Source: Effrenium voratum (taxonomy: Eukaryota; Sar; Dinophyceae; Suessiales; Symbiodiniaceae). From it: a DNA stretch of 64,000 nucleotides. Each line of letters opens with the position of its first letter. Within the stretch, counting starts at the first letter, position 1. A model generated the notes under the pieces. The model did not search any database. It was not told the DNA's origin and saw only the letters and a list, made by a program, of their open reading frames with translations. The stretch is taken from the NCBI GenBank assembly GCA_963377175.1, contig CAUJNA010001724.1, forward strand, positions 695,001-759,000, read 5' to 3'. A program made the position numbers and the translations under genes. Below, piece after piece: positions 1 to 64,000 of the stretch.

Positions 1-266
1 ACCAGCAAGCAATCAAATCCTGAAAATATCCTAACAAAAAGACGGCCAGCTGGGCTGAGATCGGCAGCCTCCATGTCAAGCAAAGTCCAATGAAACGCGC
101 CACAGATTGGCTCATGACACCATACCAAGCAAGGACACCTGGGGTCTTTGGAATGACGCCGGAGTTGGCGGGCGATTTGTCAAGTACAATATTATGCAGA
201 CCTAGTTCGTGCGCGCACCACCCTTCGGCAACTGCAGCTAGACCATAGCAACTTCACTTACTAAAT
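1..266. other. No recognisable feature
   Basis: I see no gene, repeat family or RNA in this stretch. The frames on both strands are short. Confidence 0.5.
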
Positions 267-760
267 CTAGGTCCTCCAGTAGAGACGCTACAATTTCGGT
301 ACCCTTTTTGTGTAATTAGTGTAATGTCCACGTATGATTACAAAGCCTCCCCCGATTAAAGTTATGTTGTGGGCCGTCACTGATTAATAACCCCCCCCCC
401 GAAATAAAGCTTTGTTTTTTTTTGACGGGGAATCCACACACACACACACGCACAAAAACACACCAAACAACACACACACACACGCACACGCACACCCGCT
501 AGCATCATCCCAACCTCGTCCACTAGCTTGTCTGATTGGTCAGTATCTGCCTCGCCTGCCTTAAAATTTCAGATCTACAAAAAATACTAGCCCCCAAACT
601 GCAAATTCTTTACATACTCTTGTTTGAAAAGTGGCCAAGTCGGAAGAACTATTTTGGGAGGGAAGTTGTTGGGTTATTAATCAGAGGTAGACATTATTTC
701 TGTAGGGGAACCCTCCCCCAGAAAAAAGAAACGGTAAAAGGGCACTACTGGGGGACCTAG
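267..760 (+). repeat. Family A short repeat, split by a CA-rich insertion
   Basis: The left end (267-300) carries the family A terminus CTAGGTCCTCCAGTAGAGA. The matching right end (about 695-760) finishes with CTACTGGGGGACCTAG. Normal copies are 105-120 bp, so the middle (about 320-690), which includes a CA tract, looks inserted or expanded. Two truncated copies lying close together would look similar. Confidence 0.5.
434..497. repeat. CA microsatellite
   Basis: Imperfect CA/CACG dinucleotide tract with short interruptions. Confidence 0.85.
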
Positions 761-1374
761 TTGAAGTCCATGATTTGAGACTGTTCATTGAACCTTGCGT
801 TTACTCTCAAAATCAGGCCATCAAATCCCGGCAGTCCAAAAACTGCTGCATGTTTCACATCATGCATGAGCAAGATTCATGAATGTGACCAACTGTTCAA
901 GCTACGCACACATGCCGTGTTCCTCAACCAAATTTGACACGTCAAACATATCATTTATTAACTGTAGCACTTGCTGATCCTGCTTGATGCTGGTTGTCCT
1001 TAAGGTTGCTGTAAGAGTGTGGTTTCAGTGCAACCCGTCTGACCGAAGGTTTGAACTGCGGTTCCAAAGTGTTCCAGCGTGCCGCAAATGAAACACTTCT
1101 TGCCAGTTGCACCACACCGTTTCCTCCTAATAATTTTCGCTTGCCTTTGCTCGTGCTGTTCAGCACAACCATTGCGTTGTACCTTTTCCCTTTTCTTTTT
1201 GCGTCTGGTTCGGCTGCAAAAACTTCATGGCATACCATGCGTTCGCAAGATCAGACGCATACTTCTTGTGGCAAACAAAAAGACACAGATCTCTGGACAT
1301 GTGAGATGTTCAGGTTCGGCAGGCGCAGGTTTATTTCGCAAGGTATGAACTTTGTGGCAAGCGCAGCGCTTTCA
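761..1374. other. Unassigned
   Basis: Overlapping ORFs of 89-110 codons exist on both strands but none has a recognisable domain. No short-repeat family was recognised here. Confidence 0.4.
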
Positions 1375-1572
<198 letters not shown>

Positions 1573-2235
1573 TATTATATTGGACTAGATCAGACTAAAT
1601 TAGATGGAATTGGACTAAAGTGGACGGAATCGGATGAGATTAGATTGGATTTGGTTAGATTGGATTTAGGATGGATTAGATTAGATTGGTCTGGATTGGA
1701 TTAGATTGAAATAGACTAGACTAAATTAGATTGGATTGGATGAGAGCAGATAAGATTAGACCTGGTTAGATTATTAGCTTGGATGGGAGTAGATTAGATC
1801 CGATTGGATTCGATTAGATTAGCTTGGATTGGATTATACTAAATTGGACTGGATTAGATTAGATTAGATTGGATTGAAGTAGCTTAGATTGGATTGGATT
1901 TAGATTAGATTAAATTGGAATAGATTAGATTGGATTGAATTGGATTCGACTAGACTAGATTGAATTGGAATAGACTATACTACATTAGATTGGAGTGGCG
2001 TAGACTAGATAAGGTCAAATAAGATTAGATTGGGTTAGACTAGATTAGACTGGATTGAAGTAGATTAGATAGGATTGGATTGGATGAGACTAGATTGGAT
2101 TAGTTTAGACTGGATTAGAATAGAATAGAGAGATTAGATTAGACTAGCTTAGATCGGAATATAAATGATCAGGTCAGATTAAGTACCAAAAGTTAGAGTA
2201 ATACAATTAGCATTGATTGGATTAGATTGGATTAT
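1573..2235. repeat. Degenerate GATTAGATTGGATT-rich tract
   Basis: Purine/T-rich sequence built from variants of TAGATTGGATTAGATT with no strict period. It joins the two GATA arrays and probably descends from a related simple repeat by mutation and slippage. No ORF of interest. Confidence 0.75.
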
Positions 2236-2244
2236 CGATATATT

Positions 2245-2850
<606 letters not shown>

Positions 2851-3025
2851 AACAAACTGAAAAATCGATGGATAAACATGTTACATATGTGCCCATATAT
2901 ATAATATGATTATCTTTGTAGATATAGCATAAAACACAGGCCAAGCACAAACACAAATACCATCACTCAGACACACACACACACAAACTCATACACACAT
3001 AATGACACTAATACAATGGCATAAA

Positions 3026-3160
3026 CTCACAAACACAGACCCAGACACAGACACAGACAAAGGCACAGACAAAGGCACAGACACAGACACAGACACAAAC
3101 CCAGACCCAGACCCAGACCCAGACACAGACACAAACACACACCACACACACACACACATG
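3026..3160. repeat. Hexamer tract (CAGACA/CAGACC) grading into CA
   Basis: Tandem hexamers (CAGACA, CAGACC, AAGGCA variants) followed by a short CA tract. The Asp-Thr and Gly-Ser repeats in the flanking ORFs come from this tract. Confidence 0.9.
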
Positions 3161-3617
3161 ACGCTCAGCGTGCTCCATAAACTGGCGCTCACCAATGATA
3201 CCGCGGAATATTTAAATGCTGTAGGCCTTCCCTTCCAGAACGCAAGCAAGCATTACGCTCAGGTACCCCCGGCAAGCACGTTGGCGCTTCGTCTTGCCGT
3301 CATACACCCTGGGGTGCGTTGGCCTCGAAGGTACCGAGTGCGGGCACGCAAGGAAACGCGCCAGAGCACAGCGACCGTCTGTGCGTGGTATCATCACAAC
3401 AACTGCGATGAAATGTGCACCCCCTGCGTTTGCCTCACACCCGGCCAACGGTGTGCAGGCGCTGGTGAAAGCCGCGAACACTGCGAGAGCTCACCCGGCA
3501 CCTGTTGGGTAAGGCTGAAGGTTTTCAATTGAATGGTGGGCTCACCCGGCCCCATGCCTTGATTTAAAAAAACACAAACATAGCGCAAGGCCACAGACCG
3601 TGTGCCGCGTCTTTTGG
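3161..3617. other. Unassigned, moderately GC-rich, possibly exonic
   Basis: Open frames run through 3160-3510 on both strands, and the plus strand has a GGTAAGG that would serve as a 5' splice site at about 3509. No domain is recognisable and the coding strand cannot be decided. No short repeat was recognised here. Confidence 0.25.
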
Positions 3618-3724
3618 GCCCCATTCTTCCCAGGGCTCCGGATCTTTCCAGCAAACCTCCGGGGTTTCCGCTCCGGTGTTTGAAAAGAAGCATGGCTGGA
3701 CAGAATGGACAAGGAAGCAACCCA
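3618..3724 (+). repeat. Family I short repeat, diverged copy
   Basis: It shares with the copies at 30966, 56541 and 63316 the order CCCATTCTTCCCAGGG, TTTCCAG-AAACCTCCGG, GAAAAGAAG-ATGG and AAAGAATGG. The terminal CTAGGGG motifs are lost here. Confidence 0.5.
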
Positions 3725-4121
3725 TAGCGCCCCTAGCGCCCCCCCCCCCCGCGTCTTTCGGACCCTTAGCGCCCCTTCGGCTGGCCCGGCGAAAGAGAAG
3801 CGAGCCCCTTGATCCCGCTTCGCGAGGTCGCCACGGCTTCTCTGGAAGCCAAAAGGCGAGCTCTTGAGGCAACGTTGGCACGTCATGTCAAAGGAGGCAG
3901 AACCTGAGAATTCTCCAGTCCTTAAGCCAAAGTCCCAGTCAAAGGAGCCGACTTTCAGCCTAGCCAAAGTCCCGTGTGTTCACCACGACCTCTTCCGAGA
4001 ACCGTTCGTTGCTCGCCGCTTTCAGGACAATGCACTGCCCTTGCCCTTTTCAAGGCTGGCTCGAAGGAGAGCCAGGAAAACAACTCTTCGGATCCATTTG
4101 GCTCGGCGAACTCTGCGAAGC

Positions 4122-4226
4122 CCTGCTAAAAGTGACTAACTTTTAGTGGTATTAATTGGAAAACTCCATAGTTGGCAAAAAACGTTGTTCAGTCCTACCA
4201 GCCCTTGGCTGGTTGCACCAAAGGAT
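4122..4226 (+). repeat. Family F-like short repeat, diverged
   Basis: Related to the family F copies at 4779, 9568, 12059 and 32403. Shared pieces are 'ttttagtggt', 'ggaaaactcc', 'tagttggcaaaaa', 'agtcctacagcc' and a final 'caccaaag'. The left end is eroded. Confidence 0.45.
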
Positions 4227-4386
4227 CCATTTGGGGTGTGGCCCCTGAACTTTTTGCCCAACTCCTGCGGCCGATCTGCCATCCGCAGAGTGGATTGGTA
4301 CCGCAGCGGCTCTGGTCGAATTGCTCGCAGAACGCCTTGGAGCGCCTGGAGTTTTCGCCCCCGAACGGCGCACCTCCCGAAAGATT

Positions 4387-4780
4387 CGATCGGGTACGTC
4401 AGGTAAGTGATCGTAAGCCTGCCTGGTACTCAAAGAACCTACAAACAAGCGGGGTGGGGAGGGAAAAATCAGGTTTTGCAGCTGCTACTCGTCGAAAACC
4501 AGGTTTTTGGTTGAAGAACCTGGTTTTGCTTCCTGAAACCCGTACAAAAATTGTACAAAACCCGGAAAACAACAGTACAAATCCCGTATTTTCCGTATGC
4601 TTTTTGAAACCCAGGTTTCTCCTCGAAAAGCCAGGTCATGTTTTGGAACCCGCTTTTTTGTAGGATTTTGGAGTAGCAGGATGTGATTTTTAACCCACTG
4701 GAGTGAGACTGAACAAAGCATGGCTTAAGTGAGTTATAACCAGGCTTACTAACCACTTTCTCACTCCAATCCCCTTTACT
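4387..4780 (+). repeat. Family C short repeat split by a hairpin-rich insertion
   Basis: The left arm (4387-4435) has 'gggtacgtcaggtaagt' then 'gtaagcctg'. The right arm (about 4731-4775) has 'gagttataaccaggcttac' then 'taaccact', as in intact family C copies (47414, 63449). Between them lies about 290 bp rich in small inverted motifs around AACCAGGTT and TTGTACAA. The simplest reading is an old C element with a later insertion. Confidence 0.4.
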
Positions 4781-4888
4781 CGGTAACTTTCTGCTCCCCT
4801 GCTAAAAGTTTAACTTGTGGTTTAGTGGAAAACCCCTTAGTTGGCAAAAGGTTGTTCAGTCCTAACAGCCATGCAAAATCCGCCAAAG
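4779..4888 (+). repeat. Family F short repeat
   Basis: It runs from 'ctcggtaactttctgctcccc' through 'gctaaaagtttaacttgtgg' and 'agttggcaaaa' to 'cgccaaag'. On the minus strand it starts CTTTG-GC and ends GGGGAGCAG. This copy has GC where the others have GT. Confidence 0.65.
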
Positions 4889-5166
4889 TTTCAGCAGACC
4901 CTCGTGCCGGCCCCGCATGGCGGGGCAAGCACCGGCAGCTTTAGCGAGGGAGGGCGACAGGGCCGTCCAAATTCTGGCGAAAATACCCGAGGCTTGGAGG
5001 ATGTCTCTCGAAAAGAACCTGATCGACTACAAACGCCCCATGCAAGAGAAACAGTCTCTGAATGGAGGCTCCAAATCGGCGAATTCTGACCACCACCATT
5101 TCCGTTTTGGGCTTCCTTTGGGGAAAAAATACAAAACAAACAATGACCTTAGGGTACTTGTCACCC

Positions 5167-5278
5167 ACATAGGGGCCCTTTTGGAAAAATAGATGGCCCT
5201 GGTCAATAGAACAAAACCCAGCTAACCAGTGCCTTCTATATATTTGTTTTAGCAAACTAACCAAAAAAGGACCTATGG
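5167..5278 (+). repeat. Family L short repeat with terminal inverted repeats
   Basis: It begins CATAGG-GCCCTTTTGG and ends CCAAAAAAGGACCTATG, an inverted pair shared with the copies at 6778 and 9453. GTCACC lies just outside both ends and may be a target-site duplication. It abuts a family A copy on the right. Confidence 0.7.
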
Positions 5279-5399
5279 TCACCAGTAGAGAGGATAGAAT
5301 AAGGGTACACTTTTTCCTGTAGTCTATTGTAGGGTTCGGAACCCTCCCAACCAAAAGAGAGTTTCGGTACAAGTTGGCACCAATCGCTGGGGGACCTAG
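5279..5399 (+). repeat. Family A short repeat, left end truncated
   Basis: Core 'cagtagagaggatagaataagggtac', 'tttttcctgtagtctatt' and 'gggttcggaaccctccc', with right terminus CTGGGGGACCTAG intact. The left CTAGGTCCTC is missing and is replaced by the end of the family L copy. Confidence 0.75.
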
Positions 5400-5510
5400 C
5401 TAAGGAACCGGGTACTTGTCACTCACCCTTCACCTCTCAGTCGTTGCTTGCCTGGCAGTCACATATCGATTCTGCACGAGCTGAGCTCCATGGTCCTCAG
5501 TTGCCGGCCG

Positions 5511-5604
<94 letters not shown>
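5511..5604 (+). repeat. Uninterrupted poly(A) run of 94 bases
   Basis: Ninety-four consecutive A residues after GGCCG and before CGACCG. It could be the tail of a retrocopy or SINE inserted on the plus strand, a slipped homopolymer, or a sequencing or assembly artefact. No obvious source gene lies upstream. Confidence 0.9.
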
Positions 5605-5605
<1 letters not shown>

Positions 5606-5655
5606 GACCGCTGCTGCTCGCTTTCGGCTTTCGGGAGGGGGGGGGGGGGGCGAAA

Positions 5656-5783
5656 GCTCCATTTTTGTTTGAAAACGAGCCTGGAAAGAATGATAAAACG
5701 TATGGTTCCGGTAGTGATACATTGCTTTTAAAGCCAACAAGGAGAACAAGGGAAAACAACACATAGTCTGGAGCAAATGGAAG
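5656..5783 (+). repeat. Family B short repeat, diverged
   Basis: Retains 'gctccattttt', 'gcctggaaag', 'ccggtagtgatac', 'cttttaaagccaaca' and 'gagcaaatggaag', matching the order of family B. Confidence 0.5.
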
Positions 5784-6209
5784 CGGAGCTCAAAGCCCGT
5801 TGAGCCAAAGCTCCTGGTGGTATTGAAGTTGTTTCAATGAACAGAAGCCTCAGTTGCGTTCAAGGACCCAGAAATACAACATGATCACCTTTTGGAGACC
5901 TGACGAAACAGGACGAAGCCAGGGGGAAACCAAAAGGTTCAACGGTGAATTCGCTTTGGGCAAGTGAGAAGCAAGCAGGAATGGGAAGCGGGGAAGCGAA
6001 AACGGAGCTGTGTAGCCCTGTTCATTCAGCTGGGACAACCAAAGCTCCATAGGTTTTGAAGCCGTTAACAGTCACCCTCCAAGCCACCTCCTTTTTTGCC
6101 AGGAATGGGGAAAACAAAAACGCCCGTTCCAGTCAATGCAAGCGTGGGGAGGAGAATCCAAGCTCGAGAAGATTTCGCGAACATGACACTTCTTGGGGGT
6201 TCCATGTCT
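5784..6209. other. Unassigned
   Basis: No recognised repeat family or domain. ORFs on the minus strand are under 90 codons and unremarkable. Confidence 0.4.
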
Positions 6210-6272
6210 GATCCCCTGCCAACAGTTTAACTTTTGGTGGATTAGATTCGGAAACCCTACCACTAAACCAAC
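6210..6272 (+). repeat. Family E short repeat, partial
   Basis: Middle of family E only: 'gatcccctgc', 'agtttaacttttggtgg', 'attcggaaa' and 'ccactaaa'. Same orientation as all other E copies. Confidence 0.45.
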
Positions 6273-6426
6273 AAACAACGCGGGTTCAGATGTTTCACCT
6301 TTCTGAAGAGAGTCACTAGAATCCTCCATACCTCCCAGAAGCTTCTCAGGACCCTTCTAAGAACCTGTTCTAAGATTTTACCGAGGGCGACAGAGCTCTT
6401 TGTATCCTTCCAACAGTTTGTTTCTG

Positions 6427-6532
6427 CTTTACTAAGGGAATCAGGGTACCTTTTTTTCTGTAGTCTATTTTAGTAGGGTTCGGAACCCTCCCCGCCAAAA
6501 CAGGAAGAGACAGGGCACTACTGGGGGACCTG
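6427..6532 (+). repeat. Family A short repeat, left end truncated
   Basis: Shows 'cagggtacctttttttctgt', 'agtctattttagtagggtt', 'cggaaccctcccc' and right end ACTACTGGGGGACCTGG. One base of the terminal CTAG is changed. Confidence 0.75.
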
Positions 6533-6694
6533 GCTAAGGAGCCGGATATTTTTTTCTGGGAACCACCCAATTTGTACCCTGGGCCGGTCTGTCCACTCCC
6601 GTCCAGTCGCGGGAGGCGGCAGGCTGCACTCTCCTGCAGGCTCTGCAACAGCCTGCAGCAGAAGCAGCAACCTCAGCAGCCAAAAAGTGGACCC

Positions 6695-6766
6695 GTTTGG
6701 GTGGTACATGTAGCTACAGTGAAACCAAGCTGAAACAACCAGTTTAGAGGCAAACTTATGGTGGAC
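6695..6766 (+). repeat. Left copy of a ~72-bp direct repeat flanking a family L element
   Basis: 'gtttgggtggtacatgtagc', 'gaaaccaagctgaaacaacc' and 'agtttagagg' recur at 6889-6962 with a few changes. The family L element lies between the two copies. Confidence 0.8.
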
Positions 6767-6777
6767 CCTTTTGAATG

Positions 6778-6889
6778 CATAGGTGTCCTTTTTGGGAAAA
6801 TAGATGGATATCCCTGGTAGTTGATTGAACCACCAGGTAAGCCAGGGCCCTCTATGTTTCAACCAAATCAACCAAAAAGGACACCTATG
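6778..6889 (+). repeat. Family L short repeat, best copy
   Basis: The termini CATAGGTGTCCTTTTTGG and CCAAAAAGGACACCTATG are an 18-bp inverted pair. Length is 112 bp. The GT after CATAG could act as a 5' splice site, but no matching AG is fixed at the other end. Confidence 0.85.
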
Positions 6890-6962
6890 TTTGGGTGGTA
6901 CATGTAGCTGAAGGGAAACCAAGCTGAAACAACCAGTTCAGAGGGGATGGTTCAACATGGTG
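6889..6962 (+). repeat. Right copy of the ~72-bp direct repeat
   Basis: Second copy of 6695-6766. The pair is too long to be an ordinary target-site duplication. It suggests a local tandem duplication with the L element inside. Confidence 0.8.
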
Positions 6963-6965
6963 GAC

Positions 6966-8290
6966 CTTCATCGTTGGTAGTTGAATTATGGAATCCCTAA
7001 CAGAGGGCATGAATTTAGCTGTGGCAATCAAGAGGACCCTTTCCTGCCGTGCTCTACAAGGATTTACTAAGATTCTGCTCGGAGCAATCTGCGGCATGAA
7101 GCTCCAAATTTGTATCTGTATTCAGGGCGGGAATGTGGTGTGGCCCTTCCTTGCTGCAATTGCGACTAGTGGGTTTTTCTGTTGATGCGACTGGCAGGGA
7201 CAACCCCAAAAAACAAACAGAGCGCACCACCAATCGGAAACCACTGGCTAGATGACTCAGCGCTTGGATCAGGCGCACGGCATGTAGTGCACCTGTCTTC
7301 TGAGACCCCAAAACCATTGACCACTGATAATTGGCGTGGGGGCGCCTCGCAAAGTGCAACTTCATTCAAACCAAGCAATCCCCGTCAATGCAGCCAACCC
7401 TTCACCTGTTTAAACTGGTATCATGATGAGTGATGATGATCAACACTCAAACAATACGTTTGTGTTTCTGTATGCACAAATGTGTATGTAGAAATGTACA
7501 ATATGTAGCAATGGTGGCCACGCTTGTCGCGCAACGTGCCGGAGAATGATTCCGGGCCCGCATTCGTGGGGTTTGGCCTAAATTTGGACCCAGACTGGGG
7601 AAACGCCCATGATTGAAGCAAGCCAACTCCCCAACGGGTTGCCACATTAAACTCCTCGGATATCTTCTGTTGAATGTGCAAGGCTGAATGAAAACGTGGT
7701 TGCGAAAGCAACATCCACAACATTGCTGCCATTTGACAATGTGTCAAGCTTACGCATCCTCACAAATGGCTGGCTTCAAATAGTTTGTTGTTGAGCTGCA
7801 CCAAATACAAGTCAAACGGACACGAAGACAAACATACGCCAGTACCCACGTCCATTGCAGCAAGTCACAGAAATGCGGCAGGTGTCGCCTGAGCTGGACA
7901 AGAGAACAACAAGCAGGGGCCCTTACAGGGTGCTCAAACTTGCCGCGCCTTTCGACTTTGGCGCAGTCAGGCTTGGGGAACATCCCCCCCCACGAAAAAC
8001 TCGGCACTCGTTGCCCTGCAACCCGCTTTCCTTGTTTGCCTGAGGCTTTCTCCCACCCAGAGGCTCCTGGCTTCGGCTTTCAATGGGAAGACCCGACCCC
8101 TCCATTCACCTCGCTTCGGTGTTTGGGGGTCTCAAGACCAGGTTGTTTGAAGGTCCTAAATCAATCGGGAGCCTCTGGGGATGTTGCAAGGCATTTCCCC
8201 CAAGTTCCATCCCACTCTCCACAAACTCCATGTCTTCTCTGACCATGTCCCAGTGAACGTCATTGTTTTGGGGAAGAGTGCCCCGTCCTT
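6966..8290. other. Unassigned
   Basis: Mixed, moderately GC-rich DNA. Several ORFs of 60-110 codons on both strands overlap each other, with no recognisable domain. I found no short-repeat family with intact ends here, so it may include real exons I cannot resolve. Confidence 0.3.
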
Positions 8291-8298
8291 TCTCAAAC

Positions 8299-8357
8299 CC
8301 TCACTCACTCACTCACTCACTCGCTCACCTTTATTTTCTTCTCTCTCTCTCTCACTC

Positions 8358-8390
<33 letters not shown>
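8299..8390. repeat. (CACT)n and (CT)n microsatellites
   Basis: A short CACT tract (8299-8325) followed by a CT tract (8337-8390). Ser-Leu repeats in the plus-strand ORFs come from it. Confidence 0.9.
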
Positions 8391-8392
<2 letters not shown>

Positions 8393-8405
8393 CTTGGATG
8401 CTAGT

Positions 8406-8530
8406 TGAGTCAAAATCAAAACCTGGCAATCAACTGGTCTACTCAGAACCATATAAAGATCTTACAAGAGCGGCTGCACCCCTTTATGATTAGGGACTAT
8501 CCCGTACCCAGGTTTTGATTGTGGCCTCAG
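8406..8530 (+). repeat. Family H short repeat
   Basis: Inverted termini around CAAAATCAAAACCTGG and CCAGGTTTTGATTGTGG. The interior 'ccagaaccat-taaag', 'gcggc-gc-cc' and 'tttatg' matches the copies at 9001 and 63610. Confidence 0.75.
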
Positions 8531-9000
8531 TTCAGCAAAGCTAACAGCAGTCGGGCCACTTCGGTAATCATTTCAACTCGGAGATCCGAGCCGTAAAGTG
8601 TCTGGGCCAAGCAAAAGGCACGGGCGAGAGTCCGTCACCCAGAGCACAAGAGACAAGGGCTGCTCGGTGTTCTTTTTGTTCCTTCTTTTCTTCCTCTTTT
8701 CTCGGGGAACTCCCAACATGGATTTCGGTTTTCGGTTTGGTTTCCCATTAACACCAACAAACAATTGCCCACCCCCCCCCCCGGAGGCACAATATCCACG
8801 CTTCCAGGGCAGTGGCCCGGTGCATCCGCTTTAAGTTCTCTGCATGGGAACTTCAAGAGTATTCCGCATTTGTTGTTGCATGAGTGTTACCCCCTACGCA
8901 AAATACAAACTTTTTCCAGGGCATGTTTTGGACAACCTGGTTTTTCGAGGTAAATACCTCCTTTTCTAGTAGAGGGTCGACATGATTCCCCAAAGTCGGG

Positions 9001-9140
9001 GGCAATCAAAACCCGGTATTAAACTGGTCGTAATCCCAGAACCATGCTTCAATAATTCAGAAGGCGGAGATCCGCGGCTATTTATGGCTGGGATTGGCCC
9101 TTAGTAACCTTTATCTACCCGGGTTTTGATTGTGGCTCAC
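9001..9140 (+). repeat. Family H short repeat
   Basis: 'caatcaaaacccggta' at left, 'cccgggttttgattgtggc' at right. The plus strand has 'agtaacctttatctaccc' before the right end, which resembles a branch point and pyrimidine tract. Confidence 0.75.
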
Positions 9141-9452
9141 ATGTCTTTTTCTGAACCGTCCTTAAAAAAGGGCCGCGCTCTTTGTAAACAACAAAATTTG
9201 TGGGTACATAGGTGCACACCCCCACTTATATATCTTTTGATGAAACTGAATGTGACAGAAATGACACTTGAGAAGAAAATGACGGCATATGGCTTGTTGT
9301 CTTGCCTCATTGACAAGTTGTTAGCCTGATTTCAGGTCCTGCAAAGAGCGACAATTGAGCCACGGAAACTGACGCGCAAAAAGAACCGTCAACCAAGACG
9401 GTAAACAGCAACGCCAAGGGGCGTTTCTCAAAATCATCCAAACAGATCTTGT

Positions 9453-9565
9453 CATAGGTGTCCTTTTGAGCAAAACAGATGTGTTTCCGTGGTAGACGAA
9501 TGGCATAAAGCCAATCTAAACCAGTGCCCATCTACTTCTCATCAAGAGGATCAAAAGGACACCAT
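9453..9565 (+). repeat. Family L short repeat
   Basis: Termini CATAGGTGTCCTTTTGA and TCAAAAGGACACCATG. Length 113 bp. It is separated from the next family F copy by only a few bases. Confidence 0.8.
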
Positions 9566-9567
9566 GT

Positions 9568-9675
9568 CTCAGTTGCTTTCTGCTCCCCTGCTAAAAGTTT
9601 AACTTGTGGTTTAGCGGAAAACTCATTAGTTGGTAAAAAGTTAAAGTCCTAACAGCCAAGCAAAGTGCACCAAAG
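9568..9675 (+). repeat. Family F short repeat
   Basis: Starts 'ctcagttgctttctgctccc' and ends 'gtgcaccaaag'. Read on the minus strand it runs from CTTTG-GTGCAC to AACTGAG, so it has GT and AG at its ends. No inverted termini are evident. Confidence 0.75.
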
Positions 9676-9806
9676 AGATCTTGTCCTGTACTCATTCGGG
9701 CCCGAACCCCTTCGGAAGTCGCACGCGCACTTTTCTCCATTCGCTTGGGAGTCCTGTCCTGCGAATCCACGAGCTGGCGATGAGGGGATGGGAGCTCTGT
9801 GGAAAC

Positions 9807-10041
9807 CAGGTCCTCCAGTACAGAGGTTAGAAAAAGGGTACCAGCTGTTTTCTGCGGTCGATTTTAGTAGGCTGCGCAACCCTCCCAACCAGAAAAGGTC
9901 AGAGGTTAGGGTACTTGTTTTCCTCTTGTTTCTTTCTTCTTCTTGTTTTTTCCTTCTTTTTTTTTTCCGGTGGTCTATTTTAGTGTCGGAATTCCCTCCC
10001 AACCAAAGGAACGGTGCAGGGCACCAATCGCCGGGACACCG
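9807..10041 (+). repeat. Composite of two family A copies
   Basis: One left end (9810, 'ggtcctccagtacagagg'), then two successive core blocks ('ctgcggtcgattttagtagg' at about 9855 and 'tggtctattttagt' at about 9970), and one right end near 10041 ('caatcgccgggacacc'). A C/T-rich tract sits between the blocks. This is consistent with insertion or recombination between two copies. Confidence 0.6.
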
Positions 10042-10105
10042 GAGGGCTCCAGCGGCTCCGAGTGCAATGGTTGCAACGACCTTTTGATCAACCCCACCAT
10101 GGGTC

Positions 10106-10190
10106 CACTGCTCAGTTCTTCGCTGACCACTGCAAAAAAAGGGAACCCTTTTTTGGGGCTTGGACCATTTTTGGTGGGCAACATGAGTAG
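10106..10190 (+). repeat. Family Y short repeat
   Basis: 'gctcagttcttcgctgacc', 'tgcaaaaaaagggaaccc', 'ttggggcttggaccattttt' and 'gggcaacatgag' match the nested element at 59931-60047 in order. Confidence 0.6.
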
Positions 10191-10261
10191 AGCTAGGTCC
10201 AGTTAAAGAATGTATATTTTAGTGTTTGCCTTCACTTTAAAATGTATCCTAAGTCTACCCC

Positions 10262-10380
10262 AGATGGGTCCACTGTGTGTCAAGGTGAGACGCCTCTGCA
10301 AGAAGCAGAAATCAGCTTTTGTGGGTCCAATTCGGAAAATCCGGTGCCTGTTTCAACCAAAAAGTTAAAGTCCCCAAAGA
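10262..10380 (+). repeat. Family Q short repeat
   Basis: 'gatgggtccactgtgtgtc-aggtgagac', 'cctctgcaag', 'cttttgtgggtccaattcgg' and 'caaccaaaaagttaaagtcc' are shared with copies at 28116, 45370 and 58350. All four have the same orientation. Confidence 0.65.
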
Positions 10381-10769
10381 TATGTTGCCATGTAGCCATA
10401 AATTTGACTCGGCATGTGGTCACGGAACATTGAGATAATTGGCAAATTCGAAGACATCGTTGGGGAAATCATTGAGAAGGTTGTGGGAAGCTGTGGATTT
10501 ACCCAGACTTGCCTAGGTTCTTACAACTGCAGTGGCCGTCCCCCAATAAATATGGGAAGCTGTAGATTTGCCAGACTTGCTTTTTGTTCTGCGGACTCGG
10601 GGTGCATGAACTGGGGGGCTTGTATATACTTACCCCTTAAAACTCCAAGCCCTGGGGAAGTTAATCTTTTACAGACATATAGCCCATGTTACCCCACAAA
10701 AGTTGAGAAAAGTTGTGTTTTTAAGAGGTAAGTATATTCTCCAGTTCACGGATTTCAGTGCATGGTTCT
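10381..10769. other. Unassigned
   Basis: Contains an imperfect local duplication ('gggaagctgtggattt-ccagacttgc' near 10487 and 'gggaagctgtagatttgccagacttgc' near 10553). No recognisable gene. Confidence 0.4.
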
Positions 10770-10843
10770 AATAGAGTAAAAAGGGTGGTGAATTCACCTA
10801 CCCCAACATGGGAACCATTGGTTTTGACAACCACAGCCATTTG
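10770..10843 (+). repeat. Family G fragment
   Basis: Right half of the long G subtype: 'aaagggtggtg', 'cacctacccca', 'gaaccattggttttgac', 'ccacagccat'. The left end is absent. Confidence 0.5.
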
Positions 10844-11140
10844 ACCACACCCCATATCTCTTCAAACATGGCAAGCCAACAGGTCTTGGTCCATGCCATG
10901 CGATCGGACCGAGACAACCAGCGAGGAGAAAAAGGAAGGAATCCCACAGTGAATCGTTGGACAGCGCGGAGAGGCAAGCACGCAAGCAAGCATTGGTATC
11001 AAAAGCGGGCAAATAGGCATTCTCGTGTGTTCCAAGATGCTGGCTCCGGACCGAGTTTGAACAGTTTGGGCCAAAAGTTGTTCGAAGGAACGGAGAATGA
11101 GGTGCCAGCCGGAAGGTAGCCCCCACTTGATGGTTAGTTG

Positions 11141-11190
11141 GGTATGGGTCAAAATTAAAGCACCAGGGCACCGCAGGTTTTGGCCCATGT
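11141..11190 (-). repeat. Family G fragment
   Basis: 'gtatgggtcaaaattaaagc', 'accagggcaccgcaggtttt' is the reverse complement of the left part of the copy at 52216. The other end was not recognised. Confidence 0.5.
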
Positions 11191-11665
11191 TCCTTTTTGA
11201 GTACCTTTTTGACACACTCCCAGTGTTTTGCGACACACGATTAGGAATGCGTAGGGGACAGGCCGCCTGGTCAAAGTCCTGCATGGGATCTCAAGAAGCC
11301 ATCCATAGAGACACAAACTGTGACTGATTAGCACCAAACGAGATCGAAGCACATCTCCGTGAGGTGGCGGGACGATCTGCCTGAATACGAACATGTTGAC
11401 GGCGATTGTCGCGAAAGCTGCGATGCAGGGTGAGCAAGGCAAAGCGCTTGAGATAGGGAGCGAACAACAATCAGGAATGTCATGGACACGATGCCAAAGT
11501 CTGAAGAATGGCAAAACGAGAACACGCTATGCGCTTGCTACAAAGGGCACCTAGCGCCGCCTTGTGCCCCCTTTAGAGGGTATCCCGGTGACTTCCCTGC
11601 TTCGATTCTAGATCTACCTCTCAAGTGTTTCATTCTGACAGATGAGAAAGAGGTTTGTGGGGGTT
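11191..11665. other. Unassigned
   Basis: Several overlapping ORFs on the minus strand (up to 140 codons) without a recognisable domain. Parts may be exons of the minus-strand gene proposed at 11919-12799, but no splice-consistent join could be settled by eye. Confidence 0.3.
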
Positions 11666-11780
11666 GATCAGTATTCTGTTCGGCCCCCAGGTTTGACCAT
11701 GGGTATTTTTTCTTTCATGTGGCTGAAATTGCAAGTCTTTTTAGTGGCTTCCCAACCAGTGGTCATCCTATGTATACCGG
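11666..11780 (+). repeat. Family V dispersed repeat
   Basis: 'ttgatcagtattctgttcgg', 'tgaccatgggta-tttttc', 'tggcttcccaaccagtg' and 'gtcatcctatg' match 23118-23229 in order at roughly 70 percent by eye. It could be a transposable element or a duplicated exon. Confidence 0.5.
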
Positions 11781-11798
11781 ATCTTGTGATCAACCAAT

Positions 11799-11918
11799 GT
11801 GGCCATGGGTCAAAAGCCCGTACCCCCAGTGAAAATCCCAATCCTCACAAAAATAGACTAAAATGGGTGGTGCACCTACCCGAAAAGGGTAGCATTGGTT
11901 TTGACCCACAGCCATGTG
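11799..11918 (+). repeat. Family G short repeat, candidate intron
   Basis: Inverted ends GCCATGGGTCAAAA and TTTTGACCCACAGCC. It lies immediately downstream, on the minus strand, of the exon-like segment 11919-12058. In the minus direction a GT is available (CT-GTGGGTC) but a paired AG is not clear. In the plus direction it has GTGG at the start and CACAG at the end. Confidence 0.65.
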
Positions 11919-12058
11919 AAGAAAGCTGAGTTGAAACCCTCAGATTCCGTCGCCCCTCTCCAATCCACGCCTAGGCCGGCGCGTCGCAGCATCGCCTCCT
12001 GAACCGCTTGCCTCGGTCTTTCAGAAGCGCTTAAGCTGACTGTGGTGACGCCAAACTC
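11919..12058 (-). CDS. Candidate internal exon 3 of an unnamed minus-strand gene
   Basis: Open from the AACTGAG end of the family F element at 12059 to the family G element at 11918. Translation starts EFGVTTVSLSASERPRQAVQ and continues with AMLRRAGLGVDW, an ordinary soluble composition. If the F element (12059-12161) is removed from GT to AG, this segment joins the preceding exon-like segment 12162-12283 in phase 0 without a stop. I do not recognise the product. The downstream splice site at the G element is not fixed. The alternative is chance open frame in GC-rich DNA. Confidence 0.45.
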
Positions 12059-12161
12059 CTCAGTTGCTTTCTGCTCCCCTGCTAAAAGTTGAACTTGTGG
12101 TTTCATGGAAAACCCATTCGCTGGCAAAAAGTTAAAGTCCTAACGTCCAACCAACATGCAC
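12059..12161 (-). repeat. Family F short repeat, candidate intron (GT-AG)
   Basis: On the minus strand it begins GTGCATG after CTTTG and ends AGGGGAGCAGAAAGCAACTGAG. It is 103 bp. The same boundaries recur in the copies at 9568 and 32403. Removing it keeps the flanking frames in phase 0. The 3' region has 'tttcatgaaaccacaag' and 'ttcaacttttagcagg', where TTCAAC could serve as branch point. Confidence 0.6.
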
Positions 12162-12283
12162 CAAAGAAACAGCCACGGAACGGCCAATTTCTGTCGGGTG
12201 GTTCACCAAACAACCGTCTTCCGTCAAACACTGTTTAGGAAACACCCAAAAGGAAATGCTTGTTCTGGGCCCCAGGTGGGCAA
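12162..12283 (-). CDS. Candidate internal exon 2 of the same minus-strand gene
   Basis: 122 bp open segment between the family O and family F elements. It enters with two bases of a split codon and leaves in phase 0. The translation includes AHLGPRTSISFWVFPKQCLT and VNHPTEIGRSVAVSL. Both junction phases fit the neighbours (phase 1 from 12439, phase 0 to 12058). The acceptor chosen is CAACAAG at 12284, which sits inside the O element's right flank. No domain is recognised. Confidence 0.45.
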
Positions 12284-12438
12284 CTTGTTGGACATGGGAA
12301 GTGATCAAAAGGTCCCATGAACATGGGGTGACCAGTAGGGAAACCACCCAAAGATGACTCAAACACCACTAAACGGGACAAGATACCCATGGCTCATTTT
12401 GGGGCCAGGAATATTGATCGACATTGATCAATCCCCAC
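12284..12438 (-). repeat. Family O short repeat, candidate intron
   Basis: On the minus strand it starts GTGGGGATTGATCAATG and ends near GACCTTTTGATCAC...CAACAAG. TTGATCAA-type sequences form the inverted ends. A second copy lies at 40854-40950. Splicing it out joins 12439-12714 to 12162-12283 in phase 1. Confidence 0.5.
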
Positions 12439-12714
12439 ATTCAAAACAAGTCGAGGGAAGCAGGCTTTCCCACGCGTTTGCCGGACATACTCGACCTGTC
12501 GCCAAAAGAGTATGTTCGATCAAACCACACCCGTAGCCATGCTGATCCACGTCCATCCGCCAAAGGACGGAGAGAATGCATGCTCCATGAAGTGCTCGTG
12601 CTTCCTTCAGCAATCTCGATGAATACACCTTGTTGATATCCAGGGCAAACCCCGAAACCTCAGAACGCCATTTGAACGAAGGTACCTCTTCATCTACCAG
12701 CAAGTTCAATTCCC
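12439..12714 (-). CDS. Candidate internal exon 1 of the same minus-strand gene
   Basis: 276 bp open segment bounded upstream by GAGCAG of a family E/F-like element (12715-12798) and downstream by the GT of the family O element. The translation runs through ELNLLVDEEVPSFKW, VSGFALDINKVYSSRLLKEA and MDVDQHGYGCGLIEHT without a stop for 91 codons, with a mixed, protein-like composition. I recognise no family. It enters in phase 1 and exits in phase 1. It is the longest non-repetitive exon candidate in this cluster. Confidence 0.5.
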
Positions 12715-12798
12715 CTGCTCAAAGTTTGACTTTGGATGGGTTAAATGGAAGCTACCCCTAAACCCTAAAAGCTTAAATTTTGAAGGGATAGCTGGCAC
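12715..12798 (-). repeat. Family E/F-like short repeat, candidate intron
   Basis: On the minus strand it begins GTGCCAGCTATCCC, like GTGGCTCCCAGCCATCC of family E, and ends CTTTGAGCAG. Length 84 bp, shorter than most E copies (110-125 bp). The upstream frame is open for 13 codons back to a TGA, so the preceding exon must be short or begin downstream of that stop. Confidence 0.5.
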
Positions 12799-13019
12799 CA
12801 ACTACTTCTGGCTGGATTGTTCCTGACTTGCTACTTCAACATGCGCTCGAAACTGCGATGCTCGGACGCCGGGCTTGCTGAATGGACGGTCAACCACCCA
12901 CACCTTAGTCACTTCACCCAAAGATGTCTGTAAACAGGAGGGAAGACAAAAAAGCTCGCAGACCCCCAGGATCCCCTCAAGATGTAATCAGAAATGCGAA
13001 GCATTCTATGGGAGTTGTT

Positions 13020-13376
13020 TGCCGCATGTGCGTGCGCGTGCGCGTGCGCGTGGGCGTGGGCGTGAGCGTGGGCGTGGGAGTGGGCGTGGGCGTGCGCGTG
13101 GGCGTGCGTGTGCGCGTGGGCGTGCGCGTGGGCGTGGGCGTGGTCGTGGGCGTGGGCGTGGGCGTGGGCGTGGGCGTGGGCGTGGGCGTAGGCGTGGGCG
13201 TGGGCGTGGGCGTGGGCGTGTGCGTGTGCGTGTGCGTGTGGGTGTGTGTGTGTGTGAGTGGGTGCGTGTGGGTGTGGGTGTGGGTGTGTGTGTGTGTGGG
13301 TGCGTGCGTGCGTGCGTGCGTGCGTGCGTGTGCGTGCGTGTGCGTGCGTGTGCGTGTGCGTGTGTGTGTGTGTGTC
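13020..13376. repeat. (GTGGGC)n and (GTGC/GT)n hexamer-dinucleotide tract
   Basis: About 350 bp of GTGGGC and GTGCGC variants grading into GT repeats. It produces large spurious ORFs (up to 338 codons) on both strands, rich in His-Ala, Thr-Pro, Val-Gly or Arg-Gly. Confidence 0.95.
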
Positions 13377-13611
13377 TGTACATGAAAGGGTTGAAGTGGG
13401 CATCCTTGGAAACAACAGCCACCAGAGGATAACAAACCAAAGGGTAAGTGCGTAAATGAGCTTGAGATTGGGATCCGCATGCAAGCCGAACTGTGGCCTC
13501 AAAAGTAGTCGCTCGCTCGTGGATGGGCACGGGCGAGCAGTGAGGGCCGGATTGTTTTTGTTGTTTTTATTTTTTTTATTAAAAAAAATATTTGGCACTG
13601 GGAGGCAAACC

Positions 13612-13671
13612 TTGCATTTGCTTAAGCCACTGGAAAACAAATATTCCTTTGAAACCAACTGGGGAAAATCA
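13612..13671 (+). repeat. Family B short repeat, partial
   Basis: 'gcatttgcttaagccactgg' and 'ctttgaaaccaactgggga' of family B. The right end is missing. Confidence 0.5.
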
Positions 13672-14614
13672 AAACATACTAGGAAAATGAAAGAAACAGG
13701 CATGGTCGACCTTACCGTGACGTTTACAATGGCTAAGTCACAGTCGTTGCATGACTTCGAGCCCGAAATGACCATGGTCTCCATGGCCGGTAGCCACACA
13801 GAGGTAGGCAGTGGCAGGTCTCGGAATTGGAGCCCCAACATGGCAGCAATCAAAATCCCACGGGAAGACAACACACTACACTCGCGAGCCTGAAGCTTGC
13901 TTTGCCACTGGCAGCCAAGGCTCATTCATAGCAACCTGAGGCGAAAACATGCCTGTCAATCCAACAGCCTCTCCAATGCAAGGGCCAGGCTGGACTTGCT
14001 TGAACTTGACATCGAATTGAAAGGCAAAACTGTTAAACACGCCCTCAAGCGAAGAGCTTACTTCCTCCCCAATCGCATTTCGCATGTCGTGGCCTATCTG
14101 CAAAACTCGCCCTGGCCTGTTCCACGCTGTGGTTTGTGCCCACTTGCAGGACTGCGATTTTTTGCAAGCTTCATTCTGTTCGGTTCCTCAAAGACCTTAC
14201 GTGCTGACAATCAACCGTCCTAGCTGTGGGAATATCTTATTGGGAATCCCCCTTGGAGACTCCAAAGTTTTGAGGTGTCCGACGCTGACGCGTCGAATGG
14301 CTGCCAACATGGCCAATGTGCGGCCTGCTCATGTGCTTTGGCCCCGCCTTCTCCACGCTGAGTGGGGGCTCCCCCTGCAAGGCAAAACACGGCAAAGCGC
14401 CGGACCCCCAATCGAAATTTCGCTGTGCCATGGGAAAGCAGAGGCACCAAACAAAAGGCCACATGCTTGCGATGAGAGAAGCCTGGCGTCGAGCACATGG
14501 CATCCAAACATAGCAATGATCAGTGCAGCTGTTTCAGCTGAAAGCAATTAATTGTGACACTGTCAGCAAACAGAAGATTCCTTTGTATACAAGGCCAGCT
14601 TGCAAAATGTCGAT
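13672..14614. other. Unassigned; a minus-strand frame at 13876-14103 looks protein-like
   Basis: The minus strand is open from about 14103 to 13876, with GVFNSFAFQFDVKFKQVQPG and IGEAVGLTGMFSPQVA. The composition suggests an exon, but no family is recognised and no short repeat fixes its ends. The rest shows overlapping ORFs without domains. Confidence 0.3.
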
Positions 14615-14720
14615 TATGACGATGATGATGCTGATGCTGCTGGTGCTGGTGGTGCTGGTTGTGCTGGTGGTGCTGGTGGTGCTGGTGGTGCTGGTGGTGG
14701 TGGTGGTGGTGGTGGTGGTA

Positions 14721-14757
<37 letters not shown>
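14615..14757. repeat. Trinucleotide tract (GAT, GCT, GGT blocks)
   Basis: Blocks of ATG, GCTGGT, GGT and finally (GCT)n. The minus-strand ORF reads poly-His/Gln and the plus-strand ORF poly-Val/Leu. Both are artefacts unless expressed. Confidence 0.95.
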
Positions 14758-14759
<2 letters not shown>

Positions 14760-15199
14760 GTTAAAATGATGCGGACCAGGGCCGGAAGGGAGACGTTCCA
14801 GCTCTGAGTCTTTTTCCGTCTCTCTCATTGGTTTTTGCGAGACATGAATGGGTTACTGACTCGTGCTGTTCCCAGCTCTGAAAACGAACCCTCAAAGCCA
14901 GACTTTGCTCGAGATCTCCCGCGAATACATCATACTGTGCTAGTTGTTTCGCCGTATTTCACAAGCCCCTGGTACCTTCGTGGCAGCTCGCGAAGGCATC
15001 GAAGACTGAGGCCTCCCTTCAGAAAAAGAAAGCAAAAGACTTCACAGTTCCTCTTAAAGAGGCCCTTTATTTGGCAAGGATGCAAAATGGCACCAAAGGA
15101 CTCTGTATCAAGGACCCTTGTCTGACAAGGATGCAAAATATATATACATTGTATACATGTATACATAATTCTATATATATATATATACACGTGTATATA
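14758..15199. other. Flank of the retrotransposon, AT microsatellite at right
   Basis: No gene recognised. From about 15139 the sequence is an AT-rich tract (TATATACA variants) into which the copia element appears to have inserted. Confidence 0.5.
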
Positions 15200-15380
15200 T
15201 GTTAAGATACATCCACCTGTACATGACACTGCCCATTTGTACATCAAGGCCTTGAGCCTACAAGTAGGCTACAGAAAGACTACAGCCCTTGCCCGCTGGA
15301 CAACAAGCGCCGAGCTGTCACATCACAGGTTTGACACATCTCGCTCATCAGGTGTTTACACAGTCAGTCCCACTTTTACA
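15200..15380 (+). repeat. Putative 5' LTR
   Basis: It starts TGTTAAGATAC and ends CTTTTACA directly before a tRNA-like primer-binding site. Copia LTRs typically begin TG and end CA, and 181 bp is within the known range. No second LTR is present in the window to confirm the boundaries. Confidence 0.6.
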
Positions 15381-15397
15381 TGGTAGCGGAGCAGTGG
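15381..15397 (+). other. Putative primer-binding site
   Basis: TGGTAGCGGAGCAGTGG resembles TGGTATCAGAGC, the site complementary to initiator methionine tRNA in many copia elements. It begins right after the putative LTR end. Confidence 0.65.
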
Positions 15398-15479
15398 TCC
15401 CTGGAACACGATCCACGATCACAACCCAGGGTGAGCTCCAACATACACCCACGGGTTCAGGTACACAGTAGTGAGCAAC

Positions 15480-16520
15480 ATGGCACAACAACAGCAACAG
15501 CAACAGGAACAGGAACAGCAGCTGGAAGGAACCCACAAATATAAGATATCACCACCACGGTTCACAGGAGAATACAACACCTTCGAAGAATGGAAGTACA
15601 AGATGACAGCATACTTGGGACTTCAAGACCCAGCATACAACAGACTGCTGAAGCAGTCAGAGCAATCAAAAGGACAAGTTACAAACGACCAACTTGAGAA
15701 TGCAGCACCTTCACAAGCAGTAGCAGAGCAATGAGTATAACTGAGCAACAACTTGCACTACCTCTTGGTGAGCACATGCCATGGACCAGCATCTACAATC
15801 TGCAGACAAAACATGCAAGGCAACGGATTTGAAACATGGCGGCTGATACATGCAAGGTACTCCATACCACTTGGTAAAAGGAGCATTGGGTACCTTACAC
15901 GGCTGCTAAAACCACAACTTGATGAACAGAAGTTCGAAGAGAGCTGTGCAACATGGGAGTTGCAACTCTCCAGATATGAACAGGACAACAACACACACTA
16001 CCAGATGCAGTCAAGATTGCAATACTGCTCAACGATACAAAAGGACCACTACAGCAACATCTACAGCTGCAAGCAGGAAACATCACAACATATGCACAGA
16101 TCATATCAATGGTGATCGACTACTACAGAGCGACAGCATCATTCACCAGGCTACAAGCAATCACATCAAGCAACAATAGCCAAGGACCAGCGCCGATGGA
16201 CATAGGAGCAACATGGTACAACAAAGGTAAAGGAAAGAAAGGCAGGCGCAAGGGCAAAGGAAAGCACAACAAAGGCAAAGGCTATGGCGGCTACGGGAAC
16301 AACTACAGCTACAACAACTACAAAGGAGGAAAAGGCAATCAACTACCGGTTGGACAAGGAAATTCATTCAAACGACAACAAGGATATGGCAAAGGAAAAG
16401 GATACAGCAACAAAGGAAAAGGCAAAGGAGCAAAAGGAAAACACGCAACAAATGTTTGCTACAGATGCGGACAACCAGGACACATGGCCAAACAATGCAG
16501 AGTGGCGATTTACAACTGCG
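15480..16520 (+). pseudogene. gag: Copia Gag, broken by stops and a frameshift
   Basis: The capsid-precursor Gag of a Ty1/copia element, which would package element RNA in cytoplasmic particles. ATG at 15480 is followed by a Gln-rich start, then ISPPRFTGEYNTFEEWKYKM. The frame is stopped at 15732 and 15738, resumes in the same frame (GNGFETWRLIHARYSIPLG), and shifts near 16000. A Gly-Lys-rich tail with a PMDIGA motif follows, then a CCHC zinc knuckle, CYRCGQPGHMAKQC, at about 16456-16500. The homology stops just after the knuckle, where the sequence flips to antisense pol. The Gly-Lys-rich tail is, from memory, common in dinoflagellate copia elements. Confidence 0.85.
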
Positions 16521-17382
16521 ATTGCTGATGTAGAGGCTCTCCTGTGCTGCTGTACCAATTGCGTACAGTTCTGATTCTGCTGATGAAAGTGCTATTGTTG
16601 CTTGTGTTCTGCTGCCATAGTGTACTGCTGCTCCAAAGAAGTACAGTACAAATCCTGTTGCGCTTTTCCTGGTTGTCTCGCATGATGCCCAGTTGGCATC
16701 TGTGTATGTGTCAATGTTCAGTGGAATTCGCTTGTCCTGTGTTTGTATCTTTGGTCGCAGGTTGTGTCGCATCTACCTTGTTCCGTTGAGGTATCTGATC
16801 ATGTGCTTGAGCTTCTTGTTGTCAAGTTGTGTTGGTGCTTGTAGTGATCTTGCTAGCTCTTTTGCTCCATAGCTGATGTCTGGTCGAGTGTATGATAGCC
16901 ATTGTATCTTGCCAACAAGCCGCCTGTATTGTTTGTGCTCTAGTAGTGCTTCATCTTCTGCCGTACCTTTCATGTGGCACTCCTGTTGACGGTGCTGGGT
17001 TGCATGTGGTCATTCCTGACTCTTCCAGGATGATGTCAACATAGTTGTTGTTCAAGCTGATGTCAATGTAGTCGCCTTTGTGTGAGATGTTCCTACCAAG
17101 GAAATGTAGTGTTGATCCAACTGTTAGGTCGCCTGTGTGTCTCAGCAGGACTTCTTTTTGTATCCTGCTGAAGAGCGTGTTGATGATGCTCTGTACTCCT
17201 ATGAAGAGGAGGTCGTCTACATAGATCATGATGTAGACTTGGCAGTCTTTTGATCTGTAGACATTGCTTTCTGTTGTGCATCTCACAAGTTCAAGTGTGA
17301 CTGTGAGAATGTGTGCTATGTGGTCTTGCCATTGTTTTGGTGATGATCGTAGGCCATAAATGGCTTTGTTCAGCCGCCACAT
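16521..17382 (-). pseudogene. pol: Copia reverse transcriptase and RNase H, truncated and broken
   Basis: On the minus strand, LNKAIYGLRSSPKQWQDH and the catalytic IYVDDLLF motif mark the reverse-transcriptase palm. After a frameshift near 16973 comes WLSYTRPDISYGAKELA (connection region), an in-frame stop at 16773-16775, and RNase H motifs (DTYTDANWASC, ALSSAESELYAIG). The RNase H stops at about 16527, next to the gag junction. The fingers part of RT, integrase and protease are absent. It faces gag, so no single transcript could produce a normal Gag-Pol. Confidence 0.9.
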
Positions 17383-17397
17383 TATGTCACTTTAACA

Positions 17398-17567
17398 ATA
17401 TATATATATATATGTATACCTGGTTCGCAGTGCGTGTGCAGCGCACATCTCTCCGCGCCTCGTGCAAAGAGCAAGGATCGGGCTCCACAAGGGCCTGTTG
17501 CAGCTGCGAAAGCTCAAAGCGGCAGGCAGGTCTGGGAAAAGCCTCCGGAAGCTGGTTTGATACTCTA
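17398..17567. other. AT microsatellite and unassigned flank
   Basis: TATATA tract (17398-17416) continuing the microsatellite on the other side of the copia insertion, then unassigned sequence. Confidence 0.6.
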
Positions 17568-17684
17568 CTCACTTCCTGAGTTGATGGTTCAAAACAAGCC
17601 CACACTTCTCGTTTGCCAGTCAAATGGTTTGTTTGTTTTTTGCTTTTTTCAAAAAGCTTAAAGTTCAGGAACTCAGGAAGTGAG
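17568..17684 (+). repeat. Family Z short repeat with inverted ends
   Basis: Ends ACTCACTTCCTGAGTT and AACTCAGGAAGTGAGT form a 16-bp inverted pair, about 117 bp apart. Right-end fragments recur at 48781-48811 and about 61945-61970. Confidence 0.75.
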
Positions 17685-17802
17685 TCTAGGCAAAACACAA
17701 GCCTCCTTGCCACATATTGTCTGTTGATGTCGAAAAGTTGAAAGCCAATGGGCCAAGAACCCTCGAAATACGCCAAGGACTCAAGGAGATGCAAACGCAC
17801 AT

Positions 17803-17909
17803 CTTCCATTTGGTTAAGACCCCTGGAAAAATATATTATTTCCAGTAGTGAAATCGATTCCCTTTGAAACCAACAGGGAAAAATAAACAATATTCGTAAG
17901 CAAATGGAG
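17803..17909 (+). repeat. Family B short repeat
   Basis: Ends CTTCCATTTGGTTAAG and CGTAAGCAAATGGA are an inverted pair. The interior has 'cccctggaaaaa', 'ttccagtagtgaaatcgatt' and 'gaaaccaacagggaaa'. On the minus strand the right end reads GTCTTAACCAAATGGAAG, with a branch-like CTTAAC before AG. Confidence 0.85.
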
Positions 17910-18719
17910 ACCTTGATTTCCTATTGGTTGATTGGTGTTGCACCTTGAGCTGTCCGCTCTCAAGCAGAGGCAAACGCCGAATGGTTCTTTGGGATCAGTC
18001 TGGCTAGTATGGTTTGCAGGGGTAACCCAACCCCTTTTTGCTGGGATCAACATGTGCGCGAAATGCTGCTGAGGGAGAAGCGACTTCTCAAGGCTCTTTG
18101 CCCTTCAGCAGGGCAGCACTTAATAAGGGTCTGCAAACATTTGGGTGTGGCTCAAAGTTGAGAAGGTCTAGGGTTGCGCATGTCTTAGTCTTTGGTCCCA
18201 TTTACCAAGGCGCCATCCTGCTACATTTGTTTGACAGCCATTTGAACATGTTCATCTTTTCAACTCGACCTCCCTTCCCCAGCAGCTCGGCAAAAAAACA
18301 AAAACAGGCCAAACTGGTTGTTTACAACTCAAACTCGGACCACACCCAACAAATATACCTTATACAACCTCTTTCAGGGGTAGCACGTATGTATACATAT
18401 ATATATATATATATATTTACACCTATATATATACATATACATATGTATATATATACATATACATATACCTATATATATATATATGCACGTGCTTTAGGGC
18501 TAAATGTGGAAGTGACAAGAACAAGTCCCAGGTCTCCAGCGAGTGACTCAGCCAGCGAGTCTTGGGCTTCGGCAGTGCCCTCCTTTGGCCGGCAGTTCTT
18601 CCACAGGACCGCCGTGCCCGCCTGCGCCAAAAAAACCCGCGGCTCCGTCCCCCCCAAAAAAACCCGCGGCTCTCCCAATAATGGTGGGTACAGAAAACAA
18701 CCAAGGTCTGCTTATTACT
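17910..18719. other. Unassigned with an AT microsatellite (about 18388-18485)
   Basis: The TATACA/TATA tract at 18388-18485 gives spurious Tyr-Ile ORFs. A duplicated 'aaaaaaacccgcggctc' occurs near 18630 and 18656. No gene recognised. Confidence 0.4.
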
Positions 18720-21700
18720 TTTGTATTTGTTCATGCCAGGCACCTGCTTCAACCTGTACTTGTTCATTCAAGGCACCTGCTTCAATCTGTATTTGTTCAT
18801 TCAAGGCACCTGCTTCAATCTGTATTTGTTCATCCAAGGCACCTGCTTCAATCTGTATTTGTTCATCCAAGGCACCTGCTTCAATCTGTATTTGTTCATT
18901 CAAGGCACCTGCGTCAACCTGTATTTGTTCATTCAAGGCAACTGCTTCAATCTGTATTTGTTCATAGCCAAGGCACCTGCTTCAAACTGTGTTTGTTTAA
19001 TATCAAGGCACCTAGCATCAATCTGTAAATTGTTATCAATCAAGGCACACTGCATTCAATCTGTATTTGTTCATCCAAGGCACCTGCTTCAACCTGTTCT
19101 TGTTCATTCAAGGCACCTGCTTCAATCTGTATTTGTTCATTCAAGGCACCTGCTTCAATCTGTATTTGTTCATCCAAGGCACCTGCTTCAATCTGTATTT
19201 GTTCATCCAAGGCACCTGCTTCAATCTGTATTTGTTCATTCAAGGCACCTGCTTCAATCTGTATTTGTTCATCCAAGGCACCTGCTTCAATCTGTATTTG
19301 TTCATACAAGGCACCTGCTTCAATCTGTATTTGTTCATTCAAGGCACCTGCTTCAATCTGTATTTGTTCAGTCCAGAGGCACCTGCTTCAATCTGTATTT
19401 GATTCATTCAAAGTGCACCTGCTTCAATCTGCATTTGTTTCATACCAAGGGCACCTGCTCTCAACCTGTTCATTGTTCCATTCAAGGACCCACTGCCTTC
19501 AATCTGTTTTGTTCATTCAAGGCACCATTCATCAATCTGTATTTGTTCAAAACCAAGGCACCTGCTTCAATCTGTATTATTGTTCATACCAAAGCACCTG
19601 CTATCAATCTGTAATTTGTTCACGGGCTGCCACCTCTTCAACCAGTATTTGGTATCCTATCAATGTTGCGTGTTGTATCCAATCTGTATTTGTTCATCCA
19701 AGGCACCTGCTTCAATCTGTATTTGTTCATTCAAGGCACCTGCTTCAATCTGTATTTGTTCATGCAAGGCACCTGTTTCAATCTGAATTTGTTCATTCAA
19801 GCCTGCTTCAATCTGTAATTGTTCATTCAAGCCACCTGCTTCAATTTGTATTTGTTCAATACCAAGGCAACCATGTCTTAACCTGTTCTTGTTCTTTCAA
19901 GGCACTGCTTCAATCTTTCACCAGATCCCATAAGGACCAGACCCAAAGGGGGCAAACGCGGGCAATCTGTAATTGTTCATCCAAGGCACCTGGCTTATGC
20001 AATTGTATTTGTTCATCCAAGGCACCTGCTTCAATCTGTATTTGTTCATTCAAGGCACCTGCTTCAATCTGTATTTGTTCATTCAAGGCACCTGCTTCAA
20101 TCTGTATTTGTTCATCCAAGGCACCTGCTTCAATCTGTATTTGTTCATTCAAGGCACCTGCTTCAATCTGCATTTGTTCATCCAAGGCACCTGCTTCAAC
20201 CTGTTCTTGTTCATTCAAGGCACCTGCTTATCTGTATTTGTTCATTCAAGGCACCTGCTTCAATCTGTATTTGTTCATCCAAGGCACCTGCTTCAATCTG
20301 TATTTGTTCATCCAAGGCACCTGCTTCAATCTGTATTTGTTCATTCAAGGCACCTGCTTCAATCTGTATTTGTTCATTCAAGGCACCTGCTTCAATCTGT
20401 ATTTGTTCATGCAAGGCACCTGCTTCAATCTGTATTTGTTCATCCAAGGCACCTGCTTCAATCTGTATTTGCTCATCCAAGGCACCTGCTTCAATCTGCA
20501 TTTGTTCATCCAAGGCACCTGCTTCAATCTGTATTTGTTCATCAAGGCACCTGCCTCAATCTGTATTTGTTCATGCAAGGCACCTGTTTCAATCTGAATT
20601 TGTTCATTCAAGGCACCTGCTTCAATCTGTATTTGTTCATCCAAGGCACCTGCTTCAATCTGTATTTGTTCATTCAAGGCACCTGCTTCAATCTGTATTT
20701 GTTCATCAAGGCACCTGTTTCAATCTGAATTTGTTCATTCAAGGCACCTGCTTCAATCTGTATTTGTTCATCCAAGGCACCTGCTTCAATCTGTATTTGT
20801 TCATGCAAGGCACCTGCTTCAATCTGTATTTGTTCATCCAAGGCACCTGCTTCAATCTGTATTTGCTCATCCAAGGCACCTGCTTCAATCTGCATTTGTT
20901 CATCCAAGGCACCTGCTTCAATCTGTATTTGTTCATGCAAGGCACCTGCCTCAATCTGTATTTGTTCATGCAAGGCACCTGTTTCAATCTGAATTTGTTC
21001 ATTCAAGGCACCTGCTTCAATCTGTATTTTTTCATCCAAGGCACCTGCTTCAATCTGTATTTGTTCATTCAAGGCACCTGCTTCAATCTGTATTTGTTCA
21101 TGCAAGGCACCTGTTTCAATCTGAATTTGTTCATTCAAGGCACCTGCTTCAATCTGTATTTGTTCATCCAAGGCACCTGCTTCAATCTGCAATTGTTCAT
21201 TCAAGCCACCTGCTTCAATCTGTATTTGCACCTGCTTCAATCTGTATTTGTTCAGTCAAGGCACCGACTTCAATCTGTATTTGTTCATGCAAGGCACCTG
21301 CTTCAATCTGTGCTTGTTCATTCGAGGCACCTGCTTTAATCTGTATTTGTTCATTCAAGGCACCTGCTTCAATCTGTATTTGTTCATCCAAGGCACCTGC
21401 TTCAATCTGTATTTGTTCATGCAAGGCACCTGCTTCAATCTGTATTTGTTCATGCAAGGCACCTGTTTCAATCTGAATTTGATCATTCAAGGCACCTGCT
21501 TCAATCTGTATTTTTTCATCCAAGGCACCTGCTTCAATCTGTATTTGTTCATTCAAGGCACCTGCTTCAATCTGTATTTGTTCATGCAAGGCACCTGTTT
21601 CAATCTGAATTTGTTCATTCAAGCCTGCTTCAATCTGTAATTGTTCATTCAAGCCACCTGCTTCAATTTGTATTTGCACCTGCTTCAATCTGTATTTGTT

Positions 21701-22229
21701 CAGTCAAGGCACCTACTTCAATCTGTATTTGTTCATGCAAGGCACCTGCTTCAATCTGTGCTTGTTCATTCGAGGCACCTGCTTTAATCTGTATTTGTTC
21801 ATTCAAGGCACCTGCTTCAATCTGTATTTGCACCTGCTTCAATCTGTATTTGTTCATGCAAGGCACCTGCTTCAATCTATTCGAGGCACCTGCTTTAACC
21901 TGTATTTGTTCATTCAAGGCACCTGCTTCAATCTGTATTTGTTCATTCAAGGCACCTGCTTCAATCTGTATTTGTTCATTCAAGGCACCTGCTTCAATCT
22001 GAATTTGTTCATTCAAGGCACCTGCTTCAATCTGTATTTGTTCATTCAAGGAACTTGCTTCAATCTGTATTTGTTCATTCAAGGCACCTGCTTCAATCTG
22101 TATTTGTTCATTCAAGGCACCTGCTTCAATCTGTATTTGTTCATGCAAGGCACCTGCTTCAATCTGTGCTTGTTCATTCAAGGCACCTGCTTCAATCTGT
22201 GCTTGTTCATTCAAGCCACCTGCTTCATA
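18720..22229 (-). repeat. 33-bp minisatellite, about 105 copies, with open frames on both strands
   Basis: The unit is TTCAAGGCACCTGCTTCAAT followed by CTGTATTTGTTCA. Because 33 is a multiple of 3 and the unit lacks stops, all three plus frames are open. The minus frame reads (N/D/H)EQIQIEAGAL, an 11-residue repeat. The other minus frames have TGA in many units. A minus-strand Met at 22316 leads into the array for 217 codons before a break at 21663. Indels at many places (for example 18965-19060, 19375-19680, 19870-19980) break all frames. A higher-order block of 448 bp repeats at 21251 and 21699. Differences between units are mostly at the first residue (N, D, H) and the fourth (I, M, A, E). 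Confidence 0.95.
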
Positions 22230-22475
22230 ACAAACAACCCTCCAATGTCTGCCGGTGTTTTTTTCCATAGGCCGGCCGGTCGATTTGGCTGGGGCCCCCT
22301 TCTGTTGAAACTGCACCTAACGGCCAGACTGAGGGCTGGAACCTGCAACCGGCTCTCGCCCAAAAAACCAAAAAACAGGTCGAAATCCATCGCCCTCTGT
22401 GAATGGTTTCGGATTCGAACTCCATGCGTCGCGATCGCACTTTGAAACCCATGGTCGGAACCATTTGTCGGTATA
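22230..22475. other. Unassigned
   Basis: The minus strand is open over much of this interval in two frames, one of which enters the minisatellite. No domain recognised. Confidence 0.35.
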
Positions 22476-22610
22476 CGGTTGGTACCAGGGCTGTGGGAAA
22501 TGGAATCCACTCTGTTACAAAAAGGGCCCAAAGACCAAGCCCAAAAATATAAAGAGGGGATTCCCAAAAGTATCACAGAGGGATAAACCCCTTCCCACAA
22601 CGGTTGGTAC
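22476..22610 (+). repeat. Family N short repeat with flanking direct repeats
   Basis: The element 'cagggctgtgggaaatggaa ... cttcccacaa' is bracketed by CGGTTGGTAC at 22476-22485 and 22601-22610. The other copy is at 29841. The 10-bp direct repeats look like a target-site duplication. Confidence 0.65.
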
Positions 22611-23117
22611 GCTTGGGGAACCATGAGCATGGGAACTGTTGCTATACCTTGGGTCCCGAATCGAATCCTTCCGGGGTGAGGTGGACTTTGAAACCCGGGT
22701 TGAACCCAGACCGCTTCTTGGCACTGGAGTCGAAGCATTCCGACGCTGCGAAGATTTCGTCCGTGGTCATGTAAACGTCTATGTTTGCTACAGATTCGCT
22801 GGGTGTTCGGGGAAGACTCCATCAACTGGGTTTGCTTTGCATTGAGGCACATCCACATGGAAACATGTATTTACTAAATAGGGCCCCCTCAACGAACACC
22901 TTCTCTCCACTAAAGCCACGGACAATTTTACTTGTTTCATCTTGTTTCCTGAAAAGGACATGGGACGTGTTTGTTGTTGGCCCCCAGTTTTTGTGCAAAA
23001 TGTGGGTCCACCCATGCTGTCCGAATCCAAAATGATACTTGGTGATACCACTACTGTCAGCGACTCGCATGAGGGGCTGTCAAAAGTACCAAAAGGGGCA
23101 TCAAAATTTGCCACACC
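22611..23117. other. Unassigned
   Basis: ORFs of 70-140 codons on the minus strand overlap others on the plus strand. No recognised family or short repeat. Confidence 0.35.
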
Positions 23118-23229
23118 CCTGATCAACGTTCGGTTCGGCCCCGAAATGACCATGAGTGACTTTTCCCATTTCTGGGTTGACATATCCATTCTTTTTTGGT
23201 GGCTTTCCAACCAATGATCATCCCATGCT
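23118..23229 (+). repeat. Family V dispersed repeat
   Basis: 'ctgatcaacgttcggttcgg', 'atgaccatgagtgacttttc', 'ttggtggctttccaaccaat' and 'gatcatcccatg' parallel 11666-11780. Confidence 0.5.
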
Positions 23230-23242
23230 CATCGGACCTTCC

Positions 23243-23492
23243 TAAACAGGCAGGGTACTTAGTCAAAGGTTAGTAAGCCTGGTTGTAACCCACAAAAGCC
23301 GTGGTTATAAGTCTCCGTTCAGTGGGTTCAAACCAGCCTACAAGCAAAATAAATCGAGCTCGCGGTAGATTTGCGATCCCAACGAACAATTGGAATACTG
23401 CAGGTTTTCCGAGGACAACACAACCACTGTTGTCGGGGATACCAAAGAAACCCCTCGGTTTCTCAAACTAAGTACCCGATCGCCCCTTTAAG
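23243..23492 (+). repeat. Family C short repeat, with insertion
   Basis: Left part 'gggtacttagtcaaaggtta', 'gtaagcctggttgtaaccc', 'gtggttataagtctccgttc'. The matching right end 'ctaagtacccgatcgcccct' is only at about 23468-23492. About 120 bp between them is extra compared with the copy at 63449. Confidence 0.5.
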
Positions 23493-23929
23493 TTTCGATC
23501 AACTCCCACAGAAGCCCCCCTCCCCCCCTCCCCACCCCTCCCCCCTCCCAGCCGAAGCTGAAAAAATCGCAGCTCCGGCCTTGGGCAAGATCCTGAGGTC
23601 CAGCAAGGGGAAGTGCAGATGCCCGCCGCCGTCGCTCTGGAGAGATGGCGCACGGATGGCATGGCCCATGGACCCCGTGCAAGGATGGACCAAAGCTCTG
23701 GGTGAATTATCATATTTCACCAACCTGAAATAAGGTGGTTGGGGGGTTATTCCTCACATAAGCCACCATTTGGGGTGAATTCGGTCGTGTGAGGTCGTTA
23801 TAATTCACCATATTCACCCAAGCTTGCTGGTGCCCGAGGGAATGAGTTGGCATGCCGAGATCAACGATCCAACTGGCGGCTTCCATTCAGGGCAGAGGTT
23901 CACGGACAAGCCGCCGTGCGTGGACCAGT
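23493..23929. other. Unassigned; C-rich tract then exon-like plus-strand frame
   Basis: A C-rich tract at 23515-23550 is followed by a plus-strand frame open through 23550-23730 (AEKIAAPALGKILRSSKGKC), with no recognised domain. The minus strand is also open, so the strand is unclear. Confidence 0.25.
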
Positions 23930-24074
23930 TTCTTGGTTCGATTAGGGGCCCTCAGAAATGGAACGCCCCAGAAAAAACCGCCAGCCTTGCCGGCGGTTTT
24001 TCCTTTGCGAAAAATCCCCAAACAAATTAATTCCCCAAACACGGGATTTTGTCATTCCCTACTGAGCACCAGCA
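23930..24074 (+). repeat. Family R short repeat
   Basis: 'aggggccctcagaaatggaa' at left and 'cattccctactgagcaccag' at right match 44250-44387. A partial copy lies at about 25763-25825. It contains a strong small hairpin ('aaaaccgccagccttgccgg' and 'cggcggtttt'). Confidence 0.6.
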
Positions 24075-24102
24075 AGAGAAAGGAAAACCAGGAGTATTGC
24101 AG

Positions 24103-24202
24103 CTTGGCTCCCTGGAAAAAGTAGAAGACGATTCCAGTAGTGAAATCGATTCCCTTTAAAACCAGCAAGGGGAAATAAGACATATTCGTAGGCAAATGGA
24201 AG
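24103..24202 (+). repeat. Family B short repeat
   Basis: Interior is intact ('ttccagtagtgaaatcgatt', 'tttaaaaccagcaagggg') and so is the right end GGCAAATGGAAG. The left inverted end is eroded. It abuts the family R copy. Confidence 0.7.
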
Positions 24203-25372
24203 TCCAATAAACTTGCGGGTAAATTACTGTAGCTCATGGTCATTCTTTGGTAGTTGATGTTTGCCAATGACCCCCCGGTGGAAAAACAAAATGGTGTCGC
24301 TGGAGGTTTGAACTAGCAGACACCCCACATGGATGGTTGGGTTCTTCACGTTTCTTTTGCAGTACTGTCCAACGATTGGGTCACGAGTCTTGGGTGAACA
24401 AAAGGATCCCTGGCAAGGTCGGGGAAATCACAGCTGGAACGGTAATTGTTGACATGCATTGTCTAAGGCGCAGCTCATGTCATTTTGCACATGAGATGGC
24501 CAGCTCTTGACAAGCGCCATGGCTTAAACACTAGACAACTACTAACTCCTTGACCAGAAACATACGACACTCACCTGCCACTATAGCTCCTACCCCACCC
24601 TTGGAGAGGACATCAGCAAGGTTTGGCGGCTCTTTTTGGCTGGCTTTTACTGTTTGCTTCGTCTCGTTGCTTCAGCCAACCCCGGCTGCGATTGAACCAT
24701 ATTGAAGCCATTGTAGCGAGTTGGATCCCACAAGCTACAAGCATGGCCGCCTCACGCAAATTGCACCTGAGAACAACTCGAGCGAGCCGTGACAATGGCG
24801 GACTTGGCCGCAAATCTTGGCCGCAAATCGAAGGCACAAGCGACAAGTCTGTCGCAACTGACAACCACGGTGACTTCCCGTCTATTACGCAAGGTGCCAA
24901 TCAATATGTCAGACTTCTCGAAAACCATGGCCCCTTCAGTGGAAGCAACGGCCCGCCTCCGGCACACTGGACCTCAGAAAGCGCATTCCCATTGCATCTG
25001 TGCACCTGCAATAATGTTAACCCCGGATTCTGCTGTCCGGAGCCCAATTCCCATAGTTTCAGCCCTCATTTGGTGAAGCTAAGGATCCTTGGAAGGACCA
25101 GTTTTGATTACGCTTAACACGCAAGCAGCCACACGGCCAGGACAAACATGAAGTTGATCACCCAACATCCCAAACAGCCGAGCTATACTAAGTAGCAAGT
25201 CGTGCCACCAACGGTGGCGAGCACATAGCTGTCTGGTTTGTCACATTCGGTCATTGCCCGCTTTCCCACAATCCCGGAAGTGGACAGGAGGGTGTTGGAA
25301 GACAACCATCCTCTTAGATAGACCTCTTGTCCGCTCACTTCCATAATTGTTGAAAAGAGGGTACTCCTTCAG
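24203..25372. other. Unassigned; exon-like frames at 24610-25090
   Basis: Both strands carry long frames here (minus 24752-24967 with VFEKSDILIGTLRNRREVTV; plus 24789-25076 with MTMADLAANLGRKSKAQATS). At most one can be real and I cannot choose. No short repeat recognised. Confidence 0.3.
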
Positions 25373-25477
25373 CTAGGTCCTCCAGTAGAGAGGTTGGAAT
25401 AAGGGTACCCTTTTTCTGTAGTCAATTTTAGTAGGGGAACCCTCCCCCCAAAAAAGGGTTTTCACTGGGGGACCTAG
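25373..25477 (+). repeat. Family A short repeat, intact, with a 4-bp direct repeat at its ends
   Basis: 105 bp with CTAGGTCCTCCAGTAGAGAG at left and CACTGGGGGACCTAG at right. TCAG directly precedes and follows it and may be a target-site duplication. Read on the minus strand it runs CTAG-GTCCCCCAGTG to CTGGAGGACCTAG, with TTCCAACCTCTC (branch-point-like, then pyrimidine-rich) about 25 bases before the AG. Confidence 0.9.
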
Positions 25478-25741
25478 TCAGTGTTGCGCTTGACTACTCC
25501 TTTACATGGTCCACCCTGCAAATACCAGTTTCTGGGCCGCGTGGCACAAAGACCAGCAGTGTCTGCACGCGCTGCTCGCCATTGAAGGAGCCAAGCCTTG
25601 AGCACGTGCGGAAGATCGCCCGGACGCGTGCTGCTTTCCATCAACCGGATCTTCAAACCAAAAGACACGCTTAGCGAAACTCGGACAAGTGGACCCTTGC
25701 AGATGTGTGTGATGTCTAATCGTTGGACCATTGCTGATTGC
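25478..25741 (-). CDS. Candidate exon, minus strand, unknown product
   Basis: Open for about 88 codons between a TTCAG acceptor-like site at 25742-25746 and the family A element. The translation includes MVQRLDITHICKGPLVRVSL and HVLKAWLLQWRAARADTAGL, with ordinary composition. If the donor is CTAG-GT of the A element, the frame would meet the TAG of CTAG, so either another donor is used, the gene is dead, or the frame is by chance. A plus-strand frame over 25480-25660 is also open. Confidence 0.3.
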
Positions 25742-25745
25742 CTGA

Positions 25746-26209
25746 ACATGCCAAACCCTCTTCTCTTGTTGGTGCTCAGCAGGGGCCCCAGGCCCTGAAA
25801 ACTGGAATGACCTTGAACCATCCAACTGGTGGGCCCCCCTTTTTTCGGGGACTCAAGCCTGGGCTCAGCTTTCCCAGATTCCCTACCTTGCTGCCAGCAA
25901 GCTTTGCAAGGCCTTGTACACCTCGTGTCGAGTGTCGGATGCAACAGAAGTGCCCCTCATTCAGGCGAGGTCTTATCTGGTCACGAGGGCCAAAGTATTG
26001 GCCTTCCAAGCTGGAAACTGAGAAAACAGAAACGGATTCGACTTCCAAACGGAGAAAACGGGACAAGTAAAAGATGAACCTTCATGTCCCAAAAAGCTGT
26101 GCTGTTTGCTTAAGGAAAAACTGCCACCTGGTGATACAACCTCGGCCAAGTGCCATGGGCCCGAATTGGACTGCTGTGAGGTCCTTCAACAAAAACAAGT
26201 TATGATCTC
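25746..26209. other. Unassigned, with a family R fragment at about 25763-25825
   Basis: 'cttgttggtgctcagcaggg' and 'gccctgaaaactggaatgac' match family R ends. The remainder has overlapping ORFs without domains. Confidence 0.4.
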
Positions 26210-26331
26210 AGCTGCCCAGTGGCCACGGGAAAGACATGGCCATTCTTTTTCGGTTGGTGGAGTTTCAAAGGGAACCCTTCCAAAAAGAAAAGGAAAAAAG
26301 GGCGCCAACAAGGGCAGCTGGGCAACTGGGT
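26210..26331 (+). repeat. Family K short repeat
   Basis: AGCTGCCCAGTGGCC at left and GGGCAGCTGGGCAACTGGGT at right. The interior has 'ggttggtgga-tttcaaaggg' and 'aacccttccaaaaa'. The copy at 32729 has the same order and orientation. On the minus strand it ends CACTGGGCAG. Confidence 0.75.
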
Positions 26332-26379
26332 GATTCTAGAAGTGTAAACTATTTGTACTCATTTAGCCCCTGTAAACGG

Positions 26380-26502
26380 GGCTGCCCTCAGATCCCTCGC
26401 TAAAAGTTAAACTTTTAGTGGGTTAAATTCGGAAATCCAACCACTAAAAAGCTAAAAAGACCTAAAAAGCTAAGGAACCGGATGGCTGGGCTTGCCACCA
26501 AG
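26380..26502 (+). repeat. Family E short repeat flanked by a direct repeat
   Basis: 'ggctgccctcagatccctcg' to 'ggatggctgggcttgccacc'. GTAAAC occurs just outside each end (about 26371 and 26503), suggesting a 6-bp target-site duplication. The 48 bp between this and family K is stopped in all minus frames, so this copy is probably not between coding exons. Confidence 0.75.
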
Positions 26503-27676
26503 TAAACAGATTTCTTCGCGGAAAAAAGATGAGCCGGTTGATTCTTGCCAACCTTAGAGCCTCGCCTCTCGGGCTCTTGGTGTGTGTCCAGGTGTGCCCT
26601 GGCACGTTGCACGGGGTGTTTTCTCCCATGCCACCATAAGCCGATGGCCGACCCAAAAAACCGATTAGTGACATGGTTGCTCAAGTCTTTCTAAGACAGT
26701 CTGTCGGATGTAACAAAAGCAAAGCGACCTTCGTGTTGGAAACACTTTGATTGAAAAGACTCTATCGTGCGAGTTGGCAACCTGAGGGCTGATTGGAGAA
26801 ACTGCTCGGTGAGCAAAACAAGGACCTTTGCTTCCTGGGCAGGTGGCACTTGAGCGTCTGGTGATTCACATGCCAGTACCTTCCCATGATTGGCCTGCCT
26901 GCGCTAGGTCACAGTCTCAGAGTCCAAGCATACACTAAAAGCCATGTCAGAGTCTCACAGACTCTGGCATACAAAAGCCACCTCAAGGTCTCCTCAGGAC
27001 CAACATGTGCACCTGGTGAGCCACTTATATTTTTGACACCTGCGCGGCTTCAACAAGCAAGTCTCTTTGAAAGCTGCTGCTCTGCGCCACGAATCCCACT
27101 CATCTCCACGAGCTCCATTCGTGCGAGGCAGCGAGTTTTCATTTTGCTTTGTGTGCGGTGCGGTAAGCGGTGCTCAAGCTCCCGTGTGGTCCCCTCTCAT
27201 CATAGGGATAACTTGCAATCCAACCCAATTTGTCATGCGGGAGGGGGAAGCTTGCTCATGGTTGAGACTAGGAATGTGCCAGCCATGGCCCTTTCTGCCT
27301 GGCTGCTTCCCACAATGACATAGCTTTCTGCCCCAATTCGAAGCTTACGCCTTCACTCATACTGCGGGTGCTTCAAGGTATCTTCCTGTCAAGGGATTTA
27401 GGCCATTTCGGCTGTCATGCCAAACCCGAGCTAGATGCCTGGATTTCATGCTCAAAGGCACCAATAGGGAACAAGCAAGGGAGTCAAGCAACTCTGCACG
27501 AAGGAGTCACTTTTCATGGCTGAATGCATTGCGCTGGTACTGTGAATGCCTGCGGAAGGCTGTGGATGCACGTGGTTGTTCCAGGCTCCCGATTGAACTC
27601 AGCGCTAGCAATTCCAATTAAAATAAAGGCCCAATTCAACTCGGCTATTGCATGCAAACAATTTGCCTTTTTTTTT
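26503..27676. other. Unassigned; largest stretch here without short repeats
   Basis: The minus-strand frame 26503-26684 (GKNQPAHLFSAKKSVYL) runs in phase 0 into the family E GT. The plus frame 26886-27323 (145 codons) overlaps other ORFs. No recognised domain. Confidence 0.3.
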
Positions 27677-27784
27677 GCAGGTCCTCCAGTGGAGAGGTTA
27701 GAATCAGTTGGTACCAACTTTTGTCTGTCTATTTTAGTCGGGTTCGGAACCCTCCCTCTCCCAACCAAAGAAAGGGGACCTAGG
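27677..27784 (+). repeat. Family A short repeat
   Basis: 'aggtcctccagtggagaggt' at left after a T-rich run, 'gggttcggaaccctccctct' inside, and GGGGACCTAG at right. The right interior is shortened (no 'gggcacta'). Confidence 0.8.
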
Positions 27785-27840
27785 GGGACCGTTACCATAG
27801 AAGTGGATGGTCCATGGCACACCAAAGGGTTGCCTTTTAA

Positions 27841-27962
27841 ATGGGCTGCCCGTTTTCAGATCCCCCGCTAAAAGTGAATAAGTTTTAGAAATGGAAATCC
27901 AACCACTTAAACACTAAAAGGATCTAAAAAGCTAAGGAACCAGATGCCTGGGAGCCACCAAG
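27841..27962 (+). repeat. Family E short repeat
   Basis: 'gggctgcccgttttcagatc', 'cccgctaaaagtgaataag', 'gaaatccaaccacttaaaca' and 'gctaaggaaccagatgcctg', ending 'ggagccaccaag'. On the minus strand GT follows CTTG and AG falls in GGGCAG. Confidence 0.8.
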
Positions 27963-28115
27963 TTTTGGTAGCAAGTCTCAGGTCCAACGTTTCAGCCACG
28001 AACTCTTCGAAGGGGCGTTTGGGCCGCTTGGCTGCTTACTTAGCCTGTAGGCGCGGCCTCTATGAACATGCCATTGCCCGAACAGCAAAGGGGTACGTCT
28101 TTTTCTTGGTTGCTG

Positions 28116-28238
28116 CAACGCCCCCTATGCAAAACGGGTTCGCTGTTTGTGAGTTTAGTGGAAAACTCGGTCTTTGTGGGTCTCATCCATGGAAAAACCC
28201 TTGATTTCAACCAAAAAGTTAAAGTCTAAAGATCCAAC
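28116..28238 (+). repeat. Family Q short repeat
   Basis: 'acgccccctatgcaaaacgg', 'ctttgtgggtctcatccatgg', 'ttcaaccaaaaagttaaagt' and 'ctaaagatccaaccca'. On the minus strand it ends near GGGGGCGTTGCAG. Confidence 0.65.
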
Positions 28239-29214
28239 CCAATTTGAGTCAAGTTTGTGGAGTTGGTACCCATTTTTGTTGCGGGCTCTTGAAAGGGACA
28301 TCGGAAACCAGGAAAACCGAAGCCATTTTGGGGGGTTCGGGGTCCCTTAGAAAAAAACACACACCCAAAAGCGAGAACCGAATTCCCAGCATCCTTGACC
28401 ATATCAACCGGCATGTGCCTGTAGTACTGGCCTGGGACGTACTTCACCAGCTGCAAGGGCTCGATAAACTCTGCCTCCGCCAGCTGGCTCTTGGGCTAGT
28501 TAAAGCTACGATCATCCCACCAATCTGGTCTACTTCCCTGTGTCGAAGTCGCCCCCTGCAAAAAGTGAGAAAATACGTTCAGTGATAGATTGCAACTGTA
28601 AAACACCAAGAGAGGAACCACTAAATAAGAAAAAAACACATTTGCTGCAGCAAATGAAGTCTAAAGACTGGTTTGTAGGCCCCGGTGCACGTCTCGAGCC
28701 TGGGACTTCCCTTTGGCACAAATGTCAGAACCGAAATTTCCCGAAAACGGCGCCATTGCTTCAGATTTCTGCGCTTGGGCTTTGCCTGATCAGGTCAGAA
28801 CTTGTTTGTCGGTTATTCTCTCAGCCGTGTAAAGAACCACACCTTTGGCCGTTCATATATTGGCGGGCAACCAATTGGCAAAGTAGGCAATGGGACCACT
28901 GAACGGCTGCACGTATTTGGATCCAACCAGCTGCGGAAGCCCCCCCCCAGCCCACAGCCATTCATTGCTCGAGTCCCAAAACACAGCCTTTCTTTTGCCA
29001 AATTGTCTGCAAAAATGAACATCCGGCCAAACACGTTTTTCTTATCGACAAAATACGTGTGTTATATGGCCAAATACGGGCGAGTAAGGAACATGTCCGA
29101 AAAAACAAACCTTACGGGCCAGATTGAGCCGAATTCGCCTTTTGACCAAACAAAAAAGTGGTGTTTCGGGGCTCCTGTGCTACTGAGTTGTAACTCAGAC
29201 CAGTTCTTAGAAGA
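28239..29214. other. Unassigned
   Basis: Several overlapping ORFs (to 149 codons) on both strands without domains. No short repeat with intact ends recognised. Confidence 0.35.
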
Positions 29215-29340
29215 GCTGTGGATGGTTGCGAAATCCTCTTTTCGAACCTGAGACACCCGGGAATCCTGAGAAACCCTGGTAAATTCCCAATGGTTTCCTA
29301 TGGTTTCAAAGTGGTGCAGGATTTCGTCCACCCACAGTAG
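29215..29340 (-). repeat. Family D short repeat, reverse orientation
   Basis: Ends CTGTGGATGGTTGCGAAATC and GATTTCGTCCACCCACAG form the inverted pair. The interior matches the reverse complement of the copies at 50634 and 60783. The ends supply GT...AG on either strand. Confidence 0.8.
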
Positions 29341-29733
29341 CTGAAAGCTGGAACATCAAGAAGACAGTGTTCATTCTACAAGAACGGTCTGCTCTCAATA
29401 CGCGCACCCCAAGCAACAAGTTTGAGCACAGTCAGTCATTCAGCACATGTTTCAACCATGTCAAAGCTATCATGAACGCACTCTGACAAAGGTCTGTTTT
29501 AAACGGCCCTATCAACGTTTTCCATAAAGTTTACAGTGCGCAGCATCTCTAGTATCAGGGGGTCCTGCTCAAGATTCACTCAGCCAAAATGCGGCAAACA
29601 GTTCTCCGCTCTACGCTGGAAAAAAACGGTCCTTTTCATGCGCAAAAAGATCAATGACCCAATCAACGTTCTGCTTGCTACGCCTACTTTAGGATGTTTC
29701 GCAATCTACACTTAAAAACATACAAAGAATAAA
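29341..29733. other. Unassigned
   Basis: No ORF over 60 codons and no recognised repeat family. Confidence 0.45.
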
Positions 29734-29810
29734 AAAGGCGGCACCGATGTATGGCTTGGATGGTCCCTTACTAACCTTCACTTACCCGGGTCGTGATTGT
29801 GGCTCACACG
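29734..29810 (+). repeat. Family H short repeat, right part
   Basis: 'ggcggcaccgatgtatggct', 'tcccttactaaccttcactt', 'acccgggtcgtgattgtgg'. The plus strand has TACTAAC followed by a pyrimidine-rich run. The left end is missing. Confidence 0.6.
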
Positions 29811-29840
29811 TCCCTCTCTCAACCTCTCAACAACCCTTTC

Positions 29841-29968
29841 AGGGCTGTGGGATATGGAATCCACTTCTGTGATACAACAAGGACCTAACCCCAAAGACTA
29901 ACCCCCCGTAAGGGGAGGATCCCCGGATCACAGAAGTGGTTGGATAAACGCCTTGTGATCCCACAATC
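29841..29968 (+). repeat. Family N short repeat
   Basis: 'agggctgtgggatatggaat' to 'gataaacgccttgtgatccc' and 'acaatcc'. It shares order with 22476-22610 and contains a CCCCCGTAAGGGG hairpin. Confidence 0.65.
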
Positions 29969-30747
29969 CTGAGGCAACAGCCAACAGCCTGGTGCACCTC
30001 AAACCCAGCTCTCTTCAGCGGCGAGGCTGCGTCCGTTTTTCTTCTTTTTTCTCGCGCTTTTCGGCCGCATGCCGCCTCGAATGCTCCGCAAAACCTTCCA
30101 GACTTTGGACTGAAACCTGACTCATCATTGCTCAGAACAAACTGGGTTTCGGGCATGACTTGGTTGACGTTGGAAGGGGAGCACAAAATTAAATATTAGC
30201 AGTTAAGTGGTGATTTCCCACTAAACCACAATAAGCAAAAATGTAAAGTGTTTCCTAACAACAACCATGATGAGTGGTTTTTGCAGCCTCTGGCTTTCTT
30301 AGTACGCAAAAGAATAAATCATGGAAAAGAAGAGACCTGGGAATTACTTTATCGCAGGGCCAAGGGACGGTTGCCGGATGTTGTATTAGGTGTCCGTTTT
30401 CATTTTGGGGGCAGAGGGTTGCTGTATTTGGTCCCCGTTGACAAATCGGGTACCGACATTAGACTCCCCCCATCTTTTGTGATCATTGATGTTGACGCAG
30501 CAGAGTGCAGCAGTGCTGTCCCGAGGGAAAAGAGCTAGCAAGGTCGATAATAGGACCATGGCTTCTTGATCAACCAATCAGCAGGCTCAATTTCTCAGTT
30601 GCCCTCAGATACCCCGGAACTAAAAGGGAATCACCTTTCCGGACCTTTACTAAAAGTGGGAACCCAAAATGGGAAACTGTTTAAGGTCAGATCAGGGCGA
30701 TTCACTTTGGTTGAAACTGAGAGGTTGGTTGGCCCTCAACCGACTGT
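29969..30747. other. Unassigned
   Basis: Minus-strand frame 29839-30186 (115 codons, overlapping the N element) and plus-strand frame 30248-30538 (96 codons, WFLQPLAFLVRKRINHGKEE) are the only notable ORFs. Neither has a recognised domain. Confidence 0.35.
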
Positions 30748-30853
30748 CTTCCATTTGCTGAAGCCCCCTGGAAAAAATACAAATATTTCCAGCAGTGATA
30801 GATTCCCTTTCAAGCAACAACAGGCGAAAACAACAGTAACAAAATCTTAAGCC
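30748..30853 (+). repeat. Family B short repeat
   Basis: CTTCCATTTGCTGAAGCCCC at left, 'ttccagcagtgatagattcc' inside, 'aaaatcttaagcc' at right. The right inverted end is diverged. Confidence 0.7.
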
Positions 30854-30965
30854 AGAGCTCAAAGCGCATGAGGCACGGTACTTGACAACTCAAACCGGCT
30901 TCCTTCCATGGCTGTGGAAGCTTCACCAATCAGAGGGTGGCTCAAGAATGCCCTTGATTCTAGTG

Positions 30966-31081
30966 CTAGCTTCCCCATTCTTCCCAGGGATCCTTCTTTC
31001 CAGAAAACCTCCGGAAACCCAGGGAAACGGCCGGTTTTCGAAAAGAAGGATGGTTGGAAAGAATGGGGAATCAACCCTTAG
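30966..31081 (+). repeat. Family I short repeat
   Basis: CTAGCTTCCCCATTCTTCCC at left and AGAATGGGGAATCAACCCTTAG at right. The interior 'ccggaaacccagggaaacgg' and 'ttttcgaaaagaaggatgg' forms a long imperfect hairpin. Confidence 0.8.
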
Positions 31082-31239
31082 ATTGATGTCCTTGAAAAAT
31101 CCCTCCTTTGGTGCCCTGAAGGCAAACCATATCTTCCAAGTGTCTAATCTTGAGACATACCGGTTGAGAACTCTCTTGCACACATCGTGATTGGACTTGG
31201 GATCGCTGAAGCAACGTACACACCTGTACATTCAAAAAT

Positions 31240-31535
<296 letters not shown>

Positions 31536-31630
31536 ATATATATATATTGTTTTACTTACATACAGTGAACTCAGACTCAATAGTGACATACACGATCTAC
31601 CCTAATTATCTCTATCTTCAACAAAACCAC

Positions 31631-31730
31631 GTGAGTCTGTCTTTTTGTGGGACACTCTTCTTTGGATGGTTTTAAATGGAAACCCTACAGGAAAGAACAC
31701 ATTTTGGGGGTCCAATAAAAAGACACACTT
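31631..31730 (+). repeat. Family J short repeat
   Basis: GTGAGTCTGTCTTTTTGTGG at left and CAATAAAAAGACACAC at right are an imperfect inverted pair. The interior has 'attttgggggtcc'. The GTGAGT at the start is a good 5' splice-site match, but no AG end is clear. Confidence 0.6.
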
Positions 31731-31740
31731 AAATCTCCCT

Positions 31741-32130
31741 CTCTCAACCTGTCAACAATCCTTTATACATTGGACCATCGAACTAGCGCATCGAACAGCA
31801 GACATGTGAAGTACCCACAACTATCCACTAACATGGAACCGAACGTTTCGAGGTCCAGGAACAAAAACACATCTAACCCACGTCCTCACTTGCCCAGTTC
31901 GGACCCAGAAATACAAGGTGATCAGCCTTTGGGATCTTGACTGAAGTTTGACCAAAAATGAAGGTCAATGAAGACCAAAAGGTAATGAGGCAATGAGCCA
32001 AAGTATTCATTCGGAAAGCAAAAGGTCAAAGGTCAAAAGGTCGATTCATGGGGCAAGTGAGTGTCAGCAGATTTGAAGCCAGCAACCTGACTGGTTGCCT
32101 GAGGGATACGGGGAAAAAGCACACACACAC
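31741..32130. other. Unassigned
   Basis: Contains an AAGGTCAA-rich stretch (31980-32045). No gene recognised. Confidence 0.4.
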
Positions 32131-32239
32131 ACATGGCTGTGGCTCAAAAAACCGGGACCAACATGGAACCCTGGTAAGTGGAAACATGGACCAAAACCTG
32201 CGGTTTGCCCCTCCTATTTAATTTTGAGCCACACCCACA
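32131..32239 (-). repeat. Family G short repeat, candidate intron
   Basis: Inverted ends GGCTGTGGCTCAAAA and TTTTGAGCCACACCC. On the minus strand it starts G-GTGTGGCTCAAAATTA and ends TTTTTTGAGCCACAG, so GT and AG both lie in the inverted termini. Confidence 0.75.
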
Positions 32240-32295
32240 TCTGATCTTCCGACCCTCCCCCTCTTGAGCTTCGCCGCAAGGGGCTTCGCCGCATC

Positions 32296-32402
32296 CTAGG
32301 CCCAGCGAGCCGCTCCGGCGCCCGCCAGGCGGCGGAGGTCGTGCAGCAGGTTGCTGCTGACCAGCGCCTTCGGCGCAGAACGTCGGTCCAAACCGGTAGA
32401 GA
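32296..32402 (-). CDS. Candidate terminal exon fragment, GC-rich
   Basis: Open GC-rich minus-strand segment starting after the AACCGAG end of the family F element. One frame reads LDRRSAPKALVSSNLLHDLR then RLAGAGAARWA and a TAG at 32296-32298. Codons are strongly G/C at third positions, unlike the surrounding DNA. A second frame is also open. The product is unknown. Confidence 0.35.
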
Positions 32403-32513
32403 CTCGGTTGCGTTCTGCTCCCCTGCTAAAAGTTTAACTTTTTGTGGTTTAGTGGAGAACTCATTAGTTGGCAAAAAGTTAAAGTCCTAACAGCCAAGCA
32501 AAATGCACCAAAG
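32403..32513 (-). repeat. Family F short repeat, candidate intron (GT-AG)
   Basis: On the minus strand it runs CTTTG-GTGCATTTTGC to GGGGAGCAGAACGCAACCGAG. Same boundaries as 9568 and 12059. It sits between an exon-like segment and a family A copy. Confidence 0.75.
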
Positions 32514-32700
32514 GAGAGGTTAGAATAAGTTGGTACCAACTGTTTTGAGTAGTCGACTTTAGTAGAGAATAAGGGTGTGGGTGAAAAATAGGGTAACCCC
32601 AAAATGGTTTGCCCCCGACTTTTTTCTGTAGTCGATTTTAGTAGGGGAAGCCTCCCAACCAAAAAAGGGGTGAGAAAGGGCACCTAGCTGGGGGACCTAG
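32514..32700 (+). repeat. Family A short repeat with duplicated core
   Basis: Two successive core blocks ('gagtagtcgactttagtaga' near 32555 and 'ctgtagtcgattttagtagg' near 32626) and right end AGCTGGGGGACCTAG. The left CTAGGTCC end is replaced by the family F junction. Confidence 0.7.
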
Positions 32701-32728
32701 TGGAAACTATGGGTGTGTCTCAACTCAA

Positions 32729-32848
32729 ACTGCCCAGTGGCCCTTGGAAAAAAATAATCGCCATCCTGTTTGTTGGTTATTTGACTTCAAAGGCAACCCT
32801 TCCCAAAAAAAGAAAATAAAAAGACAAAAAAACACTGGGCAACTGGGT
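32729..32848 (+). repeat. Family K short repeat
   Basis: ACTGCCCAGTGGCCC at left, 'gttggttatttgacttcaaa' and 'ggcaacccttcccaaaaaaa' inside, CACTGGGCAACTGGGT at right. Same orientation as 26210. Confidence 0.75.
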
Positions 32849-33175
32849 CAAAATCGGGGACCCCGTTTTTGCATGGGCACACCCATATCGCCGCTGGGCA
32901 TGGCAAAGCGAGACATTTGGGCATGTCAAAATGGGAAGCTCCGTGATGCATCGCAGAGGAACCAACAAGAGACCCAAGGTAGATTCAGATCAGGAATCCC
33001 GAAAGCTGACTGCCACGTGCTATCCAGCGGGAAGCCAAGTTGCTATTGACCCGGCCTTTTTCCTGAAGCTAACGCCAGCCCACGTTTTCCAACATCTACC
33101 GGCCTTGGTCACCCAAGGGAAATCTAAGAGATTTATATTTGTGGCCCCATGAACTTCCTTTGTTGCAATTGAATA
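32849..33175. other. Unassigned
   Basis: A plus-strand frame (32931-33152) is open but shows no domain. No repeat recognised. Confidence 0.4.
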
Positions 33176-33269
33176 TTACTTGTTTCTGTCGTCTATTTTA
33201 GTAGGGTCCCGAACCCTCCCCACCAAAAAAGAAACGGTAAAAGTTGGCACCAATTGCTGGGGGACCTAG
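33176..33269 (+). repeat. Family A short repeat, left end truncated
   Basis: 'gtcgtctattttagtagggt', 'cccgaaccctccccaccaaa', 'ggcaccaattgctgggggac' and CTAG end. It lacks the first third. Confidence 0.75.
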
Positions 33270-33672
33270 ACAACGGCAATGCAACAACGAAAACTCTACT
33301 TCGTTGGACTCCACGGTGCATTGGAAGTCAACACGAAAGCATCCTAAGGTGCTACGTCGCCGAAACCCTTTCAGCATCCTATATAAGGCGGAACTCCACA
33401 TCTTGCCGTCTGCCAGGGGTGTCCTAATTCGAACAATCTGGATAGGGTATCAAGAACATACCTTAACTTTAGGACGCAACAGCGTTCCTTCAAAAGAGGA
33501 ATTTAAAGTGGAACTGCCCCGGATCAATCCGGAGGGATCCGGTGGCTGTCAACTGAAGTGGGCATTGATGAGATTTGATGAGATTCTGCCTCGTTTAACA
33601 TCTCTGTAGTAGCTTTCCATGTTAAAATCCACACGAGAGATCCGTGGGCCCAGTCAAACTCGAGCGCTTGGG
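33270..33672. other. Unassigned; plus-strand frame open directly after a family A element
   Basis: The plus strand is open for about 110 codons from 33270 to 33609. It could be exonic or chance. No domain recognised. Confidence 0.3.
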
Positions 33673-33825
33673 TCAGCCAGACATGGAACCTTCACCTCCC
33701 ATGGGACGACGGCATGCCGAGCTGCCAGGGATGCAATGAGCATCAGCAGCAGAAACGCCACTTTGGGCCTCAGGTCGTTGCAACTTCACCTGAAACATGC
33801 CCTCCCTCCCACGAACATAGCTGGG
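33673..33825 (-). CDS. Candidate terminal exon after a family E element
   Basis: Begins right after the GGGCAG acceptor of the family E element (33826-33930) and reads PSYVRGREGMFQVKLQRPEA, then AHCIPGSSACRRPMGGEGSM, to a TGA at 33673. It is 51 codons including the stop, in phase 0, the same phase as the exon joined by the E element at 49805. The product is unknown. The direct repeat AACATAG brackets this E copy, so it may be a recent insertion. Confidence 0.35.
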   Translation of the reverse strand, partial: PSYVRGREGMFQVKLQRPEAQSGVSAADAHCIPGSSACRRPMGGEGSMSG

Positions 33826-33930
33826 CTGCCCGTTTTCAGATCCCCGGTAAAAGTGAACAACTTTTAGTGGGTTGAATTCGGAAACTACCACCACTAAGGC
33901 TGACAAGCTTCTGGCATGGCTAGGAGCCAC
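33826..33930 (-). repeat. Family E short repeat with a 7-bp flanking direct repeat
   Basis: Minus strand GTGGCTCCTAGCCATGCC to CTGAAAACGGGCAG. AACATAG lies just outside both ends (33814-33820 and 33932-33938), a likely target-site duplication. Confidence 0.8.
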
Positions 33931-33938
33931 TAACATAG

Positions 33939-34560
33939 AACCTATGGGAGGGTACCTGAAAGAAACAAATCCTCTTAAACGGACCCGCTGTCAGGTGGCA
34001 TGCTACTAAGCGTGAAGGTAACCGCCATTCTCACCACCTTCGTGTCTACCACACCTGTCCCTTTCGGGCTTGTCAAACCCACGAACCCCTTGGCCCGCCC
34101 AAAACAGGAGAACCAAGCTGCCTGGACTTTGTGCTCCTCTGCCGCAGAGCCATGAGCAACGGCGCAACGCCCCAAAGTAAGGTGACAGGATAGGCACCTG
34201 TCAGATGCATCTGGATTTCGGAATCGATCAACAGATCTGATTTAAGGATAAACGTTTATTCCTCAACAAGTGGAACTGTCCTGTGGCTGTTCAGGCAGGA
34301 GGGCTCTTCGATTCGCTCGGGAAGGTGTTGGCAAACATTCAACGCAAAACACCGGCTCACATCTTCCATCCTGGTCGCCTTTTAACATGCAATCATTTTG
34401 AGCGAGCATGGCAATCGCGGGGCCTGCAGGCTTCCTCGAGCAATATTCACACAGCAAGAGGTTGCTTAGTCACGGGGATTCCCAAACCTTCAGCAAACCT
34501 ATCGGCCATAGCTTGGGACTAACGTGGGCCTGTTTATCTGTTAGCAAGGGGGCAGGGGCA
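33939..34560. other. Unassigned
   Basis: Contains family S-like pieces near 33943 ('gggagggtacct') and 33990 ('gctgtcaggtggcatgc'). Remaining ORFs are unremarkable. Confidence 0.35.
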
Positions 34561-34572
34561 GGGACTATTGGA

Positions 34573-35372
34573 GACTATTTATAAACAAACGAGAAGCTAT
34601 TTGAGACTATTTCTAAATAAACGAGATGCTATTTGAGACTATTTGTAAACAAACAAGACGCTATTTGAGACTATTTATAAATAGAGGACCAGCTGGTGAA
34701 ACTATTTCTACATGAAAGGGAAACTCCCATAAAAGATCAGCTCTGTGAGATGTTTCTGAGATCCAAGGAAACTATATGTGACTTATATCAAGCGGAACCT
34801 GTGTGAAACTGTTTATGAGTCAAAGGGAAAGTGTGCAATGAATGCCCCGTTCAAGTGTGCAATCAAACAACTGGTCCAGGGCCAGGGTCACAGGGGGTCT
34901 ACGAGTAAACCTGCGTGAATTCAATTGAGTAGCATCTGTGATACGTCCTATTCTCAACTCCCCCTCCTGACCTACTTCAAGGAAAGCACCGTTGAGGGCT
35001 AACAACAATTGAAATCACAGTGCAAACAACCAAGGCTGACCCTCCTCATGCACTGCCTGCTGAGGCAAGTTCTTCCTTTATTGGAACAACAGGTCCAGAA
35101 GTGCCCCGAGTCTAAAACCATAGCTATAAATAGTGTCGATTGTATGCCTTCCTTCATGCTGAAACAAGGCGCTTGTCTTTGCAAATGCCCAAAAAGTGTT
35201 CAGCTTCTGCTTTATAAACAGTCTCAAATAGTTTCTGCGTGTGTGTTTTTACAAATAGTCTCAAACAGTCTGTGGGTGTTTTTTTTTTTATAAATAGTCT
35301 CAAATAGTCTTTGGGATGTTTATAAATAGTCTCAAATAGTCTTTGGGATTTTTGTAAATAGTCTCAAATAGT
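34573..35372. mobile_element. Foldback-like element with arms of short subrepeats
   Basis: The left arm (34561-34690) repeats CTATTTGAGACTATTTATAAA about four times. The right arm (35210-35372) carries the reverse complement, TTTATAAATAGTCTCAAATAG, about five times, with variable G/T-rich spacers. The roughly 500-bp middle has no transposase-like ORF. Multi-copy subrepeats in opposite arms are the hallmark of foldback elements. The alternative is two independent simple arrays in opposite orientation. Confidence 0.7.
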
Positions 35373-35591
35373 TCCTCCTAGAAAACAGAACTCTGAAATA
35401 AACACGCCCACGTTTGTCCTAAGCCATAGCCTTTATGAACAAATATGGACAGCTGCCCCCTCAAAGTAGCCTTAAGTTAGACTTTTCACAAAAATAATGA
35501 GGTGCTTTCCCATTGAGGCACGGTGGATGGACCAAAAATCCATTCGCACCTCCTAAAATACAATGGTCGAAACCATAGCAGAATCTTTGTT

Positions 35592-35714
35592 GATACTGTG
35601 GACGGACGAATTCCTGCGCCACAGAAGCCCTGACATGAGAACTCCTTGCAAATACCCAACAATGGTGTCCAATGGGTTCGAAGTGGTGCGAAACGGATTT
35701 CGTCCATCCACAGT
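35592..35714 (-). repeat. Family D short repeat, reverse orientation
   Basis: Ends GATACTGTGGACGGACGAAT and GATTTCGTCCATCCACAGT. The interior 'caaatacccaacaatggtgt' and 'gttcgaagtggtgcg' is the reverse complement of the 60783 copy. Confidence 0.85.
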
Positions 35715-35821
35715 GCGTTCGGGAATTTCTAACATCATTCCCTTGGGTGTCTGATTGCTGAGCTATGAACATACATCCGCACTGCGGGTGGCCGACCCAG
35801 TGGAGAAAAAACATACAAGAT

Positions 35822-35997
35822 GGGGGGTGTCCGTTCTTCAACCACTTGTTGGTTGAAGTTCAAAGGGAAAACCAAAAGGAAAACCATCAAATTGACACCA
35901 CAAGGGAAACCTAGAGAGCCCTTGTTTGGTTGTTTAACTGGAAACTAGAAGGAAAACCGCCAATTTGAGAGGTCCCCCCGAAATAAATCGACACCCG
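35822..35997 (+). repeat. Two degenerate family J-like copies in tandem
   Basis: 'gggggtgtccgttcttcaac', 'ttggttgaagttcaaaggga' and 'aaccatcaaattgacacc', then again 'ccttgtttggttgtttaact', 'agaaggaaaaccgccaattt' and 'ggtccccccgaaataaatcg'. The boundaries are approximate. Confidence 0.4.
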
Positions 35998-36285
35998 AAT
36001 AAATCTTCTAGAGTCACGGCCAGCACTCAAACGCATTCGAAAGGTCAACGCCTGCGAACATTTTGCGTGCGTTTCCACCTGCAAAGTCGATGGCTCCGAA
36101 GAAGGCGCTGCCAGGAGCGATGCAGGGCACCAGAGTGGCGAGGCCATAGACCAAGGCCCCACCTACACGGCGATCTTAACACGAGATGTGGGTGTCTTCT
36201 TGCCTTTGGTCCGGCACCACTGTGCTGGCTCCTTACTAGAAGAAAAAAAACCTGTGGGGGCGTCTTCTTTTCCGCTGTTTTGCGG

Positions 36286-36365
36286 TTTCTCGGTTTTGTG
36301 GGTGTTTGAAAGACCAAAAGGAAACCCATCATTCTGGGGGATCCCCCCGAAAGGATCGACATGCC
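36286..36365 (+). repeat. Family J-like short repeat
   Basis: 'gtgggtgtttgaaagaccaa', 'aaggaaacccatcattctgg' and 'ggatccccccgaaaggatcg'. It resembles the second J-like copy at 35917. Confidence 0.45.
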
Positions 36366-36440
36366 CAAGTTTATTCCATGGGACAAGAAAGAAACCGCCC
36401 CAAGCCCTTCAAGGTTCACTTCAAGGGGCAGCCGGTGCGT

Positions 36441-36500
36441 CCATAAAAGCCATGGTTATAAGTCTCCGTTCAGTCGGCTACCACTAAGTCCCCGAGCGCA
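36441..36500 (+). repeat. Family C fragment
   Basis: 'cataaaagccatggttataa', 'gtctccgttcagtcggctac', 'cactaag'. Only the middle of family C is present. Confidence 0.5.
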
Positions 36501-36575
36501 AAATATCAAGTTTCTGGGAACCTTTCTTGGGATGCCCTGTGGCTTCTGCTCAGGTGTCGTTGCATTTCTTTCATA

Positions 36576-36681
36576 TTTGGCCATGGGGCATAACCTATGG
36601 CTCATTTTGGGGTGGATGAACATCCATTTGCCACCTATTTTGATGTTCACCAGGGGTACAGGGTTTTGACTCACAGCCATT
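36576..36681 (+). repeat. Family G short repeat, diverged
   Basis: 'ttggccatggggca' at left and 'gggttttgactcacagccat' at right form the inverted ends. The interior differs from the other copies. Confidence 0.55.
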
Positions 36682-36952
36682 TCATGATTGCCAGAATTCC
36701 ACGGGGTGAGCTGCAATGGCGCAGTAACTGGAAGAACTGAGTGTGACTTCTGCGTTCCCCTTGAGGTTGCCAATTGAAACGGGCCATGGTCTGGTGCTGC
36801 AACGTTGTTTGAGACAAACATGTAGAGCAGGGCCAGGTAGAACAAGATCTGTCAATCTGCAAAGGAGCTCTGAGCTCTGGAAAGAAATCCTGGAACATAG
36901 AGATAGTTAAAGTTGTACTCACTGCTCATCCGTGAGAATACTCACTTTACTG

Positions 36953-37000
36953 CGCTGCTCTCAAATCCCCTGCAAAAGTTTAAACTTTAGTGGATTAAGC
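36953..37000 (+). repeat. Family E fragment
   Basis: 'cgctgctctcaaatcccctg', 'caaaagtttaaactttagtg', 'gattaag'. The right half is lost. Confidence 0.5.
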
Positions 37001-37292
37001 AGACACCCATCTCGAAGCACTGAACTGTCACGCGCGACTGGGCAGCCGGCGCTGATTTTCATGGAAGAAGGAGCGGAGGGCCAGATTTGTGCCCAGAATG
37101 GTGGTCAGAACTGCGCACAGACCTTGGTCCATCATTCCAGAAAAAAAGAAGAAAAAACTCCTTGAGTGGCTAGGCAATTTATTATATAAAAAAACCTCCT
37201 TGAGTGGCTAGGCAATGTCTTGTATACAATGCAGAGTACACCCACAAAGCTTGAAGCAAGGATTGCAATGGTCCTAGACATGTCAATACAAA

Positions 37293-37417
37293 CATATGGC
37301 CATGGGTCAAAATCCCGTACCCCCAGTGAACATCCCAATCCCCGCTAAAATAGACTAAAATGGGTGGTACACCTACCCCAAAAATGGTACCATTGGTTTT
37401 GACACCCAGCCATATAC
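37293..37417 (+). repeat. Family G short repeat, long subtype
   Basis: ATATGGCCATGGGTCAAAAT at left and TTTTGACACCCAGCCATAT at right are inverted. The interior 'cccgtacccccagtgaa', 'aaatagactaaaatgggtgg' and 'cacctacccc' is nearly identical to 11799-11918. Confidence 0.85.
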
Positions 37418-38452
37418 AAACATGATGGTTCACAAACTAAACGTATAGTATACTTAGAAGCCAATGTTTGTTTGGTGAAGGACAAGCATAATGTTAAGAA
37501 ACTAGATTCTAGAAGCAATGGCTTCCGTGGAAGGAGACTTGGACATGAGGTCTTCCCAGCTCAGGCCACCATCAACCCGAATGTCTCACAGTAGGCCCGG
37601 TACGCCCATGCTGGATCTCTTCGAGATTCGTGCCAGCCAGACATGTGCCACATTGAAACAACCCGTTGAGCAAGTTGGCACATGCTCATGACCATGTTTC
37701 CATTGACCTGAACAGAAGCAATAATGTTGCCCTTCTCGGCAACGAACACAAAGTGCGCGACCCACAGCCTGAGTTTCCTTTACGGGAGTGCCTTCACGGC
37801 TGTTGCACCATCTCGGTCCAGCTCCATGCCTGCATGACCAGCTCCTCTCTAGGAAAACGAGTGCTTGACTCTTTCTCGTTTGGGGGATGGCTTTCTGAGG
37901 GCTGTTACCTTTGCCAGGTGTCTGAAAATAATTCCACTGCCGTTGCTGCCTGTTGCCCGTCTGTTGGAGCGCAGTTTGTCTTGCTTCAGTCTCATCGCAG
38001 AACACTCTACTTACAGAAGGTAGTGAAGGAACGGCGAGGCTGACTTCTTTTGGTGTTGCAAGCGCGACAACAAACATTAGCTCACATCCAACGCCATAGA
38101 CAACTGAGTCGTTCAGTCGCTCAAGAATCCTTGGCCGGCTCTGACGTGCGCGAACCGCGTCCTCCACCGGCCTGAGGGTACCCAGCCAATCAACACATTG
38201 AAGAAGCGACCGCCGAAGGACTCCGCTACGAAGAAAAACTTGAGTCAAACAAGCAGGGTTGATCCTCCCAAAGTTCAAAGGGATGCACAACACAAACCTC
38301 CATCAAACAGCAAGCAGACCGGGCCACTGTTTTTCGAAACCTGTGGTTGTGTACTGTTTTGGAAATGCAAGTTGCTGCAAACCAACCAGGGAAAAAACAC
38401 TTTTGCAATCACTATTCTCGAGCTTGCTCGGTGATTCCACCTCCAGGTCAAG
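37418..38452. other. Unassigned; minus-strand open frames at 37561-38293
   Basis: One minus frame is open for 235 codons (38293-37586). Another (37749-37561) reads FVAEKGNIIASVQVNGNMVM and looks more protein-like. A plus frame of 125 codons overlaps. No domain is recognised. The 37561-37760 part may be an exon, with an ACTCAG acceptor-like site near 37770. Confidence 0.3.
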
Positions 38453-38630
38453 CCCTGTGGATGGTTGCGAAACCGTGGGAAGCACATTTTTGTTTGTTTC
38501 AGCGCCTCCGTTCAGTGGGTTATTTTTTACCAGGCCCACCAAAGAAACCATGGGAAACAATGGCTTGTTGGTATTTGCGGGGGAATCGAATCAGAAACCA
38601 GGGTTTCGTGGTGCAGGATTTCGTCCAACT
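38453..38630 (+). repeat. Family D short repeat with a family C piece inside
   Basis: Family D ends 'ccctgtggatggttgcgaaa' and 'ggtgcaggatttcgtcca'. The inserted middle contains 'cctccgttcagtgggttatt' and 'accagg', characteristic of family C. Confidence 0.6.
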
Positions 38631-38822
38631 AGGGCCGTAGTCAGAGAAATATTGGAGGCGATGCGATCGGCCTCGGCTGCGACCCCATTAGGCGCGCCGC
38701 CCAGTGCCAGCACCGCAGAGCTGATGAAGCCGCCTTGACCTTAGCCCCAAAGAGCCCCTGTCTTATAATTCCCTAAAAATGAAAACGAGGGAGGAAATCT
38801 AGTGGACCTGTCCTTTACGTAC

Positions 38823-38903
38823 CTTCCATTTGGTTTAGCCCCCTGTAAAAACAAAAAGACTGTAGTGAAATTGATTTTCTTTAAAATTAATAAACCGAAT
38901 GGT
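38823..38903 (+). repeat. Family B short repeat, shortened
   Basis: CTTCCATTTGGTTTAGCCCC, 'ctgtagtgaaattgattttc' and 'aaattaataaaccgaatgg'. GTAC precedes the left end. Confidence 0.6.
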
Positions 38904-39839
38904 AGGTACTGTATTTTGCTCTGCTGACTTTTCATCAAGCTGGGTGTGGCAGGCACCCGGGCACCAGGGCACCTGCTTGAAGGCTTCAGCCCATCGGGCT
39001 GTGCCAAGTACAGCACTTCACTTGCCCTTGCAACCAGCGTGCAGCACTTTGTTTAATTGTCTACTCAAAAAAATCCATTGTTGAAACGAAACCATTTTAA
39101 TATTATTTAATTCCCTTTGTTGAAACGAACATTCTTTTCATTGTCGTACCCTCTACTCAATAACATATATATATATAAATGCTACCACAGAAACAAACAT
39201 TCTTTGAATTGTCCTATCCTCTACTCAATAATGTAAAATTGCCACCACAGAAGGCACGGTGGTGGTGGGTGAGGTTAGGTGTATATGGATGTCTTGTTCC
39301 TAAGTCCAATAATGGCCTGTAGTCTACTAGTAGTAGTTTTCTACATAAGAGCAACAGGTCCTTGCCAACTGAAGGCCCTTTGCTTTGGGAAACACAAACA
39401 TGTTGCACGTGTTGGCCCCCACTGGGGTTAAGCTTGGCAACTGGGTCAGGCGTCAACATGCTGCAATCCAAGTCCGTCCTTGGAACAAAACACAACATGT
39501 GTATATACAGTACCCGTATGTGTATCAAGTCGCATAAATTAACAAGGCAGCTTGTCATTGATCATGATAATACAACAATGATCATGATGACATACGATGA
39601 TAATGCTAGTGATAAGAACTATTAACAACATTCTTTGGTAAGTAGTGTCATTCTGTATGTAGCCTTGTGCGTCATTGAGAGCCAAAACATGTTGTTTGGC
39701 TATGCACTGATACCACCAATAAAACAACGCATGCAATCTCATGGACTCGGCGCATGTCTGTGTTTGCAAAAACTGTTCCTGGCTTGATCTATGAGTCTTC
39801 GAGTCACACCTTTATGCGGGACAGCACAAATTGTGCCTC
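38904..39839. other. Unassigned, AT-rich
   Basis: Contains an imperfect 70-80 bp duplication: 'gaaacgaacattcttttcat' with 'ctctactcaataacat' (near 39122) and 'gaaacaaacattctttgaat' with 'ctctactcaataatg' (near 39189). No gene recognised. Confidence 0.45.
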
Positions 39840-40552
39840 ATGTATATGTATATATATATATATATACACGCGTAGCACCTCTATGTATGTATATCATATG
39901 ACACAATACGTATACGCATACACATGCTTACACATGCACATGCATATACACATCCAAATACATATGCACATACACATGCACATACATGTACACACATGTA
40001 CAGGGACATATTAATCCACACATATACCCATCTACATATAAAACTTATCATAAATATGTGTATATATATATATACACATACATATATACAAGCGTATATA
40101 TAACTATTGAATCACACAATAAATAACTGCATAAAAACAAAAAACAAGTCAACGAATAAGTTTAAAACAGATAAAACAAAAAAAGAAGAACACACATATA
40201 CATAAAATATAACTAAATACATAATATAAACAAACAAGCACAACAAATATAAATAAACACATAAACAACTAAACAACAAATAAATGCATAAATAAATAAA
40301 CAAGTAAAACAACAAATAAATACATAATTAAACAAATACACAAGACAAGCAAATACACATACACACATAAACACATAAACAAGTACAACAAACAAATAAG
40401 TACAAATAAATAACTATATAAAAACTATATAAAACACATAAATAACTATATAAATACATAAGTCAATAGCCATATATATATATATAACTATATAAATACA
40501 TAAATAAATAACTATAAATATATATATATATACATATCATATACAAACACCT
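39840..40552. repeat. AT-rich microsatellite region
   Basis: TATA, ACATAC, ATAAACAA and TATAAATA repeats over about 700 bp. The Tyr/Phe/Leu-rich ORFs here are artefacts of composition. Confidence 0.85.
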
Positions 40553-40579
40553 AGCCACTCTGGCCCCGCTTCCTGCGCC

Positions 40580-40721
40580 TTAGGCGCCCCCACCGAGCAG
40601 CACCGCCACCGGATCGCGGCGCAGGCCGCCGAGAGCGTCTGGCACCAGGGCGAGGCCCAGGGCCGACCAGGCGGCCTCCACCACCAAGAGCAAGGCCTTG
40701 GGTCGATCTGCTGGTGCTCCG
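40580..40721 (-). CDS. Candidate GC-rich terminal exon
   Basis: Minus strand opens after a strong acceptor (CCACCCCTCCCCTACCCAG at 40722-40740) and reads APADRPKALLLVVEAAWSAL, then LVPDALGGLRRDPVAVLL, to a TAA at 40580-40582. Third positions are nearly all G or C, in sharp contrast to the AT-rich neighbour on the right end of the exon. The peptide looks like a hydrophobic, possibly membrane-buried C-terminus. No family recognised. Confidence 0.5.
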
Positions 40722-40853
40722 CTGGGTAGGGGAGGGGTGGATCGTCGCTTTTTTAGGCGACCCCCAACAGGCTTCTTTAGACCCCCCCCAAAATGGTGGT
40801 TGGCCGTTTGGCTTCAGGGCAAGTAACAAGGAAAACACATAGTAAGCTATGGG

Positions 40854-40950
40854 GTTGATCAAAAGGTCGCATGAACATGGGATGCCATTGCCTGGAAAAC
40901 CACCAAAAAAATACTTACCCATGCGCATTGGGTCAGGAATATTAGTCAAC
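40854..40950 (+). repeat. Family O short repeat
   Basis: 'gttgatcaaaaggtcgcatg', 'aacatgggatgccattgcc' and 'gggtcaggaatattagtcaa'. It matches 12284-12432 in order. Confidence 0.65.
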
Positions 40951-41105
40951 CACCTGTCAAATCTCAGTTTCTTTGGCCGGTTGGGTCATGGTTCAAACAA
41001 CATAGAAAACATTGTACCTACCAAGTGGATGACCATCCGTCTTAAAACCAAGTAAAGGTGTCTGTTGACGATGTCACACTTGAGCGTTGGTGGTGCAGAG
41101 CATAT

Positions 41106-41220
41106 GGATGTGTATTAAAATTTGGGGACCCCCAAAAATGGAAGGTTTCCCTTCTTGGTTTCCATTAAACCAACCCCAAAAGGGGTACCATCAGATAAAG
41201 ACACACCTATATATATAATA
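41106..41220 (+). repeat. Family J short repeat
   Basis: 'ggatgtgtattaaaatttgg' at left, 'gataaagacacacct' at right, and the 'ggacccccaaaa' and 'accaaccccaaaag' interior. Inverted ends GTGTNTTAA / ATAAAGACACAC are imperfect. Confidence 0.55.
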
Positions 41221-41227
41221 TACTCAG

Positions 41228-41305
41228 TTTCTCTCCAATTGGTGGTTTGCATTGGTGGTTTGGTGGCTAAAGATCCCCGAACCACTATTCCAAACTCCCA
41301 ACTAA
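41228..41305 (+). repeat. Family P short repeat
   Basis: 'ccaattggtggtttgcattg' at left and 'ccactattccaaactcccaa' at right. It matches 51196-51302. Confidence 0.5.
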
Positions 41306-41681
41306 AGGATTCCTGATTCATTTGACTAAATCCGCTGCTCACATGAGATATTGACAGGGTTGAAAGATCTCATCGGTTCTTTGTGCCTAATTAAAAAACA
41401 AACTCAGGGGCTCCTTGCCACGGCAACCGTTCATCATGAGGCTCCGAGCAGCTGCGGTTGACTTCGTGATATTTGTGATGCCTTTCGCGCAAAGGTTGGC
41501 ACGGGGACCACCATTGGAACAACAAAAACATGTTGTTGTAAGTGCTTTAAGACACAACTGGTGGACGACATTGGTTGGGGGGACGACATGTCAGGAATCG
41601 CTCGGCGGTGAGGCTTTTGGCCAGAACCTCATTCTTCAGGCCTCTTTCCCACATGGAAACACACGGCATCTAGACATGTGG
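41306..41681. other. Unassigned
   Basis: Plus-strand frame 41415-41720 is open (RLRAAAVDFVIFVMPFAQRL) and could include an exon. No family recognised. Confidence 0.3.
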
Positions 41682-41770
41682 GAGTGTCTTTTTTTTGGTA
41701 CTCAGTTTTTGGTGGTTTAACGGAATCCCAAAGGAAGCCATTTCGGGGAGTCCCCCAAAACAAGATCCTT
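41682..41770 (+). repeat. Family J-like short repeat
   Basis: 'gagtgtctttttt', 'gtggtttaacggaatcccaa' and 'catttcggggagtcccccaa'. The right end is unclear. Confidence 0.45.
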
Positions 41771-42253
41771 CTGGTCTGTTTCTCACTGATGACAGCAAAC
41801 CCCAAGTATCAATCCCATGGCATATCAATTCCCTGAGCCTTTCTGTCTCGGATCTTAAGCAAAAATGTCATGTCCACCGCTCAGCAGCAAGGGCCCTGAT
41901 TGAATTCTTCTGAAGCCAGGGCCGCCAGTCCCATTCATCAACCACCTTCTTGACCTATGCCCCTGAATTTATCCTGGTTCCCTGTACTAGTGGTCGCAAC
42001 TGTTAGTTTGGAGGTACAGTTGTTATGCAATCCAAGTTACATTCGCAGTACTTTTACATATGTCTGGGGATGCAACCCTAATTTTGCCAAACTCAAGCGC
42101 ATTTTGATACGATGCTCATAGAAGGAAGTTGCTCCCGTGGTAGCTATGAAGCAATCAGCTCTGACATGGCACAGAAGCTGCGCTTCATCTGAATGTATGC
42201 CCGCAGAAGACTTAAGAGAAGCAATCATTTGCACGCTCCGGGAATTGCACACA

Positions 42254-42351
42254 TCACATTCTCATATTGGCACCAATAGAAAACGGGAAGCTCCAGGCTG
42301 TGGCAAGGTGGCTGCATCGCATTGGCTGGACGGCAGTTCTCAGAGGTACCG
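42254..42351 (-). CDS. Candidate exon downstream of a family A element
   Basis: Minus strand begins after the CCTAG end of the A element. One frame reads AVPLRTAVQPMRCSHLATAW then SFPFSIGANMRM to a stop at 42254. It enters with two bases of a split codon, matching the one base left by 42462-42673. A second frame pair (phase 2) is also open across the join, so the evidence is modest. Confidence 0.35.
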
Positions 42352-42461
42352 CTAGGTCCTCCAGTAGAGAGGTTAGAATAAGGGTACCCTTTTTTCTGTA
42401 GTCTATTTTAGTAGGGGACCCCTCCCCAAAAAAAGGGTAAAAGGGCACTTAGCTGGGGGAC
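42352..42461 (+). repeat. Family A short repeat, intact, candidate intron
   Basis: The element spans 42352-42465 with CTAGGTCCTCCAGTAGAGAG and CTGGGGGACCTAG ends. In the minus direction the intron would be GTCCCCCAGC to GGACCTAG, with TTCTAACCTCTC 25 bases before AG. It separates two exon-like segments. Confidence 0.85.
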
Positions 42462-42673
42462 CTAGACTGGTAAGCAGAAGAAACACCAACCCACAGCCTG
42501 AAAAATGAAACCGTCGGCCACTCTGGCGCCCCAGCCAAGAATCCGAGCCGAGGAAGATGGCGCGCTTCATGCGGCAGGGCTGCCGAAGCATCGACTGCGT
42601 GGTGGGGATCACTTCGCAGTAGACGAAGAGCTGCAGAATGGTCGGGCTGGGCGTGAGACATGCGGAAGCAAGA
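42462..42673 (-). CDS. Candidate internal exon between two family A elements
   Basis: 212 bp flanked by family A copies at 42352 and 42674. On the minus strand two of three frames are open throughout. One reads TILQLFVYCEVIPTTQSMLR and FLGSDSWLGRQSGRRFHFSG, the other DHSAALRLLRSDPHHAVDAS. Either frame joins the downstream segment 42254-42351 in phase if the A element is removed after CTAG. The product is unknown and the true frame undecided. Confidence 0.4.
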
Positions 42674-42792
42674 CTTGGTCCTCCGGATTTGAGAGGTTAG
42701 AGTAAGGGTACCAACTTTTTCTTGTAGTCTATTTTAGTAGGGGAACTCTCCCCCAAAAAAGGGGTGATAAAGGGCACTACTGGGGCACCCAG
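42674..42792 (+). repeat. Family A short repeat, diverged ends
   Basis: 'cttggtcctccggatttgag', 'aggttagagtaagggtacca', 'tagtctattttagtagggga' and 'cactactggggcacccagc'. On the minus strand it ends GGAGGACCAAG, still AG. Confidence 0.8.
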
Positions 42793-43578
42793 CAGATCGC
42801 CGCCAGAGAGTTTTCCGGGATCCCTCGTCTTCGTGTAGTTTTACGCTTGCGGGGCAACTGCCCCCAATAAGGGAATCTACATGGTGCGCTGTGACACGAA
42901 GCAGAGTAAGATCAACAAGTCAGACTAAAGCAGAGGTCTGAAGTGGGCACAAGTAGGAGATGAGCACCATGTGTTGCTGGGGCAGTAAGGGAAACAACAG
43001 AACCAAAGGACACATGTACAAGAGCCAAGCTGAAGACAGTCAGTGAGTAGAATGGGGTAGTGGTTCTGACGACTTTCAGTAAGAAACACCCAGAATGGAC
43101 AATTCCTGCTGCTAGTGATTCCACTGACTTTGAATGAGACACACCAATTGACTAATCATGTACATGCCACACCACTTGCAACAATCCAATAAGGCTTGAG
43201 CAGGGCGAGAACAAAGCATGCAACAGGCACGCAGGCACCGATTCCAAAACCGATGACACATACGATTAGCGGACGTAAGAGCAGCAACTAGAAATTAGAA
43301 CCCGCAGTCCCAGTTTATTCCAGAGCTGACCAGGCAAAAGAACTGGAGAAGAAGCTGTCATTACCTCTGCTGCCAATCATCCTGAGGGATTTGACAAACA
43401 TCTTCGTAGATTGAGCCCAGCCAAGCCAAGGCATTTTGGGGCGACTCAAAGTAACCAGGCACAAACAAACATGTGAGCTGCCATTAACTATAGCCGGACG
43501 AAATAGAATAGCGATCGCAAATCCAGCATGCCCCAAGATCCAGAGAATGAGCAATCCGGGCCAAAACTGATTTGCGGC
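42793..43578. other. Unassigned
   Basis: A loose local repeat 'gaatg-gacaattcctgctg' / 'ctgactttgaatgagac' style occurs near 43075-43140. No gene or short-repeat family recognised. Confidence 0.35.
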
Positions 43579-43637
43579 GCTCAGCCACTCAGCCACTCAG
43601 CCACTCAGCCACTCAGCCACTCAGCCACTGAGCCACT
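43579..43637 (+). repeat. 8-bp tandem repeat (CAGCCACT)n
   Basis: About seven copies of CAGCCACT. A Ser-Ala-Thr-Gln-Pro-Leu repeat in the plus frame results from it. Confidence 0.95.
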
Positions 43638-44249
43638 TGGAGTGGCTAACCCCCATTGCCAGAATATGAGCAAGCCCATCTCAGACCCCCCCCCCCCCGG
43701 CGACTCAAAGTGGCCCCACAATTTGCAACTTGAGCCACTTTTGACGACAAAAAAGTAGCGGCAAAGCAATGACCTTGAAGATCTTCATTGTTCATCTTGC
43801 TCTTGGCTGTGATTCAAGCCCGCTCCTTGAAAAATGCCTGCTCCACGCCTGAGCCCGTCCCCCCCCAACCCCCCGCCCCCTGCTTGCACGCTTGCAGCTG
43901 CGGCGCAAGCACCTCCCGCAGCCGCTCCTGGGCTTCACGTGCAGCCTTTGGCTGTCACCGTGGCTATTGAGTCCAGTTCCCTGTATCTTGGTGGTTCCAA
44001 GCAGGGAATCCTAAGTCTAAGTAGGTTCAAACTAGTCTTGCTGACCACTTACAGGGCTCCCTATATTTCCCCTTAAAACATCACCCCCACCAAGGGACAC
44101 TTCATGGGCCAAAAAGGTGATGCTAAAAACCACCAAAAAGGGGAAACATAGGGACCCCTGACTTACTAAGTACCCTACCCCTTCAAGTAAAGCTCTGGGA
44201 GGCTTTCCTCGGGGTCCTTCAGCTTCCTCTCGACTTACCTTGCCTTGCT
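43638..44249. other. Unassigned
   Basis: C-rich patches (43687, 43860) and ORFs without domains. No repeat family recognised. Confidence 0.35.
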
Positions 44250-44387
44250 GCTTCGATAGGCAGGGGCCCTGAGAAATGGAACGACCCCGAGAAAAGCCAT
44301 CCCCGATCTGGCTTCCTTTAAGGGAATCCCCAAAACGGTTCACCAACACGCGGAAGGTGATTCATTCCCTATTGAGCACCAGCAAGG
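44250..44387 (+). repeat. Family R short repeat
   Basis: 'caggggccctgagaaatgga', 'acgaccccgagaaaagcc', 'ggcttcctttaaggg' and 'attcattccctattgagcac' match 23930-24074. Confidence 0.65.
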
Positions 44388-45369
44388 TATTGGCAGCCAC
44401 CCTTTAAAACAAAAAAAAAAAAAAAACAGGTGAAAATGGCAGCAGCGGGGCTCTGGGCTCGGCAATGCGAAAGGTTGCACGAAACAGCAACAGCTGTAGG
44501 TGCCAAGTTTGATGGGGCAGCGCATTAAGATGAATGGCAGAGAGTGACCCTCTCGGAACGGCTAACTGCACTGCCTTCGGATTTTCTCAGGGCCTTCGGC
44601 CTTGGGACATTCACCTCGGGTGTGCCGGCTCTCCTTGACAAGGCCTAGAACCTTCAGCAGGTTCATGCAAGAAAGGCGTGCTGATTTCTGGGCGCAGGCT
44701 CTCGTTGAGAAACGCCAATAGGAAGGAACAGGCAAAGCATGAAGCTGTTCAGTGGGCATTGGTTCGCCTTTGCAAAGGCTGTTGCGAACATTCCGGGAGC
44801 CAGTCGACTGGTCGACTGAGACCCCCAGCTTGACAGCTCAAGAAATGTTACGCAGGGCGAGTTGGCGGCCGGCCCTGCCGAGGAAACTTGAAAATCATAC
44901 TCATTGTTGCAACTAGGACAACGCCCTTAGATTCTGCACGAAACTCGAAGTGTTCAAAACAATCAAGGTCACTATGCGGTGCTGGTGGGACTGGGAATGT
45001 TCTTGAGGGCCTTTGCGGGAGGAATGCCATGATTGGTGTTTGCCTGGCTTGCTGTTCAAAAAGCGAAGCGCAACGCGCAAGCGGGTCTGTCTGCTGCCCA
45101 TGAAACTGCTCACATAGGCAAAATACACTAATTGTCATCCTCCAAACCAAACCAGCAATTGCGGGCCCATACACCCATCAAGGAACTGGCCTCCCATTCT
45201 CTCAAAAGCAGATTCCAGGTTCAACCGAAACGTCCTATATGACCTGGCTGAATCATGATGCACCAACCGTGCCAGTCCAAGGTAAGTCAAGACCCAAGGA
45301 ATCAATATGATAAAACTTAACCATTCACCGACCAAACCATGAGGGGAACCTACAAAAGGAACCTCCATC
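44388..45369. other. Unassigned; A20 run at about 44408
   Basis: A short poly(A) tract and several ORFs under 110 codons. No domain or short repeat recognised. Confidence 0.35.
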
Positions 45370-45470
45370 CTTGGTTGCCGTTGACCCCTCCGCGAAAAGT
45401 GAACAACTTTGTGTGGGTCCAATGGACAATCAGAACAGTTGTCCAAAACGTCAAAGTGCAAAGATCCGGT
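45370..45470 (+). repeat. Family Q short repeat, diverged
   Basis: 'gttgacccctccgcgaaaag', 'tgaacaactttgtgtgggtc', 'caatggacaatcagaac', 'gtcaaagtgcaaagatcc'. It is the weakest of the Q copies. Confidence 0.4.
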
Positions 45471-46410
45471 CCCAACTAGCATAAACAATTTGACCAGCTG
45501 AGTTCACATGGCAACAGTTTTCAAACTTGTTGGGCCAGAAAGAAAACCGCTGCGCTCTGCGCGAGACCGCAGTCAAAAATGTGACGCGCTTGAAACTTGC
45601 GAGCTCCCGCTGGGCCCTCCGGCCATTCGCTTCGGTTCAGGCGGTGCCACTGAGCGAGCGGCAAGCCACGTGCAAACAGCAGCGTGCCGGCAAGCAGAAA
45701 GCCCAGCCTGGAGCTCCGTGATTCTTAAGGTCTCACTGCCTGGGTGGCCAAAACAAGTAACCAAACTCTTCATTTGCCACTATGGTCCAAGAACTCGGGA
45801 AGTAAGAGGCGGGTCATTTCTATGGAGAGAGGCCGTGTTTATGCGATAATATGTGCTTTAGTGAAATGGGAAGGGGAAGAACTGGGTGTCACATGCCAGA
45901 GTCACCTTTTCTTTGAACTTGATTGAACTCGCACAGTTTACGCCAGTTGAGGGGGCTTCAAAACAGCTTTGGCTGAGCGCATAGGTATGGCTACGGTTGC
46001 TATCCACGCTTGACATCTGGAAAAATGATTGGCTGGGTAAGCGACCCTCAGTTCACACTATCTGAGCTTTCCTTCTCAAGAAGCACATTGGTCTTCATCA
46101 AAGCTCCTCAAGACGAGAACGGCCAATAACTGGAGTGTTGGGATGTATTGAGGTCCACGTACGCAAGGCCGGGCAAGTCATGCCGGACAAGTCATGCAGG
46201 AGAAATGAGTATACTGTCAGTATACTGGCCTATCAAAAAGTTCATCTGGAAAAAAACATGTGCATACATGAAATGAACGTGAGCCCTGTTGTAGCCGAAA
46301 TTACTCTCCTACCCACCACGTGAAACCTACCGCAAGGTCCTTTTTGGAGGAACATGGTCATTCAGGAGCCTCCAACCAGGGTCCGCGCTCTGATCCTCAG
46401 CCCTTGCTAA
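45471..46410. other. Unassigned
   Basis: Plus frame 45508-45849 (113 codons) and overlapping minus frames show no domains. 'gtcatgccggacaagtcatg' contains a short local duplication at 46177. Confidence 0.3.
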
Positions 46411-46520
46411 GTGGCTGTGGCTCAACAAAAATGGAATTCCCCAAAAATGCCACCTTGGCAGATAGAAACAGAGACGAACACTTGCGGTTTGCCCCAGCTC
46501 AATTTTGAGCCACACCGAAG
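46411..46520 (-). repeat. Family G short repeat
   Basis: Minus strand: G-GTGTGGCTCAAAATTGAG to TTTTTGTTGAGCCACAG. The interior 'gcaaaccgcaagtgttc' is shared with the copy at 32131. GT and AG lie in the inverted ends. Confidence 0.75.
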
Positions 46521-47140
46521 TGCTGTGTTGGAACAACAATCGCACCCAATGAGGCAGCTTGCACTTTATAGACGACCCAAACACGTGCGACTCATGCCAC
46601 CCCGAATGGGGAAACTTGATGGGATTGGTCCTACGGAGATTGAGGGGTCCCTCCCACTCCGTTCACATGAAGTCATTTCCTCCACTTGGGAAGGGCCCCT
46701 CTGTAACATCATGTACAATGGTTTTGACCCAAAGCCACATGGCGGAAGGAGTAAGGCAAGGAGTAAGGCTACAATTGACACGCCTGCCAGAACTCGGAAA
46801 GGAAGTGGCTAGAGGGCGTCTGTGCCGGGCAGCGTCAAGCAGCTGTTCAGCGTGGCAGTGCGCGCGACGGCACATCTCCAGGTGAAAGTCGCCAACAGCA
46901 GGGCCAGGAATGTGCCTGAGATTAGGATTGATTGGCTCGTGATCAAAGCCTTGAACAAAGGGATTCGCAATGAGTGAACGCAATGATTTATCGGTCATCA
47001 TGTATATTGTGGTTGGAAATTACACAACGAAGGGTCCGGCCTGCCTGAGATGACCCAACGTTCACCAGTCGATTCGATCTAGTCGAGTGGCCGAATGAAG
47101 CATTCTTCCTCAATGTCAAACTAGCGACCCGCTATCCCAC
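46521..47140. other. Unassigned
   Basis: Contains a family G right-end fragment near 46715 ('caatggttttgacccaaagc'). ORFs without domains. Confidence 0.35.
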
Positions 47141-47142
47141 AC

Positions 47143-47242
47143 ACACACACACACACGCGCGCAAAAATATATTTATAGACGTACAGGCAACAAAGGGAAG
47201 CCTCCTCCTCCTCATCATCATGCTCCCCTCCTTCTCCTCCTC

Positions 47243-47274
<32 letters not shown>
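47143..47274. repeat. AC and ATC/CTC microsatellites
   Basis: (AC)n at 47140-47158 and CTC/ATC trinucleotides at 47203-47274. Confidence 0.9.
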
Positions 47275-47413
47275 GATAGTGAACACAACACAGAATCAGG
47301 GTACCACGCGCCTCTGGTCCTTGCGCGTTCACTCATCTGCTTGGCCCAGGACCCACAGAAACGTGTTTGATGACACTCTCTCCTCCAGCAAGGTGTGGCA
47401 CCTTCACTTCTCT

Positions 47414-47554
47414 GCTTAAAGGGGCAGGGGACTTAGAAAGTAATTAGTAAGCCTGGTTATAACTCACTTAGGAGACTTAAACTTATAACCATGGAAAGTG
47501 GGCTATAACCAGGCTTACTAACCACCTATTAATAAGTCCCCTGCCCCTGTAAGT
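47414..47554 (-). repeat. Family C short repeat, intact inverted repeat
   Basis: CTTAAAGGGGCAGGGGACTT at left, AAGTCCCCTGCCCCTGTAAG at right. The inner arms 'ttagtaagcctggttataac' and 'ctataaccaggcttactaac' make the whole 141 bp a long hairpin. Orientation is opposite to 63449. Confidence 0.85.
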
Positions 47555-48660
47555 GGTATGTACCCTAGCCGGATTGGCTGCCCCAAGCTTCGGCTGAGAT
47601 GCGCAAGGGCGCTTGCGGCAGACCGGTCAGTGAAGAAAGCAGCTTGCCTGCCTCAGCATACTGCGACACAAGGGTCGTCATCATCAGCAGCAAAAAGAGC
47701 GCCGACACGGTCAGCTTACCTGGGATGTCAACGAGGATTGCTCGGTGAAGGCTTGGATGTTACCATGGGTCCAAGAAAACCTAAGTTGTTTTGCTTGCTT
47801 AATCATTCAACGCATTTCAACTTCCTTGCTGTATCAAAAAACATCTGGGGCTCCCCATGCCGCCACTTCTTGAGAGGAGCAACAAGCGGCCACAAATGTC
47901 TTTTGACCAAACGTGTGTCTCTGGCTGCACTGAATCGGACGCTAGGGATGCTGGCTGAGTTGATGTTGGCGACGCCAAACCATGCCTGCCAATAGAGTGC
48001 TGGCATGTCTGCGTGCGTCTCCATGCGCGGGGTCCGCATGCTGGTTGGTGTTACAAGTGCTGGGAAAGGGTCGGGTGCTGGTGTTCAGGTTTATGGGGAC
48101 TTGTAAAACAAACAAGACAATTGGGTTTGAATCAAATCCCAATGCAGCTTTTTCCAGATACCGCACGGGCACCCGGAACAGGCTTTCGTCAGGTCGTGCT
48201 TGTTGCGGCTCGTTCGCCGCTGCGCCGACGAAATTGAGTGGCGAGTTCAAGGTGCAGATGGGCGATGCTTTGGCGCTGCTCCGAGTATTGGTGGGGGCGG
48301 TAGTGCTAGTGGGTGCGTGCAAAAGACCGAAGTCAGACTTTGGCACCTCGTCAAAAACCGGCGTAATTCAAGAAACTCTGCAAAACGTAAAAGCTTCTCG
48401 GTGTACCTTTTCCGGTTTGCCTGGTCATTTGGATTGTCATCCAGAAGTTGAAGGATGTAGATAGATGCTATCCTCATAATTACGACAAGTTGAGGACCAA
48501 AAAAGGCATTCAGCAAAAGCACTTCAGCCTGCAACTTACCAAGCAATAGTCAGTACATGTAAACCAGGCGTCTAACGTGCAAGCACGGAAAGCGATCAAA
48601 ACCTTGAGCTCACTTAAGTGGACTGGCCAGCCACACTAAAATGTGTTTTGCAAAAAAACT
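47555..48660. other. Unassigned
   Basis: A 160-codon plus frame (47982-48464) and a 134-codon minus frame (48346-47942) overlap. The strand is undecidable and neither has a domain. No short repeats recognised, so it may contain exons. Confidence 0.3.
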
Positions 48661-48770
48661 TGGCTGCCCTCAGATGCCCCGCTAAAGGCTTAGCTTTTAG
48701 TGGGTTAAATGGAAAGTACCACTAAACACTAAATGGCTAGAAGGCTAAGGGGATGGCTGGGAGCCACCAA
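48661..48770 (-). repeat. Family E short repeat
   Basis: Minus strand GTGGCTCCCAGCCATCCCC to GGGGCATCTGAGGGCAG. It is followed at right by a family Z right-end fragment (48781-48811). Confidence 0.8.
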
Positions 48771-48811
48771 GAAAAGTATAAAGTTCGTGAACTCAGGAAG
48801 TGAGTCAGTGC

Positions 48812-48926
48812 CTAGGTCCTCCAGTAGAGAGGTTTGCATAAGGGTACCAACTTTTTTCTGTAGTCTATTTTAGTAGGGGAATCCTACCCAAAAACAAAGG
48901 TAACAGGGCACTACCGGGGGACCTAG
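48812..48926 (+). repeat. Family A short repeat, intact, with GTGC at both flanks
   Basis: CTAGGTCCTCCAGTAGAGAG and CCGGGGGACCTAG ends, 115 bp. GTGC directly precedes and follows it, a probable 4-bp target-site duplication. It lies beside an exon-like segment on the right. Confidence 0.9.
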
Positions 48927-49021
48927 GTGCGCATCCGACAGACACCTAAAATTTGAAAGCCTGCAGAAAGCACGTACCGCAGGGCTTCTACTTCTACCTC
49001 AAGATCAGTGCCAACAAGTCG
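48927..49021 (-). CDS. Candidate exon next to a family A element
   Basis: Minus strand opens after CAATTCTTAG (49022-49031) and reads RLVGTDLEVEVEALRYVLSA, then GFQILGVCRMRT, up to the A element. In this frame the TAG of CTAG would be a stop if the donor is CTAG-GT. The frame just upstream (49202-49025, LAEMLSIHEICLVAVGKHFL) is also protein-like but is separated by a stop. It could be a decayed gene. Confidence 0.3.
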
Positions 49022-49031
49022 CTAAGAATTG

Positions 49032-49575
49032 ACAATGACCGCTTCTGATTTGTTCGAGCGTGTTCTGCCCGACCGTTTTGGAAACAAAAAATGCTTCCCA
49101 ACGGCAACCAAGCAAATCTCATGTATTGACAGCATCTCGGCAAGGGACCTTGACATCCCCAGTTGAGCATCTCCCAGGGCCAGACCCGCACGGCCGCGGT
49201 TCACGCTTAGGTGTTGTTGCTTTTTCTACCATCTGTGCTTTGCTGCAGGGGTGATTCCCGAGGTAGGGTCCGGCCGAAAGTTGATACTTGTTTGCTTGTT
49301 CATCGTGAAGCCCGCACTCTTCGTGTGAGTGGAAGAGAGCTCTGGCACGGTATGCCCAAATGTTGCGAGTCACGGGCCTCGACAATGCAATATCTTCCCA
49401 CAACTTAGATCCCTTGCTGCTTGCCCAAACTTGGTGCAGTCCGCAGGCTTTCGAGCTCTCCAGTGACCCCGGCAGAACAAAATAAAACAAGAAGGGGGGT
49501 CCCCTTGTTGTTGCTTTTTTTTGTGGGGGATGGGATTTTGGGGGAGCCGAACGAACAGGGCTAGCCTTCCTTCAA
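49032..49575. other. Unassigned
   Basis: Minus-strand frames are open in parts (see the exon candidate at 48927). No family recognised. Confidence 0.3.
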
Positions 49576-49667
49576 CTAACATGGCACCTGTGGTGAGGTA
49601 CCTTGAAGATAAAGCTCCTTTTGAAGGAACCCCCTGTCAGTTGCCATGTGGGAGGGAGGGTAAAACC
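49576..49667 (+). repeat. Family S short repeat, partial
   Basis: 'aacatggcacctgtgg' at left and 'gttgccatgtgggagggagg' and 'gtaaaac' at right. The right end matches the family S arms at 57099 and 61640 (GTGGGAGGGTA). Confidence 0.4.
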
Positions 49668-49804
49668 CTAAGACAGAGGCGCCCCAGCGCCCCAACCGCC
49701 GCTCCGCCAGAGCTTGGAAGCTGACCTCGATCCAGCAGGTGATCGAAGGGGCGGGCCGGTTCGACCCCGTTCTTTCGGTTTGGCTCAGGGAACCACCAAC
49801 TGGG
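49637..49804 (-). CDS. Candidate exon downstream of a family E intron
   Basis: Begins right after the GGGCAG acceptor of the family E element and is open for 55 codons in phase 0: PSWWFPEPNRKNGVEPARPF and DRGQLPSSGGAAVGALGRLC, to a TGA at 49637. The last part overlaps the family S element, so the true exon may end earlier at a GT near 49668. It joins 49923-50342 in phase. No known domain. Confidence 0.45.
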   Translation of the reverse strand, partial: PSWWFPEPNRKNGVEPARPFDHLLDRGQLPSSGGAAVGALGRLCLRVLPSLPHGN

Positions 49805-49922
49805 CTGCCCGTTTTCAGATCCCTCGCGAAAAGTGCAACTTTTCGTGGGTTAAATGGACATCCAACCACTAAACACTAAAAAGCTAAACTGCTGAAAAGC
49901 TAAGGGGATGGCTGGGAGCCAC
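49805..49922 (-). repeat. Family E short repeat, candidate intron (GT-AG)
   Basis: Minus strand starts GTGGCTCCCAGCCATCCCC after TGCTTG and ends GGGATCTGAAAACGGGCAG. It is 118 bp. Removing it fuses two open frames in phase 0, giving about 195 uninterrupted codons, while the unspliced frame hits a stop inside the element at 49884. Confidence 0.7.
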
Positions 49923-50342
49923 CAAGCAAACAGGCAGGTAGAACCTAGAGGTGAGAAACCCTGGTCCACTACACTCAGAACCGGAAGCACAAGAGGAGGG
50001 GGAGGACAGATCTGCAAAAACACGTTGCTTTTTGGCGGAACATGTTTGGGGGACCTTCCAAAACCGGTTGATCGTGCCGGAATTGGTAAGGTTGTAAGGT
50101 TTGGATTGCTTAGTCGTGGTAGTTTGAAGCAGGTGCCGCAATCCAAGCTCGCCCTTCTGCTCGATGTTGGAGGCCTTGTCCGGGTTCAAGTTTGGGATCA
50201 ATCCCCAGTTGTTACAGCCAAGCTGGAAGGCACTTTTTGCCTCCACACCATTGCAGAGTAGCCTGACTTGGGGCATGAGCTCATGTTGCGGAACGCCCGT
50301 CCATCGAGTACCTTTTTGGACTAACCCATAACCAAGGACCAT
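49923..50342 (-). CDS. Candidate exon upstream of a family E intron
   Basis: 140 open codons from an ATG at 50342. Segments include GVPQHELMPQVRLLCNGVEA, GLRHLLQTTTTKQSKPYNLT and NRFWKVPQTCSAKKQRVFAD. Composition is protein-like and non-repetitive. The exon ends at TGCTTG just before the E element, in phase 0. The ATG may be internal, since no upstream acceptor or stop-start context was established. Another minus frame is also open in part. Product unknown. Confidence 0.45.
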
Positions 50343-50633
50343 TGGAGGAATCAGGTAGGGTCCTCAACTTGGTGCAGGCGAATCATGTCGCTTGAACAAA
50401 TATATATTGAATACTGTTCACTGGTGAACCAACATGCAAGCAAACTGAAAAAAAAGACCCCCCCCCCCCAAAAAAAAAAAAACGGAAGAAGCTGTGTGGA
50501 GAGGCCCTCATGTTCAACTACCTGACACCGCTCTGCAAGTCACCCTTTCAACTGATTGCCGCGGGGGACTCCAAAGCTTCTACCCGTGACCGGGAGAAGC
50601 GCAACATGGCCGTCCGCAAACGAATGGTTTTTT
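50343..50633. other. Unassigned
   Basis: C10/A13 homopolymer runs at 50458-50481. No gene recognised. Confidence 0.45.
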
Positions 50634-50773
50634 GATACTGTGGATGGACGAAATCCACTTCGCACCACTTCGACACCAATGAAAACCATAACGCTCGTTG
50701 GTATTTGCAGGGGAATCGAATCAAACCAGGCTTTCTGAGGTGGTGCGAAATGGATTTCGTCCATCCACAGTAT
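50634..50773 (+). repeat. Family D short repeat, best copy
   Basis: GATACTGTGGATGGACGAAA at left and TTTCGTCCATCCACAGTAT at right give near-perfect 20-bp inverted ends. The interior has 'caccaatgaaaaccataacg' and 'ttggtatttgcaggggaatc'. GTGGATGG...CCATCCACAG supplies GT-AG on both strands. Confidence 0.9.
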
Positions 50774-50852
50774 GGCAACGATTCCCCTCGGGTTTCTTTT
50801 CAAAGGTCGCCGGCACTCAATGTTGAGGTACCCGTCCACGGCAATGAGCAAG

Positions 50853-50910
50853 CGTGGTTTCAACCCGGGTTTTAAAGTGGTGCGAAATTGATTTCGGAGC
50901 CATCCACACT
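50853..50910 (+). repeat. Family D fragment
   Basis: 'gtggtttcaacccgggtttt', 'aaagtggtgcgaaattgatt', 'gccatccacact'. Right end only, directly before a family B copy. Confidence 0.6.
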
Positions 50911-50912
50911 GT

Positions 50913-51032
50913 CTTAACTTCCATTCGCTTATGCCCCCTGGAAAAAATAAAAACATAATTCCAGTAGTCATAGATTCCCTTTAAATCCAACAGGGGAAAA
51001 TAAAGCATATTCTTAAGCAAATGGAAGTTAAG
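50913..51032 (+). repeat. Family B short repeat, best copy
   Basis: CTTAACTTCCATTCGCTTA at left and TTAAGCAAATGGAAGTTAAG at right are a 19-bp inverted pair with one mismatch. Interior: 'gccccctggaaaaaataaaa', 'ttccagtagtcatagattcc', 'aaatccaacaggggaaaata'. Confidence 0.9.
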
Positions 51033-51195
51033 CGACGGTCAGGCCACCATTTCGCCATCTGACTCCTCCGCCAGCATGTCTGTCAGCAGCCGCGCCTGCG
51101 ACAAAACTGTTTGCACAAAGAGCTGAGGGACCGTGACCTGAATCAAAACCCGTGGATGATCTTCCACAAAAATACGGGCGGTTTCACTTTACCCC

Positions 51196-51302
51196 GAATT
51201 GGTGGTTTGCTTTGCTGGTGTGGACGTTAGGAGGTACCTTTCCCAGTTGGTTTCAAAAAGAACTAGGTTCAAATCCCCCAACCACCAATCCAAACTACCT
51301 GA
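51196..51302 (+). repeat. Family P short repeat
   Basis: 'gaattggtggtttgctttgc' at left and 'aaccaccaatccaaactacc' at right form inverted ends. 'ggttcaaatccccc' inside resembles a T-loop but has no matching stem. Confidence 0.55.
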
Positions 51303-52215
51303 ACTTTTGGCTTCTTCATCTGGGACCAGGAAAAAAAACAAAAAAACAAGCAGGACTCTGTTTTCAGGATCCTCCTTGCAGCACCCCGGCCTGAAATAGC
51401 AGCAGCGCCCAGGAGATCACCATCACCAGAAGCGAGGGCACCTGGAAGACACGACCGTTGCAACCAGTGTTTTCGATAGAAGCTCAGAGGATAACTTTTA
51501 TTGTTTGTTTTATAAACAAGTAAACATAAACAAAACCACCTTATTATTGTATATACATATATATGTATGTATATATTCTGACCGAATTGGATTACATTGA
51601 TAACAAAAAACAATAACAACAATAATAATAAACACTGGGAACATCTGGCAAAGTGTGACCCCAGTATCTTACAATGATCAAAGTCACCCCCCAAGTGGTA
51701 GGTTCAAGGGAAACAAGCCCCTTTTATGACTTTGATAACCCCCCCCGAAACAGCCAACATAATAACCCCAGTTGTTCGGCATTGACCATTCTTTTGTGGG
51801 GAAAACAGCGGAATGGGACGTCCGTAGGTTCAACCCGAGTTCCTCGCAGGGACGCTCAGCTCACTGTCGATGGGTGGCTTGAAGCTTAGGAAGTGGCGCT
51901 GTGGGATAAACGGAGCCCGATTTCCGTGAAGCGCCTCACTCACAGCCCCATGTGGAACACTTTTGCACGCTGGAAGAAGCTCGTCAGCGAAACGTTCATG
52001 CAGTGTTTGACTGGGTGTCACAAGCTGCGGGTGTTTTTGTTGTCCTTGTCCCCCTTCAACACCACCAAGGTGGCCTCTAATTTGGACACATGTCGCATCC
52101 GCGACGAAAAGGCGATTCATGTCCTCGGAGGAAGACATTCTAGGGCCCAGGGTAGAACCCCTGCGGCGAGGTGCCGTGGACTTCTGCGAACCCAGAGTGG
52201 TTAGTGGGAGGCTAT
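51303..52215. other. Unassigned, with AT tract near 51550-51630
   Basis: Overlapping ORFs 51830-52138 (minus) and 51893-52204 (plus), neither with a domain. Confidence 0.35.
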
Positions 52216-52296
52216 ATGTGGCTGTGGGTCAAACATAGGTACCCAACACGGAATCTGCGGTGCCCTGGTGGTTTAATTTTGACTCACACCCATGTA
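52216..52296 (-). repeat. Family G short repeat, shortened
   Basis: Minus strand: G-GTGTGAGTCAAAATTAAAC to TTTGACCCACAG, with 'accagggcaccgcagattcc' inside. GT and AG in the inverted ends. Confidence 0.75.
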
Positions 52297-52866
52297 AAGG
52301 ACATATTTACACAAATCCAAAAGGGTTCTGCGATGGGAGGGAGGGTTCTACCCTTAGTTCCCCTGACGGAAGGAGCTTCTGACTAGGAGCCCCACGGAAT
52401 ACCATCCAAGGCCCCATCCAAAAAAACAGCACGATTGCCGTCAATGGCAACGCCTTCTTCCAGAGGTTTGATCCCCAAGTGACTCCTCGGTCAACCCTCA
52501 ATCAACTTCGTTTTCCACCGCTGTAGCGACGGCTAGTAACCAATTAACCTCGCACCCGTAGGAGCAGCTTAACGAGCCAAGACGCAAAACCAGATTGCGC
52601 TGTGGTGTAGGGCAATGCCAGGAAGCCACCGCCAATGGCCGTGCCAGTTACCTCATGTCAGCTGCAGTCAACCCGAAAGGTCTCACTTCAGGACTGAGGC
52701 AAGAATTGAAGATTTCTTCTCGATTCCGAGTTTTGAGCTGACATGTGGGCCATACTGTCAACATGCGATTAGAAAGGGCACGCGGCGCAAGCCCTGAGAT
52801 ACCTTGGACCTCCACTCCAAGACGACCAAACTCTGCTGTTCTCCCAGGGCTCCCTACCCTTCAGGG
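52297..52866. other. Unassigned
   Basis: No repeat family, no recognisable domain. Confidence 0.4.
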
Positions 52867-53433
52867 AGTCAAGTTTGTGTTACAGGAAAACAACTCGAAC
52901 ACACATTCACGAGAACCCACGCACGGAAGTGATAGAGTTTTTGTTTCGGAAAGACAACTCACAACCCACGCGCGGTAGTGATACATTCAAGTCACAATGA
53001 ACACACATTCACAAGAACGGCAGTGATAGCGATCGTGTTACAGGAGAACAACTCCAAACGCACACAGGGCAGTTATCGATAATCTTTGTGCTACAGGAGA
53101 ACAACTCACAATGAAAACGCATTCACGTGAACGCACGCTCGGCAGCGATAGAGTGCGTGCTTCAGGAGAGCATCACAACCCACGCGCGCCAGTGATAAAG
53201 TTCGTGTTACAGAAGAATAACTCACAATGAACACCCGCGCACGCCAGTGATACAGTTCGTGCTACAGGAGAACAACTCATAAGGAACACACATTCATGAG
53301 AAGCCACACACGACAGTGATAGAACTCGTGTTACATGAGAGCAACTCCTGGCACAATGAACGCACATTCACGAAAACCCACGCACGACAGTGCGAAAGTT
53401 CGTGTTACAGGAGAACCGCGCACAATTAATCCA
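52867..53433. repeat. Diverged minisatellite, unit about 60-68 bp, about nine copies
   Basis: Repeated order: 'gttacaggagaacaactcac', 'aatgaacacacattcacgag', 'aacccacgcacg-cagtgata'. Copies differ in length and lack some segments, so the array is old. No continuous ORF. Confidence 0.85.
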
Positions 53434-53880
53434 CATTCAGGAACACCTGGTAACTACAAAAGAGAGCTCTCACAATATGAGGTTGTTTAAACTGGTGAAA
53501 TGGAGTGGGAAGAGGCGGTGCAGGATTTCGTGCATCAGCCGTATGACCATTGCCGGCTAAGCGTTCCAAAGAGCAGCGCGTTTTCCCTGCCGAAAAAAGC
53601 TGTCGCGGGGCCGCAAGCGGGCGGGCCACAAACCACAAGTCACGAGAGGTCATGCTTAGCCGTTCATCTAGGCACTATATATCCGGGCGAAGAACACCTG
53701 ACTGTACGAGAATTAATCCCTTCCCCCTTTTAATAAATGGACCCTATTGATAAATACTATTTTTCCCAGACCGCCGGGTCCCCAATACTACTTTTAGAAT
53801 AGGCCAATTCAAAACCAATACTAAACTCTCGGATTTCTCACCCAGACCAGCCTATGGGTAATTAGTCCAGGACCCAAGCT
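53434..53880. other. Unassigned
   Basis: A trace of family D occurs near 53517 ('ggtgcaggatttcgtgcatc'). No gene recognised. Confidence 0.4.
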
Positions 53881-54205
53881 CCTGGAGTACATTTCCTTGA
53901 CTACGTTTGTGCTACACAGTTGCGACTTTCGAGCCGGAGCTCCGGGAGCACGTTTCCTTTACTACGGTTGTACTACAAAGTTGCGACTTTCGAGCCGGAG
54001 CTCCGGGAGCACGTTTCCTTTACTACGGTTGTACTACAAAGTTGCGACTTTCGAGCCGGAGCTCCGGGAGCACGTTTCCTTTACTACGGTTGTACTACAA
54101 AGTTGCGACTTTCGAGCCGGAGCTCCGGGAGCACGTTTCCTTTACTACGGTTGTACTACAAAGTTGCGACTTTCGAGCCGGAGCTCCGGGAGTACGTTTC
54201 CTTGT
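53881..54205 (+). repeat. 61-bp minisatellite, about five copies, near identical
   Basis: Unit: 'ttgcgactttcgagccggag', 'ctccgggagcacgtttcctt', 'tactacggttgtactacaaa', 'g'. Starts are at 53920, 53981, 54042 and so on. Since 61 is not a multiple of 3, each ORF cycles through three frames with a 183-bp protein period. All plus frames are open. Confidence 0.95.
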
Positions 54206-54495
54206 CTCCGGGGGCCCCATCATGATTTACTAATAGGGGGGGGGGCCGGGTTTATTATTAGGGGAAGGGATTATGAAGTTGATCCTTTAGACCTTCAAGT
54301 GCTGTCCAAACACAGTAGAAGGTCACAATAAATAAAGGAATATCTGTTCCCGCCTGCTTTCCTTGTTGGGATAGCAACAATTCTGCGCTATTAAGAACCA
54401 ACTCTACTCTTACAGATAGCCAAACTCAAGTTCAAGTCCAGCCATGCTGCAAGCGCCGCCGCCGCTGCGTCACTCCCCCAGCGAGCATTCCTGCA
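54206..54495. other. Unassigned
   Basis: G-rich run at 54236 and unremarkable sequence. Confidence 0.4.
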
Positions 54496-56010
54496 GTGAA
54501 AAAGAGGCAAGGGCTGAGAAATTCAGATAACAAAAACCCTTGGACGGCAGCCTCAGCACGCATGCCAGCGCATCATCTTATACACTATCCTATGTTGCCA
54601 TCGCTACATGTGGAACTGGCCAACTGGGACCATGAGGATGTTCACTTCTTCATCACCTTGATGATCTTTTTGGAGGCGCGTGCCTTTCCTGCAGGCTTCT
54701 TCTGGGATAAGCATGCATACTTCTTGGACTTGGCAGACTTGGTCTGCGCCACATCCTTGAGGTAGGAGGCTTGCCCAAGCAAGAGGGCATCATTGTGTGG
54801 CTTTGGGGATGAGCTTGTGGCGAAGCTCCTTCATTTCATTGCATGATGCGGCGTAGTGGCGGACTCAGCTGAGCACCTGCTCGCAGATGTTGCAGCTGAC
54901 CTTCTTGACAATCTTGCCGAGAGAATGCTTATAGCCCCAGATGCAGATATCAAACGGCACAAAGGAATAACCTCACTAAATACAGGCATCGCGCGGAAGC
55001 AACATAGGCATCAGGAGCAAGCACGATCATAGACGAAGCACATGTGGGATGAATTCAGCCAGAGAATCGCCTCGATGGCATGCAGGCTCGTGCATGACGG
55101 TCAGGGCTGGAATGCGACCAGACTTAGGGGTCGCAGTACATGCACCATCAATTCGAGCAGTTGCCGACTGTGTCCCTACTGTGCCTGGCTCGGTCGTTTC
55201 GCTTCATAGGAGGATCCTCGCAATGTGGATTCAGCTTCAGGCATCCATCACCAGCCTTTCTATTGGTGGGAGCGAAGACACTGGAAGCGCAATGGGCCTG
55301 ACACACTTTCTCATATGCATGCGAGGCACAGACGACAAGTGACCTCTGAAGAACAACTCTACCTGGTAGCGGATGTGTTTCAAGCTGAAGCACTTCTTGG
55401 AGTCGACGAAGAGGATGCCATCAGTGAGGTCGTCAGGGGACAAAACATTAAACTTCTTGCCATTCGCCCAGCGATAGTTATACCCATAGCTGGGGCGGTG
55501 GCGGTTCTGGCACTCTTTTCTGCTCGTGAAAAGGTTCCGAGGGGGCCCGCGAGATTGTAGCAACTGGCAGCCTCGAATGACACACTCGCTCAGCGGACAG
55601 CTGACCTGCGTACCGAGGACTCCTCGGAGGCAGCAGGCACCACCATGCTCGACCTGGGCTGGAACTGGTGGAAGGTGATGTATTGCAAGAGGTCAGCCAA
55701 GGCACCGCTCGTCATGGCCTGTTCCTCCCATGCGACCTCGTGGCCATTCCGCTGTTCCCACGGATGAGCTTCTCAACGTAGTTGCCCTTCACCTTATCCG
55801 CCTTGATGTAGTGCTGGCAAGCACACACTTTCCCATTCGTTTGTGGAATTTCGGAAGAACTGCCTGACATACACGGATCAAACCCCCTCAGATGCCTCGA
55901 ATGACGCATGATCGGTGTGATGACGCCAAACGTGTGCTGGCGAGTCCCTGGAGGTGAGGTGCTCTGTGGCTTCGATTGCACTAGCGACATATCATCTGGG
56001 CGAGCCATGA
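54496..56010 (-). pseudogene. Decayed minus-strand coding region of unknown family
   Basis: The minus strand carries a chain of protein-like segments in shifting frames with stops. They run HTFGVITPIMRHSRHLRGFD (about 55930), QHYIKADKVKGNYVEKLIRG (about 55790), YGYNYRWANGKKFNVLSPDD and KCFSLKHIRYQVELFFRG (about 55480-55340), then VKKVSCNICEQVLS and AASCNEMKELRHKLIPKA (about 54900-54800). CNIC and later Cys hint at a zinc-binding cluster. The layout suggests a transposon or other accessory protein, but no family is recognised. No short repeats interrupt it. Confidence 0.4.
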
Positions 56011-56099
56011 GTGCAATTGAGGGTCACAGATCAGATGCAGAAGAGACTACGTATACAGCTGAGAGAAGCTGCAGATGTAGGGCATGGATGCTCGTAGAG

Positions 56100-56310
56100 T
56101 GACTCGACAAGAGAAAACAAAGACACCGAAAACAAACAAACATACAAAATCAAAACAAAAACAAAAACAATGCCAACACCCAAAAAAACGCGGGTCTTGA
56201 TTTAATTGTTTTGTGTTTTTGTGTTTCTTCTTTTTTCTTGTTTGTTGTTAATTGTTTGTTGTGTGTGTTTATGGTGTTTTTGTTGTGTGTTGTGTTTTTG
56301 TTTGGTCGCC
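56100..56310. repeat. Low-complexity A/C then T/G tract
   Basis: 'aaacaaaaacaaaaac' grades into 'tgtttttgtgtt' repeats. The Cys/Phe/Val-rich ORFs here are artefacts. Confidence 0.7.
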
Positions 56311-56540
56311 CGCTTCATTTTAACATATATTCCCAAAAACAAAGCACCAACAAAGTGTACTACCACGGTTTCCCCTTCTGCTCTAGATTAACATACCCGC
56401 TCTTTTGAAGGGGTTCCATGATGTTGCCATTCACTTTCCCCGAAAGTGATGCAATCCCATTAGCAGGGAATGCCGACGCACCTGGAGTCCCGTCAATTGA
56501 TCCTGAAGTACGCAATTCCAACGGCGTGCTTTGCATGTTT

Positions 56541-56663
56541 CTAGGGGTTGATTCCCCATTCTTTTCAACCATCCTTCTTTTCAAAAACCAGCTATTTTCC
56601 CTGGGTTTCCGGAGGTTTTCTAGAAAGAAGGATCCCTGGAAAGAATGGGGAGGGTACCCCTAG
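56541..56663 (+). repeat. Family I short repeat, best copy
   Basis: CTAGGGGTTGATTCCCCATT at left and AGAATGGGGAGGGTACCCCTAG at right. The interior arms 'tcaaaaaccagctattttcc' and 'ttccggaggttttctagaaa' fold on themselves. 123 bp. Confidence 0.85.
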
Positions 56664-56988
56664 AATGTTGGTGTGCCCAAACAACGTTTTCAAGTCTCAA
56701 AGCGTCACGCTAGCATTGTGTGCCGAACAGTTGTGAAATGCATTCATGCACGTGGGTTGCCTTCCGAGATCCTGAGGGTTCAATCCCTAACTCAGCTATG
56801 TAAGACGGGGTGCCTTATAAGCAGGCTGCACAGGACTGGTTTGCTGGGTTGGGATACGACGACTTTGTTACCAGCTTCTTTCAGGCTTTCTAGCGGCACG
56901 CACCGGTCCTTTCCAGTCGCCGCACTCTGCCTGGCACAGAAACCAGGCATGACACGACAATGCCATGAGTCCATGTCTTACTGGATTT
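56664..56988. other. Unassigned
   Basis: Plus frame 56673-57044 (123 codons) and overlapping minus frames. No domain. Confidence 0.35.
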
Positions 56989-57076
56989 GGGTGTGTCTTA
57001 AATACCCCCCCCCCAAACAACCAAAAACTGGTTTTCCAAATTAGTATCCCTTTCAACCACAGGGTATCAACACACC
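56989..57076 (+). repeat. Family J-like short repeat
   Basis: 'gggtgtgtcttaaatacccc' at left, 'agggtatcaacacacc' at right, 'ccaaaaactggttttccaaa' inside. Confidence 0.5.
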
Positions 57077-57098
57077 AAAAAAAGGACAAACGCATTTG

Positions 57099-57207
57099 CT
57101 ACCCTCCCAGCAATCAACATGGAAGCTGACGTTCGGAGGGGAGGGGGGTTTAAAGGACCGGGACTCCCGCACGTCACGTTCCATGTGAAACGGGTGGGAG
57201 GGTAGTA
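57099..57207 (+). repeat. Family S short repeat
   Basis: CTACCCTCCCAGC at left and GGTGGGAGGGTAG at right, inverted. 109 bp. Confidence 0.65.
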
Positions 57208-58121
57208 CTTCCCTTGTCTAACTTCACAACTCTTGGTATGGTTGCCCCTCAACCTTTGTTGTTTTTGCGGCTTCCTGCTAGTTCCACAGCGGCTGAGATG
57301 ATAGCCATGTCTACCAAGTTCTAACAATTGAGCTTGTGTTGCTTACACTGGATGAAAGCCATGGTGCCTTGAACCACAGAACCCCAAAAAGACCTTTTGA
57401 ACCTACTGGAATCCTCCTTTTGAACCCTCCCTGAAAGCTGCCCCAAAGCCCCCCAGAGCCTATCTGGGCAGAGACCCCGAATCGCTTCCAGCTGTTGGGG
57501 AAAAAAGTTGACTTTCACAATCCACAGCTTTGCAAAAAAAAACCATTGTTTTTTGCGGCCCCCTGCTAGAATTGAGCAGAACCCCAACAGGGATCCTTAC
57601 ATTATACACCTGAACATTGCAACTTGTAAATGCTGGTTTCCAACTCTATCTTGGTGTTGAAAAAGCCACATGTTTCAAATGGTTACGCAAAATGTATCGA
57701 TCTTTTTAACTCTATTTTGGTGTTGAAAAAGCCACATGTCTCAAATGGTGGCAACATTTGTATCTTTTAAGGAGCCCCCCCCCAAAAAAAAGAGACCAAA
57801 CACCCACCAGCTCCAAGCACAGCGCAGCGACTTCGAGCCCTTCGCCTGGCCGAGGTCCGGAGCAGCTCCTGACCGTTGGAACCGACCGCGCGATTTTTTC
57901 TCCCCGACCGTGGGGAAGGGCTGTGGGTAAAATGCAAAAGGACCACTGTGATACGATGAAAAGGGCTTCACCAAAACCAACCTCAAAGAAAAAGGGGAGA
58001 TTCACTTGTAGAGAAGTGGGGATGAACCCCTAGATCCCATCCCCCTGGAGTCCAAAGCAGCTACGACGACTGTTTGAGGCCTCACAAAATTCGGGATTTT
58101 GAGACACATCTAATTTTCAAA
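57208..58121. other. Unassigned, with small local repeats
   Basis: 'ctatcttggtgttgaaaaag' with 'ccacatgtttcaaatggtta' (57645) is repeated as 'ctattttggtgttgaaaaag' with 'ccacatgtctcaaatggtgg' (57712). A family M piece ('cttggtatggttgc' with 'gtttttgcggcttcctgcta') is at about 57230-57283 and recurs at 59488. A family I right end is at about 57995-58034. Confidence 0.45.
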
Positions 58122-58215
58122 TAGACAACCCTGGGAAATCACACAAAATCAATATAAACCAATCAATTGAGTTGTTCTATTCTAGTAAACTAACCGATCA
58201 AAAGGACACCGCTGG
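58122..58215 (+). repeat. Family L short repeat, right part
   Basis: 'aaatagacaaccctgggaaa', 'ttctagtaaactaaccgatc' and 'aaaaggacacc'. The left end is missing. Confidence 0.45.
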
Positions 58216-58349
58216 TCGCACCGAGTCGCAACTCAAAGCGTTAAACCTTGGTGTCCAGTCCTGAGTGAATGTCTCAGGCATAGCGGCCTGCATAGAGGGT
58301 GCCGCGAGCGTGGTATGCAAACCTGCCGGCACATGGGTCCAATGTGTGT

Positions 58350-58460
58350 CGATGTGAGGCCCCCTCTGCAAACAATTTAAATCACTTTTTGTGGGCCCAA
58401 TTCGGAAAATATTATTTCTGATTCAACCCAAAAAGTTGAAGTCCAAAGATCCAATCCAAT
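58350..58460 (+). repeat. Family Q short repeat
   Basis: 'gaggccccctctgcaaacaa', 'cactttttgtgggcccaatt', 'cggaaaatattatttctgat' and 'caacccaaaaagttgaagtc'. Confidence 0.65.
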
Positions 58461-58861
58461 AGCCATAAAGAATGCTGCTCGTTGCTGTTGTTATTTGTTG
58501 CTGCTTGGTACTCCTTGTTGCCGGTTGCCGGTTGCTGCTACCTGTGGCTTCTTGCCGTCGGGTAGATGCCTGTCACTGCCTGTCACTGCTTGTGGGTCCT
58601 GTATGGTCCTGTTCGACCGTAGCTGTGGCCATTGCTATTTCTGGGACAAAGGTCGGGGAGGCTGGATGTTGGTTTTGGCGGGGTCGCTGTGGGCACAAGG
58701 GATGGCTCTTGCAATCCCCGAACCTGTCCAACCGCATACGCACAACACCAATGACAAGCAATGCGGCCAACCTGGGAGACATGGCTGTCTTTTCTTAGGG
58801 GACCCCAAAATGGCTGGTATCCAACAAACAGGTACCAACTCAACAAGAGACCCACATGCAG
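58461..58861. other. Unassigned; (TTGCTG)-like tract at 58478-58620
   Basis: Leu/Val/Cys-rich ORFs come from imperfect TTGCTG/TTGCCG repeats. A family J-like piece is near 58786-58850. Confidence 0.4.
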
Positions 58862-58948
58862 TCATAGGCGTCCCTTTGCTAAAAACCATCTAAACCGGTG
58901 GCATCCATCAAAATTCTGGCCAAACTCACCAATCAAATGGACGTCACA
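58862..58948 (+). repeat. Family L-like short repeat, diverged
   Basis: 'cataggcgtccctttgctaa' at left and 'ccaatcaaatggacgtcaca' at right. Confidence 0.4.
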
Positions 58949-59100
58949 TCGAGCTTGGCCTTTCGCGATTTCAGCTTGAACCCCATGGAATCCCAGAGCG
59001 CTGAGTTGGATTTGCTGGAAGCGCCTTGAACGTGCGATGCCAAGTTCCGGGGCGATGTGCGCAAAAACCGAGGAGGCCACCTTGCCTTTGTAAGCATATG

Positions 59101-59199
59101 CTAGGTCCTCCAGTAGAAAGGGTAGAACAAGGGTACCCATTTTTTTCTGTAGTCTATTTTGATAGGGGAACCGAGAAAGGGCACTACTGGGGGACCTGG
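59101..59199 (+). repeat. Family A short repeat, short form
   Basis: CTAGGTCCTCCAGTAGAAAG at left, 'tctgtagtctattttgatag' inside, CTACTGGGGGACCTGG at right. About 12 bp of the usual CCCTCCC region is deleted. Confidence 0.85.
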
Positions 59200-59885
59200 G
59201 CACAGAAACCAAGAAGGCCGCTTGCCACTGAGAACGGAAATGGGGGGTTGGTACTGAGTTCAACTGTGAGGACTAAGTCTAAGACACAATTATTGATGAA
59301 TCACATCGTGTGTGTTCGGTTTAAAGACCATACTTTGTAAGACTCAACGTCAAGTGATGAATGACAAAAGGAACTGAGGTCAAACTTTGCGAACCCAAAA
59401 AGTTGCAAACCTCGAACAAAGTGAAACACCAGGCACTTGACAGCATGGAAGCCGTCAGGAGGTCACAATCATTACCTCACAACCCTTGGTATGGTTGCAA
59501 AAATATTTGGTTTTTGCAGCCCCCTACTAAAAATGAACAGAAACAATGAACGACGAAACAAAAAAACAAAAACATGCCAAGAACAGTGAAGAGTCTCTTC
59601 CAGAGGCATCCGCTCGGATTCCAAGTTTGCGGGAGGTAGGGTATCAACCCGGAGGGAGAAATTGCATGTCGAAGGACTTCCTCTAGTTTTGCGCCTGGTT
59701 GAAATGCAAACTTTGCCTTGGTTGGCCACCCCCCCCCCCCCCCTCATCTGCAACTGCTATGGGCAAACTGCCAAAGTCGGCAGTGCAATCGGCTTTGTCA
59801 TCCCACTTGCATGGCACCTGACAGGGCGTCCCTTCAAAAAGGAAGCGTTGATTCAAGAGCCCTCCCGGAAGCGCCACAAGAGGCG
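59200..59885. other. Unassigned
   Basis: A family M piece near 59488-59525. No gene recognised. Confidence 0.4.
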
Positions 59886-60103
59886 ATCAGGTAGTCAGTA
59901 AGCCCAGTGAACCCACAAAAGTCATCGTTATACTCAGTTGTTCAGCGACCCTGGAAAAAAAAGGGAACCCTTTTTGGGGAAGACCATTTTAGTGGGGCAG
60001 CCACCAACAAAAAAAGGGGAACAAGGGAGCCACTGAACAACTGAGTACAAGTCTCCGTTCAGTGGGTTATTTCACCAGGCTTACGATCACCACTTACTCC
60101 GTA
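59886..60103 (+). repeat. Family C short repeat carrying a nested family Y element
   Basis: Family C parts 'gtagtcagtaagcccagtga', 'acccacaaaagtcatcgtta' at left and 'agtctccgttcagtgggtta', 'tttcaccaggcttacgatca' at right are separated by the Y element. This shows that C was present before Y inserted. Confidence 0.75.
59931..60047 (+). repeat. Family Y short repeat nested in family C
   Basis: TACTCAGTTGTTCAG at left and CACTGAACAACTGAGTA at right are inverted ends. The insertion point corresponds to 'gttataagtctcc' of intact C copies, and TA at both ends may be the duplicated target. Confidence 0.8.
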
Positions 60104-60782
60104 CCAAATCAATCGCCCCTTCCAGCAGCACCTCTGGGAGAATCCCCTGCCTGCACCTCTCTCCAGGGCGCCGGTGCAACATGCCATGCAGTCGGGACAT
60201 GCATCCGTTGACGAAGAGTTACGACAAACTACGCGTAGGTGGCCTGTTGGAAAAAATCGATGGGTTTCAGCTTCCATGTGGTAAATGGAATCATCCCATC
60301 CAACCACTGGAACCCATCTATTTTGAAAAACAAAACTAACCTAACTATGAAAACATGTGGCTGTCAAGCCCAGATCCCCTGCAAAAATATGCATTTCATC
60401 TTGGTTTCTGTTGACCCCAGTCCCCACTCTTGACGCAGATGCGCGGAACCATCTTCATCACCATGACCTATGTGTACCGTGTTGTTGGCGTCTTGCGCTC
60501 ACTTGGACGGCCATCTTGGCGTCAAATACCAGGGAAGCAGCCCCTCATTTGGACACGCTGCGTGCTGTGGATGCAGCTCTGTGGTTTGGTGTGTCTTTTC
60601 TCCTGCGCTCAAACATACATGCTAAAGATGCATTCCAGACAAGTCCTGACTTATGTTCTAGCTTGCATCCGGATTCCGACGAATCGTTGATCAACATGCG
60701 CCTCATCTACTCCGCCAGGCTGAGCGAGCCAAGCCATGAGCCAGGCAAGCACAGGGCCTTGTCAAACAGCGCTGATGCTTGA
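60104..60782. other. Unassigned
   Basis: Plus frame 60357-60782 (141 codons, no domain) and shorter minus frames. No short repeat recognised. Confidence 0.35.
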
Positions 60783-60913
60783 GATACTGTGGATGGTTGC
60801 GAAATCCAGTTCGCACCAGCTTGAAACCAATAAAAACCATTGTTGGTTGGTATTTACAGGGGAATCATCATTCCAGGGTTTCTTGGGTGGTGCAGGATTT
60901 CGTCCATCCACTG
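60783..60913 (+). repeat. Family D short repeat
   Basis: GATACTGTGGATGGTTGCGA at left and CAGGATTTCGTCCATCCACT at right. The interior 'gcttgaaaccaataaaaacc' and 'attgttggttggtatttaca' is close to 50634. Confidence 0.85.
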
Positions 60914-61046
60914 CATCAAGGCTGCCAAGTTGCGACGGCTTTCCAGCAAACCTATATACAACACACTCACCCGAGGCAAAGCAAATAGTGCAAGAAAAAA
61001 AATCACAAGCCACCAACAACACTGGAAAGGCAAGAAGCAGTAACCA

Positions 61047-61143
61047 CATGTCGGTCTGTCTTTTTCAGTGCACCCCCTGTTGGTTGGTTTTGCCAACAGG
61101 AACACTGTCATTTTGGGGGTGTCCCGTAAAAAAGAAAAACGTC
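61047..61143 (+). repeat. Family J-like short repeat
   Basis: 'gtcggtctgtctttttcagt' at left, 'cattttgggggtgtcccgta' and 'aaaaagaaaaacg' at right. Confidence 0.45.
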
Positions 61144-61316
61144 CACGTACAAAGAAGAAGCAATTGCAAGCTCTGTCCACCGATGACTCACACAGGGAAA
61201 AGCTAAGGGCACCTCACAGCGAATCCAGTCCCTTAGGCAAGTGGGTGCCTTTGTTGAGGTTGGACCGTTGGAACCCCAAAATTGTGGTTCTCCTTTTTGG
61301 TTTCTCTTCAAAAAAC

Positions 61317-61494
61317 ACACAATCAAAGAAGTACCCTCGGGAAAAAAAGGTACAGTTCGGCAGAATCTCCTTAAAAGCCACGCAATCAAACGAGCACCCT
61401 CGACAAAAAGAAAAGTACAGTCTGGCAGAATCTCTTTAAAATCCACAATCAAATGAGTACCCTCAAACAAAAAAGTACACTCAGCACGACTCGT
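61317..61494 (-). repeat. 63-bp (21-codon) tandem repeat, 2.8 copies
   Basis: AATCAAA starts at 61321, 61384 and 61447, exactly 63 bp apart. The unit holds 'gagtaccctc', 'aaaaaagtaca', 'ggcagaatctctttaaa'. The minus frame repeats CTFLFEGTHLIVDFKEILPD-like units without stops, so the repeat keeps frame. The plus frame is also open. Confidence 0.9.
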
Positions 61495-61639
61495 GGAACT
61501 CCTACATGCTGAAGCGTGATCTCGGCTCGTGGGAGCGGCGTTGGAAATGACCACGGGCTGGGGTCAAGGTGGCTGACTTACCACGACCAATCCCGTGGCA
61601 TCGATTCAGCCGAAAAGGTGGTGTTTTCTGCCATGACAA
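61495..61639. other. Unassigned
   Basis: Short open frames only. Confidence 0.4.
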
Positions 61640-61736
61640 TTACCCTCCCACCAGCCAACGTGGGTTTGTGCACAGACCCCTGTAGAACGACAGAAAGGGC
61701 CTTTTGGCACTTCATGTTCGTTGGTGGAAGGGTAAC
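61640..61736 (+). repeat. Family S short repeat
   Basis: TTACCCTCCCACCA at left and TTGGTGGAAGGGTAA at right, inverted ends. Confidence 0.7.
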
Positions 61737-61984
61737 CTTTTCGTCTTCACACCTTGCTGGAAAGAAGCAGCATCAAACAAACAGCCATGCAACCACGGGG
61801 TTTGGTGCAATGCACAGGTCCAAGATTCGAAGGCTACGAACGTGGTTGTGAAACTTCAGGATCCTCCTAAACCACAATGATAAGGAACATTGTGAAACTT
61901 TGTGTTTACCACCAAAATAAATGGTCCCCATCCCAAAACGCTTAAAAGGCCCATGAACTCAGGAAGTGAGGCCAAGGGTACCTG
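61737..61984. other. Unassigned, with a family Z right end at about 61945-61970
   Basis: 'catgaactcaggaagtgagg' matches the right end of family Z. Confidence 0.45.
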
Positions 61985-62091
61985 CCATTTGCTTAACCCG
62001 ACTGGGAAAAATAGAACAAATCCAGTAGTGATAGATACCCTTTAAAACCAACAGGGGAAAATAAAAACATTCATTCATTTCAGCAAATGGA
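61985..62091 (+). repeat. Family B short repeat
   Basis: GCCATTTGCTTAACCC at left and AGCAAATGGATGGTAC at right. GGTACCTGCCATTTGC and GCAAATGGATGGTACA extend the inverted arms. Confidence 0.85.
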
Positions 62092-62233
62092 TGGTACAGA
62101 AACTTCACCCGGGACTCCGCCGCTCGATCCGATCGAGCATCCCAAACCCACGCCTCCACCCCGAGCGCCGCTGCGCAGCGCTCTGTGGCGTTCTGCGCGT
62201 GAAAGGTCTCCTCCTGGCAGCTTCTGCCAGATT

Positions 62234-62361
62234 CTAGGGGTACCTTCCCCCTTCTTTCGAGGCATCCTTCTTTCTACTAAACTTAAACCACCAAAAACCT
62301 GGGGAAACAGCTGGTTTTTGAAAAGACCGATGGTTGAAGAGAATGGGGAATCAACCCCTTC
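62234..62361 (+). repeat. Family I short repeat
   Basis: CTAGGGGTACCTTCCCCCTT at left and AGAATGGGGAATCAACCCCT at right. The interior matches 56541. Confidence 0.75.
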
Positions 62362-62501
62362 CTGGATCGATTGAAGTCAAATCCAAACTGTATGCTTTGC
62401 AAACCAGAAAGTGATGGCAAACAATGGTGGACAAAAAAACACATCTCAGGGCCTTTTTTTTAATATTTGCAGCCTCAACCCCACAATTTCTGTACGCTCC
62501 A

Positions 62502-62642
62502 GGCAAGTGGTTAAGCCTGTTGAAATCACCCACAAAAGCCGTGTTTTTTCCCCCTTTTTTTCCCGCTCAGTCTCGGTTCAATGGGGTTTTTAAGTACCTG
62601 GCTTACTAACCACTTCCGAAGTACGAAGCACCCGATCGCTTT
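62502..62642 (+). repeat. Family C short repeat
   Basis: 'ggcaagtggttaagcctgtt', 'cccacaaaagccgtg' at left, 'gtacctggcttactaaccac' and 'gaagcacccgatcgcttt' at right. A T/C-rich run sits in the middle. Confidence 0.65.
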
Positions 62643-62903
62643 GAGTAGCTCTTTCCCCCTGAGCAAAATGATCATTAAATTGAAAAGGTAAATTCATAAA
62701 CCACTGACCTTGTGCCAGGAGAACCGACCTGATGCGTGCCGGGATATACAGTTGTCCAAGTGATTCACCTTCAATCATGGATAGTTTAAGGTACAGGATC
62801 GTCTCTGAAAAGTCACTCGCTCAAGATTCTCCTGCAAGTGGAGCAAATCCTCACGATGCCACGCCATTTTGGCGTTTGAACGGCAACTCAACGGCTTCAA
62901 ATT

Positions 62904-63015
62904 CTTCCATTTGCTTTTTCGCCCCCTAGAAAAAAAATGAGAAACTATGTCCAGTAGTGAAATCGATTCCAACTTTAAAACCAACAGGGGAAAAAACACA
63001 ATTCAGCAAATGGAT
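62904..63015 (+). repeat. Family B short repeat
   Basis: CTTCCATTTGCTTTTTCGCC at left, 'gtccagtagtgaaatcgatt', 'ttaaaaccaacaggggaaaa' inside, 'cagcaaatgga' at right. Confidence 0.85.
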
Positions 63016-63315
63016 TCTTGCAACAAAAAGCGACAGATTCGACAAGAACAACTTGGCCGATCGATCCGGTAAATGCCCTGCTCCTGGCCCTCGTCGCCCA
63101 ACAGCTTCCACCGCATAGCGCAGGAGTGCGAGGTGCGGCGCCCGTCCTGCACCACCTCGGCGCGTTTTAACTCTTCCCCCCCGGAAACTGCTGAAAGGGG
63201 CGATTGTTTTTCTGTTCATTGTTGGCACGGGGCTGAAGCTTTTTGCTACATACCAAGGGTTGTAAAGACAGGCATTGTCTTTGGGGGTGTCGTTTTTGAG
63301 GCTGTTCACAGCTTC
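63016..63315. other. Unassigned
   Basis: The minus frame 63309-62926 extends into the B element. No domain. Confidence 0.35.
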
Positions 63316-63447
63316 CTAGGGGAAACGTCCATCTCCATACTTTCCAGGGATCCGGATCTTTCTAGGAAACCTCCAAAAAACCCTGGGAAAATGGCGATCG
63401 GTTTTGAAAAGAACGATGGCTGCAAAGCATGGGGAATCAACCCCTAG
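63316..63447 (+). repeat. Family I short repeat
   Basis: CTAGGGGAAACG at left and GGGGAATCAACCCCTAG at right. It is directly followed by a family C copy with one base between. Confidence 0.8.
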
Positions 63448-63448
63448 A

Positions 63449-63557
63449 AAAGGGGCGATCGGGTAAGTAAGTGGTTAGGCCTGGTCATAACCCACTTGCC
63501 ATGGTTATAAGTCTCCTAAGTAGGTGATGACCAGGCGAAGTACCCCCCTTTAAGTGG
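63449..63557 (+). repeat. Family C short repeat
   Basis: 'aaaggggcgatcgggtaagt' at left and 'cgaagtacccccctttaagt' at right. GTAAGTAAGTGG after CGG is an excellent 5' splice-site match on the plus strand, and the right end offers TTTAAG. Confidence 0.75.
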
Positions 63558-63609
63558 TGGGCTTGTGAATCAAGATGGAGAAAGCGCCCGAAATACAAGC
63601 CCATGTAAG

Positions 63610-63731
63610 TCACAATCAAAACCTGGTACAAAAATGGTGAACCCAGAACCATGTAAAGAAAGGCGGCCGCAGCTATTTATGGTTGGGATCGTCCTTTACT
63701 AACCTTCATCTACCCAGGTTTTGATTGTGGC
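63610..63731 (+). repeat. Family H short repeat with an 8-bp flanking direct repeat
   Basis: TCACAATCAAAACCTGGTAC at left and ACCCAGGTTTTGATTGTGG at right. GCCCATGT lies just outside both ends (about 63599 and 63732). The plus strand has 'tttactaaccttcatctacc' then CAGG, a textbook branch point, pyrimidine tract and AG. Confidence 0.85.
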
Positions 63732-63740
63732 CCATGTGAT

Positions 63741-64000
63741 ATTCTCAACAGCCTCGGAAGCCCTTTGGATTCAATACGAGGGAGCTTCCCTGAAAGCTGC
63801 CCCAAACGTCCAAACCACTCCGGAGCATAGTTGGGCAAAGACCCCAAAGCTTTCAACTGCTGGAAAACAAATAAACAAAACGCATAACAATAATGATAGT
63901 AATATAAACAAAAAAACAGCCAAGGGCACAGTCCACCCCATTTTCTGCGGCAGGGGGAAGGACTTCCATGGGTGATCTGCCTAAAGATCCCGACGCGGCG
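63741..64000. other. Unassigned
   Basis: No gene or repeat recognised to the window end. Confidence 0.4.

Follow-up and report, generated by a model that had tools for sequence, protein, structure and literature searches.

Likely introner-type elements, mostly in one orientation, surround a probable chance open frame in a 64-kb window of the Effrenium voratum genome

Introners of dinoflagellates have been described as belonging to many diverse families, both in the accessible portion of a review (PMC11453091, reviewing Roy et al. 2023) and in that of an account of Prorocentrum (PMC10666404). For Effrenium voratum, the accessible text of PMC11114475 reports introner elements in 5% of genes, introns of ~1 kb, and an intron share of 92% within a gene. 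We analyzed a stretch of 64,000 nucleotides from this species (contig C1724:695001-759000, hereafter the window) and searched it against the genome (1,155,904,702 bases in 3699 contigs). We consider it probable that, in this dinoflagellate-type genome, the region is a non-exonic part of minus-strand genes and most likely intronic, that it is packed with introner-type non-autonomous cut-and-paste elements, and that a 178-codon frame lying between these mobile repeats is open by chance.

At a threshold of E<=1e-5, the window contains 75 repeat loci in 18 families, among them A (14 loci), B (7), E (6), F (5), D (4), G (3) and T (2). These and other families have conserved ends, mostly inverted repeats, and the elements are ~100-130 bp long with terminal inverted repeats and 4-bp target duplications. 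Across 24 copies of families A, B, E and F, for which the borders were set by hand, the 4-bp flanks were identical in 8 and matched at three of four positions in 5 more, where identity is expected in 1 in 256 per copy. For F at seven other loci in the genome, the flanks were identical in three cases and matched at three of four positions in another three. An empty site could also be reconstructed: the F copy at 32403-32513 (minus strand) lies within an A-family element and is flanked by the duplication TCTC, and removal of F together with one copy of TCTC makes the A sequence whole again. Judged by eye, the duplications of D and G seem to be longer than 4 bp, with an apparent 10-bp duplication for G at 37294, and the H copies at 30959-31082 and 56540-56664, which represent both orientations, have inverted ends without mismatch and are flanked by duplications of 5 bp (ATCAA and ATGTT).

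The first-pass annotation, which was based on the letters of the window, had noted common boundaries for F copies including those at 9568 and 32403. We confirmed common edges and end-to-end alignment, with pairwise identities of 81-92%. All four good window copies of F end in G(T/C)...AG, including the minus-strand copies at 9568-9675/9676 and at 4779-4888, the latter with GC at the donor place. Genome-wide, a first look gave 2112 candidates for F and 4858 for G; all 40 scored matches of F were nearly full length at 89% identity or more, as were 40 scored matches of G at 90% or more. Like MITEs, the elements are short and without coding capacity, with inverted ends and a target duplication of fixed length. 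Like introners, they combine target duplications and inverted ends with near-identical, end-to-end copies at unrelated places (F and G). The window repeats are likely to be introner-type elements. Of the earlier proposal that these repeats act as introns, the introner-like character (inverted ends, 4-bp duplications, co-orientation) held up, but the role of whole intron at the locus singled out for it was not supported.

The orientation of the elements is strongly biased. Repeat pairs in the window (E<=1e-5) lie on the same strand in 118 cases and on opposite strands in 13, and seven families (with 14, 7, 6, 5, 4, 3 and 3 loci) are wholly co-oriented, accounting for 42 of 42 copies; orientation is mixed in H, K, O and a fourth family. 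When compared with conserved genes elsewhere in the genome, the window minus strand matched the sense rather than the antisense strand of kinesin loci by 78:9, with 42 and 4 of these matches coming from the single locus L054, and that of a myosin gene by 12:0, so the minus strand of the window is probably the sense strand. Within the kinesin and myosin gene loci, elements of families A, B, D, E and G were in sense in all 31 matches (22, 4 and 5 in three comparisons, the last with the myosin gene) and in all 11 loci holding any, with the reservations that 10 of the 31 lie in L054, part of which may be outside the kinesin gene, and that matches within one gene are not independent. Families T, K, H and O in the same loci gave 10 sense and 9 antisense matches, some of them pieces of one element (Fisher p 3.7e-5 for 31:0 vs 10:9). 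In these gene loci, A, B, D, E and G accordingly have the splice-compatible orientation of introners. Family F had no copy in the kinesin and myosin gene loci examined; at other loci in the genome, its A, B, D, E, F and G neighbours were concordant in 9 of 9 cases. Near-identical copies of G, those closest to the window copy, depart from this pattern: where they have an A, B, D or E neighbour, they were discordant with it at three of five loci (L003, L006 and L008) and concordant at two.

We tentatively propose, with somewhat less than even confidence, that the mutually unrelated families A, B, D, E, F and in part G are locked in sense inside long introns, next to unlocked families of similar build, and that introns grow by sense-only insertion, brought about either by transcription-directed insertion or by an almost complete loss of antisense copies. 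We found no description of such a lock in the titles and passages covered by our literature search, which left out the majority of subscription journals and with them Roy et al. 2023.

In the mechanism we favor, short cut-and-paste elements would insert with 4-bp target duplications, and within genes, copies of certain families would survive only in sense. The likeliest cause would be that the locked families carry strand-specific RNA-processing signals, such that wrong-way copies are removed by selection; T, K, H and O, lacking such signals, would stay in both directions. Strand-specific signals appear the likeliest cause because the unlocked families share the same introns. This mechanism would have the window minus strand transcribed and the elements able, now or formerly, to be spliced. 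Acceptor-like tracts in the window number 30 on the minus and 18 on the plus strand, compared with 11 and 9 after shuffling, which is no more than suggestive. Pyrimidine tracts at the 3´ ends of the elements did not separate the families, and we found no signal common to the locked families. Splice-like end signals do not separate locked from unlocked families, which leaves our explanation of the bias unproved.

The sense bias could instead be set at insertion, by transposition machinery that acts in a fixed direction on transcribed or replicating DNA, without later selection. Orientation biases left by selection in introns are usually mild, and the absence of antisense copies among the 31 gene-locus matches is stronger than that. 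The acceptor-like tracts of A and B, moreover, lie on opposite strands, so one signal cannot explain both. We regard insertion bias as a serious but less likely alternative; the near-even orientation of T, K, H and O in the same genes and the discordance of G with its A or E neighbours at three of five loci speak against it.

Whether elements constitute introns was examined at L054 (contig C3616), the sole gene with mapped exon borders, which were obtained via its paralogue L009 (contig C1155). The L009 kinesin is open over long stretches without introns and has three stops in the matched part; it is probably a processed copy, useful for mapping exon borders. The L054 introns, ~800-1100 nt long, hold B and K elements in their interior, and the real splice sites, read by eye, have GC-AG borders, preceded by AG and followed by G. 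Shorter introns in three further loci (L039, L044 and L053) had no match to the element library. An E element in L032 and a G element in L011 are situated near an exon end, the borders there being provisional.

Within the window, the best candidate for a true introner is the B-family element at 61982-62093 (minus strand), which has a perfect 4-bp duplication, GTAC, and directly follows an exon-like segment at 62222-62094 (minus strand; score 12.6, with 10.8 on the plus strand nearby). The duplication supplies GT and the element ends in CAG, and excising the element restores the reading, with a stop 12 codons on. In a scan of the whole window, exon-like segments were in weak excess on the minus strand (13 vs 6 on the plus strand at score 10; 18 vs 16 at score 8). 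The 90-nt flanks of 31 elements gave no clear coding signal, being open in 51 of 62 cases on the minus and 45 of 62 on the plus strand, with a random fraction of 0.73.

The locus that the first-pass annotation had offered as the clearest case, a minus-strand mini-gene at 11799-12799 with a repeat for each intron, is probably not a gene. Its geometry is as described: the three segments (proposed exon 1, 12714-12439; exon 2, 12283-12162; exon 3, 12058-11919) are present, GT...AG is found at both cuts, 12438/12284 (155 nt) and 12161/12059 (103 nt), and the joined segments make up 538 nt with one stop-free frame of 178 codons, in phase 1 at the O junction and phase 0 at the F junction. The description of the cuts as lying at repeat edges fits the F-family element at 12059-12166 (minus strand; 4-bp flanks matching at two of four positions), where the 103-nt proposed intron corresponds to F without the 5 nt at its start. 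It does not fit the O-family element at ~12301-12423 (plus strand; edges approximate), which lies inside the 155-nt proposed intron, ends ~15-17 nt short of the cut on both sides and is antisense to the model, as a member of a family of mixed orientation. Upstream of exon 1, a diverged E-family element (12694-12802; sense on the minus strand; 4-bp flanks matching at two of four positions) overlaps the first ~20 nt of that exon, the rest of which is unique in the genome. Exon 3 is likewise unique in the genome and is followed on the minus strand by a G-family element (11799-11915, minus strand) and a second O-family element in sense (11665-11790, minus strand).

We compared the codon use of the joined frame with a model built from kinesin genes of the same genome, in which 95 exon matches to the Pfam kinesin family were obtained; 49 of these were entered and 2 with stops dropped, leaving 47 exons and 11616 nt with a third-position GC of 0.74. 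Scored leave-one-out, 26 of 26 kinesin genes were above 0 (range 0.006 to 0.528), and the joined frame, at -0.115 on this model drawn from a single gene family, was below all 26. The score is near those of open segments elsewhere in the window, where 237 minus-strand segments of at least 60 codons average -0.235 (sd 0.118), the highest reaching 0.173. Of the proposed exons, exon 1 scored -0.151 and exon 2 scored -0.21, neither being coding-like. Exon 3 is the only one above 0; its score of +0.06 is within the range of real genes and counts against a non-coding reading. A lineage-specific gene that evolves fast could present the same picture.

Homology searches pointed in the same direction as the codon score. 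The joined peptide, the proteome search for which had been proposed as a check of the model, had no match in Pfam, in PDB or in a protein collection searched twice, in one case with a query padded to 370 residues by guessed pieces and scored over 104-313. In the genome, the joined 538 nt likewise had no relative, either with or without introns: of five matches, three correspond to the locus itself and the other two are short and within exon 2. Six-frame Pfam scans, with stops read as X, covered 1-1370, 2850-18380 and 22300-64000 on the minus strand and 2850-18380 and 22300-56670 on the plus strand, and the matches above the curated cut-offs were confined to two of retroelement type, RVT_2 on the minus and a zinc knuckle on the plus strand. 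The RVT_2 match (E 3e-15) is at 16993-17391 (minus strand) and the zinc knuckle is in a gag-like open frame at 15435-16528 (plus strand); from their sequences, these appear to be two Copia-type remnants in opposite directions. Elsewhere in the window, a 33-bp tandem array of ~107 copies spans 18722-22227, with several reading frames open throughout.

We next consider how readily such a frame arises. When the same exon and intron lengths were slid over the unmasked window, the joined frame was open at 252 of 39164 positions on the minus strand, in 9 clusters that include the proposed mini-gene itself, and at 453 of 39163 positions on the plus strand, in 10 clusters. With dinucleotide-shuffled exons and fixed borders, 114 of 20000 trials were open; when borders were free to move by ±20 nt, the count was 82 of 2000 with GT donors and 106 of 2000 with GT, GC or GA donors. 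The frame is weakly more than chance. The 75 repeat loci of the window offer many places to look, so one such frame beside them is unsurprising, and the window holds 44 stop-to-stop frames of at least 150 codons, many in simple repeats. The codon-position asymmetry of the joined frame is unremarkable (equally high in 684 of 5000 shuffles); its high position-1 G counts against a chance frame.

About half of exon 2 consists of another repeat, P (~12168-12236, minus strand), which occurs at two other loci (87-88% and 81% identity). At one of these (contig C1491; L070, 1501-1677), P and the whole of F are matched to 12228-12057 of the window with 82% identity and the same junction, and the copy differs in length by a net 4 nt and has the mini-gene frame interrupted by a stop; at the other (C1446), P occurs without F. 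Near neither copy was there a match to exon 1 or exon 3. To judge from these alignments, P and F seem to have been copied or moved as one unit, which would account for the lack of a 4-bp target duplication for F at 12059-12166.

These observations bear on the possibility that the locus is a real, lineage-specific minus-strand gene, with F and O as introns (introners) and E and G as flanking introns. Such a gene would fit the phase-consistent openness at exact GT-AG cuts, which few shuffles reproduced, the G(T/C)...AG ends of F, the likely sense of the minus strand and a further open piece upstream of exon 1, at 12918-12825, and introners with 4-bp duplications and inverted ends have been published for Symbiodinium, as given in the accessible part of PMC9860276. 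We consider it improbable all the same: the codon score is below that of every real gene compared, no homologue was found in the searches above, exon 2 is half repeat with its P-F junction recurring at C1491 in a broken frame, O is antisense with edges off the cuts, and F is without a duplication. The claim that each intron here is a repeat is not supported, with codon use, homology, the repeat in exon 2 and the chance rate all against it. A decayed gene or duplicate, in which the P-F stretches of C1491 and the window descend from one old exon plus F and are now pseudogenes, would fit their 82% identity across the junction and the first ~11 codons of the frame, which are alike in both, but is equally hard to credit given P without F at C1446, the length difference and stop in the C1491 copy, and the unmatched exons 1 and 3.

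With a chance open frame between mobile repeats as the preferred reading, the locus carries a caution, namely that 178 open codons between repeats are insufficient to call introns. If the sense lock holds genome-wide, the orientation of repeats alone would mark the transcribed strand in a genome whose long genes are difficult to locate, and it would become testable whether introner-type elements choose their direction or splicing weeds out the wrong one.

MITEs usually insert in both directions. The window elements resemble them in being short, non-coding and of high copy number, with inverted ends and a target duplication, and are unlike them in that, in the loci examined, a single direction is fixed for families A, B, D, E and F. 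The accessible portions of the dinoflagellate introner accounts (PMC11453091, PMC10666404 and PMC11114475) do not mention that copies within long introns are biased towards sense. The introners of Amoebophrya, according to the accessible part of PMC7789003, are alike in having inverted repeats and direct repeats of 3-5 nt, but their splice borders are for the most part non-canonical and their families lack an inverted motif of their own, whereas the window families have fixed termini. Closest are the introners of Symbiodinium microadriaticum, which, as described in the accessible part of PMC9860276, are likewise short, with 4-bp duplications, inverted ends and many families. In the annotated genes of that species, the element makes up the entire intron, whereas at L054 elements lie inside introns of ~1 kb. 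The candidate B element at 61982-62093 would follow the same scheme as those introners, with its own 3´ splice site, the AG adjoining the duplication, and a borrowed 5´ site.
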